A program made the position numbers and the translations under genes. 43,094 nucleotides of DNA from Comamonadaceae bacterium (GTDB lineage: Bacteria; Pseudomonadota; Gammaproteobacteria; Burkholderiales; Burkholderiaceae_C). This document shows, one piece after another, positions 1 through 43,094 of this stretch. The notes below the pieces were generated by a model, which worked only from the letters and a program-made list of their open reading frames with translations, was not told the origin of the DNA and ran no database searches. How positions within the stretch are numbered: position 1 is the stretch's first letter; each line of letters starts with the position of its first letter. Location: contig CANFVA010000006.1 in NCBI GenBank assembly GCA_947450255.1, positions 1-43,094 on the forward strand, written 5' to 3'.

Positions 1-566
1 GCGATGCCCATGTCGGTGAGCAGTTTGCGAATTTCAGTCAGGTCGTCGCGGTGTCTAAAGCCCAGGGCGCTGGGGCCCAAAATATTGCAGCTCGGCACGC
101 GCCCTTCTTCCGACGCCCGGCTGCGCGGCTGCGACAAATGGCGCACCAGCTGGTAGAAAGTTTCGGAGGCGCCCCAGTTTTCTTTACGTTGGTAAGAAGG
201 TAATTCCAAAGCCACCACCGGCACGGGCAGATCCAAGGCCTTGCACAAGCCGCCGGGGTCGTCCTGGATCAGCTCGGCGGTGCAGGACGAGCCCACCAAC
301 ATCGCTTGCGGCGCAAAGCGCTCGAAGGCCTGACGCGCGGCGGTTTTGAAAAGTTCGGCGGTATCGCCGCCCAGGTCGCGCGCCTGGAAGGTGGTGTAAG
401 TCACAGGCGGGCGCTTTTGCAGGCGCTCGATCATAGTGAACAGCAAATCGGCGTAGGTGTCGCCCTGGGGCGCATGTAGCACGTAATGCACGCCTTCCAT
501 GGCCGTGGCAATACGCATAGCGCCCACATGGGGCGGTCCTTCGTAAGTCCACAAGGTCAGTTGCAT
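1..566 (-). CDS. bchB: BchB, subunit B of dark-operative protochlorophyllide reductase (partial, C-terminus off window)
   Basis: Catalytic-component subunit of the nitrogenase-like, light-independent protochlorophyllide reductase (BchL + BchNB), which reduces the C17-C18 double bond in bacteriochlorophyll synthesis. The frame read leftward from the ATG at 566 starts [20 protein letters not shown], the family signature. It stays open to the window edge (about 188 codons of the usual ~510-530). Asp36 (motif PQGD) sits exactly where the known aspartate ligand of the BchNB [4Fe-4S] cluster lies, and the conserved [13 protein letters not shown] follows. It starts 13 bases after the bchN stop, with a weak AAAGAG ribosome site, so it is the third gene of a bchFNB operon. 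Confidence 0.97.
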
Positions 567-579
567 GCTGCTGTGCTCT

Positions 580-2432
<1,853 letters not shown>

Positions 2433-2439
2433 GGGAACC

Positions 2440-2480
2440 AATTTATCCCCCTTTTTGCAAGCTGTCAACTTATTGTTACG
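2440..2480 (-). promoter_or_regulatory. bchF promoter with PpsR-like box overlapping -35
   Basis: On the minus strand CGT-N12-ACA (2480 to 2463) is one mismatch from the PpsR/CrtJ operator TGT-N12-ACA. Its right end forms a perfect -35 TTGACA (2468-2463). A 17-base spacer leads to TAAATT (2445-2440, 4/6 to the -10 consensus). The bchG promoter has the same arrangement: N12 ends in TTG and ACA completes the -35. That parallel is the main support. Repression by PpsR under aerobic conditions is inferred from the family. Confidence 0.6.
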
Positions 2481-2536
2481 TCATTTTTTTCGGACACTCT
2501 ATTATTCCTAGTAAACTTATCGGGTATTAAATTTAC

Positions 2537-2552
2537 TTTGACCTTAGTCAAA
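2537..2552. promoter_or_regulatory. FNR/FixK-like palindrome between bchF and aerR
   Basis: TTTGAC-CTTA-GTCAAA is a perfect 6-4-6 inverted repeat. It fits the general Crp/Fnr-family pattern TTG-N8-CAA, with C/G in place of the T/A of the canonical FNR half-site TTGAT. It lies about 105 bases upstream of bchF and 160 bases upstream of aerR, so it could control either. Binding by FnrL or FixK is inferred. Confidence 0.5.
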
Positions 2553-2711
2553 TAGCAGCGTAAAACGAAGTGGACAGTAGCTTTAGTCAATGCAATGCGT
2601 CAGTAGAGCGCCATGCGCTGGCCTACCGCTGCACCGGCGATCCCCGGTGACCCGGCAGATTCCGGTCCGAATAACGAGAAGAGACGAAATCCTTTAAGAG
2701 AGGAGTAGTAC

Positions 2712-3635
2712 ATGGGTTCATCCAATAGGAGTACCTTTGTCGGTGGTGCCGGGTTTGCTGACAAAAGCCATGCCGAGCAGTGGCATGAAGCGGCAAGTAC
2801 TGGAGCGGACGCCTACCAAGATAGTGGCGCCGGGCGCATAATGGAGCGCGCCGACCACACCGTGGCAGTGCTGGCGCAAGCGATACAGCATGAAATCATC
2901 CCGCGCCTGATGCTGGCGCATCGCAGCCCCTTCGAATGCACACTGCCACCGGACCGAATTCCAGTCACCGTCAGCGCCCAAGAGGTCGAGGCGTTCGGCC
3001 AGTTGATATTAGGCCAGGCAGTGGAAAAAGCGCTTGAATGCATCACCGCGATGCGAAGCCAGGGTGCGCCGATTGAATCGATATACCTGGACTTGCTCGC
3101 CCCGGCAGCGCGCTACCTCGGCCAATTGTGGGAAGATGATTTATGTGATTTCACCGATGTCACCCTGGGCCTGGGGCAACTGCAAAAGATGCTGCGCGAC
3201 CTCAACAGCGAGTTTGAGAAGTTCCGAAACCCCGAGCCCAACGGCCTGAGCATTTTGCTGGTACCCACCCCTGGAGAGCAACATACATTTGGCCTGGCGA
3301 TGGTGGCAGAGTTTTTCCGTAAAACCGGTTGGGAAGTGGTCGGTGGCCCCTACGATTTGGAAGATTCGCCGCAGACTTTGGTCAAAAGCCGAAAATTCGA
3401 CGTGGTCGGCTTTTCTCTGGCGACCTTGGTCAACGTACCTAATTTGACCAAGTGCGTTGCTGAAGTGCGAGCCCTCTCCAAGAACAAAAGCGTGTGCATA
3501 ATGGTCGGAGGGCCGTTGTTTGCACAAAACCCGGAATGTCAAGCCAGCGTGGGAGCTGATTTGATGGTCAACGATGCGCAGGAAGCCCCGTCACTGGCAC
3601 GCCTGCACCTGAGTTCAGGCTTGGCAATCCAGTAA
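2712..3635 (+). CDS. aerR: AerR/PpaA, cobalamin-binding antirepressor of photosynthesis genes
   Basis: Partner of PpsR/CrtJ that relieves repression; the family binds B12 (and reportedly heme). Residues ~90-170 form the helical part, with the AerR-type LGQLWEDDLCDFTDVTLG motif (Trp140). Residues ~178-300 form a B12-binding Rossmann-like domain with PTPGEQHTFGL, in which His191 is the expected cobalt or heme ligand, and a late IMVGGPLF strand. The first ~45 residues are low in conservation and could be a tail or a mis-set start. The AGGAG at 2701-2705, a few bases upstream, supports the ATG at 2712. ppsR follows after 34 bases, the usual aerR-ppsR pairing. Confidence 0.9.
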   Translation: MGSSNRSTFVGGAGFADKSHAEQWHEAASTGADAYQDSGAGRIMERADHTVAVLAQAIQHEIIPRLMLAHRSPFECTLPPDRIPVTVSAQEVEAFGQLILGQAVEKALECITAMRSQGAPIESIYLDLLAPAARYLGQLWEDDLCDFTDVTLGLGQLQKMLRDLNSEFEKFRNPEPNGLSILLVPTPGEQHTFGLAMVAEFFRKTGWEVVGGPYDLEDSPQTLVKSRKFDVVGFSLATLVNVPNLTKCVAEVRALSKNKSVCIMVGGPLFAQNPECQASVGADLMVNDAQEAPSLARLHLSSGLAIQ

Positions 3636-3669
3636 ATCTAAAGAAAAACGACAACGTATTGGACACCGT

Positions 3670-5133
3670 ATGAACCAAGCCCTCGAAACTGCTTGCGCCC
3701 AAATGGCGGGGCGTTTTGACAATGCGCAGCGCTTTTTTGAGCATTTGGACGTGGATACCGTCTCCAAACTCATCTGCGCAGCGGCCGACGTGGTGCTGGT
3801 GATGGATGGCGAGGGCGTAATTCAAGACGCTGCGTTTAGCAGCGATGAATTGCTAGCCCAGGGCCAGGCCCACTGGATGGGCAAGCCCTGGGACCAAACC
3901 GTGACCCATGAGAGCCGCCCTAAAGTCGCCTCGATGCTGCGCGACCTGGGCACCGGCAAAGGCCCGAAATGGCGACACCTTAACCAGCAAGTGGGCGATG
4001 GCGGCGATCTGCCCTTGTCTTACTCGCTGGTGGAGGTCCCGCCCGAGGGCAACAGACCGATGCGTGCGATTGCCTTTGGCCGCGACCTGCGCCCTCAAGC
4101 GGCACTGCAGCAAAAACTGGTCACTGCCCAACGCGCCATGGAGCGCGATTATTGGCAGCTCAAGCATGTGGAAACCCGCTACCGCCTGCTGTTCCAGGTG
4201 TCCTCCGAGGCGCTACTGATTTTGGATGCCAATACCGAGAAGTTGGAGGACTGCAATCCGGCGGCGCTTAGCTTGTTTGGCGAAGCCGTGGGTAAAACCG
4301 GCTGGAGCCTGAGCCAAAGCTTGGACAAGCGCAGCCAAACGGCACTTAGTCAGGTGTTTTCCGGCCTGCGTGCCAGCGGACAGTCCGAGCCTATTGAGGT
4401 GCGCCTCGTACCCAGCCAAGCCGAGGTGAGTGTCTCCGTCTCCTTGTTTCGCCAAGAGCAATCCGCCCATTTTCTGTTGCGCTTCAAGCCCAAGGGCGGC
4501 TTATCCGAGGCCTCAGCCGCCAGCAACGCCAAGCAAATACTCGCCGACGTCATGGAAAGTGCGCCCGATGCGTTCGTGGTCACTGACCTGAGCGGCCAGG
4601 TGCTCACGGCCAATCGTGCGTTTTTGCAATTGGCACAAGTCAGTAACGAGGGTCTGGTGCGCGGCGAGTCGCTGGAGCGCTGGCTAGGCCGAGCCGGCGT
4701 GGACTTGAGCGTGCTGATTTCCAATTTGCGCCAGCGTGATGTGGTCCGCTTGTTTGCAACCCGCATGCGCGGCGACTACGGCTCCACCACCGACGTAGAA
4801 ATTTCGGCAGTTGCCGTGACTACCGGCGAGCAGCGCTGCCTGGGCTTTACCATTCGCGATGTGGGCTTACGCCTGAGCAATGAACCCAAGGTCGGACGCG
4901 AACTGCCACGCTCCACCGGCCAAATGACCGAGCTGGTGGGCCGCGTGCCGCTCAAAGACATCGTCCGTGAGACCACCGACCTGATCGAGCAACTGTGCAT
5001 CGAAGCCGCGCTGGAACTGACCGGCGACAACCGCGCTTCGGCAGCTGAGATGTTGGGCCTGTCGCGTCAAAGCCTCTACGTCAAGCTGCGGCGATTTGGC
5101 ATGGGCGATGGGGGTGGAGAGGCTGAAAGCTAA
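3670..5133 (+). CDS. ppsR: PpsR/CrtJ, redox-responsive PAS repressor of photosynthesis genes
   Basis: Aerobic repressor that binds TGT-N12-ACA sites in bch, crt and puc promoters. The 487 residues show an N-terminal PAS-like domain (~30-140), a Q-linker helix (~141-170), PAS1 (~171-275), PAS2 (~290-400) and a C-terminal Fis-type helix-turn-helix (~440-478, TGDNRASAAEMLGLSRQSLY). Cys443, just before the HTH (EQLCIEAAL), sits where the redox cysteine Cys420/424 of CrtJ/PpsR lies. The other cysteines are Cys9, 36, 194 and 390. There is none in residues 230-290, about where I expect the first Rhodobacter redox cysteine. The ribosome site is weak (TTGGAC). Follows aerR, probably co-transcribed. 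Confidence 0.94.
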   Translation: MNQALETACAQMAGRFDNAQRFFEHLDVDTVSKLICAAADVVLVMDGEGVIQDAAFSSDELLAQGQAHWMGKPWDQTVTHESRPKVASMLRDLGTGKGPKWRHLNQQVGDGGDLPLSYSLVEVPPEGNRPMRAIAFGRDLRPQAALQQKLVTAQRAMERDYWQLKHVETRYRLLFQVSSEALLILDANTEKLEDCNPAALSLFGEAVGKTGWSLSQSLDKRSQTALSQVFSGLRASGQSEPIEVRLVPSQAEVSVSVSLFRQEQSAHFLLRFKPKGGLSEASAASNAKQILADVMESAPDAFVVTDLSGQVLTANRAFLQLAQVSNEGLVRGESLERWLGRAGVDLSVLISNLRQRDVVRLFATRMRGDYGSTTDVEISAVAVTTGEQRCLGFTIRDVGLRLSNEPKVGRELPRSTGQMTELVGRVPLKDIVRETTDLIEQLCIEAALELTGDNRASAAEMLGLSRQSLYVKLRRFGMGDGGGEAES

Positions 5134-5141
5134 GGCTTTTG

Positions 5142-5180
5142 TGGCCGGGTTGCAGCCGGCTGGCCATCTTGTTTTTTCTT
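5142..5180 (+). terminator. Probable Rho-independent terminator after ppsR
   Basis: TGGCCGG (5142-5148) pairs with CTGGCCA (5160-5166), with one G-T pair and an 11-base loop. It is followed at once by a T-rich run (TCTTGTTTTTTCTTTG). It lies 9 bases past the ppsR stop, as expected for the end of an aerR-ppsR transcript. Confidence 0.55.
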
Positions 5181-5231
5181 TGTTTGCCCTAGGAAAATAT
5201 AAGCAAAAAAGCTGTCTTTTAAATACCGGTT

Positions 5232-5442
5232 TCGGCCTATGGGCCGAGCTACTTTCTTTTGCTTCGCCAAAAGAAAGTAGCCAAAGAAAAGGCGAGCCAA
5301 AGGCCGTGCCCCTACGGGCTGCCTTGCGCTACTCGCGTCGCCCGGGGTCGGGCGCAAACTCGCTACGCTCAAACAAGCGTGTGCTCGTTCGCTGCGCTCA
5401 CCTTGCACACGCTTGGTGGCGCGCTGCTGCGCAGCCGCGCCA
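5232..5442. repeat. Extragenic palindromic repeat cluster between ppsR and bchG
   Basis: The 566-base gap from 5134 to 5699 has no credible gene. It holds a run of perfect inverted repeats: TCGGCC-4-GGCCGA (5232-5247); a 13-bp stem with 6-base loop, CTACTTTCTTTTG / CAAAAGAAAGTAG (5249-5280); AAGCGTGTGC / GCACACGCTT with a 20-base loop (5375-5414); and TGGCGCG / CGCGCCA around GCTGCGCAGC (5417-5442). The ACTTTCTTTTGCTTCGCC type of hairpin followed by CCAAAGAAAAGGCG is, from memory, a common dispersed intergenic element in Burkholderiales. A G-rich tract follows at 5571-5610. Role unknown. Confidence 0.7.
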
Positions 5443-5650
5443 AGCCCCCATCCATTGACTACGACCGCATCGTTTCCCAATCTACGCAAACAAATCCGCA
5501 CCGCAAGCTCCCGCACCAACACCCCTATCCGGCGCAAAAAGGCCAAATTGGCTGTTCAAGCTCCCCGTCACCCCGGCGGGGGTGAAGGGGCGGGGGGGAA
5601 GCGGGGGATAAAAAAGCAGCTGGGGAAACGAGACACAAACCATCGGTATG

Positions 5651-5691
5651 TGTAAATTTAACTTGACACTTCAATGTGTCCTCGTTAAAAC
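5651..5691 (+). promoter_or_regulatory. bchG promoter with perfect PpsR box
   Basis: TGTAAATTTAACTTGACA (5651-5668) is an exact TGT-N12-ACA PpsR/CrtJ operator. Its last six bases are a perfect -35 TTGACA (5663-5668). A 17-base spacer leads to TAAAAC (5686-5691, 4/6 to the -10 consensus). PpsR bound here would block RNA polymerase directly. The -10 ends only 8 bases before the bchG ATG at 5700, as at bchF. Confidence 0.75.
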
Positions 5692-5699
5692 CACTGGGC

Positions 5700-6587
5700 A
5701 TGTCTTTGCCGCAACTTTCAGCCGTTACCGAGCTGTTCAAACCCATCACCTGGTTTCCGCCCATGTGGGCGTTTGCCTGCGGGATAGTGGCCTCGGGCGT
5801 ATCTATGGAGGGCAAATGGCCACTGGCCCTCATCGGGGTGGCGCTGGCCGGGCCATTTGTGTGCGCGACCAGCCAGGCCGTAAACGATTGGTTTGACCGG
5901 CATGTGGATGCGATCAACGAGCCGCAAAGGCCTATTCCCTCGGGGCGTATGCCCGGGCGCTGGGGCCTCTACATTGCAGTGATTTGGACGCTGGTGTCGT
6001 TGGCGGTGGCCAGCTTGCTGGGGCCTTGGGGTTTTGGCGCGGCGTTGCTGGGCTTGGTGCTGGCCTGGGTCTACAGCGCGCCGCCGCTACGGCTCAAAGA
6101 AAACGGTTGGTGGGGCAATGCCGCATGCGGCATCAGCTACGAAGGCATTGCCTGGACGACGGGCGCAGCCGTAATGGCGGGGGGCCAGATGCCCGAGCCG
6201 CGTTCGCTCTGGCTGGCGCTGCTTTACAGCATAGGCACCCACGGGATCATGACGCTCAATGATTTCAAGGCCGTGGCCGGTGACCGCGCCATGGGCGTGC
6301 GCTCGCTGCCGGTGCAACTCGGTGAGCAGCGCGCGGCGCGCGTAGCCTGTTGGTTCATGGTGTTGCCGCAATGTCTAGTCATCCTGCTGCTGTTTGCTTG
6401 GGGCCAGGCGGGGCGCGGCTTGGCGGTGGCGGTGCTGCTGTGCATTCAAGTATTGATGATGGATTATTTTTTGATGCGTGTGAGCCAAAGAGCGCTGTGG
6501 TACAGCGGTTTTGGCGTACCGTTTTTTGTGGCCGGGATGATGGTCAGCGCTTTCGCATTGCGCGCGCTGATTGGCGCAGGCGCATGA
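5700..6587 (+). CDS. bchG: BchG, bacteriochlorophyll synthase
   Basis: Membrane prenyltransferase that esterifies bacteriochlorophyllide a with geranylgeranyl or phytyl diphosphate. The 295-residue UbiA-family protein starts with the BchG pattern LPQLSAVTELFKPITWFPPM. The diphosphate/Mg motif NDWFDRHVDAINEPQRPIPS is at 62-81 and the second Asp-rich loop is LNDFKAVAGDRAMG. About nine hydrophobic helices are visible. A GTG at 5676 would add eight residues but falls inside the promoter spacer, so I take the ATG at 5700 even though no good ribosome site precedes it. The gap to bchP is 103 bases. The pucC-like orf428 usual between bchG and bchP in Rhodobacter is absent. Confidence 0.95.
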   Translation: MSLPQLSAVTELFKPITWFPPMWAFACGIVASGVSMEGKWPLALIGVALAGPFVCATSQAVNDWFDRHVDAINEPQRPIPSGRMPGRWGLYIAVIWTLVSLAVASLLGPWGFGAALLGLVLAWVYSAPPLRLKENGWWGNAACGISYEGIAWTTGAAVMAGGQMPEPRSLWLALLYSIGTHGIMTLNDFKAVAGDRAMGVRSLPVQLGEQRAARVACWFMVLPQCLVILLLFAWGQAGRGLAVAVLLCIQVLMMDYFLMRVSQRALWYSGFGVPFFVAGMMVSAFALRALIGAGA

Positions 6588-6690
6588 ATTGGCGCACGCA
6601 ACTAGGAATACGGGGAGTAGCGAACCGGGCGCACGCGCACAGGGGGCGGCACCGGCTTTTAGGCTTTGCGTAAGCGAAGGAGATACTGCA

Positions 6691-7899
6691 ATGGAAACAT
6701 CAGAAACATTTGACGTCGTGGTCGTGGGCGGTGGCCCGGCAGGCGCTACGGCAGCGCATACGCTGGCACAGCGCGGGCTCTCGGTGCTCTTGCTCGACCG
6801 CGCCGGGCGCATCAAGCCTTGTGGCGGCGCCATACCCCCGCGCTTGATCAAGGACTACGCAATCCCCGACCATTTGCTGGTCGCGAAAGCGCAATCGGCG
6901 CGCATGATTGCGCCCAGCAACCAAAAGGTAGACATCCCTATCGACAACGGCTTTGTCGGCATGGTGGACCGCGCGGAATTTGACGAATGGCTGCGCGAGC
7001 GCGCCGCAATGGCTGGAGCCAAAAGGCGCATCGGCACCTTTGACAAACTCAGCCGCGATGCCGACGGCGTGAGCGTGGTGCACTTCCAGGCGCGCGAACA
7101 TTCACAACGCGGCGAAGGCCGCCCGGCGCGGGTGCGGGCACGTAGCATCATCGGAGCCGATGGTGCCAAGTCGCAAGTGGCGCGCCAGGCCGGTGTCGAT
7201 GGTGCCAAGGACACGCAGTATGTATTTGCCTACCACGAGATCGTCAAAGCCCCGGCGATCAAACCCGCAGGTTACGACGGTACGCGCTGCGATGTGTATT
7301 ACCAGGGCCAGCTCTCGCCCGATTTTTACGGCTGGGTGTTCCCGCACGGCGATACCTTGAGCATTGGCACGGGCAGTGCAGACAAAGGTTTTTCCTTGCG
7401 CCATGCGGTGGCCCAATTGCGCCAGGCCTCGGGTCTGGGCCAGGCCGAAGTGCTGCGCCGCGAAGGCGCCCCCCTGCCCATGAAACCGCTCAAACGCTGG
7501 GACAACGGACGCGATGTGGTGCTGGCCGGGGATGCCGCAGGCGTGGTGGCACCGGCCTCGGGCGAAGGCATTTACTACGCCATGTATGGCGGCGAACTGG
7601 CAGCCCATGCCGTAGAAAAACTGCTGCACACCGGCGAGGTGAAAAGCCTGCTGTATGCGCGCAAAGAATTTATGCGTGCCCACCGCACCGTGTTTACCGT
7701 GCTGGGCATCATGCAATGGTTTTGGTACAGCAGCGAAAAGCGGCGCGAACGCTTTGTCAAAATTTGCGAAGACCGCGATGTGCAGCAACTCACGTTTGAG
7801 TCGTACATGAACAAGCAATTGGTACGCAAAAAACCCATGGCGCATGTGCGCATCTTTTTCAAGGACATGGCGCACTTGCTTGGATTGGCCAAAGTGTGA
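6691..7899 (+). CDS. bchP: BchP, geranylgeranyl reductase
   Basis: Flavoprotein that reduces the geranylgeranyl tail of bacteriochlorophyll (and free geranylgeranyl diphosphate) to phytyl with NADPH. The 402-residue length is typical. FAD motif VVVGGGPAGATAAHTLAQRG is near residue 9, family motif IKPCGGAIPPRL near 41, and the second FAD region VVLAGDAAGVVAPASGEGI follows. The ATG at 6691 is set by AAGGAGA at 6677-6683. The frame is open back to 6571, overlapping bchG, but that extension has no family similarity. It overlaps the next gene by four bases (GTGA). Confidence 0.95.
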   Translation: METSETFDVVVVGGGPAGATAAHTLAQRGLSVLLLDRAGRIKPCGGAIPPRLIKDYAIPDHLLVAKAQSARMIAPSNQKVDIPIDNGFVGMVDRAEFDEWLRERAAMAGAKRRIGTFDKLSRDADGVSVVHFQAREHSQRGEGRPARVRARSIIGADGAKSQVARQAGVDGAKDTQYVFAYHEIVKAPAIKPAGYDGTRCDVYYQGQLSPDFYGWVFPHGDTLSIGTGSADKGFSLRHAVAQLRQASGLGQAEVLRREGAPLPMKPLKRWDNGRDVVLAGDAAGVVAPASGEGIYYAMYGGELAAHAVEKLLHTGEVKSLLYARKEFMRAHRTVFTVLGIMQWFWYSSEKRRERFVKICEDRDVQQLTFESYMNKQLVRKKPMAHVRIFFKDMAHLLGLAKV

Positions 7900-8174
7900 A
7901 CCTCGAGCAGCTGTACCAGGGTCCGTTGGTCGTAGACATTGCTATCGGTTTCATCACCCTAGAAACTCTGCTACTGTGGGCTTGGCACAAATTTACCGGG
8001 CGCGGATTGGCCTTGGGCGATTGCGTGTTAACCATCGTCTCCGGCGCTTGTTTGATGCTGTCGCTGCGCTGCGCCTTGACACCAGATGGCTGGCCGGGCA
8101 TGGCGCTTTTTTTGATCGGCGCGGGCATTGCCCACGGCGCGGATTTACGAAGCCGCTGGCGCGATAAGGCCTGA
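7896..8174 (+). CDS. Small membrane protein of unknown function, coupled to bchP
   Basis: I do not recognise the family. The 92-residue protein starts at a GTG that overlaps the bchP stop by four bases, so translation is probably coupled. It has three hydrophobic stretches: VVDIAIGFITLETLLLWAW (~12-30), a central ALGDCVLTIVSGACLMLSL and WPGMALFLIGAGIAHGAD near the end. The tail is basic. Its last 30 bases overlap the end of cbbR on the other strand. Position suggests a role in pigment synthesis or the photosynthetic membrane; this is inference only. Confidence 0.7.
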   Translation: MNLEQLYQGPLVVDIAIGFITLETLLLWAWHKFTGRGLALGDCVLTIVSGACLMLSLRCALTPDGWPGMALFLIGAGIAHGADLRSRWRDKA

Positions 8175-9113
8175 ATGGATGGGGCCGAGCTTGACGTGGC
8201 GCCCAAATTGCTGCGCCAGAAAGTCTTCGCCATGCTCTAGCACGAAATAGCGAAAAGCCTCCGCCGCAGGCGATAGCAATTTAGACAACATATGCACCAC
8301 GTTCCAGGCGCGCACCACGGGAGCGCCTTCGACGTCGAGCACCGCAATTAAGTGGTTATCCAATTCCAGTCCCAGGGTGTGCAGGGATAAAAAGCTCAAG
8401 CCCATGCCCGCGATGACCGCCTGTTTGATCGTCTCATTGCTAGCCATTTCCATACTCACGCGCGGTTCGATACGGGCTTTTTCTAAAAAGCGCTCCATGG
8501 CGGCGCGGGTGCCCGAGCCCGGTTCGCGCAAGATGAAAGGTTGGCCCTGCAAGTCTTGCGGGGAAATAGTCTCGCCCCGCGCCAGCATGTGGCCTACCGG
8601 CGCCACAAACACATGCGGGTGCGCAGCAAAGGGCTCGGCCCGAGTCGCCATCTCGGTAGGTGGCCGGCCCATGATGGCGATGTCCACTTCATTGGCGTAA
8701 AGCATCTTGACCAACTGCTCGCGATTGCCCACCACCAGCTTGATGTCCACACCAGGGTGCTCCTGGCGAAACTGCGCCAGCAAATGCGGCAAAAAATACT
8801 TGGCGGTGCTGACCATGCCGATGGTCAGCAAGCCCACCTCCAGCTTTTGCAGCCGCGCCGCCGCATCCTCGGCGTCTTTCAGGGTGGCGAGCATTTTGCG
8901 GGCATAGACCAGCATGTATTCGCCTACGGTGCTCAGCGTCACGGTGCGTCCACTGCGGTCGAACAAGGGCATGCCGATATGTTTTTCCAGCTCGCGCACC
9001 TGCATGGTCACAGCCGGGGGCGTGAGGTTCAGGGTTTGCGCCGCGCGCGTGAAGCTTAGGTGGCGGGCCACCTCGCTAAAGACCCGCAATTGGCGGAAGG
9101 TTGCGTTTTTCAT
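8145..9113 (-). CDS. cbbR: CbbR, LysR-type activator of Calvin cycle genes
   Basis: LysR-family regulator, 322 residues. The N-terminal winged HTH (~3-62) has FRQLRVFSEVARHLSFTRAA and LTPPAVTMQVRELEKHIGMP, followed by the co-inducer domain with the CbbR-like VGLLTIGMVSTAKYFLPHLL and PGVDIKLVVGNREQLV. CbbR proteins sense Calvin cycle and redox metabolites and activate cbb operons. It is transcribed away from the aminotransferase gene that leads the cbb cluster, the classic divergent cbbR arrangement. Its 3' end overlaps the small membrane-protein gene by 30 bases on the other strand. Confidence 0.93.
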   Translation of the reverse strand: MKNATFRQLRVFSEVARHLSFTRAAQTLNLTPPAVTMQVRELEKHIGMPLFDRSGRTVTLSTVGEYMLVYARKMLATLKDAEDAAARLQKLEVGLLTIGMVSTAKYFLPHLLAQFRQEHPGVDIKLVVGNREQLVKMLYANEVDIAIMGRPPTEMATRAEPFAAHPHVFVAPVGHMLARGETISPQDLQGQPFILREPGSGTRAAMERFLEKARIEPRVSMEMASNETIKQAVIAGMGLSFLSLHTLGLELDNHLIAVLDVEGAPVVRAWNVVHMLSKLLSPAAEAFRYFVLEHGEDFLAQQFGRHVKLGPIHSGLIAPAAS

Positions 9114-9123
9114 TCAGGTATAG

Positions 9124-9177
9124 CTTAACTGAAGTCAAAAAATAAATGAATTTACTTTCATATGCAGGACTTCTACA
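9124..9177 (+). promoter_or_regulatory. Probable CbbR-controlled promoter of the glyoxylate aminotransferase gene
   Basis: This 54-base block matches 10568-10621 upstream of cbbL at 45 positions without gaps; the first 35 bases match at 33. It contains TAAAT-GA-ATTTA, a T-N10-A dyad of the LysR-operator type. A conserved candidate promoter is TTTACT (9151-9156), 17 bases, TACAGT (9174-9179). It begins 11 bases upstream of the divergent cbbR start, so CbbR here could control both directions. Confidence 0.7.
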
Positions 9178-9215
9178 GTCCGGTGCCTCAACCCTACAAC
9201 CGAAAGGAAAGCGCT

Positions 9216-10469
9216 ATGGCTGGTCGTAATTTTCTGTTTGTCCCTGGTCCCACCAACGTGCCCGAGCGTATCCAACGCGCCATGATGGTGTCGATGGAGG
9301 ACCACCGCTCTCCGCGCTTTGCGCAACTGACCCAGACCATCATGACCGGGCTGCGCGAGATTTTCCGCACCCAGTCGGGTACGCCATTTGTGTTTCCGTC
9401 CTCTGGCACCGGTTGCTGGGAGGCGGCACTGACCAATACCTTATCGCCCGGCGACAAAGTGCTGGCTGCGCGCTTTGGACAATTCAGCCACCTCTGGATT
9501 GACATGTGCCAGCGCCTGGGCCTGGACGTTCAAATCGTGGAATGCGAATGGGGCACCGGCGTACCCTTGCAGCAGTATGAAGACATCCTCAAAGCGGATA
9601 CCCAACACCAGATCAAAGCCGTGCTAGTCTGCCACAACGAAACCGCGACCGGTGTGACCTCGGACATCGCCGGCGTTCGCGAAGCCCTGGACGAGGCGGC
9701 CCACCCAGCACTGCTGTTTGTGGACTGCGTTTCCTCTTTAGGTTGTTTGGAGTTCCGCTTCGATGACTGGGGCATCGACATGGCGGTGTGCGGTTCGCAA
9801 AAAGGACTCATGCTGCCCGCAGGCTTGGGCATTTTGTGCGCCAGCACCAAGGCACTGGCGATGTACCCATCGTCCAAACTCAAGCGCGCTTACTTTGATT
9901 TGCCCGACATGATTCAAAGCAATGCCACCGGCTACTTCCCTTACACCCCAGCTTTGACGCTGATGTACGGCTTGATCGAATCGCTCAAGATGATCAGCGA
10001 AGAGGGTCTGGACAATGTGATTGCCCGCCACCACTATTTAGCCGAAGGCGTGCGTGCTGCGGTAACCCAGGGCTGGCAGCTCAAGCTCTGCGCCAAAGAG
10101 CAGCGCTGGCACTCGGACACGGTTTCGGCCGTGATGCTGCCTGAAGGTATTGCAGGCACTGAGGTGATTGCCCGCGCCTACCAGCGCTATAACTTGTCGC
10201 TGGGCGGTGGCCTGTCCAAAGTCGCAGGCAAGCTGTTTCGCATCGGCCACCTAGGTGACATGAATGAAATCCATTTGATGGCTGCCATCAATGGCGCTGA
10301 AATGGCCATGCTCGATTGCGGCGTCAAAGTGCAGCCCGGCAGCGGCGCAGCGGCGGCGGGGCAGTACTGGCGCACCCATGCGGCCCCCTCGGGCTTGTGC
10401 GCCATGCCCCAGCCGCAGGCGGCGCGCCAGGAGGCGCAGCGCCCCAACCCTGCGCTCGCCCCTAGCTAA
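9216..10469 (+). CDS. sgaA: Serine-glyoxylate (or alanine-glyoxylate) aminotransferase
   Basis: Class V PLP aminotransferase, 417 residues. It starts MAGRNFLFVPGPTNVPERIQ and has MEDHRSP near 27, SSGTGCWEAAL near 62, VDCVSSLG near 169 and the PLP lysine Lys196 in GSQKGLMLPAG, all as in serine-glyoxylate aminotransferases. In photorespiratory salvage this enzyme turns glyoxylate into glycine. The ATG at 9216 is chosen because AAAGGAAA (9203-9210) precedes it and the predicted transcript start (~9186) lies after the in-frame ATG at 9162. The last ~40 residues are Ala/Pro/Gln-rich and probably disordered. The promoter copies that of cbbL, so co-regulation with Rubisco is likely. Substrate choice (serine or alanine) is not settled by the sequence. 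Confidence 0.88.
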   Translation: MAGRNFLFVPGPTNVPERIQRAMMVSMEDHRSPRFAQLTQTIMTGLREIFRTQSGTPFVFPSSGTGCWEAALTNTLSPGDKVLAARFGQFSHLWIDMCQRLGLDVQIVECEWGTGVPLQQYEDILKADTQHQIKAVLVCHNETATGVTSDIAGVREALDEAAHPALLFVDCVSSLGCLEFRFDDWGIDMAVCGSQKGLMLPAGLGILCASTKALAMYPSSKLKRAYFDLPDMIQSNATGYFPYTPALTLMYGLIESLKMISEEGLDNVIARHHYLAEGVRAAVTQGWQLKLCAKEQRWHSDTVSAVMLPEGIAGTEVIARAYQRYNLSLGGGLSKVAGKLFRIGHLGDMNEIHLMAAINGAEMAMLDCGVKVQPGSGAAAAGQYWRTHAAPSGLCAMPQPQAARQEAQRPNPALAPS

Positions 10470-10567
10470 AGGCCTGCACCTGGCCCCAGCTGTGCGCTCG
10501 GGCTCTCGCAATAAGCCGAGCATTGCGCGGTGACGCTGCCCTAAGTACCTGAAAGATTCAGTGAATA

Positions 10568-10621
10568 CTTAACCGAAGTCTAAAAATAAATGAATTTACT
10601 TTACTTATCAAGACTTTTACA
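10568..10621 (+). promoter_or_regulatory. cbbL operon promoter, probable CbbR target
   Basis: Near copy of 9124-9177. It carries the TAAAT-GA-ATTTA dyad (10587-10598) and a candidate sigma-70 promoter TTTACT (10595-10600), 17 bases, TACATT (10618-10623). A transcript starting near 10630 leaves a ~34-base leader with AGGAGA at 10653-10658 before cbbL. The rest of the 194-base gap after the aminotransferase gene shows no gene. Confidence 0.72.
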
Positions 10622-10663
10622 TTCCTTTCCAGACTACCCGAAACCTTCACCCAGGAGACTTAG

Positions 10664-12133
<1,470 letters not shown>

Positions 12134-12162
12134 AACGAATACGCTGCAAGGAGAAACCCACC

Positions 12163-12603
12163 ATGATGACCAACCCGACCGGCCGTTTGACACAAGGCCA
12201 ATTCAGCTTTTTGCCCGATTTGACGGATGCCGAAATCACGCTGCAAATCGAATACGGCCTGCGCAAAGGCTATGCCTGGAGTGTGGAATACACCGACGAT
12301 CCGCACCCGCGCAACACTTATTGGGACATGTTCGGCAACCCGATGTTTGACCTGCACGACGCTGCCGGTGTAATGCAAGAACTCAAGGCCTGCCGCGCCG
12401 CATTTCCCAATCACTACATACGCATGATGGCTTTTGACTCCACCCGCGGGGTTGAAACGATTGCCATGAGCTTTATCGTGAATCGCCCGAAGAATGAGCC
12501 CGGCTTTATGCTGGAGCGCCAGGAAGTCAATGGCCGTTCGATTCGCTACAGCACACGTGGCTATGCGGCCAACCAGGCTGAAGGCGAACGCTACAAAGAC
12601 TAG
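12163..12603 (+). CDS. cbbS: Rubisco small subunit, red-type
   Basis: Caps the L8 core of Rubisco. The 146-residue protein has [20 protein letters not shown] at the start, [12 protein letters not shown] in the middle, and a long C-terminal extension (after ~110, [20 protein letters not shown]) as in red-type small subunits, where it forms a beta-hairpin barrel in the central channel. Start ATG at 12163 (ATGATG) with AAGGAGA upstream. It lies 29 bases after cbbL. Confidence 0.98.
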
Positions 12604-12637
12604 GCCAGGCAAGTCGGTACCCACGCACCTAGCCACC

Positions 12638-13603
12638 ATGAGAGCACCTTCCTATTCGATCCCTGGCAGCACACCGGTCTCTGCCGCCAGCAGCGCTTCG
12701 CCCGTCGCCGCTGACAAGCAGCCTGACACCACCGCTGGGGCCCGATCGGTGGCCGAGGTATTGGAAGGCTCGCAAGTGGAAGCGGTGCTGCAGGAGCTGG
12801 ACCGCGACCTGGTGGGCCTGGTGCCGGTGAAAGCGCGCATTCGCGATATCGCCGCTTTGCTGGTGATCGACAAGCTGCGGGTCAACCTGGGCTTGAACAG
12901 CCAAGCGCCCAGCCTGCACATGTGCTTTAGCGGCAACCCCGGCACCGGCAAAACCACGGTGGCCAGCCGCATGGCGCAAATCCTGCATCGGCTGGGCTTT
13001 GTGCGCAAAGGGCATTTGGTCTCGGTCACGCGCGACGACCTGGTAGGCCAGTACATCGGCCACACCGCACCCAAGACCAAAGAAGTGCTCAAGCGCGCCA
13101 TGGGCGGCGTCTTGTTTATCGACGAAGCCTACTACCTGTACCGCCCAGAAAACGAGCGCGACTACGGGCAGGAGGCGATCGAAATCTTGCTGCAAGTGAT
13201 GGAAAACCAGCGCGATGATCTGGTGGTGATCTTGGCGGGCTACAAAGACCGTATGGACACTTTTTTCCAGTCCAACCCCGGCATGAGTTCGCGCATCGCC
13301 CACCACCTGGACTTCCCGGATTACGCCGTGGGCGAATTGCTGCACATCGCCGGCATGACGCTGGCGCAGCAAAACTACCGCTTCGGGCCAGGCGCGCAAG
13401 AGGCGTTTGAACGCTATCTGGGGCTGCGCATTACCCAGCCGCACTTTGCCAATGCCCGCAGCGTGCGCAATGCCTTGGATCGGGCCCGACTGCGCCAAGC
13501 CAGTCGCTTGTTTGCCGACCGCCAGCGTATTCTGAGCGCTGACGATTTGACTACTATTGAAGCGGCTGACATTCTTGCCAGCCGGGTCTTCCAACCATCC
13601 TAA
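12638..13603 (+). CDS. cbbX: CbbX, red-type Rubisco activase (AAA+)
   Basis: Hexameric AAA+ ATPase that frees inhibited red-type Rubisco by pulling on the large-subunit C-terminus. 321 residues. Walker A GNPGTGKT (99-106), pore loop YIGHTAPKT (139-147) and Walker B VLFIDEA (158-164) are intact; arginine-finger region NPGMSSRI follows. The first ~40 residues are Ser/Ala/Pro-rich and probably flexible. The frame is open back to 12494 within cbbS, but family similarity begins after the ATG at 12638. No good ribosome site is visible there, so translation may depend on cbbS. Confidence 0.96.
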
Positions 13604-13619
13604 AACCCTGGAAACACAC

Positions 13620-14339
13620 ATGCTCAAAGCGCTTATTTTTGATGTGGACGGCACGCTAGCCGACACCGAGTCGGTGCATCGCGCAGCCTTTAACCACGCA
13701 TTTGCAGAGGAAGGCCTGGGCTGGGTCTGGGACGAGGTGCTGTACACCGAGCTACTTGAAATCTCCGGTGGCAAGGAGCGGATCGCCCATTACTGGAAGC
13801 AAACGCGTGGCGAGATCGTGGGCATCGACGCGCATGCCCTGCACGACACCATCGCCCGCTTGCACGAACTCAAGACCGCCGCTTACGAGGGCATGGTCCA
13901 TGACGGCATGGTCAGCCTGCGCCCCGGTGTATTGCGTTTGATTGATTCGGCCCATGAACAAAACCTGGCGCTGGCGATTGCCACCACCACCTCGCCCGTT
14001 AATATCGCCGCGTTATTGCGCAAAGCCATTGGTGCGCATTGGCGCAGCCTGTTTGGGGTGGTGGAAGACGCATCGACCGCCCCGCGCAAAAAACCGCATC
14101 CGCAGGTCTACCTGCAAACCCTGCAGCGCATGGGCATGGCCGCAAGCCACTGTCTGGCTATCGAGGACTCTGCCAATGGCTTGCAAGCCGCACTGGCGGC
14201 TGGTTTGCCCACCGTCATTACGCCCAATAGCTTTACCGCGCACCACCGCTTTGACGGCGCCTTGCGCGTGGTGCCAAATTTGGGCGACACCACGGTTGCG
14301 GACCTGCGCATCTGGCATTCCCAAGCCCGCGCCGCCTGA
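13620..14339 (+). CDS. cbbY: CbbY, HAD sugar-bisphosphate phosphatase
   Basis: HAD-superfamily phosphatase, 239 residues, with motif I FDVDGTLADTE (nucleophile Asp8, acid/base Asp10), motif II in IATTTSP, motif III lysine in APRKKPHPQVY and motif IV IEDSANGLQAA. Rhodobacter and plant CbbY dephosphorylate xylulose-1,5-bisphosphate, a misfire product that inhibits Rubisco, so it works with CbbX to keep Rubisco active. The ATG at 13620 is preferred; an upstream in-frame start at 13557 would overlap cbbX by 47 bases. It is 16 bases after cbbX. Confidence 0.93.
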   Translation: MLKALIFDVDGTLADTESVHRAAFNHAFAEEGLGWVWDEVLYTELLEISGGKERIAHYWKQTRGEIVGIDAHALHDTIARLHELKTAAYEGMVHDGMVSLRPGVLRLIDSAHEQNLALAIATTTSPVNIAALLRKAIGAHWRSLFGVVEDASTAPRKKPHPQVYLQTLQRMGMAASHCLAIEDSANGLQAALAAGLPTVITPNSFTAHHRFDGALRVVPNLGDTTVADLRIWHSQARAA

Positions 14340-14366
14340 GATTTTTTGTTTCAACGAGATTGCCCC

Positions 14367-15458
14367 ATGCCTTTGTCCGCCCGCTCCCAGCATTCCACCC
14401 TGACGCAGTTCTTGATCGAGGAGCGCCGCAAGTACCCAGGCGCCAGCGGCGATTTCAACGCCTTGATTTTGGACATCGCGCTGGCTTGCAAAGCGATCGC
14501 GCGCGGCGTCGCGTTTGGAGAGTTGGGCCAGGTGCTGGGCGACCATAAAAACGGCGACGGCGCATCGGTCAATGTGCAGGGCGAAGCGCAAAAAACCCTG
14601 GACGTGCTGAGCAACCAAGCCTTTATCCGCCGCACCGAATGGGCCGGTAATCTGGCGGGCATGGCCTCGGAGGAAATGGAGCACCCTTACCAAATACCGG
14701 CACAGTTTCCGCGCGGCAAGTACTTGCTGGTGTTCGACCCCCTGGATGGCTCGAGCAACATCGATGTCAACGTCTCGGTAGGCAGCATTTTTTCGGTGCT
14801 GCGTGGGCCGGACAACCGGCGCGATGTACAAGAGACTGACTTTTTACAGCCCGGTACCAAACAAGTGGCAGCTGGCTATGCGATTTACGGGCCAACCACC
14901 ATGCTGATGCTGACTCTGGGCAACGGGGTGCAGGGCTTTACCCTGGACCCCAACCTGGGTGAGTTCATGCTGACACACCGCAACATCCAGATTCCCGCGG
15001 ATACGCATGAGTTTGCGATTAACGCATCCAATAGCCGATTCTGGGAAGCACCGGTCAAGCGCTATGTGGATGAATGCCTGGCCGGGAGAACCGGGCCGCG
15101 TGGCAAAGATTTCAATATGCGCTGGATCGCCAGCATGGTGGCCGAAGCGCACCGCATCCTGATGCGCGGCGGCGTGTTCATGTACCCGCGCGACACCAAA
15201 GACCCCAGCAAAGCCGGGCGCCTGCGCTTGCTCTACGAAGCCAACCCGGTCGGCATGATCATGGAACAAGCCGGCGGTCGTGCCAGCACCGGCGAGCGTC
15301 CGGTCCTGGATGTGAGGCCCAGCGCATTGCACCAACGCATTGGCCTGGTCTTTGGTTCGCGCAACGAGGTCGAACGGATCGAGCGCTACCACCATGAACC
15401 GGCACCCACCGAGGAACACAATCCCCTGTTTGCCGAGCGCAGTTTGTTCAGATTTTGA
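14367..15458 (+). CDS. cbbF: Fructose-1,6-bisphosphatase class I
   Basis: Calvin cycle phosphatase (fructose-1,6-bisphosphate to fructose-6-phosphate; may also use sedoheptulose-1,7-bisphosphate). 363 residues. Metal-binding SEEME (101-105) and DPLDGSSN (124-131), then [13 protein letters not shown] and the substrate-site [22 protein letters not shown] at 14367; the TTG at 14346 would add seven unconserved residues. Spacing to cbbY is 27 bases. Confidence 0.96.
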
Positions 15459-15483
15459 AATTTTTTGAGTCCAGGAAGCTCCC

Positions 15484-16359
15484 ATGTCAGAGAAACACCC
15501 CATCATCGCCATCACCGGCTCCAGTGGCGCCGGGACCACCTCGGTGACGCGCACCTTTGAAAATATTTTCCGCCGCGAGGGCGTGAAGGCGGCAATCATC
15601 GAAGGCGATAGCTTTCACCGCTACGACCGCGCTGAGATGAAGCTGCGCCTGGCCGAGGCGGAAGCCAAAGGCAATAAAAACTTCAGCCATTTCGGACCAG
15701 AAAATAATTTGTTCTCTGACCTAGAGGCCTTGTTTGCCGATTACGCCAGGACCGGTACCGGCAAGCAGCGAAAATACTTGCACGACCACGAAGAGGCGGC
15801 GCCGTTCAAGCAAGAACCCGGCACTTTCACGCCCTGGCAAGACGTGCCCGCAGGCACCGATTTGCTTTTTTACGAAGGCCTGCACGGAGCCGTAGTCACC
15901 CCGGAAGTGAACATTGCCAAGCACCCGGATTTGCTCATCGGCGTGGTGCCGGTGATCAACCTGGAGTGGATACAAAAGCTCTGGCGCGATAAGTCCAAGC
16001 GCGGCTACAGCACCGAGGCCGTCACCGACACCATCTTGCGCCGCATGCCCGACTATGTGAACTATATCTGCCCCCAATTCGTACACACCCACGTCAACTT
16101 CCAGCGCGTGCCCATGGTCGATACCAGCAACCCGTTTATCAGCCGCGACATTCCCTCGCCCGATGAAAGCATGGTGGTGATCCGTTTCGCCAAGCCCAAA
16201 GGCATCGATTTTCAATACCTGCGCAGCATGATAGACGGCAGCTATATGAGCCGCGCCAACACCATCGTCGTGCCGGGTGGAAAAATGGAGTTGGCGATGC
16301 AGCTCATCTTCACGCCCTTTATCTGGCGCATGATGGAACGCAAAAAGCGCGCAGCATGA
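15484..16359 (+). CDS. cbbP: Phosphoribulokinase
   Basis: Makes ribulose-1,5-bisphosphate from ribulose-5-phosphate and ATP, the second Calvin-specific step. 291 residues, normal for the bacterial class. Nucleotide-binding ITGSSGAGTTSV (10-21), substrate-binding EGDSFHRYDR near 39-48 and LFYEGLHGAVV with the catalytic acid region. AGGA lies upstream of the ATG at 15484. The stop overlaps cbbZ by four bases. Confidence 0.97.
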   Translation: MSEKHPIIAITGSSGAGTTSVTRTFENIFRREGVKAAIIEGDSFHRYDRAEMKLRLAEAEAKGNKNFSHFGPENNLFSDLEALFADYARTGTGKQRKYLHDHEEAAPFKQEPGTFTPWQDVPAGTDLLFYEGLHGAVVTPEVNIAKHPDLLIGVVPVINLEWIQKLWRDKSKRGYSTEAVTDTILRRMPDYVNYICPQFVHTHVNFQRVPMVDTSNPFISRDIPSPDESMVVIRFAKPKGIDFQYLRSMIDGSYMSRANTIVVPGGKMELAMQLIFTPFIWRMMERKKRAA

Positions 16360-17033
16360 AGCGCTATGAACTCATTTTGTTCGACCTGGACGGCACCCTG
16401 GTCGAGACTGCGCCAGAAATTTGTGACGCCGTCAACGATACTTTGCAGCACTTTGGCTTTGCCAGCGTTACACAAGGCCAGGTTAACGACTGGATCGGCC
16501 ACGGCACCTTGGAGCTGCTGATTCAAGCCCTGGCGTTCGTCCAAGGGCAAGACGATAAAACAATGCGCGCGTCTGCGCGTTTACCTGAGATTGCCGCTGT
16601 ATTTAAAACCCATTACCGCACCCGCTGTGGCACACGCAGCCGGCCATACCCGCATGTCATGGAGACCTTGCACCAACTCCAGGCGAACGGCATTCGCCTG
16701 GGCGTAGTCACCAACAAAGAGGGCGCCTACACCCAAACTGTTCTGGATGCACATGCATTGACGGCCTTATTCGATTGTGTCATCAGCGGCGACACCCTGC
16801 CCACCAAGAAACCCCGGCCCGAGGTTGTGTTGCACTGTTTAGCGCATTTCCAGATCGGGAAAGACAAAACGCTGTTCGTGGGCGATTCCAGTATTGATGT
16901 GGCCACCGCACGTAATGCGGGTATCGACGTATGGGCGGTGCCCTATGGTTACAACATGGGCGCAACCATCGCTGATAGCTTGCCCGATCGGGTCATCGCA
17001 GATTTCCGCCCCTTGGTAGAAAGCAGTGGCTGA
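16356..17033 (+). CDS. cbbZ: Phosphoglycolate phosphatase
   Basis: HAD phosphatase that removes 2-phosphoglycolate, the product of Rubisco oxygenation. 225 residues, with FDLDGTLVET (nucleophile Asp10, Asp12), VVTNKEGAYT, the lysine in PTKKPRPEVV and FVGDSSIDVATARNAG. The start overlaps the cbbP stop (ATGA). Last gene of the cbb operon. With the aminotransferase upstream of cbbL it gives the first and a later step of photorespiratory salvage; glycolate oxidase is not in the window. Confidence 0.94.
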   Translation: MKRYELILFDLDGTLVETAPEICDAVNDTLQHFGFASVTQGQVNDWIGHGTLELLIQALAFVQGQDDKTMRASARLPEIAAVFKTHYRTRCGTRSRPYPHVMETLHQLQANGIRLGVVTNKEGAYTQTVLDAHALTALFDCVISGDTLPTKKPRPEVVLHCLAHFQIGKDKTLFVGDSSIDVATARNAGIDVWAVPYGYNMGATIADSLPDRVIADFRPLVESSG

Positions 17034-17039
17034 GCACTT

Positions 17040-17477
17040 CTAAGCCAACTGCAATTCAGATAAGCGCTTGGCCACTTGCCGCTTGCCCATGGTGCGTAGC
17101 TTCGCAATCGCGACCAATTGGGTGGCACGCGGCCGGGATTTGGCTTGTTCCCACTTATAGACGGACTGGTCACTAACACCCAACAGAGCGGCAGCCTGTG
17201 CCGCCGTCAAGCCCAGCCGTTTACGCATATTCGAAAATCGTGCAGCACTAAAACGTAAGGCGGTAACGCTGTCCTTGGCTTGGGGCGCAAATACTTTGCG
17301 CTGGGCGCTGGCTTGCGGTCCCAGCAATTGCTCCAAGGTGGCGACCCGCGATTTCAGTTCTGTGGCTTCTCGCTTTTGCTGCAAAACTGATTTTTTGATG
17401 CGCAAGAGCTGTTCGCGTACCTGCTTGTTAGAAATCCGGATGATTTCACTCTTGAACTGCTTGACCCATACCGACAT
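17040..17477 (-). CDS. Small protein with coiled coil and C-terminal Xre-type HTH
   Basis: 145 residues. Residues ~15-55 are heptad-like and charged (LLRIKKSVLQQKREATELKSR), a likely coiled coil. Residues ~82-130 form a helix-turn-helix of the Cro/Xre type: MRKRLGLTAAQAAALLGVSD then QSVYKWEQAKSRP. Probable DNA-binding regulator; target unknown. It faces cbbZ tail to tail with only six bases between the stops and no clear terminator, so the two transcripts probably overlap. A perfect palindrome lies 50 bases upstream of its start. Confidence 0.8.
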   Translation of the reverse strand: MSVWVKQFKSEIIRISNKQVREQLLRIKKSVLQQKREATELKSRVATLEQLLGPQASAQRKVFAPQAKDSVTALRFSAARFSNMRKRLGLTAAQAAALLGVSDQSVYKWEQAKSRPRATQLVAIAKLRTMGKRQVAKRLSELQLA

Positions 17478-17526
17478 TTCGCCTCCATATATTTAATAAA
17501 AACGCAATCAAACGTATTTTGATAAT

Positions 17527-17543
17527 AAACGACTCAGTCGTTT
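17527..17543. promoter_or_regulatory. Perfect palindrome upstream of HTH gene, possible operator
   Basis: AAACGACT-C-AGTCGTTT is an 8-1-8 perfect inverted repeat in AT-rich sequence, 50 bases upstream of the HTH gene start. The single-base centre fits a protein operator better than an RNA hairpin. The rest of the 375-base gap 17478-17852 shows no convincing gene: 17545-17740 is GC-rich without coding signs, and 17760-17830 is AT-rich, probably the promoter of the next gene. Confidence 0.4.
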
Positions 17544-17852
17544 TCGGCTAGCGAGTGCATGGCCTGCGCGTCCCCGCAATGCATAGCTTGGGTTTGCAAG
17601 CTCGCGCGCAGCATTCGCAGCGCCGCCGCACCCTTTGCCCGCGGCAGGCGCTGCAAATCTTGGCTACCGCCACCCTTCACTGCGCGCTAGGCCACTCGCA
17701 CTGCCAGAGGTTCCTTCTTCGACGCCTGGTGGTTTCGAGAGAATTTCAGATAGGTAGAAAATGCTTGTTTTTATAAAAATACTAATAATTTATTTAATTT
17801 ATGTATGATTCTAAAAAAACATCCACTTTCGCGAAGGTATTGAGGAGGCGCC

Positions 17853-18173
17853 ATGTCGGTATTCACCAAGACTACAAAGGGGCTTGCTGCGTTAAAGGAC
17901 CTGCACTCCGGCATGCCTCGGCGCATGCGTACCGTGCTGTGGTGCATCAATGGCCAGACCTCGACGGCGACCTTGATGCGCAGCCTGACCTCCGTGGGCG
18001 ATGTCAAAGAACTGATGCGTTACTTAATTGCAGAAGGCTTGATCGAACGGGTACCCAAAAACACCGCAGGTCCTGCGGTTGCGAGGTCGGACCTCAGCCG
18101 CGTCAGCGGCCCAGGCAGAACGGCAATTGCAGCCAGCCTTGCGACGCAGAATGGGGCCTTGCAAAGCAAATAA
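17853..18173 (+). CDS. Small winged-helix-like protein of unknown function
   Basis: I do not recognise the family with certainty. The 106-residue basic protein has a strong ribosome site (GAGGAGG, 17842-17848) before its ATG. Residues ~22-67 (MPRRMRTVLWCINGQTSTATLMRSL then VKELMRYLIAEGLIERV) read like a winged helix: helix, turn, helix, then a 'leaves-the-end' strand. The C-terminal third is Ala/Ser-rich. A DNA-binding or signalling role is possible; inference only. It ends 38 bases from the stop of the convergent DadA-like gene. Confidence 0.65.
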   Translation: MSVFTKTTKGLAALKDLHSGMPRRMRTVLWCINGQTSTATLMRSLTSVGDVKELMRYLIAEGLIERVPKNTAGPAVARSDLSRVSGPGRTAIAASLATQNGALQSK

Positions 18174-18211
18174 GCCGCCATCTGGTGACTGGCGCAGTGC
18201 CCGCAGATCTC

Positions 18212-19441
18212 TCAGAATCGTTGCGCGCGCAAGGCATTCAAGGGCAAGGCACTAGGGCGATCGCCGACCAGATCGGCGACTAATCGCCCACTCAAACCGC
18301 CCAAGGTCAGCCCGATATGCTGGTGCCCAAAGGCGTACACCACCCGCGCGCTGTCGCGCGAACGGCCTAGTACCGGTAGCCCATCGGGCAGCGTGGGCCT
18401 GAAACCCAACCACGGCGCCTGCGGCGCACCCAAAGCAGGCAAAGCGCGGTGCGACGCAAAGTTCAGTAATTCCAGCAAACCGGGATGCATGTCCGGCCCC
18501 AAACCCGCCAATTCCACCGTGCCCGCCACCCGTAAGCCTTGCGCCATCGGCGTCATGTAAAAGCCGCGCTCGGCCCAACCTACCGGGCGCGAAATCAAGG
18601 ATGTACTGCCGGGAAACATCAGGTGGTAACCGCGCTCTGCCTGCAGCGGCACGTCATCGCCGCATTGCGCCGCCAAGGTCTTGGAATGCACACCGGCGCA
18701 TAGGGCCAAGTGATCGTAAACGCTGTCATGCTCAGGTCCCAGCAGCCGCACTTCCTGCGCATCCGCCTGCACCCTGGTAACCGCCAGCGGATGAAGCGCG
18801 AGGCCTTTGCGCTGCAAATACGCCAGCAAAGCATGCAAAAACGCCGCCGGGTCGCTCAGGTGCCAAGAGCCTTTGAACAAGGCGCCACGATGGAAAATCG
18901 GGCTCAGTTGCGGCTCGAGAGAAGCAATGGCGTCGGCGTCCAAAATATCGCTTGCGATACCCAGGTGGCGGCGCAATTGCAGGGTGTCGCGTGCGCCTTC
19001 AAAAGCGGCGGCACTCGAATACAAGTACAGGCATTCCTGCGGCCGGACAAAGTGCTGTAAATCCGCCTCGGCCAACAGCGCGTCGTAGCCGCTTTGGGCG
19101 TGGGCCAGCAACTGCGAAAGAGCGGTGGCAGTAGCCGTGTAGCGATCGGGTGTAGAGGCCCATAAAAACCGCACTAGCCAAGGTGCCAGCATAGGCAAGT
19201 GTGGCCAGCGCACCCGCAAGGGACTTTGCGCTGAAAACAAATAGCGCGGCAAGTCGCGAAACACAGACGGGTTATTGACTGGGATACAGGCGTAGTTGGC
19301 AAAGGTGCCTGCATTGCCAAAAGAGGCGCCACCGGCGGCACCATGCGGTTCGAATAAGTGCACTTGGTGACCATCGCGCATCAGCCAATAAGCCGCAGAC
19401 AAGCCAACAAAACCCGCACCGATGACCGCAACCCGCGCCAT
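18212..19441 (-). CDS. DadA-like FAD-dependent D-amino acid dehydrogenase
   Basis: FAD oxidoreductase of the DAO family, 409 residues. It opens with the dinucleotide motif VAVIGAGFVGLSAAYWLMRDGHQVHLFE and GGASFGNAGTFA, typical of DadA, and closes with GFRPTLPDGLPVLGRS and FGHQHIGLTLGGLSGRLVADL. The expected reaction is oxidative deamination of D-amino acids, passing electrons to the respiratory chain. Substrate unproven; related enzymes act on glycine, sarcosine or hydroxyproline. It follows the Mpo1-like gene by 81 bases in the same direction and may be the last gene of the leftward locus or independent. Confidence 0.82.
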   Translation of the reverse strand: MARVAVIGAGFVGLSAAYWLMRDGHQVHLFEPHGAAGGASFGNAGTFANYACIPVNNPSVFRDLPRYLFSAQSPLRVRWPHLPMLAPWLVRFLWASTPDRYTATATALSQLLAHAQSGYDALLAEADLQHFVRPQECLYLYSSAAAFEGARDTLQLRRHLGIASDILDADAIASLEPQLSPIFHRGALFKGSWHLSDPAAFLHALLAYLQRKGLALHPLAVTRVQADAQEVRLLGPEHDSVYDHLALCAGVHSKTLAAQCGDDVPLQAERGYHLMFPGSTSLISRPVGWAERGFYMTPMAQGLRVAGTVELAGLGPDMHPGLLELLNFASHRALPALGAPQAPWLGFRPTLPDGLPVLGRSRDSARVVYAFGHQHIGLTLGGLSGRLVADLVGDRPSALPLNALRAQRF

Positions 19442-19522
19442 CAGCGCAAGCCTGTGACGGCTTTAGCCATCGCACTGCGCGGCCAGGTCCACAGGGTCTG
19501 CGCCAAGCTTGTCACACGCAAT

Positions 19523-19999
19523 TTACCAGCGCACACCCAGGCGCTCGAAGGCCTTGCTCAGCACAAACAAGGGCCCGACCAGCAGGTATTGCACATCCTC
19601 GAAAAAGGAAGGTTTTTTGCCCTCCAAGTGGTGACCGATGAATTGGAATACCCAAGCCACCACGAAAATACCGACACTGGCCGGCACCAGCACACCGGCG
19701 GCGGCCATCGCATCAACCAAGGCCAGCATCACCGAGGACAATACCAACATGCACAGCGTGAAAGGCCAGGACAGCCGGGCGTAATACACCATACTGCCTG
19801 CGATGAGCGCCAGCGCCAGCGCCGGGTGCAGGGCAAACAACAAACCATTGAGGCTGAGCATGATGGCCGGTATGGCAACCAAGTGAATCACTTCATTGAC
19901 CGGATGCGTGTGGCTCAGGCCATATCGTTGCAAGAGCACATCGACTTTGCGCTCGGGCGTGTCCAGGCTCTCTGGCAGCGGTGTTTGCATCGAATCCAT
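19523..19999 (-). CDS. Mpo1-like (DUF962) membrane protein
   Basis: 158 residues. N-terminal ERKVDVLLQRYGLSHTHPVNEVIHL with conserved histidines, four hydrophobic helices, and the C-terminal family motif FIGHHLEGKKPSFFEDVQYLLVGPLF. The family includes yeast Mpo1, an Fe(II) dioxygenase of 2-hydroxy fatty acid alpha-oxidation; bacterial members are mostly uncharacterised. The ATG at 19999 has CAGGAGA upstream; the longer open frame to 20221 overlaps the preceding gene and is unlikely. 29 bases after the flavoprotein gene. Confidence 0.85.
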   Translation of the reverse strand: MDSMQTPLPESLDTPERKVDVLLQRYGLSHTHPVNEVIHLVAIPAIMLSLNGLLFALHPALALALIAGSMVYYARLSWPFTLCMLVLSSVMLALVDAMAAAGVLVPASVGIFVVAWVFQFIGHHLEGKKPSFFEDVQYLLVGPLFVLSKAFERLGVRW

Positions 20000-20028
20000 G
20001 GCTTGTCTCCTGGTATGAAAAGCACGAA

Positions 20029-21150
20029 CTAAGACTGCAGAAATTGCTTGAGCCATGCGACGGCGCGCCCCTGCATGGATTGCCCGCCCCAGGCCACCAG
20101 CGCATGGCGCGAGCCGGCATATAAAAACCGCAAGGTAGGGGGTTTGGCGGCGTGCAGTTTGCCAGGCTCGGACTGCATCGTGGCTTGCACATTGGCGGCC
20201 AGCACCTCGCTGTCCTGCCACACATGAAACACTTCCGGGTGGCTGCTGCTGCGCTCGAATGCATCGGCGACCATCGCCTCGCCCTGCACCGCCAGGCCGC
20301 TGGGGCTGAGCCAGGCCGGCGGCGTACGGGCCAAGACCAGAATCGGCACATCACAGGCAAGGCGTGCACCACTGGCCAACACAACGTCATCGCGGGTCAG
20401 GGCAGCCACGGTTTCGTACAACACGGTAACGCGCTGCTCGCGCAGCAATTGCAGCATGCGCTGGCGCAAGGTTTCTGGGTCGTCCGCAGCGCCGGCCTGC
20501 TGGGGGCCGATGATCCATGTCACCGAGGCCGTGGGCATGCGCTGGCGCACGGCCAGAGCCAGTTCAAAGCCTTCGGTGCCAGCGCCGATGACTGCCATGC
20601 GCAGCGCGCGGCTGCGGCCCAAACCGCAGACTTTGGGCCACAAAGTGGCAAAGCCTTCAAGCGGCGGCACAAACAAACCATGCTCGCGGGCACCAGGCAT
20701 GGCAACCTCGATCGCTTCGCGGTGGGGTACCGGGCCGGTGTTGATGGACAGTACGTCATAGCGCAGCGTCTGCCCGTCATCGAGCAAGATGCTGCGCGAT
20801 ACTGCATTGAGTCCACGGCCTTGGCGTCCTGTCCACAGCACTTTGTCTTGCTGCAACAGCGGCTCGAGATCCACCATGCAGTCGGCCAAGGGCAAGTCGT
20901 TGGCCACATAGCGCGCCAGCTTGCGTGGTGCAAACGCCTGGCTTTGCGAGGTCAACACGGTAATCCGGACATGCGCCAGGGGGTGGCGTTTGAAATGCTC
21001 CAGCAAGCGAATATGGGCCGGACCCATACCCCACAAAACCAAATGTTCGGGCCGTCGGTAGGGTCTGGCGGCCACTTGGGCGCCCAGGGCTATGGCGTCT
21101 TCACCCGTGACCACAGAGTCTGCGCGGGGTGTCGGTGATACGTCCGTCAT
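20029..21150 (-). CDS. FAD-dependent oxidoreductase, paralogue of the NADH-dehydrogenase half of the adjacent SelD fusion
   Basis: 373 residues. It follows the same plan as residues ~10-400 of the next gene's product: LVLWGMGPAHIRLLEHF against LVLVGGGHSHVAVLKAF; YDVLSINTGPVPH against YDVLGINTGSTPQ; MAVIGAGTEGFELALAVRQRM against IAVVGAGAGGVELLLAMQYRL. The first glycine-rich loop has lost the usual GxGxxG (GMGPAHIR), so cofactor binding may be changed. It begins four bases after the selD stop, so translation is probably coupled. A partner or decoy of the larger flavoprotein is possible. Function unknown. Confidence 0.8.
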   Translation of the reverse strand: MTDVSPTPRADSVVTGEDAIALGAQVAARPYRRPEHLVLWGMGPAHIRLLEHFKRHPLAHVRITVLTSQSQAFAPRKLARYVANDLPLADCMVDLEPLLQQDKVLWTGRQGRGLNAVSRSILLDDGQTLRYDVLSINTGPVPHREAIEVAMPGAREHGLFVPPLEGFATLWPKVCGLGRSRALRMAVIGAGTEGFELALAVRQRMPTASVTWIIGPQQAGAADDPETLRQRMLQLLREQRVTVLYETVAALTRDDVVLASGARLACDVPILVLARTPPAWLSPSGLAVQGEAMVADAFERSSSHPEVFHVWQDSEVLAANVQATMQSEPGKLHAAKPPTLRFLYAGSRHALVAWGGQSMQGRAVAWLKQFLQS

Positions 21151-21154
21151 ACCC

Positions 21155-23656
21155 CTATTGTTCCACGAGCCTGATGGGCGCCCGGAAATCAGCCACTTCG
21201 CACACGCGACCGATCAGCGCGCACTGCGTGTAGCCCTGCGCCCGCAAGGCCCGCAAACAAGGCTGCGCCTGCTCCCAAGGCACACAGGCCAGCAAACCGC
21301 CGGCGGTTTGCGGATCAAACAGCATCTCGCGGCGTAACTGCTGTTCCCAGTCTTGGGGCCGTGGCGCGTGTTCGGCCTGGGGCGTCGCTTGGCCCCCCGC
21401 AATCGCTACGCCTTGCTGCGCATTGCTGCTATGCAAGGAGCTAAAAATACCGGCCTGCATAGACGCTAATGCGCCATCGAGCAGCGGCAATGCCACCAAG
21501 TCCAATTGGGCACCGAGCCGCTGGGTTTGCAGCATTTCCACCAAATGCCCCAGCAGCCCAAAGCCGGTGACATCGGTACACGCCCGTGCACCGTGCTGCA
21601 TCACGGTGCGGGAAGCGTCCTGGCTGGACTGGGCCATGCTCTCCAGCGCCGCCTCCACCCAGCGACCACGCGCCCGGCCCAGGGAATGCGCGGCAAACAA
21701 GGTGCCGGTGCCCAAGGGCTTGGTCAAAATCAAGGCATCACCCGCGTGCGCGCCGGCTTTGCGCAGTAACTGCACGGGCTGGCCCTGCGCGTCCACATCC
21801 ACCCAACCGTTAATGGCAAAGCCCAGCGACAACTCCGGCCCTTCACCGCTGTGGCCGCCCACCAGCGCGCAGCCTGCGGTGTTGAGCACGTGCACCGCGC
21901 CGGCCATCAGCTGCGATAAAACGCCCTGGGTTTGCCGATCCAGCCCGGGCGGCACCACAGCAATCGCCGTAGCGGTATGCGGCCTAGCGCCCATGGCAAA
22001 AATATCGCCTAGCGCATGGTTGGCGGCTATCTGGCCAAACCGATACGGGTCGTCGATGAAGGCGCGGAAAAAATCTACGGTTTGCACTTGCGCTTTGCCT
22101 GCGGGAATGCGCACCAAGGCGGCATCATCGGGCGCGGACAGGCCGATCAGTACGTCGGGGCTATCGCGCATTTGCAAGGCGCCCAGGGCCCGGCCCAAAA
22201 CGCCAGCGCCCACTTTGGCGGCGCAGCCACCGCAGCGCATGGCCTGGGCCGCTTGCGCTTGGGCGCGCTCTTGGGCGTCTAGGTTGGCAAAGTGAGCCAG
22301 CGCTTGCGCGCCGGCGTCTCGCGCCAAGGGCGCCATCGCGGGGACGCCCAAATCAGAGAAACGCTGCATAAAACGGCGGTCGATGTGGTCTTTCCAGCGC
22401 CACACCCAGCTCCCCGCAAAACCGAGCAGGCCGCGCGAGGCGACGGCATAACGATCGCCGGTACTGATCAGTGCCAGCCAGTGTTGTTGCGGGCGGTAGG
22501 CCTGCAAGGCTTGGCCGCACACAGCCCGGCGCAGATTGCGCGCCAGCGGCATACCCATGCGCACGGCAAACACACCGGCCTTTTCCAAAGCGCGCGGGCC
22601 GAAAGCGGCGACATCGCCGCTGGCAAAAATACGTGCGTCGGTGTCGGACTGCAAGTAGGCGTTCACACGCACACAGCCGTCAGCATCGAGTGCCAATCCG
22701 GTGGACGCCAGCCAACTGCCTCCTGCCGCTTGCGTGACCCAGAAAACGGTGTCGGTCTCTACGTTATCCAGTGCATTTGCGCCGCTCAAAGTTGGGGTGG
22801 CACCAGGTTTGGCAATTGCAGTTGGGCTTGCGCGTGCGTCTACGCTTGCGCTGGCAGGTGTATTGGCCTGGGTGCCTTCAACCTGCAGCGCCACAGGGGC
22901 ACCAGGGTCAGCATCTACGGAGCGCAGCACCTGCACCCCGTTGGCGCTGACCGCCTGTACCCGCGCGCCTAAATGCACTTGCACGCCGCGCGCTTGCAAG
23001 ACCTGCATAAAACGGGCACGCACGCGGGCGTTATGGATGGGCAAGATGGATGGCGAAGCAGAAAGCAATATAAATTGCGGCGTTTGCAGCCCTAGCGCTT
23101 TGCATTCCTTGCGCAAGCGGTACTGCATCGCCAGCAGCAACTCCACCCCGCCAGCGCCCGCGCCCACTACCGCAATGCGGCGCGGCCCCTGCCCAGCGCG
23201 CACCTTGTCGAGCAATTGCAGCCAGCGGGCGTGAAACGCGGCGATGGGTTTGACTGCAATGGCATGGTCGATGGCGCCCGGCACCTGGGCTGCCTGCGGC
23301 GTCGAGCCGGTGTTGATCCCCAGTACATCGTAATCCAGCGGCGGACGCCCCTGCAGCAGCACTTGGCGCGCCGCACGGTCAATACCCGTCACTTGCGCGC
23401 GCACAAAACGCGCACCCGCAAAAACGCACAGGCGCACCAAGTCGAGATGGACGTCGTCATAGTCGTAATGCCCCGCCACATAGCCGGGCAACATGCCTGA
23501 ATACGGCGTGTGCGCGTCGGTGCACACCAATGTGATGCGCAAACCCGCCAAGGGCTGCATGCCAAAGGCTTTTAACACTGCCACATGGCTGTGGCCGCCG
23601 CCGACCAGCACCAGGTCGCGCACTATGGGGCCGGAGTTTGCTTGCATTGCCGCCAA
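21155..23656 (-). CDS. selD: NADH dehydrogenase-like / selenophosphate synthase fusion
   Basis: SelD makes selenophosphate from selenide and ATP, the Se donor for selenocysteine and 2-selenouridine tRNA. The ~833-residue protein has an N-terminal NDH-2-like flavoprotein domain (~12-430; LVLVGGGHSHV, VVGAGAGGVE, ASGDVAAFG) and a C-terminal SelD domain (~470-833). RCGGCAAKVG at 474-483 puts Cys478 and Lys481 at the positions of E. coli Cys17 and Lys20, so it is the cysteine form, not selenocysteine. Other SelD motifs: DFFRAFIDDPYRFGQIAANHALGDIFAMGA and GGHSGEGPELSLG. A ~55-residue Ala/Pro/Thr-rich insert lies near 250-300. AGGAGG is 8 bases before a TTG at 23656 and 17 before the ATG at 23647, so I take the TTG. 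Confidence 0.93.
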   Translation of the reverse strand: MAAMQANSGPIVRDLVLVGGGHSHVAVLKAFGMQPLAGLRITLVCTDAHTPYSGMLPGYVAGHYDYDDVHLDLVRLCVFAGARFVRAQVTGIDRAARQVLLQGRPPLDYDVLGINTGSTPQAAQVPGAIDHAIAVKPIAAFHARWLQLLDKVRAGQGPRRIAVVGAGAGGVELLLAMQYRLRKECKALGLQTPQFILLSASPSILPIHNARVRARFMQVLQARGVQVHLGARVQAVSANGVQVLRSVDADPGAPVALQVEGTQANTPASASVDARASPTAIAKPGATPTLSGANALDNVETDTVFWVTQAAGGSWLASTGLALDADGCVRVNAYLQSDTDARIFASGDVAAFGPRALEKAGVFAVRMGMPLARNLRRAVCGQALQAYRPQQHWLALISTGDRYAVASRGLLGFAGSWVWRWKDHIDRRFMQRFSDLGVPAMAPLARDAGAQALAHFANLDAQERAQAQAAQAMRCGGCAAKVGAGVLGRALGALQMRDSPDVLIGLSAPDDAALVRIPAGKAQVQTVDFFRAFIDDPYRFGQIAANHALGDIFAMGARPHTATAIAVVPPGLDRQTQGVLSQLMAGAVHVLNTAGCALVGGHSGEGPELSLGFAINGWVDVDAQGQPVQLLRKAGAHAGDALILTKPLGTGTLFAAHSLGRARGRWVEAALESMAQSSQDASRTVMQHGARACTDVTGFGLLGHLVEMLQTQRLGAQLDLVALPLLDGALASMQAGIFSSLHSSNAQQGVAIAGGQATPQAEHAPRPQDWEQQLRREMLFDPQTAGGLLACVPWEQAQPCLRALRAQGYTQCALIGRVCEVADFRAPIRLVEQ

Positions 23657-23672
23657 TTGTGTCGCCTCCTGA

Positions 23673-25919
23673 CTAGCCGCGCCGCCAGCGGTGCCAGCGC
23701 GCCAACCAAGGCATGGCCGCTGCGGGCAAATGGGCGCGTTGCCATTGCCCGGCCACTTGCTTGGCCGACTCACTGAGCGTCGGATAGGTATGAATCGTGG
23801 CCAAAATCGCCTTCAAACCCAGACCCTGGCGCATCGCCAGCGCATAGGGCGCAAGCAACTCGGCCGCTTGCTCGCCCACGATAGACACGCCCAACAGGGT
23901 ATCGCGACCCGGGACGGTAAGGACTTTCACAAAGCCCGCCGGTACCGTGCCCAAGGCGGCATCGCAAACCGCCCGGTCCACCCCCGCCAGGTCGAAGCGG
24001 GTGACTTCGTAGGCCACACCGCGCGCCTGCGCTTGTTGTTCGTTGAGGCCCACGCGCGCCACTTGTGGAGCCACATAGACGGCCGTGGGCAATAGGCTGT
24101 AGTCAGGCCGCAAGGCGCCCCAACCGTCGAGCAAGGCATTGACCGCCGCATACCAGGCCTGGTGCGCGGCGGCATGGGTGAATTGGTAGGGGCCGACCAC
24201 ATCACCGGCCGCGTAAATCGAGGGGATCAGGGTTTGCAAATAGGCATCGGTGTGCAACAGCGTATCGCTGGCGATGCCCAAGTCTTGCAAGCCAAAACCA
24301 TGCAGCCGTGGCTTGCGGCCGGTGGCGCAGATGAGCAAATCGTAGGGCACGGCAAATTCGTCGTCTTGCGCCGCGGGTGAAGCAAGCCCAATGGACGAGC
24401 CGCTCTGGCGCGTGGAATTTTGACGCAGCACGATCAATTTGTCCGCACCCGCATGCTGCGGCAATGTTTCGCAGCGCAAGACTTGGTGCGCTGTGAATAC
24501 GCGCACACCATCGGCGCTTAGTGCGGCTTGCACCAGCGTGCTGACATCTGCATCTTCTTTAGACAGCAATACGGGCCCGCTTTCCACTACCGTCACCTGC
24601 GCACCCAGGCGCGCAAAAGCTTGTGCCAACTCGCAGCCCACCGGCCCGCCACCGACGATGGCAATGCGCTGTGGCAGCGCGCCCGCTTTCTCCAAAACAT
24701 CCCACAAGGTATCGCTGGTCACATAGCCGCTGTCTTGCAAGCCAGCGATCGCAGGCACCACGGGCTGGGAGCCGGTCGCCAAGATGATGTTGCGCGCGCT
24801 AATGCGCTCGGGCGCCTGGCCGCTGCGGCGCAACTCCACGGTCCAAGGGTCCACGAGGTAGGCATAGGCCTGCACTACATCGACACCCATCGCGCGGTAC
24901 CGCTCGGGACTGTCGTTGGGCGCGATGGCGGCGATGATGCTGCGCACCCGCTGTAGGACCACCGCGAAGTCCACCTGCACCGGCCCGGTCTGCACCCCAA
25001 AACCCTGGGCGTGCCGCGCTTGTTGCGCGACGCGCGCACTTTGAAGCAAGGCTTTGCTGGGTACGCAACCGCGGTTGAGGCAATCGCCGCCCATCTCGCC
25101 TGCCTCGACCAAGGCCACGCGCGCTTGCGCGTGCGCGGCTACATAGGCCGAGACCAAACCGCCGGCGCCGCCGCCGATGACGATCAGGTTGTAATCAAAG
25201 CGCGCAGGTCGCTTCCAGCGTGCGGCCACCGTGCGCCGACGCAGCCAGGCCCCTGTGCGCCGCGTCAGCCACGGCGTGGCGGCCAAGGCAAAGGCCAGCG
25301 CAAACAAGACCGCTGCAACTTGGGGTTGCAATACTTCAGACACCGAACGCAATGCGGCCAATTGGCTGCCCGCTTGCAAATAAATCAGGGTCGAGGGCAG
25401 CATGCCCAATTGGCTGAACAGATAAAAGCGCCAGGCCGGCATGCGCGTCAAGCCCATCAGCACATTGATCGCCCCGAACGGAACCAGTGGAATCAGACGC
25501 AAACTGAGCAAATAAAAAACACCTTCGCGCTCTAAGCCTTGCGTCATACGGGCCAGGCGCCGTGTCATACCCGCACCCCAATAGGCAGCCAAGTTATCGG
25601 CCAATACATGGCGCACCACCAGCAGGGTCAAGGTAGCGCCCAGGCTGGAGGCAAAGGACACCAACAACAATCCCCAGCCAAAACCCAGCACGGCGCCACC
25701 GGCCAAAGTCAGCACCACAATGCCCGGCACCGCAGCGCTGGCCAATACGATATACAAGCTAAAAAACGCAGCGCGCACTGTCCAGGGCGCGTGTATATAC
25801 CAAGCCTGCAAATCTTGGTACTGCGCTTGCAAATGCGCCAGACTGAACCAATCGGCACCTCGCGCCACGCCGACGAGGGCCAGCGCCAGCAAGGCCCACC
25901 ACGCCAAACGCCACAGCAT
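23673..25919 (-). CDS. TVP38/TMEM64 membrane domain fused to a mercuric reductase-like flavoprotein
   Basis: 748 residues. Residues ~1-225 are a TVP38/DedA-type membrane domain (AVPGIVVLTLAGGAVLGFGWG; GVFYLLSLRLIPLVPFGAINVLMGLT). Residues ~240-748 are a class I pyridine nucleotide-disulfide oxidoreductase: FAD loop VIGGGAGGLVSAY, redox pair Cys280/Cys285 in GGDCLNRGCVPSK, NAD loop IVGGGPVGCELAQAF and the C-terminal active-site HTYPTLSESAK. The extra metal cysteines of true MerA are absent. It could reduce a thiol, sulfur or selenium species at the membrane; inference. The ATG at 25919 is 8 bases past the ynjF-like stop; an in-frame GTG at 25934 is an alternative. Confidence 0.9.
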   Translation of the reverse strand: MLWRLAWWALLALALVGVARGADWFSLAHLQAQYQDLQAWYIHAPWTVRAAFFSLYIVLASAAVPGIVVLTLAGGAVLGFGWGLLLVSFASSLGATLTLLVVRHVLADNLAAYWGAGMTRRLARMTQGLEREGVFYLLSLRLIPLVPFGAINVLMGLTRMPAWRFYLFSQLGMLPSTLIYLQAGSQLAALRSVSEVLQPQVAAVLFALAFALAATPWLTRRTGAWLRRRTVAARWKRPARFDYNLIVIGGGAGGLVSAYVAAHAQARVALVEAGEMGGDCLNRGCVPSKALLQSARVAQQARHAQGFGVQTGPVQVDFAVVLQRVRSIIAAIAPNDSPERYRAMGVDVVQAYAYLVDPWTVELRRSGQAPERISARNIILATGSQPVVPAIAGLQDSGYVTSDTLWDVLEKAGALPQRIAIVGGGPVGCELAQAFARLGAQVTVVESGPVLLSKEDADVSTLVQAALSADGVRVFTAHQVLRCETLPQHAGADKLIVLRQNSTRQSGSSIGLASPAAQDDEFAVPYDLLICATGRKPRLHGFGLQDLGIASDTLLHTDAYLQTLIPSIYAAGDVVGPYQFTHAAAHQAWYAAVNALLDGWGALRPDYSLLPTAVYVAPQVARVGLNEQQAQARGVAYEVTRFDLAGVDRAVCDAALGTVPAGFVKVLTVPGRDTLLGVSIVGEQAAELLAPYALAMRQGLGLKAILATIHTYPTLSESAKQVAGQWQRAHLPAAAMPWLARWHRWRRG

Positions 25920-25926
25920 GCGCGCG

Positions 25927-26610
25927 TTAAACACCGGCGTCCTGCCCCATACCCGCTCTGGGCGGTTGATGGTTTGGTGCCGTCTGTCGGCTGGGCTTTG
26001 TATCACGAAGCAAGCGCATACCCGCAGCGATGCGGCCCAACCAAGTGACAAAGCACAGCCCGGCAAAGCCATATGCCAGCGGCGCGAAGTAGGCAGGCCA
26101 AATACACATAGCGCACAAGACCGCCAGCGTCTCGGTCGCTTCGGTCAAGCCGCCCACAAAGTAAAAAGATTTGTCCGGCATCTGCGGGTTATGCAGGCCG
26201 CGCTGCGCCGCCAACGTGGCAAAGGCCAAAAAACTGCTGCCAGTGCCGACAAAAGCGGTGATCAACACCGCTGCGGGCAATGCATTAGCCGCTGGGTCGG
26301 CCAGCGCAAAAGCCAGCACCATCAGCGCATAAAACACAAAGTCCAACGCAATATCTAAAAAGCCACCGACCGCTGAACGGCCTACGCCCATGCGGGCGAC
26401 TGCGCCGTCCAGCGCATCACACAGGCGGGACAGCCATAACAAGGCCAAGCCCGCCATCCACGCCTGCGCTGCTACACAAGCGGCAGCGAGCAGGCCCAAG
26501 GCAAACCCCGCCCAAGTAATGCTGTTGGCCGAGATACCGCCACGCAGCAGCGGACGCGCCAGGGCCTGCACAGCCGGGCGTATCAGGCGGGTGGTGTAGC
26601 GGTCCAACAT
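25927..26610 (-). CDS. CDP-alcohol phosphatidyltransferase, YnjF-like
   Basis: Membrane enzyme that moves a phosphatidyl group from a CDP-linked donor to an alcohol. 227 residues. The full family motif is present: DG-AV-AR-8-G-3-D-3-D, seen as DGAVARMGVGRSAVGGFLDI followed by ALD. Six hydrophobic helices; the C-terminal ~25 residues are polar. E. coli YnjF is the closest recognised relative, and the neighbouring ynjC/ynjD homologues strengthen this. The acceptor alcohol cannot be told from sequence. Confidence 0.85.
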   Translation of the reverse strand: MLDRYTTRLIRPAVQALARPLLRGGISANSITWAGFALGLLAAACVAAQAWMAGLALLWLSRLCDALDGAVARMGVGRSAVGGFLDIALDFVFYALMVLAFALADPAANALPAAVLITAFVGTGSSFLAFATLAAQRGLHNPQMPDKSFYFVGGLTEATETLAVLCAMCIWPAYFAPLAYGFAGLCFVTWLGRIAAGMRLLRDTKPSRQTAPNHQPPRAGMGQDAGV

Positions 26611-26650
26611 AGCGCCATTGTCGGTGCAAGTGATGACACGCTATGTCATC

Positions 26651-27370
26651 TCAGGGCGCGCTTAAGTGCGTGACACACAGTGCGTCCAAGATATCGGTCG
26701 GGTCATGTGTCACCACGATGGCCGCAATGCCGCGCCGTGCCACTGCAACACCAAGCAATGCGCGCATGCGCTGGCGCAGCGCCACATCAAGTTTTGCAAA
26801 AGGTTCATCGAGCACTAAGGCCTGCGGTTGCGACAGCAAAGCACGCGCCAAGGCCGCGCGGGCGCGTTGGCCACCCGACAGCGTGGCCGGATCGGCGTTT
26901 GCAAAACCGGCCAATTCCACTTCCTCCAAGGCCTGCGCCACCTGCGCCTCGCGCGCCGCTGGCGGCCCTGCGGCAATGGCGAACAAGAGGTTTTCCCGCA
27001 CCGTCATATGCGGGAACAACACATCGTCTTGGTACAACATAGCAATGCGCCGCGCACGCGTAGGCAAGTGGTCCACGCGCCGGCCCATGACATGTACCTC
27101 GCCCATAAATTGCAAGCCAGGGGCCAGCGTGCCGCACACCGCCGCCAGCAAGCTGGACTTGCCCGAACCGCTGGCCCCCATCAGCGTATGCACCGCGCCG
27201 CCGGGCACCGCGATGTCCAATCCTTGCACCAAGACAGCCCTGGGGCTGCGCAGGCTTCGCACCTGCACGTGCAGCGCGGGGGCAGCATCTTGCGGACGCG
27301 GTGTCGACACGGCGCCGGGTGCGTTCGGTGCGCGATGCAGTGCCGCTGGCGTAGGGGTTGGGCTGGGCAT
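26651..27370 (-). CDS. ynjD: ABC transporter ATP-binding protein, YnjD-like
   Basis: 239 residues. Walker A GASGSGKSS (65-73), Q-loop in IAMLYQDDVLFPHMTV (an LFPH pattern typical of YnjD), signature LSGGQRARAALARALL (164-179), Walker B ALVLDEPFAKLD and switch His in VVTHDPTD. The first ~30 residues are Pro/Ala-rich. The start at 27370 is 14 bases after the permease stop with GGATG between. Powers the double permease next to it. The substrate of YnjBCD systems is not established. Confidence 0.88.
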   Translation of the reverse strand: MPSPTPTPAALHRAPNAPGAVSTPRPQDAAPALHVQVRSLRSPRAVLVQGLDIAVPGGAVHTLMGASGSGKSSLLAAVCGTLAPGLQFMGEVHVMGRRVDHLPTRARRIAMLYQDDVLFPHMTVRENLLFAIAAGPPAAREAQVAQALEEVELAGFANADPATLSGGQRARAALARALLSQPQALVLDEPFAKLDVALRQRMRALLGVAVARRGIAAIVVTHDPTDILDALCVTHLSAP

Positions 27371-27384
27371 ACGGGGGCTGCATC

Positions 27385-29013
27385 CTAAGCCAGCGCGGGC
27401 CTGACAAACGGGGACATAAAACGCCGCGTGCGACCCAGCCACAGCGCCAGTGCGAACCAGCAAGCAGGCAAGAGCCATTGCAATAAGGCATAAGCGGCTA
27501 CCAGCGAACGCTGGCCGCCCGCAGACAGCGCCACCGCTTCGGTAGTCACCGTCGCAAAGCGCCCGCCGCCCACAAACAAGGTTGGCAAAAACTGCGCCAC
27601 GCTGACTGCAAAGCCCACTGCAAAAGCCGCTGCCAAGGGGGCACGCAACACAGGCCATTGCACCCGCCACAAATACGCCCAGTGTGAACGGCCCAGACTG
27701 GCCGCTACCTGCGCCCCACGCGGGTCCAGCGCCGCATACGGGCCTTGCAAACTCAGCAACACATAAGGCCAAACGCTCAGACTGTGCGCCAGCCAAAGGC
27801 CCCAAGCGCTGGCATCCCATCCCAGCGCGATGCAAAGACGCTGCAAGCCCATGGCCCAGAGCAAGGTTGGCACCGCCAGCGGCAGGTAAGACGCGCCAAA
27901 CAGCGCCGCATGCCAGCGCGCAGGCAAGCATTCCAGACAGGCCACCGCCAGCACCAAAGCACTAACGGCGCTGGCCAGGCCTAGCCACAAGGTGGTATAC
28001 AACACGCTGGTACTGCCCAGCACTTGTTGCCAGGCCTGCAAAGTCCAGGCCTGCGGCCACAACGCAGGAAAAGGCCAAGGCCCCGCCACACTGGCCCAAA
28101 GCAGTGCGGCGGCGACCCCTGCGTACGCGCCAGGCAGGGCTTGCAGCAGCAAGCGCCCGATGGCGGCCCTGATCGCGCCGCCTGGCCGGCCTTGGGGATG
28201 CACCAAGTGCTGGGGCCCGCGCGACCAGCGCCTGGGTGCCAGCCAACGCCGGTCGACGCGGTACAGCAGCCAGGCCAGCCCAGCGCCCAGCGCCGTGCAA
28301 AGCAACAGCACTGAAACAGCACGCAGTCCTTGCGCTCGGAGCGCCGGATCCGCATCCTGCAGCCATTGCCAAGCCAGCACCGCCAACGTAGGAGGTGCGC
28401 CCGGCCCGATGATCCAGGCCACGTCCACCACCGACAGGCTATAGGCCCACACCGCCACCAGCGGCCCGGCCAAGCGAGGTAGCAGCTGCGGCCAAACCAC
28501 GCGCCACCAGGCCGACTGCGCGCTATAGCCCAAAGTGGCCGCGACACGCATTTGCGCTTGCCAGGCCTGCGCCAGATCAGGCCGCTGCATCTGCGCCAGG
28601 GCGCCCCATAGCAAAAACGGAATTTCTTTGCACACCAGCACGAGCGTCAAGCCCAGGGCCCAGGGATCTTGCGTGCTTTGCCAGGGCGGCGGCGCGTCCA
28701 GCGTCCAGGGCATCCGCTCAGCCCAGGGTTGCAGCAAGGCAAATAAAAGCCGCACCAACGCGCCCGAGGGTGCCAGCAATAACGCCCAGCCCAAAGCAAA
28801 AGCCACATGGGGCAAGGCCAGCATGGCAGGCAAAAACGTAGCTGGCGCGGACGCGGTGCGCATTCCCAGACCCGTAGACAAAATGCAGGCGCTCGCCCCT
28901 AGAGCCAGCAGCGTAGCCGCGACGGCGCTGCCCAGCGACAAGGCCAGAGCCTGCGCCAACTGCGCATGCTGCGCATGGTGCGCGAGTGGGCCGCAGTCAG
29001 CGGCCAAAGCCAT
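27385..29013 (-). CDS. ynjC: ABC transporter double-length permease, YnjC-like
   Basis: 542 residues with two fused permease modules, about 12 hydrophobic helices in all. Each half has an ATPase-contact loop (first: MRVAATLGYSAQSAWWRVVW; second: AQVAASLGRSHWAYLWRVQW). The C-terminal part FLPTLFVGGGRFATVTTEAV then ALSAGGQRS is as I recall it for YnjC. The start is uncertain: ATG 29013 is used because it precedes the first module, but the frame is open to 29196, overlapping rlmJ on the other strand. No substrate-binding protein (ynjB) lies beside it; the upstream neighbour is the divergent rlmJ. Probable first gene of the leftward locus. Confidence 0.85.
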   Translation of the reverse strand: MALAADCGPLAHHAQHAQLAQALALSLGSAVAATLLALGASACILSTGLGMRTASAPATFLPAMLALPHVAFALGWALLLAPSGALVRLLFALLQPWAERMPWTLDAPPPWQSTQDPWALGLTLVLVCKEIPFLLWGALAQMQRPDLAQAWQAQMRVAATLGYSAQSAWWRVVWPQLLPRLAGPLVAVWAYSLSVVDVAWIIGPGAPPTLAVLAWQWLQDADPALRAQGLRAVSVLLLCTALGAGLAWLLYRVDRRWLAPRRWSRGPQHLVHPQGRPGGAIRAAIGRLLLQALPGAYAGVAAALLWASVAGPWPFPALWPQAWTLQAWQQVLGSTSVLYTTLWLGLASAVSALVLAVACLECLPARWHAALFGASYLPLAVPTLLWAMGLQRLCIALGWDASAWGLWLAHSLSVWPYVLLSLQGPYAALDPRGAQVAASLGRSHWAYLWRVQWPVLRAPLAAAFAVGFAVSVAQFLPTLFVGGGRFATVTTEAVALSAGGQRSLVAAYALLQWLLPACWFALALWLGRTRRFMSPFVRPALA

Positions 29014-29112
29014 CAGGGTTGAAACAAAGTCCACAAATACCGGTCGGATCGAAAACTGCGATTGTCCGTTCAAGACCCTGGGCTGGGGCAGGCGGCGGTT
29101 ACCATCGTCGCT

Positions 29113-30003
29113 ATGTTCAGTTATCGACACGCTTTTCACGCGGGCAACCACGCCGACGTGCTCAAACACCTGGTTTTGCTGGCGCTGCTCAAGCACATGA
29201 CGCTCAAGGAAACCCCGTTTACCGTGCTAGACACGCATGCCGGGGCTGGCCTGTACCGGCTGGACGGTGATTACGCCCAAACCAGTGCCGAGGCCAGCCA
29301 GGGCTTTCTCAAATTGGCGCAGACCAGCCCTGCGCAGCCTTGGGCACCGCTGGTACAGGACTATTTGGACATGGTGGCCGGCTTTAATGCGCCGGGCCAG
29401 TGGAAGATTTATCCGGGCTCGCCCTTTATTTGCCAGCAGCCGCTGCGCGGGCGCGACAAACTCAAACTGTTTGAGTTGCACCCCACCGACAGCAAGACCC
29501 TGAACGCCAATATCGCACAACTGGAGGCCGGGCGCCAAGTGGCGATTGCCCGCGAGGACGGATTTGAAGCGGTCAAAAAATACCTGCCACCGCCTTCGCG
29601 CCGCGCCCTGCTGCTGTGCGACCCCAGCTATGAAATCAAAAGCGACTATGGCCGCGTCGCCGCCATGGTGGCCGACGCGCTGACGCGCTTTGCCACGGGC
29701 AATTACATGGTCTGGTACCCCATCATCCCGCGCCCGGAGGCGCACGACCTGCCGCGCAAACTGCGTACGCTGGCCAACAAAGCGGGCAAGAGTTGGCTGG
29801 ACATTACGCTGACGGTGAAATCGAGCAAACTTTTGCAAGACGACGCCGGCGAAACCGTGCGCCCGGGCCTGCCCGCCAGCGGCGTGTTCCTGATCAACCC
29901 GCCCTTCACCCTCAAAGCGCAATTGGCGCTGGCGCTGCCGCAACTGGTGCAGACGCTCAAGCAAGACGGGCATGCGCGGCATACGCTGGAGTCGGGGGGC
30001 TGA
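29113..30003 (+). CDS. rlmJ: RlmJ, 23S rRNA (adenine-2030-N6) methyltransferase
   Basis: SAM-dependent N6-adenine methyltransferase of 23S rRNA. 296 residues, starting MFSYRHAFHAGNHADVLKHL, the family hallmark. LDTHAGAGLY gives the SAM site and LLLCDPSYEIKSDY the catalytic DPxY motif. The ATG at 29113 is chosen by this N-terminus; the open frame extends to 29062. Divergent from the ynjC-like gene across about 100 bases and convergent with metF. Confidence 0.95.
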   Translation: MFSYRHAFHAGNHADVLKHLVLLALLKHMTLKETPFTVLDTHAGAGLYRLDGDYAQTSAEASQGFLKLAQTSPAQPWAPLVQDYLDMVAGFNAPGQWKIYPGSPFICQQPLRGRDKLKLFELHPTDSKTLNANIAQLEAGRQVAIAREDGFEAVKKYLPPPSRRALLLCDPSYEIKSDYGRVAAMVADALTRFATGNYMVWYPIIPRPEAHDLPRKLRTLANKAGKSWLDITLTVKSSKLLQDDAGETVRPGLPASGVFLINPPFTLKAQLALALPQLVQTLKQDGHARHTLESGG

Positions 30004-30083
30004 CAGCCCACCCCAGCGCGCTCTATAGCAGCGCTTGCAGGGTAACCAGGCGCGCCAGCGCAGCCCCAAGCCTGACAAGACAG

Positions 30084-30102
30084 CGGCCGCGGACGACGGC
30101 CG
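30084..30102. terminator. Hairpin between convergent rlmJ and metF, possible terminator
   Basis: CGGCCG, seven-base loop, CGGCCG. The stem is strong but there is no clear T-run on either side, so a factor-independent terminator is doubtful. The site lies in the 102-base gap between two convergent stops, where a bidirectional terminator would be expected. Confidence 0.3.
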
Positions 30103-30105
30103 TTG

Positions 30106-30978
30106 CTAATGCACCACCAGCTGCGCTTGCGCCGCAGTGCCTAGCAAACCCACTTCCCGGCAAATCGCCAGCGTAGGCGCGCTCTGGTTAAGCGTGTAGA
30201 AATGCAAGCCCGGCGCGCCCCCGGCAAGCAAACGCTCGCACAAGCGCGTTACCACGTCCAGCCCAAAGGCTTGTACCGAGGCCATGTCCTGGCCAAAGCT
30301 TTCCAGGCGCTGGCGTATCCAGCGCGGTATCTCGGCGCCACAGGCCGCTGAAAAACGCAGCAACTGGCCGGTGTTGGCAATCGGCAAGATGCCCGGCACC
30401 ACGTCGATGTCCAGCCCCAGGGCCGCCGTTTCTTCCACAAAGCGAAAGTAGGCATCGGCGTTATAAAAATACTGGGTGATGGCCGAGTCCGCTCCGGCGT
30501 GCACTTTGGCGGCAAAGGCGCGTACATCGTCTTGCGGGGACGCGGCCTGCGGATGCGTTTCGGGATAGCAAGCCACTTCGATATGAAAGTCCTTACCGGT
30601 TTCCTTGCGCACAAAGGCGACCAAATCGCTGGCATATGGAAACGCGCCCGGCACATAGTCCTCTGGCAAGTCGCCGCGCAATGCCACCAAATGGCGCACG
30701 CCCATGGACTGCAAGGTGTGCAAATGGGCGCGCACCGAGTCTTGCGTCGCATGGATGCAGGTGAAGTGCGCGGCGGCGCTTTCGCCCTCGCTGGCGATTT
30801 CGGCCACGGTGCGCAGGCTACCCTCTTGGGTGGAGCCTCCGGCCCCGTAGGTCACGGAGCAAAAACGGGCATGTACAACGGAAAGCTGCTGGCGCACTAG
30901 GCGCAGTTTGTCAGCGCCTTCCAAGGTCTTGGGAGGAAAGAATTCCAGACTAACTGGAACCCGAGGAGTAGAAAACAT
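30106..30978 (-). CDS. metF: 5,10-methylenetetrahydrofolate reductase
   Basis: Reduces methylene-THF to methyl-THF for methionine synthesis. 290 residues, FAD-dependent TIM barrel: VSLEFFPPKT (catalytic Glu region), SVTYGAGGSTQEGS, HFTCIHAT, LVALRGDLPE, ITQYFYNADAYFRFV and PGILPIANTGQLLRF. The ATG at 30978 fits the family N-terminus; upstream open frame to 31194 runs into tlyA. Third gene of ahcY-tlyA-metF, seven bases after tlyA. Confidence 0.96.
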   Translation of the reverse strand: MFSTPRVPVSLEFFPPKTLEGADKLRLVRQQLSVVHARFCSVTYGAGGSTQEGSLRTVAEIASEGESAAAHFTCIHATQDSVRAHLHTLQSMGVRHLVALRGDLPEDYVPGAFPYASDLVAFVRKETGKDFHIEVACYPETHPQAASPQDDVRAFAAKVHAGADSAITQYFYNADAYFRFVEETAALGLDIDVVPGILPIANTGQLLRFSAACGAEIPRWIRQRLESFGQDMASVQAFGLDVVTRLCERLLAGGAPGLHFYTLNQSAPTLAICREVGLLGTAAQAQLVVH

Positions 30979-30985
30979 GGCGTTC

Positions 30986-31834
30986 TCATTGGGAAGTAGG
31001 TTCAAGGCCCGGATACCGGGCGCAAATAAAAAACTCGCGGTTGCCGTCGCCGCCGCTGATGGGCGAGTCGAACCACGCAGTGACCTCCAGGCCAAGGGCA
31101 GCGCATGCATCGCGCAGGCGTTGCTCCACAAACAAATACAAAGATGCGTCTCTGACAATGCCGCCTTTGCCCACCTGACCGGGCTGCAGTTCAAACTGCG
31201 GCTTGACCAGGGTCAGCAAGCTGCCGCCCGGCTTGAGCAGGGCAACCACAGCGGGCAAGACCAAGGTTTGCGAGATAAAGGACAAGTCGGCCACGATGAG
31301 GTCAAAGTTGGGCGCAAAGGGTTGCGCCGCGTCGCCCCCATCGTCAGGCTCCTCGCCACTATCAAACACACCTTGCTCGCCGATGCTGTCGTCGTAGGCT
31401 TGCAGCAAGTCGTCGGCCGTCAAAGCACGCGCATTGACTTTTTCCACACAGAGCACGCGCGGGTCGGTGCGCAATTGCGGATGCAACTGCGCGCTGCCCA
31501 CGTCCACGCCCACCACCGACGCGGCACCGTGCTGCAACAAGCAATCGGTAAAGCCTCCGGTGGACTGGCCCACATCCAGGCATGCCATACCCCGAACGTC
31601 CAATTGCACATGCGCCAGGGCAGCCTCAAGCTTGAGGCCACCGCGCGACACATAGCGCGCCTCGGCGGTATTGAGCAGCGTAAGCGGTGCGTCCTCGGGG
31701 ACTTCATCGCCGTTTTTGAGGATGCGTTTCCACGTATCCCCTTGCTGCCACAACACCCCATCGGCAATCAGGCGCTGCGCCTGCGAACGGGTGCTGGCAT
31801 GCTGGCGCTGGACCAGCAATTGGTCAATGCGCAT
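30986..31834 (-). CDS. tlyA: TlyA-family rRNA 2'-O-methyltransferase
   Basis: 282 residues. N-terminal S4 RNA-binding domain (~1-62, MRIDQLLVQRQHASTRSQAQ) and an FtsJ-like methyltransferase domain (~63-275). The K-D-K-E tetrad of the family is visible: Lys in SRGGLKLEAAL, Asp in VADLSFISQ, Lys in LVKPQFELQPGQVGKGG, Glu in NREFFICAR. SAM site DVGQSTGGFTD. In mycobacteria TlyA makes 2'-O-methylcytidine in rRNA. A ~20-residue acidic insert (FDSGEEPDDGGD) sits near 160. Sits between ahcY and metF, so its product SAH is removed by the same operon. Confidence 0.92.
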   Translation of the reverse strand: MRIDQLLVQRQHASTRSQAQRLIADGVLWQQGDTWKRILKNGDEVPEDAPLTLLNTAEARYVSRGGLKLEAALAHVQLDVRGMACLDVGQSTGGFTDCLLQHGAASVVGVDVGSAQLHPQLRTDPRVLCVEKVNARALTADDLLQAYDDSIGEQGVFDSGEEPDDGGDAAQPFAPNFDLIVADLSFISQTLVLPAVVALLKPGGSLLTLVKPQFELQPGQVGKGGIVRDASLYLFVEQRLRDACAALGLEVTAWFDSPISGGDGNREFFICARYPGLEPTSQ

Positions 31835-31845
31835 TCAATGCCGCA

Positions 31846-33297
31846 TCAATACCGGTAGGTGTCCGCTTTATAGGGGCCAGACTTGTCTACGCCGATGTAA
31901 TCGGCCTGCTCTTGGGTCAGCTCAGTCAGCATGGCGCCGACCTTTTTCAGGTGCAGGCGGGCCACTTTTTCGTCCAGGTGCTTGGGCAGCACATAGACCT
32001 TGCCGTTTTTGTATTCCTTGGGCTTGCTGAACAGCTCGATCTGGGCGATGGTCTGGTTGGCAAAGCTGGAAGACATCACAAAGCTGGGGTGGCCCGTGCC
32101 GCAGCCCAGGTTCACCAAGCGGCCTTTGGCCAACAAGATGATGCGCTTGGCAGGCGTTTTGCCTTTGGCCGGGAAAATCACATGGTCCACTTGGGGCTTG
32201 ATTTCTTCCCACTTGCATTTGGACAGGGATTCGACATCGATCTCGTTGTCAAAGTGGCCGATATTGCAGACGATGGCCTGGTCTTTCATGGCCGCCATGT
32301 GCTTGTAGGTGATGACGTTTTTGTTGCCGGTGGCGGACACAAAAATGTCGGCCTTGTCGGCTGCGTATTCCATGGTGACCACTTTGTAGCCTTCCATGGC
32401 GGCTTGCAGGGCGTTGATCGGGTCGATCTCGGTCACCCACACCTGGGCCGACAAGGCACGCAAGGCCTGGGCCGAGCCCTTGCCCACATCGCCGTAACCC
32501 GCGACCACAGCGACTTTGCCGGCGATCATCACGTCGGTGGCACGCTTGATGGCATCGACCAAAGACTCGCGGCAGCCGTACAGATTGTCGAACTTGCTCT
32601 TGGTCACCGAATCATTGACGTTGATGGCACGGAAGGCCAGTTCGCCACGGGCGGCCATTTCGTTCAGACGCAGCACACCGGTGGTGGTCTCTTCAGTCAC
32701 GCCGATGATGTTTTTCAGGCGGCGGCTGTACCAGGTCGGGTCGACTTTGAGCTTGGCTTTGATGGCCTTGAACAAGCAGACTTCTTCTTCGCTGCCGGGC
32801 TTGGCCAGCACTTTGAGGTCTTTCTCGGCCTTGGCGCCCAGGTGCATCAAGAGCGTGGCGTCGCCGCCGTCGTCCAAAATCATGTTTGGGCCTTCGGCGG
32901 CCGAGCCTTTTTTACCGCCGAATTCAAAAATACGGTGGGTGTAATCCCAATAGTCTTCTAGCGACTCGCCTTTGTAGGCAAATACCGGCGTACCGGCGGC
33001 CACCAAGGCGGCAGCGGCGTGGTCTTGGGTAGAAAAGATATTGCACGAAGCCCAGCGCACTTGCGCGCCCAGGGCTTGCAGGGTTTCGACCAGCACCGCA
33101 GTCTGTATTGTCATGTGCAGCGATCCTGTGATGCGCGCGCCTTTGAGGGGCTGGGCTTTGGCGAATTCTTCGCGAATCGCCATCAGGCCGGGCATTTCGG
33201 TCTCGGCAATGTTGAGTTCTTTGCGGCCCCAAGCGGCCAGGCTCAGATCGGCAATTTCATAGTCTTGGTTTTTGATGGGTTTCAATACAGCGTTCAT
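31846..33297 (-). CDS. ahcY: S-adenosylhomocysteine hydrolase
   Basis: Splits SAH into adenosine and homocysteine, relieving inhibition of methyltransferases. 483 residues, with [34 protein letters not shown], the NAD loop [14 protein letters not shown] and the diagnostic C-terminus [10 protein letters not shown]. Starts [20 protein letters not shown] at 33297. First gene of a leftward operon with tlyA and metF, and preceded by an SAH riboswitch, so expression should rise when SAH accumulates. Confidence 0.98.
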
Positions 33298-33328
33298 GAC
33301 AAAGGCTCCAAAAAGTACATTTTGAAAA

Positions 33329-33383
33329 CCACTGGCGAACCGGGAGAAAGGTGACTCACCCCGCAGATACCAGTGGGTGAGCG
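33329..33383 (-). promoter_or_regulatory. Expression platform of the SAH riboswitch
   Basis: On the minus strand CTCACCC (33381-33375) can pair with GGGTGAG (33361-33355), and CCACTGG (33376-33370) with CCAGTGG (33335-33329), the latter followed by TTTTC. The first strand shares CTC with the CGCTC (33383-33379) needed for the aptamer pseudoknot, so ligand binding and this hairpin exclude each other. The result looks like a terminator-like OFF state and an SAH-bound ON state. Inference from base pairing. Confidence 0.6.
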
Positions 33384-33461
33384 CAGTTGAAACATGCAGG
33401 AGTCAGAGCCCCTGTACCCCGAGCCTCATTCACTTTGCGTGAACTGCAACGCTCCTCGGGG
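33373..33461 (-). ncRNA. SAH riboswitch aptamer upstream of ahcY
   Basis: The minus strand shows the conserved SAH-riboswitch elements in order: P1 CCCCGAG (33461-33455) pairing with CTCGGGG (33423-33417); core GAGGAGCGTTGCA; hairpin GTTCAC-GCAAA-GTGAAT (33444-33428); AGGCTCGGG; and the 3' pseudoknot strand CAACTGCGCTCACC, whose CGCTC (33383-33379) pairs with GAGCG (33454-33450). Location ~75 bases upstream of ahcY is the known genetic context for this class in beta- and gammaproteobacteria. Confidence 0.92.
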
Positions 33462-33518
33462 TAGGCGGATGATACCAAAACAGCCTAGCGCTATGGGCCG
33501 GCGCTAGTGCCCGCGCAC

Positions 33519-33941
33519 TTACCAGGTCACGATCTCGCGCACCCACTGCGGCAGGGGCATGGCTTGCTGGCTAGGAAAGTCGACCCAGATCGTGGTGGCA
33601 CCACCTGCGGCATGGATAGACCCGGGCTGGTCCGCCGGCTCCATGGTGACCCAAGTCTCAAACGTGGTGCGCGCCGGATCGCTGGCGTACATCTTGAGCA
33701 GCACCTCACCGGGGTAGCGCAACTCGCGGTAGAAATTGCAAAACGCGTTGACGATGATGGGCCCTTCGCCTTGGGCGCTGGGCATGCATCCGATGGAGCG
33801 CATCCAGTCAATGCGCACCGTCTCCATGTAGCGGAAATACGTGGTGTTATTGATGTGGCCCATGGCGTCCATATCGCCCCAGCGCATGGAGATGAGCATC
33901 TCATAGACCAGCTTCTTGGTTTGCGGTATTTCGATTCGCAT
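33519..33941 (-). CDS. Acyl-CoA thioesterase, 4HBT hotdog family
   Basis: 140 residues. Hotdog-fold motif RWGDMDAMGHINNTTYFRYMETVR (residues 20-43, split here by its key points: Asp23, Asp25, GHINN 28-32), the 4-hydroxybenzoyl-CoA thioesterase/YbgC active-site pattern. Probably hydrolyses acyl-CoA; the substrate is not evident. 18 bases after the large lipoprotein gene and in the same direction; a link between the two is not obvious. Confidence 0.88.
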   Translation of the reverse strand: MRIEIPQTKKLVYEMLISMRWGDMDAMGHINNTTYFRYMETVRIDWMRSIGCMPSAQGEGPIIVNAFCNFYRELRYPGEVLLKMYASDPARTTFETWVTMEPADQPGSIHAAGGATTIWVDFPSQQAMPLPQWVREIVTW

Positions 33942-33959
33942 AGGTCGGCGCGACAGGGC

Positions 33960-36900
33960 TTAAGGGCTGCGCACCAAACGAACAAATATGCCGCTGGTCG
34001 CGCTATCGACGGTGGTCTCGGTGCCATCGTAGAAATTGACAATCCAGGCGGCCGAACTATTGGGCACAACGGTGGCGGTCCAGGTCGCTTGCGGGAAGGG
34101 AAAGGTGATGCCTTGGGGAAATTTGCTTTGGTTGATAGCACGCGCCGAATCCGCAGCGGACACCACCTCGCTGGTAATCACCTCTTTGGGAATACCATCA
34201 GACCAGCCGACACTTTCAGGCGTCGGGTAGGCAAATGAGCCACCGCGCGGTGTACCCGGTGGCAAGTCACCCCGGTAAAACGCATAACCTATGACCATGC
34301 CTTGCTTGGAAGAAGCCGTGAGCACCGGGTAGTCGGGTTGGGGCTTGTTGAAACTTCCGCCCTTGGGAAAGGGATCGAGGCCAGCCACATACTGACCACG
34401 GAAAAATGCCACGCCAGTGACGCTGGTTCCGGGGCTAGAGACACCACCGACCTCACCGCGCATGATGATGCCAGGCGAATTGGGCCCGTCGCGCATGTAG
34501 ACATCACTGCTCTTGGGTGGGAAGTGCCAGTTCAGGTTATCCGCACTGAACTGCAAACTACTGTTGTCTTTGATTTGCACCGGTTCCGACCATGCCGCAT
34601 CTTGGGTGCCGGCGCCACTAAGCGTGAAAACACGCTGTGTGTACCACAAAGGTGTTGGCGCGTGGGGGCTCGGATCGCTGTCCAGCGGGTCGGCCGGCAC
34701 ACCGTCCGACCACCCCATGCCCGACTCGCCGGCGATACGCACCGGGCTACCTTGCGGAGATTTCTTGCGCATGTAGACATCGCTGCTGGCCGCGGCATCA
34801 TGCCATTGCGTGGCATCAGCGCTGAATTCCATACCCTGCCCATCGACCAACACCGGGTTGCTCCATGCGACCTCTTGCTCCCAACCGGTCGTGACGGTGA
34901 ATAGGCGTGAAGTCATCCACAAGCCACTGGCAGCAGTTTTGAATTTCCACACGCCTGTGCATTTGCGGTCCACCAGGCTGGCCAACTCCTGCTTAGTAGG
35001 CAAGCGCCAGGGCTTTTTATCGGCGCCCATGGCCACCGTGGCAAGGCCCACAGCCTCAGCCTGGGTGGCCGCTTTGGCCTGACCGCTGCTGCAGTTATCG
35101 CCGCTCAAACCCTCCACGCATTGCCGCCAAATGAGTTTTGTGACACTGTCCGTGACCTCGCCCGCGCTGACGGAAAACCGCGTGTCGGGGCGGGTAACTT
35201 CGATGGCAGGATTGCAGGTATCTGCATCGCGTTGCTTGGGCGTGGGTTTGCCCCCCACCACCACAAAATGCGGGCCGACCACGTTCCAGTTTTTATCGGT
35301 TGCCAATGTGTTGAGCGGCAAACCTGATTGCGCTTTAGACAGCTTGAAAGTGGAACCGGTGGCATCGGCATCGACCACGTAATAGCTTTCAAATTGGCTG
35401 AGCGTTTGGGGCAAGGTGCCGGTGGTGCGCAAGCTGATTAACTGGTCAGAGGCGATAGGGGTTTTCGGGCTGCCGTCCAGCGTCACCACACCCTTGCTGG
35501 CCTCGGTGATGCCGTAGTCGGTCACTTTGCTTCCATCGGTCTTGGTCGTAGTCGTCACTTTGACGGCGTAGGACTGCACGGGCAGCATCAGACGTACCGG
35601 ACGGGGGCTGGACTTCAAGCCGTCGACCACTTTACCAGTCCCAAAGTTAAAGGTCCAAGCGTATTTCCCCTGGGCATTATTCGCGCTGGGGGTGCGCGAC
35701 CAAAATGCGGTGCTAGCCACGGGTTCGGTCTCCAGGTCGGGAAAGTAATCGGTGTTGGCCAGTACCGATGCAGCGTAATTGAGGGGAAATTTTTGGAGCT
35801 CATCAATGCTGGGCACTACCCAGGTATCAAAACCACACAACTTGTTGTTATTCACCGACTTGGCATAACTTTCGGTATTGCATTTGGCCGGATCGCCTAC
35901 GCCTTTGCAGGTGGTGTTGAGTTCGGTACCCGCCGAACCGCCGTTTAATTGGTAACCAAGCGTCGTTGTTTTATTGGTCGTCGCATCCGTGGTTTGCACC
36001 GCGGTGATGCTGCTGTCGTACCAGCTGTATTTGTGCCCTTTATGGCGCATATGGTTGGGGTCGTTGCGCTTGACTTCCCAATACACATGGTTCACGGTGT
36101 CGTGCACGCAGTCCCATTGCGTTCCGGCTTGCTCGCTACCGTTATCCTGCCATTTGGCGAACTGGTTTTTCAGTGCCACACCGTGGCTGTCGAGCTTGAC
36201 CAAGGTAATGAGCTTTTCCTTGCCTGCCAGCAAGGCCGCATACACCAACGCATCCGTTTCCATGCTTTTGATGTTGTCGAGCAATTTGTCGTAGCCGTTG
36301 CCGACATTGGTACACAATTTGTTGCCCACATAGGCCAGGTGCACGCCATCCTGCACATTACCCTTGGTGCTCATCGGCGTACCGCCTTTAACGTCAGAGA
36401 GCTTAAATTCATTGCCCTTTGCATTTGCGCCCACGACATAGTAGGTATTCGCTTCGCTGAGGGCTTGGGGCAGCGTGCCCGAGGTCTTCAGGGTCACGGC
36501 CAGGTCGTTGCTGGTGACGCCTTCGCCTTTGAATTTGAACACTGCCGGATCATCCAAGCTGATCTCCACCTCACCGCCGCAGTTATAGGCTGCATACAAA
36601 GGCTGGGTGATGGGCTCAGTCTGGATGGCACTGACATCAAAGCCATTGGCAATCAGGCCGGTCTTGATTTTTTCCCACGCGGCTTGGATGTTATTGGTCG
36701 TAGCCAACTGCCCGAGCCTGGACGCAGCGCTTTCATTGAAGGTACCAAAGTAGGCCGCAAGGTCACTTACCTCAACCAGCGTAGCCAGCAACGCGTCTGT
36801 CAATGGCGTGATGTTGGCCACCCCAAACAAGGACAGGGCAATGGAATGGAGCTTCGCGCCATCGGCGGGCACTATTTCGAGCAGACAAGGCGAGAGCGCC

Positions 36901-37445
36901 TTGTAATCACCCAATGCATCGATCGCAAACGTGCCCTTGGCGTCGGTTGTAACCGTTCTTTCAATAATACTGCTGGGCACCAAGGTGTGGCTCCCGCTTT
37001 GGGTGGCGCCGTTGGTGCTGAGAATGGGCAGGCCGCTGGGTGAATCAGACAAACTAAATTGCGTGGCACTGCCGGCCACCTTGACCGTATTCACGATAAA
37101 GTAGTTTTGGAAGCCGTTGAGCGGCGCTGGTAACTTCCCGGTAGTCTGCAGCATGACGGTCTGACCGTCAAAAACCAAGGCGTCTGACAAGGCGGTGCTA
37201 TCCGGTACCGTCACCACGGCGGGGTTGGCTGCGCTGATGGTGATGGGTAAGCGCAGGCGGTTGGTACTGGGACAGCGAACTTTCACCTTCGAGTCGGTCA
37301 AGGCCACACCGACTGCGGCCGTGCCGCGTAATGTGTTGCCGCTAGGGGTCAAGGCGGCCAGCACGTTGTCCAGGCGCGCGTCACCACTCCCACCACCGCA
37401 GGCGCTCAACAGCAGACAGAAACACCAACAAGCAACACGCTTCAT
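33960..37445 (-). CDS. Very large DUF1566-type lipoprotein with phage-tail-like repeats
   Basis: 1161 residues from ATG 37445. Signal peptide with lipobox LLLSAC (Cys16), then GGGSG, so an exported lipoprotein. Three ~65-residue repeats share TTGTLPQxLSxxxxYYVV...FKLSxxxxGLP (about 91-155, 310-372, 665-731), like repeats seen in phage tail proteins. A first DUF1566/Lcl-like domain spans ~430-620 (WQDNGS, WVVPSIDELQ, AFWSRTPS). A second starts at ~764 (VTDSVTKLIWRQC, WRLPTKQELASLVD) and ends at ~1102-1161 (AINQSKFPQG, WIVNFYDG, FVRLVRSP), split by ~270 residues holding two copies of a 65-residue module (842-907, 933-997; AWSxPV, FSAD, SSDVYMR). Possibly surface adhesion; function unknown. Confidence 0.88.
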   Translation of the reverse strand: MKRVACWCFCLLLSACGGGSGDARLDNVLAALTPSGNTLRGTAAVGVALTDSKVKVRCPSTNRLRLPITISAANPAVVTVPDSTALSDALVFDGQTVMLQTTGKLPAPLNGFQNYFIVNTVKVAGSATQFSLSDSPSGLPILSTNGATQSGSHTLVPSSIIERTVTTDAKGTFAIDALGDYKALSPCLLEIVPADGAKLHSIALSLFGVANITPLTDALLATLVEVSDLAAYFGTFNESAASRLGQLATTNNIQAAWEKIKTGLIANGFDVSAIQTEPITQPLYAAYNCGGEVEISLDDPAVFKFKGEGVTSNDLAVTLKTSGTLPQALSEANTYYVVGANAKGNEFKLSDVKGGTPMSTKGNVQDGVHLAYVGNKLCTNVGNGYDKLLDNIKSMETDALVYAALLAGKEKLITLVKLDSHGVALKNQFAKWQDNGSEQAGTQWDCVHDTVNHVYWEVKRNDPNHMRHKGHKYSWYDSSITAVQTTDATTNKTTTLGYQLNGGSAGTELNTTCKGVGDPAKCNTESYAKSVNNNKLCGFDTWVVPSIDELQKFPLNYAASVLANTDYFPDLETEPVASTAFWSRTPSANNAQGKYAWTFNFGTGKVVDGLKSSPRPVRLMLPVQSYAVKVTTTTKTDGSKVTDYGITEASKGVVTLDGSPKTPIASDQLISLRTTGTLPQTLSQFESYYVVDADATGSTFKLSKAQSGLPLNTLATDKNWNVVGPHFVVVGGKPTPKQRDADTCNPAIEVTRPDTRFSVSAGEVTDSVTKLIWRQCVEGLSGDNCSSGQAKAATQAEAVGLATVAMGADKKPWRLPTKQELASLVDRKCTGVWKFKTAASGLWMTSRLFTVTTGWEQEVAWSNPVLVDGQGMEFSADATQWHDAAASSDVYMRKKSPQGSPVRIAGESGMGWSDGVPADPLDSDPSPHAPTPLWYTQRVFTLSGAGTQDAAWSEPVQIKDNSSLQFSADNLNWHFPPKSSDVYMRDGPNSPGIIMRGEVGGVSSPGTSVTGVAFFRGQYVAGLDPFPKGGSFNKPQPDYPVLTASSKQGMVIGYAFYRGDLPPGTPRGGSFAYPTPESVGWSDGIPKEVITSEVVSAADSARAINQSKFPQGITFPFPQATWTATVVPNSSAAWIVNFYDGTETTVDSATSGIFVRLVRSP

Positions 37446-37700
37446 CGCACTATTTCCAATTGGGACTCCAAAAAAGAATCCATGATGTCCTGACATCGGC
37501 ATATCCGGCCCGCTACTTGAGCACGGGGCAATCCATGGTTGGCAAATTCCACACCCAACCAGCTTGGACCGCAGAAGCTAACGCTTGCACAGCCCGCACA
37601 GCAGGCCACGGCCTATGATGTCTAAACCGACATGCCCTCACTAAGCAAAGCAACGACTATGCCAAGGAATCCGCCGTCCCTACCCTGACAGCGCGCGCTT

Positions 37701-38337
37701 TTTGACATCCCTGCCGAGGTGACCTACTTCAATTGCGCCTACATGGCACCGCTTTCACGCAACGCCGCCGCTGCGGCAAGCGGGCGACAAGGTGCTGATC
37801 TGTGCCGATGAATTTCCCTCCAGCCACTACCCCTTGCGCCGGGCGGCGCGTCTGGCAGGAGCGAATATCGTGACCGTGGCCCGCCCGCAAGACGGCGATT
37901 GGACGCGCGCGCTGCTGCGGGCCATGACCCCGCGCACCCGTTTGGCTTCGCTCTGCCCCTGCCACTGGACCGATGGCGGCCTGATCGACCTGGTAGCCAT
38001 ACGGCGGGAACTGGATGCACACGACGGCCTGTTATTGGTCGATGCCACCCAGTCACTGGGCGCAATGCCACTGGACATCAAGCAAGTGCGGCCTGACTTT
38101 CTGGTGGCGGCTACTTACAAATGGCTGCTCGGGCCCTACAGCCTGGGCTTTTTGTATGTGGCGGCGCACTGGCAAGACGGCCAGCCACTGGAAGAAAACT
38201 GGGTCAACCGCGAAGCTGCACACGACTTTGGAACAAATCGCGGCCTGGCCATTCGCATCACGCCGCATGTCTATAACAACCAAGAAGACGTGGCACCATT
38301 GCTGGAAGTCTTGCAGGCTGCGCGAAGGACCCGCTAA
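37701..38337 (+). pseudogene. Decayed class V aminotransferase
   Basis: Fragments of one PLP enzyme in family order but in two frames. FDIPAEVTYFNCAYMAPLSRN (37701 on; residues split across the N-terminus) is followed by a shift and a jump to GDKVLICADEFPSSHYPLRR. The stretch from CHWTDGGLIDL through LLLVDATQSLGAM to the PLP-lysine motif ATYKWLLGPYSLGFLYVA is intact. After LEENWVNREAAHDF it jumps to RITPHVYNNQEDVAPLLEVL, the C-terminal end. From memory of the family about 60 residues are missing in the first gap and more than 100 in the second. An in-frame TGA at 37686 separates it from the nearest upstream ATG. Not functional as it stands. Confidence 0.85.
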
Positions 38338-38404
38338 GACTCAAAACGCACCTCTAAAATCCCACCCTTCGCGCGCACCGCGCCGCCTCCTTGGAACCCC
38401 CGCT

Positions 38405-40036
38405 TTGTCCTTCGCCTCTGAAACCCGCCGCCGTCGCACCTTTGCGATCATTTCTCACCCCGACGCCGGTAAAACCACCTTAACTGAAAAGCTCTTGCTA
38501 TTTTCCGGCGCGATTCAGATCGCCGGGTCGGTGAAAGCGCGCAAGGCTTCGCGCCATGCCACATCGGACTGGATGGAGATCGAAAAGCAGCGCGGTATTT
38601 CGGTGGCCTCCAGCGTAATGCAAATGGTGTACCGCGACCATGTGATTAATCTTTTGGACACACCCGGACACAAAGACTTTTCAGAAGACACCTACCGCGT
38701 GCTCACCGCCGTGGATGCGGCGCTGATGGTGATTGACGCGGCCAATGGTGTGGAAGCGCAGACCCGGCGCTTGATCGAAGTTTGCCGCCAGCGCGATACG
38801 CCCATCATCACCTTCGTCAACAAAATGGACCGCGAAGTGCGCGAGCCTTTGGACATTCTGGACGAGATCGAGCGCGAACTGGGCATGCCTTGCGTGCCCA
38901 TGACCTGGCCGGTCGGCCAGGGCAAATTGTTTGGCGGCATCATCAATTTGCGCACCGACACCATGACGGTGTTCGAAAGCGGCAGCGAACGCCTGCCGCA
39001 AGACTTTGACGCTATTGCCCTGTCGCGTCCCGAGGCCTTGCAAGCGCGCTTTGGCCACGAATGGACCAGCGCCCTAGAGAGTATGGAGCTGGCTACCGGC
39101 GCATCCCCCGCCTGGGACCATGCCGCCTTTTTGGCGGGCAAGCAAACCCCGGTGTTTTTTGGCTCGGGCGTGAACAACTTTGGCGTGATGGAAGTGCTGG
39201 ACGCTTTGGTGGACCTGGCGCCCTCGCCGCAAAGCCGTACCAGCACCGTGCAGGTCAACCGCCAGCCGGTGGTGCAGGAAGTGCAGCCCGAAGACAAGGC
39301 TTTTAGCGGCGTGGTCTTCAAGGTGCAAGCCAATATGGACGCCAACCACCGCGACCGCATCGCCTTTGTGCGCATGGCTTCGGGCAAGTACACGCCAGGC
39401 ATGAAGCTCAAGGTCATGCGCACCGCCAAAGAGTTGCGCCCGACCAGCGTGGTGACTTTTATGAGCCAGCGCCGCGAGGCCGTCGAAGAGGCCTATGCCG
39501 GTGACATTGTAGGCTTTACCACCCACGGCGGGGTGCAATTGGGCGACACGATTACCGACGGCACGATCAACCTGCAATACACCGGCCTACCGTTTTTTGC
39601 GCCCGAAATGTTTATGACGGTGGTACTCAAAAACCCGCTGCGCACCAAGCAATTGCAGCAAGGCCTGGCGCAATTGGGCGAAGAAGGCGCGATCCAGGTG
39701 TTCAAGCCCGAGATGGGCGGCAATATGCTCTTGGGCGCTGTGGGGCAATTGCAGTTTGAAGTGGTGCAACACCGCCTCAAGGGCGAGTACGACGCCGACA
39801 TCCGCTTAGAAGGCAGCCAGTACACCGGCGCGCGCTGGATCAGCGCCGACAGCCCCGCCGAACTGCGCGAATTCGTGAACGCTTATCCGCAGCGCATGGC
39901 CAAAGACGCGGCCGACACACTGGCCTTTTTATGCACCAGCCCCTACGACGTGCGCCTGGCGCAAGAGCGTTTTCCGAAAATCCATTTCCACCCCTTGCGC
40001 GAACATGCCGGCCTGAGCCTGGGCAGTGCGGGCTAG
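38405..40036 (+). CDS. prfC: Peptide chain release factor 3
   Basis: GTPase that removes RF1/RF2 from the ribosome after termination. 543 residues; G1 ISHPDAGKTTLTEKL, switch region KQRGISVASSVMQM, G3 LDTPGHKDFSEDTYR, G4 VNKMDREVREP. Domains II-III follow with AYAGDIVGFTTHGG and VGQLQFEVVQHRLKGEYDAD. No ATG exists near the family N-terminus (SFASETRRRRTFAIISHPDAG); the TTG at 38405 gives the right length, with a weak TTGGA upstream. The frame is open through the upstream pseudogene, which is coincidental. Confidence 0.96.
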   Translation: MSFASETRRRRTFAIISHPDAGKTTLTEKLLLFSGAIQIAGSVKARKASRHATSDWMEIEKQRGISVASSVMQMVYRDHVINLLDTPGHKDFSEDTYRVLTAVDAALMVIDAANGVEAQTRRLIEVCRQRDTPIITFVNKMDREVREPLDILDEIERELGMPCVPMTWPVGQGKLFGGIINLRTDTMTVFESGSERLPQDFDAIALSRPEALQARFGHEWTSALESMELATGASPAWDHAAFLAGKQTPVFFGSGVNNFGVMEVLDALVDLAPSPQSRTSTVQVNRQPVVQEVQPEDKAFSGVVFKVQANMDANHRDRIAFVRMASGKYTPGMKLKVMRTAKELRPTSVVTFMSQRREAVEEAYAGDIVGFTTHGGVQLGDTITDGTINLQYTGLPFFAPEMFMTVVLKNPLRTKQLQQGLAQLGEEGAIQVFKPEMGGNMLLGAVGQLQFEVVQHRLKGEYDADIRLEGSQYTGARWISADSPAELREFVNAYPQRMAKDAADTLAFLCTSPYDVRLAQERFPKIHFHPLREHAGLSLGSAG

Positions 40037-40045
40037 GGCCGCGTA

Positions 40046-41233
40046 ATGGCGGCGCATCGCGGTTTGCTGGCCGTTTTCGGCTCCACGCTGTTTCAGTTGT
40101 GCGGCGTTTTTATGCTGCTTCCTTTGCTGCTTTTATTGCTCAAGCGCGCCGAGGTGTCCAACACCGTAGCAGGCCTGTTTGCCGCCACCGAATGGCTAGG
40201 CATTTTTATCATGACGCCTTTTGCATCTGCGATCACGCGTGCCTTGGGACGGCGCCATGCGCTGTGGCTGGCGTCAATCACGCCACTGCTCACTACCTGC
40301 GGTTTTTTACTGACTGATGCGCTGGCCGCGTGGTTTGTATTGCTCTTGCTTGGGGCGATGGCCGGTGGTATGCGCTGGGTCTTGGCCGAATCCTTCATCG
40401 CCGAGTTTTCTCCACCGCAGCACCGGGGCACGCTGATTGGCGCCTATGCCACCCTGATCGGCATGACCATGGTGACCGGACCCGCGCTATTGGCCTGGCT
40501 GGGCGCAGACGACCCTGCCGCCCTGCGTATCGTCATCGGCCTGATGCTGATCGGCCTGGCGTGGACCGCTTGGATACCACGCCTGCCGCAGGACCATGAC
40601 AGCGACACCGCGCGTGTGGGCCTGATCGGTCTGTGGCATGCGGTGCGGGCCAACCCGGTGGTGATGCTGGCCGGTTTTGTTGGCGGGTTTTTTGAGATGG
40701 GTCTCAGCTCGGTGCTGCCGATTTACGGCCTGAGCCTGGGACTGCCCGCCGGGGACGCTGCTCTGCTACTGTCGCTGAGCGGCCTAGGCGGCACGCTGTG
40801 CGCCATTCCCGCAGGCATGCTGGCTGACCGCTTTGCCTCGCCTTCTTTGGGACGGCGCCGATTGATGGTGCTGCTGGCTGTGCTCTTACTGATGTCCGGC
40901 GTTATGGTCTTGGCGGTGGCGCAGCACACCCCACTGGTGTGGGCGGTAGCGCTGCTCTGGGGCTCGGCGGGTGGCACGCTTTACACGCTCACCATGTTGG
41001 ACATCGGTAGCCGCGAAACCGGTATCACCCTGGTCAACAGCACGGCGGTGCTGGTGCTGACCTACACCCTGGGCGCGCTGGTCGCGTCCTCGGCAGCAGG
41101 GCTGATGCTGGACTGGTCGGCCAGCCTGGGCTTGTCGCTGATGCTGATGGCCGTTGCCGGTGGCGGGGTATATGCGTTTGCCCGCAGTGCGCGGGCATTA
41201 GCGCAAGCGCAAAAAACTTCAATCGGCATCTAG
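40046..41233 (+). CDS. MFS transporter
   Basis: 395 residues, about 12 hydrophobic helices (LLAVFGSTLFQLCGVFMLLP first). Cytoplasmic loop between TM2 and TM3 has ITRALGRRHALW, and the TM8-9 loop has GMLADRFASPSLGRRRL, a weak copy of the MFS RxGRR motif. Substrate unknown; YcaD-like sugar/drug transporters are the nearest type I recognise. Only nine bases after prfC, so probably co-transcribed. Convergent with the amidohydrolase gene, with 18 bases between stops. Confidence 0.85.
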   Translation: MAAHRGLLAVFGSTLFQLCGVFMLLPLLLLLLKRAEVSNTVAGLFAATEWLGIFIMTPFASAITRALGRRHALWLASITPLLTTCGFLLTDALAAWFVLLLLGAMAGGMRWVLAESFIAEFSPPQHRGTLIGAYATLIGMTMVTGPALLAWLGADDPAALRIVIGLMLIGLAWTAWIPRLPQDHDSDTARVGLIGLWHAVRANPVVMLAGFVGGFFEMGLSSVLPIYGLSLGLPAGDAALLLSLSGLGGTLCAIPAGMLADRFASPSLGRRRLMVLLAVLLLMSGVMVLAVAQHTPLVWAVALLWGSAGGTLYTLTMLDIGSRETGITLVNSTAVLVLTYTLGALVASSAAGLMLDWSASLGLSLMLMAVAGGGVYAFARSARALAQAQKTSIGI

Positions 41234-41251
41234 CACTTGCCGCATCAAGTC

Positions 41252-42286
41252 TCATGCAAAAGCTTGCAGCACATTCGCCACGTTGACGCCCACCGCCTCC
41301 ACCGCATAGCCGCCTTCAAACACCAGCACTGTGGGCAAAGCTATTTGGGCGATGCGCTCGCCCATGCGCAGATAGTCATCGCTTTGTAGCGCGAAGCCGG
41401 AGATCGGGTCGCCTGCAAAAGTATCCACGCCCAGCGACACCACCAGGGCTTGCGCGCCATAGGTGCTAATGGCTTTTAAGGCCAGCTCCAATGCCACAGA
41501 CCAACGTGCATAGTCGCTACCGCGCGGCAAGGGAAGATTGAGGTTAAAGCCCAGTCCCGCGCCTTGGCCGCGCTCGTCAGCATGGCCCAAATAAAACGGG
41601 TATTCCGTGCGCGGGTCACCGTGGATGCTTGCGAAAAATACATCGGCACGCTCGTAAAAAATCGCTTGTGTGCCGTTGCCGTGGTGGTAGTCCACATCCA
41701 GCACCGCCACGCGCTCCAGGCCGCTGTCGCGCAAGTACTGGGCCGCCAGGGCCGCATTGTTCAAGAAGCAGTACCCGCCAAAAAAATCTGCGCCCGCATG
41801 GTGGCCTGGCGGTCGGCTCAAGGCAAAGGCAGCGCGTCCGCCTTGGGCGATGTGTGCCGCTGCACTGAGGGCGCAATCGGCGCCGCTGCGCGCTGCCTGC
41901 CAGGTGCCCGCGGTCAATGGCGTACCGGCGTCAAAGGAATACAGGCCCATGCGCGCCGCAAAATTGTCCGGCTCGATGTCGCTGCGAAAACTCCGCGTCG
42001 GCCAGACACTGGGGATGGCGTCCAGCGCCGCGTGGGCCGGGTCCAGCGCCACCCATTGCTGCCAGGCGGTTTGCAAAAACTGCAAGTAACGCGGGCTATG
42101 GACGCGCTCCAGAAAGGCATCACCAAATTTGGCGGGCGTTTGCAGCGGACCCAGCGAGCGCCCCTGCAATACGGCAGCGACCTGGTCCTGGCGCTGCGGC
42201 ACTTCATGGCAGGGCACCATGCGGCCACGGAACATCTCCAGCTTGCCCTGGTGGGCGGCGTGGTCGGGGTTGTAAAAAATTTGCAT
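41252..42286 (-). CDS. Histone deacetylase-like acetylpolyamine amidohydrolase
   Basis: Zinc amidohydrolase, 344 residues. SRPPGHHAGADFFGGYCFLN (His162, His163), LDVDYHHGNGTQ (Asp199, His201), SLGVDTFAGDPISGF (Asp288) and FEGGY (Tyr327). These keep a constant +4 offset from His158/159, Asp195, His197, Asp284 and Tyr323 of Mycoplana ramosa acetylpolyamine amidohydrolase (from memory), so the whole active site is present. Likely substrates are acetylated polyamines; another acetyl-amide is possible. No obvious operon partner. Confidence 0.92.
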   Translation of the reverse strand: MQIFYNPDHAAHQGKLEMFRGRMVPCHEVPQRQDQVAAVLQGRSLGPLQTPAKFGDAFLERVHSPRYLQFLQTAWQQWVALDPAHAALDAIPSVWPTRSFRSDIEPDNFAARMGLYSFDAGTPLTAGTWQAARSGADCALSAAAHIAQGGRAAFALSRPPGHHAGADFFGGYCFLNNAALAAQYLRDSGLERVAVLDVDYHHGNGTQAIFYERADVFFASIHGDPRTEYPFYLGHADERGQGAGLGFNLNLPLPRGSDYARWSVALELALKAISTYGAQALVVSLGVDTFAGDPISGFALQSDDYLRMGERIAQIALPTVLVFEGGYAVEAVGVNVANVLQAFA

Positions 42287-42380
42287 GGCGCTAGCCTACA
42301 AGAATATGCCTGAAGTCAATCGCCGCTGCAGGCCTAGCGAGCGTCTGCATAAGTCCGTCATCGCAACGCGCACCATTGCC

Positions 42381-42456
42381 GACACTGCGAGGAGCGCTAG
42401 CGACGCGGCAGTCCATGCACCCATGGATTGCCACGGCCTGCGGCCTCGCAATGACG
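42381..42456. repeat. Imperfect extragenic palindrome (REP-like)
   Basis: The two arms ACTGCGAGGAGCG...GGCAGTCCATG and CATGGATTGCC...CCTCGCAAT are imperfect reverse complements and meet at the central CATG-CACC-CATG. The 'GTCATTGCGAGG...GGCAATCCATG' type is, from memory, a dispersed intergenic repeat in many proteobacteria. It occupies the 187-base gap between the amidohydrolase and PepSY-like genes, which has no gene. Confidence 0.6.
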
Positions 42457-42473
42457 GCCCAATTACCTGCGGC

Positions 42474-42749
42474 CTAACGCAAGCGACTGCCCACAATCCC
42501 CAGCGTCAGCGGGTGGAAAAAGAACTCGCCGTCTTCGCCTTTGTCATTGGTTCCCACCACCACATAGCAGCCTGCCATGTCGCCGATGCGGCGCACTTTG
42601 TAGCCTTTGGTTTCAAGCAATTTGGCGAGCTTGTCCTGCGAAGTCCAACCGGACTTCATGCCCGAGTTGCACTTGGGCACTGACTGGGCAATAGCCAAGG
42701 TGCCCAGCAGGCAGCACATCCCGATAAAAAATGATCTGAGTTTGCGCAT
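42474..42749 (-). CDS. Small secreted PepSY-like protein
   Basis: 91 residues from ATG 42749. N-terminal signal peptide (MRKLRSFFIGMCCLLGTLAIA, cleavage likely after AIA-Q). Mature part SQDKLAKLLETKGYKVRRIG, then GCYVVVGTNDKGEDGEFFFHPLTLGIV, fits the PepSY fold seen in small periplasmic proteins. Two cysteines in the mature part could form a disulfide. The upstream open frame to 42845 lacks a signal sequence at its start and is less likely. Function unknown; divergent from the SDR gene. Confidence 0.75.
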   Translation of the reverse strand: MRKLRSFFIGMCCLLGTLAIAQSVPKCNSGMKSGWTSQDKLAKLLETKGYKVRRIGDMAGCYVVVGTNDKGEDGEFFFHPLTLGIVGSRLR

Positions 42750-42856
42750 GGGATCCAAGCAAATGAAAGCGAGGACCGATTGTGCAACAAGCACCCTCAC
42801 ACTAGGGAAAGCACTAAGCACCGAATGGACAAACTCCCGTATCATAGGAATTCATA

Positions 42857-42871
42857 AATAAATGATTTATT
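42857..42871. promoter_or_regulatory. AT-rich palindrome upstream of SDR gene, possible operator
   Basis: AATAAAT-G-ATTTATT is a perfect 7-1-7 inverted repeat, 32 bases before the SDR start and about 108 bases before the PepSY-like gene, in the divergent 154-base gap. Could bind a TetR/GntR-type regulator or simply be an AT-rich promoter. No regulator gene is next to it within the window. Confidence 0.35.
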
Positions 42872-42885
42872 CATATTTGAATTAA

Positions 42886-43094
<209 letters not shown>

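Follow-up and report, generated by a model that had tools for sequence, protein, structure and literature searches.

Fusions of an NADH oxidoreductase (COG1252) to selenophosphate synthase (SelD) are by far the commonest SelD fusions (PMC2432076, PMC4561486), and in 2008 the oxidoreductase part was suggested to serve SelD by reducing a selenium compound (PMC2432076). On the uptake side, according to reviews of 2022 and 2026, prokaryotes have no identified high-affinity transport system specific for selenium, and a dedicated but uncharacterised selenite route in E. coli is mentioned in a paper of 2009. Selenite uptake in Cupriavidus metallidurans may involve a DedA protein (cited in PMC2744661), YedE is a selenium transporter predicted from gene context (PMC5322559), and an ABC transporter-related ATPase, named by its Pfam family only, was noted near an orphan SelD (PMC5029168). 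The E. coli ydjXYZ-ynjABCDE operon is listed as bound and activated by FNR (PMC3688515); a sequence-only reading of our locus correctly placed the TVP38 proteins YdjX/YdjZ ahead of the ynj genes there and selD a few genes away. In that map ynjF lies on the opposite strand and selD about 6 kb past ynjF.

Here we describe an array from a Comamonadaceae bacterium (GCA_947450255.1, contig CANFVA010000006.1; the 43,094-nucleotide stretch analysed is called the window) in which an NDH-SelD fusion stands among ynj genes. The fusion resembles the published COG1252-SelD proteins in domain order and in its Cys-type SelD, but the available text of those papers (PMC2432076, PMC4561486) describes no link to YnjC, YnjD, YnjF or a VTT-Lpd protein, and in the window the fusion stands in for the NDH of the module. 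The window and E. coli have in common the transporter, VTT proteins, YnjF and a selD close by; E. coli differs in having no Lpd fusion and no NDH, in a selD that is unfused and several genes off, and in its rhodanese YnjE and AhpD-like YnjA. The VTT-PF07992-PF02852 fusion of the window is the same as one reported between a COG0398 DedA protein and a pyridine nucleotide-disulfide oxidoreductase, for which the accessible parts of the paper give a link to aerobic metabolism and no selenium or ynj context (PMC10127716). YedE resembles the ynj case as a membrane protein whose part in moving selenium was predicted from its gene neighbourhood; it is an unrelated protein, however, and was described as confined to selenium users, a restriction that does not hold for YnjC (PMC5322559). 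Unlike the orphan SelD case (PMC5029168), the SelD of the window is accompanied by MnmH. The earlier statement that the combined system was undescribed agrees with a search of the literature as far as it was accessible, but the NDH-SelD and DedA-oxidoreductase fusions are already in print (PMC2432076, PMC4561486, PMC10127716).

Layout and conservation of the array

The array comprises eight genes, all on the minus strand, running from 29013 down to 18212 (open reading frames, sequence, Pfam and NCBIfam); the genes and order given by the sequence-only reading are all there.

27385..29013, minus: ynjC, ABC transporter permease; 37% identity to E. coli YnjC over the alignment
26651..27370, minus: ynjD, ABC transporter ATPase; ABC_tran 106.6 bits
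25927..26610, minus: ynjF-like CDP-alcohol phosphatidyltransferase; PF01066 34.2 bits, cut-off 22
23673..25919, minus: VTT (TVP38/DedA) domain fused to a lipoamide-dehydrogenase-like flavoprotein (VTT-Lpd); PF09335 73.6 bits, PF07992/PF02852
21155..23656, minus: NDH-SelD fusion, start TTG 23656 or ATG 23647; TIGR03169 463 bits (cut-off 310), TIGR00476 selD 285.5 bits (cut-off 125)
20029..21150, minus: NDH2, paralogue of the NDH half, motifs lost; TIGR03169 132 of 310 bits
19523..19999, minus: Mpo1-like protein; PF06127 51 bits, cut-off 24
18212..19441, minus: DadA-like FAD oxidoreductase (DAO); PF01266 191 bits

The gaps measured from the sequence span the 4 to 81 bases that had been claimed: 14 between ynjC and ynjD (ynjD starting at ATG 27370), 40 between ynjD and ynjF, about 7 between ynjF and VTT-Lpd (ATG 25919), about 16-25 between VTT-Lpd and NDH-SelD depending on the start of the latter, 4 between NDH-SelD and NDH2, 29 between NDH2 and Mpo1, and 81 between Mpo1 and DAO. 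A consensus promoter scan of 18000-29300 gave 0 matches, against 1.8 in shuffles, a result that fits a single transcript as well as several, and an Rfam search of 17000-30000 gave none.

The array is more than chance, because another Comamonadaceae metagenome-assembled genome (L135) has the identical eight-gene order and many genomes share the core. Among 80 named YnjC loci, YnjF occurs in 55, VTT-Lpd in 39 and SelD in 10, many of these loci ending at contig ends. The fusion lies between VTT-Lpd and NDH2 in L135, L139, L140 and L143, is convergent and without NDH2 in L152 and L162, and adjoins TIGR04282/TIGR04283 transferases in L170 and L178. The names of these transferases, which score above cut-off in ynj loci, and a nucleoside hydrolase in L166 would fit an arsenosugar or arsenolipid pathway, but the window carries neither transferase near the array. 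We set this very remote reading aside because the radical SAM protein ArsS (TIGR04167) was found in 0/26 YnjC genomes tried, including the window's own genome and six that carry the transferases (by BLAST clustering).

VTT-Lpd keeps the redox motif CLNRGCVPSK in its translation. It scores under both the MerA cut-off (317.5 of 454 bits) and the lipoamide_DH equivalog cut-off (346.6 of 408.8 bits), with the CxxxxC redox motif present; MerA carries a Cys pair near its C-terminus, and the VTT-Lpd translation has no Cys there. The nearest solved relatives of YnjF are weak matches of inositol-phosphate type, and Mpo1 directly follows NDH-SelD also in L032, L034 and L040. DAO scores under the D-amino acid dehydrogenase cut-off and is conserved in L135; we are unsure that it belongs to the functional unit. 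YnjF, VTT and Mpo1 direct attention to lipids, which we count against the import and reduction model proposed below.

The NDH-SelD fusion and selenium use

The SelD half of the fusion exceeds the selD equivalog cut-off of TIGR00476 and falls under that of NF002098 (206 of 299 bits). The fusion also stays under the cut-off of TIGR04369, an oxidoreductase/SelD-related fusion that is not SelD (438.7 against 700 bits). Its active site, CGGCAAK, aligns to CGCK, with Cys and Lys retained at the catalytic positions (C17 and K20 in E. coli); the form CGGCxAK occurs in the window fusion and in 27/27 other fusions. Among solved structures, those closest to the NDH half are NADH dehydrogenase-like.

MnmH, encoded elsewhere in the genome (G000:C43:5180-6094; 353 bits, cut-off 219.75), is the sole selenium trait that we found there. 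SelA had no match in this genome, which is 85.6% complete, nor in one of the same genus (G125). A correlation of the fusion with MnmH or SelA had been proposed as a check, and across the 20 NDH-SelD genomes of the family it came out one-sided: MnmH matched at E 1e-30 in 20/20 (in G009 as two pieces below cut-off) and SelA in 0/20. Since MnmH is found and SelA has no match, selenium in the window genome would most likely end in tRNA 2-selenouridine, and we consider it very probable that the fusion contains an active SelD feeding MnmH.

The ynj module and the exchange of its flavoprotein

YnjC of the window reaches 21.1 bits with the Pfam permease model, under the cut-off of 26.4, but can be aligned to its E. 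coli counterpart over its length. The window holds no ynjB; the sole match at E 1e-15 in the genome lies on another contig (G000:C41:7930-8961; PRK11622 491 bits, cut-off 203), so that the genome encodes a complete YnjB, YnjC and YnjD set. Both this absence and the motif loss in NDH2 described below had been overlooked by the sequence-only reading. A single-protein search of solved structures with YnjB gave no match; its profile matches are weak, to iron and polyamine binders, and its fold matches spread over many ligand classes. None of these singles out a ligand, which we count against the import model.

YnjC was found in 29/150 family genomes: 15/20 of those with NDH-SelD versus 14/130 of the others. 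In a phylum sample of 398 genomes, 51 had YnjC, and the module proved widespread and mostly without SelD. Because SelD is missing from 29/51 YnjC genomes, the transporter does not serve selenium exclusively. Taken by itself, YnjC shows no association with SelD (p=0.11; for this and all p-values below, the genomes of the two samples, about 540, are related and uncorrected for descent, and the values therefore overstate the evidence), and its use as a marker of selenium use is ruled out by this sample. The proposed ynj-SelD link repeats in some lineages, as the locus and family counts show, and is not supported as a general rule.

The flavoprotein behaves differently: SelD occurs in 16/18 phylum-sample genomes with both YnjC and NDH and in 6/33 with YnjC and no NDH (p=1e-6), and in 15/21 genomes with a stand-alone NDH and no fusion. 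Cases that count against our model lack SelD with the flavoprotein present: NDH adjoins ynj genes in G483, both families occur in G532, and NDH lies inside the ynj locus in L201 and L205. L148, a draft genome, has neither NDH in its ynj locus nor SelD. Within the window's family, none of the 15 YnjC genomes with NDH-SelD carries an intact stand-alone NDH, versus 13 of the 14 without the fusion, so that fusion and intact NDH are mutually exclusive in these 29 genomes (p=2e-7); genomes without YnjC do not have this pattern. As a further point against, fusion and YnjC in family f55 lie far apart where they share a contig (G246, G442, G468, G530).

NDH2, the paralogue beside the fusion, has lost nucleotide-binding motifs: in the window 21/54 conserved positions are changed and the FAxGD motif is gone. 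We reject a recent origin of NDH2 by duplication from the NDH half of the fusion, as fusion NDHs and module NDHs separate in a tree from a quick search supported by SH-aLRT only; L137, a row marked stand-alone that groups with the fusions, is an NDH-SelD truncated at the end of its contig.

The data support an exchange in this family, with NDH-SelD in place of the NDH that belongs to the module, and selenium follows the NDH flavoprotein and not YnjC. A coupling of this ynj variant to selenium is likewise supported, because NDH tracks SelD, NDH-SelD has supplanted the NDH of the module and NDH2 has lost motifs; we consider it likely that NDH-SelD works as part of the module. Measured against the refuting condition set by the sequence-only reading, no conserved co-occurrence outside close relatives, physical linkage is confined to particular lineages. 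Such confinement is what operon drift joining unrelated genes would give, but an accidental neighbourhood accounts poorly for several recurrent arrangements, for the exclusivity of fusion and NDH and for the decay of NDH2 beside the fusion, and we consider it highly improbable.

Cargo and proposed mechanism

We propose, at a probability of roughly 0.38, that the array encodes a membrane-side import and reduction module coupled in this lineage to selenophosphate synthesis. YnjB, from its other contig, with YnjC and YnjD would import a small selenium-bearing or sulfur-like compound; membrane-anchored VTT-Lpd and the NDH flavoprotein would reduce it with NAD(P)H; and the fusion of NDH to SelD would pass selenide directly to selenophosphate synthase, whose product would then reach MnmH and tRNA 2-selenouridine. 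The parts of this scheme that have data behind them are the operon-like array, the intact SelD site, MnmH as the one selenium trait found and the NDH exchange; we infer the cargo, the path of the electrons and what YnjF, Mpo1 and DAO do. The evidence is comparative throughout. Selenium as the cargo of YnjBCD is a tentative assignment that we rate as less likely than not. The sequence-only reading, which had the locus take up or reduce a selenium or sulfur compound and give selenide to SelD, is in this sense partly supported.

Alternatively, the ynj module may be a membrane lipid or quinone redox system to which SelD is tied only through the usable NDH domain of the fusion: YnjBCD would import a headgroup or precursor, YnjF transfer it and VTT flip the lipid, while Lpd and the NDH-2-like flavoprotein move electrons. 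The frequency of YnjF and VTT-Lpd in the named loci (55/80 and 39/80), ynj neighbours that include APH kinase, glycosyltransferase, DUF547, fatty acid hydroxylase and LPG_synthase_TM proteins, the NADH dehydrogenase-like relatives of the NDH half and the lack of SelD in most YnjC genomes all point this way. We nevertheless hold it unlikely, though deserving of weight, as it leaves unexplained both the association of NDH with SelD in YnjC genomes (16/18) and the link between SelD and stand-alone NDH in genomes that lack ynj genes. The module could also import and reduce a sulfur compound generally, with selenium riding along or sharing enzymes in selenium users. Its occurrence without SelD and its rhodanese neighbours (YnjE in E. 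coli and in G125) fit this, but NDH goes with SelD rather than with YnjC as such, and we rate the idea as distinctly improbable.

Returning to import and reduction coupled to SelD, a bolder form is conceivable, if a long shot: YnjBCD would be the dedicated importer of selenium still lacking for selenium-using Pseudomonadota, VTT-Lpd and NDH-SelD a membrane relay that hands selenide over unreleased, and the FNR-activated ydjXYZ-ynjABCD of E. coli beside selD the same system rearranged. The array names concrete candidates for selenium uptake with counterparts in E. coli, so that the question of import becomes testable. Even if the cargo is not selenium, a SelD fusion that ousts a module's flavoprotein and leaves the old copy decayed is a clue to the role of the NDH half.

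Gene content of the array

The array in the window comprises eight genes separated by at most 81 bases:

29013 down to 18212, minus strand: ynjC, ynjD, ynjF-like CDP-alcohol phosphatidyltransferase, VTT-Lpd (TVP38/DedA domain plus lipoamide-dehydrogenase-like flavoprotein), NDH-SelD (TIGR03169 flavoprotein fused to selenophosphate synthase), NDH2 (an NDH paralogue), Mpo1-like gene, DadA-like oxidoreductase

The gene content and coordinates proposed by the sequence-only reading were borne out by open reading frames, sequence and Pfam/NCBIfam profiles, and the E. coli gene map that it described is correct. The SelD half of the fusion reaches 285.5 bits with the selD model (cut-off 125) and the N-terminal half 463 bits with TIGR03169 (cut-off 310), while the protein falls below the cut-off of the 'fusion_not_SelD' model (439/700 bits). 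The window fusion and 27/27 others that were aligned keep the catalytic Cys and Lys of SelD within a CGGCxAK motif. Among solved structures, the NDH half best matches NADH dehydrogenase-like proteins and 4nwz, a type 2 NADH dehydrogenase, with sulfide-quinone reductase ranking behind. The Lpd part of VTT-Lpd carries a CLNRGCVPSK motif and scores under both the MerA and lipoamide dehydrogenase cut-offs in the profile search. An Mpo1-like gene lies directly 3' of NDH-SelD on the same strand in three of 19 other family fusion loci (L032, L034 and L040), as if its product were a partner of the fusion. Adjoining the array, positions 580-16359 encode bchN, ppsR, bchG, bchP, RuBisCO large subunit and phosphoribulokinase, all over NCBIfam cut-offs; with these bacteriochlorophyll and carbon-fixation genes, the host would seem to be phototrophic and to have a Calvin cycle.

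The window lacks ynjB, which is found elsewhere in the same genome (G000:C41:7930-8961; PRK11622, 491 bits) beside an open reading frame read as ftsY. Since an FtsY-family cluster (one member identified) also lies near ynjB in eight related loci, the window array seems, judging from gene order, to have split from an older ynjB-ynjC pair. The predicted structure of a YnjB relative, from L141 (mean pLDDT 93.1), matches iron, polyamine, phosphonate and sugar phosphate binders alike; selenium, sulfur or a lipid precursor are candidate cargoes for YnjBCD, termed uncharacterized in a passage of PMC9207381.

A module wider than selenium metabolism

YnjC occurs in 29/150 family and 51/398 phylum genomes. 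Its recurrent neighbours are YnjB and YnjD, in most cases YnjF, and frequently VTT-Lpd. Among 80 named ynj loci, a set that includes loci cut by contig ends, 69 carry YnjB, 55 YnjF, 39 VTT-Lpd, 25 NDH and 10 SelD. SelD is present in 129/398 phylum genomes, 22/51 with YnjC versus 107/347 without (p=0.11). The 29/51 phylum YnjC genomes free of SelD are the strongest evidence against the original proposal of membrane uptake or reduction of a selenium (or sulfur) compound for SelD; what stands, with partial support, is that the window array is a selenium-coupled variant of a wider ynj module.

Physical linkage was counted from positions read by hand in the family sample, excluding 14/29 YnjC genomes that were too fragmented or without SelD. 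SelD lies within 40 kb of YnjC in 9/15 genomes (G000, G125, G047, G134, G114, G012, G064, G113 and G124) and not in the other six (G082, G031, G017, G091, G058 and G117), giving p=2e-12 at an assumed chance of 0.02 each, for genomes that are related and a 40-kb limit of our choosing. In family f55, hundreds of kilobases separate the fusion from YnjC in the genomes that have both on one contig (G246, G442, G468 and G530).

Other families recur in these loci. DUF3047 proteins (4/4 tested: L144:10164-11090, L152:16493-17527, L166:8793-9629 and L143:18230-19105) belong to a family seen in about 18 ynj loci, often adjoining VTT-Lpd or NDH, and absent from the window array. In the complete same-genus genome G125 (L121), positions 5027-7876 encode a VTT protein without Lpd, a rhodanese protein and one of the LPG_synthase_TM type; SelD there has a gene of its own in convergent orientation.

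Replacement of the module's NDH by NDH-SelD

Within the family, YnjC occurs in 28/47 genomes with a TIGR03169 match of at least 250 bits versus 1/103 others (p=9e-17). None of the 15 fusion-bearing YnjC genomes has an intact stand-alone NDH, which is present in 13 of the 14 fusion-free ones (p=2e-7 for exclusivity across the 29). No such exclusion is seen in family genomes without YnjC (1/5, G042, versus 14/116). NDH-SelD thus takes the seat of the ynj module's own NDH. The fusion sits between VTT-Lpd and NDH2 in L135, L139, L140 and L143, and convergent to the module in L152 and L162, where no NDH2 was seen. It lies beside TIGR04282/TIGR04283 transferases in L170 and L178, a place held by VTT-Lpd and stand-alone NDH in L209 and L212; unfused SelD is convergent in L141 and L144. 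L170:13913-15761 also encodes a DUF2063 protein and a MbnB/TglH/ChrH-type RiPP modification enzyme beside NDH-SelD.

In the window and in L135, NDH2 lacks FAxGD and has changed at 21/54 conserved positions; the changes number 15-16 of 55 in L034, L139 and L143, and 6/34 in L140 (cut by the locus end), with motifs broken. Poor rows also occur in fusion-free genomes (L071, 13/55; L134, 11/55); the remaining 43/51 NDH rows have at most six changes. The alignment includes some genomes entered twice and one cut fusion (L137). As five window-type rows form one starred group in the NDH tree and L034 a separate long branch, NDH2 decay reflects few events, not many.

The link of the ynj module to selenium runs through NDH. 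Scored as TIGR03169 matches at E 1e-50 or better, NDH occurs in 50/398 phylum genomes, 44 of which also have SelD, as do 15/21 with stand-alone NDH and no fusion. Among phylum YnjC genomes, SelD is present in 16/18 with NDH versus 6/33 without (p=1e-6). The latter six all belong to family f18 and carry selD on the ynjC contig, about 6-8 kb away, resembling E. coli. Among the 18 with NDH, G483 and G532 are the two in which SelD is missing. In 27 further genomes, reached via named loci chosen for their neighbourhoods, SelD was found in 22 and not in those of L201, L205, L148, L194 and L203.

TIGR04283-type proteins lie near ynjC in 15 distinct genomes (six from BLAST clustering, nine from BLAST in named loci with duplicate L142 dropped; four model-confirmed):

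for example L209, L212, L186, L207, L150, L166, L170 and L178

SelD is present in 14/15 (the exception, L148, is a draft MAG with no SelD match); as nearly every genome of the window's family has SelD, only other lineages weigh in this association. An arsenosugar role was rejected: the ArsS marker TIGR04167 was found in 0/26 YnjC genomes tried, so the 'arsenosugar biosynthesis' model names should not be taken at face value. Older names of the TIGR04282/TIGR04283 models are 'rSAM/selenodomain-associated'.

Selenium use and a proposed mechanism

The family sample holds SelD in 135, MnmH (tRNA 2-selenouridine) in 133 and SelA (selenocysteine) in 38 of 150 genomes. NDH-SelD occurs in 20/150, namely 19 with an open frame of at least 757 aa and one that a contig end truncates (G040). 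The suggested correlation with selenium-use markers came out in favor of MnmH, matched in 20/20 fusion genomes (in G009 as two pieces under the cut-off), versus 0/20 for SelA. The window's own genome (85.6% complete) has MnmH, and no SelA match was found in it or in G125 (100%). The most likely destination of the selenium, from this marker distribution, is tRNA 2-selenouridine.

Several parts of this picture have precedents in the passages available: NADH dehydrogenase-SelD is by far the most common SelD fusion type (PMC4561486), the fused oxidoreductase was proposed in 2008 to reduce a selenium compound for SelD (PMC2432076), DedA-oxidoreductase fusions are already described (PMC10127716) and the FNR targets listed for E. 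coli include ydjXYZ-ynjABCD (PMC3688515). No paper connecting YnjC or YnjD with SelD was found in open-licence literature. On our best reading, the ynj module would serve import and reduction at the membrane, and in the window its NDH step would be joined to SelD. What is new is that the flavoprotein family of the NDH-SelD fusion also sits in the ynj module, where it is swapped for the fusion.
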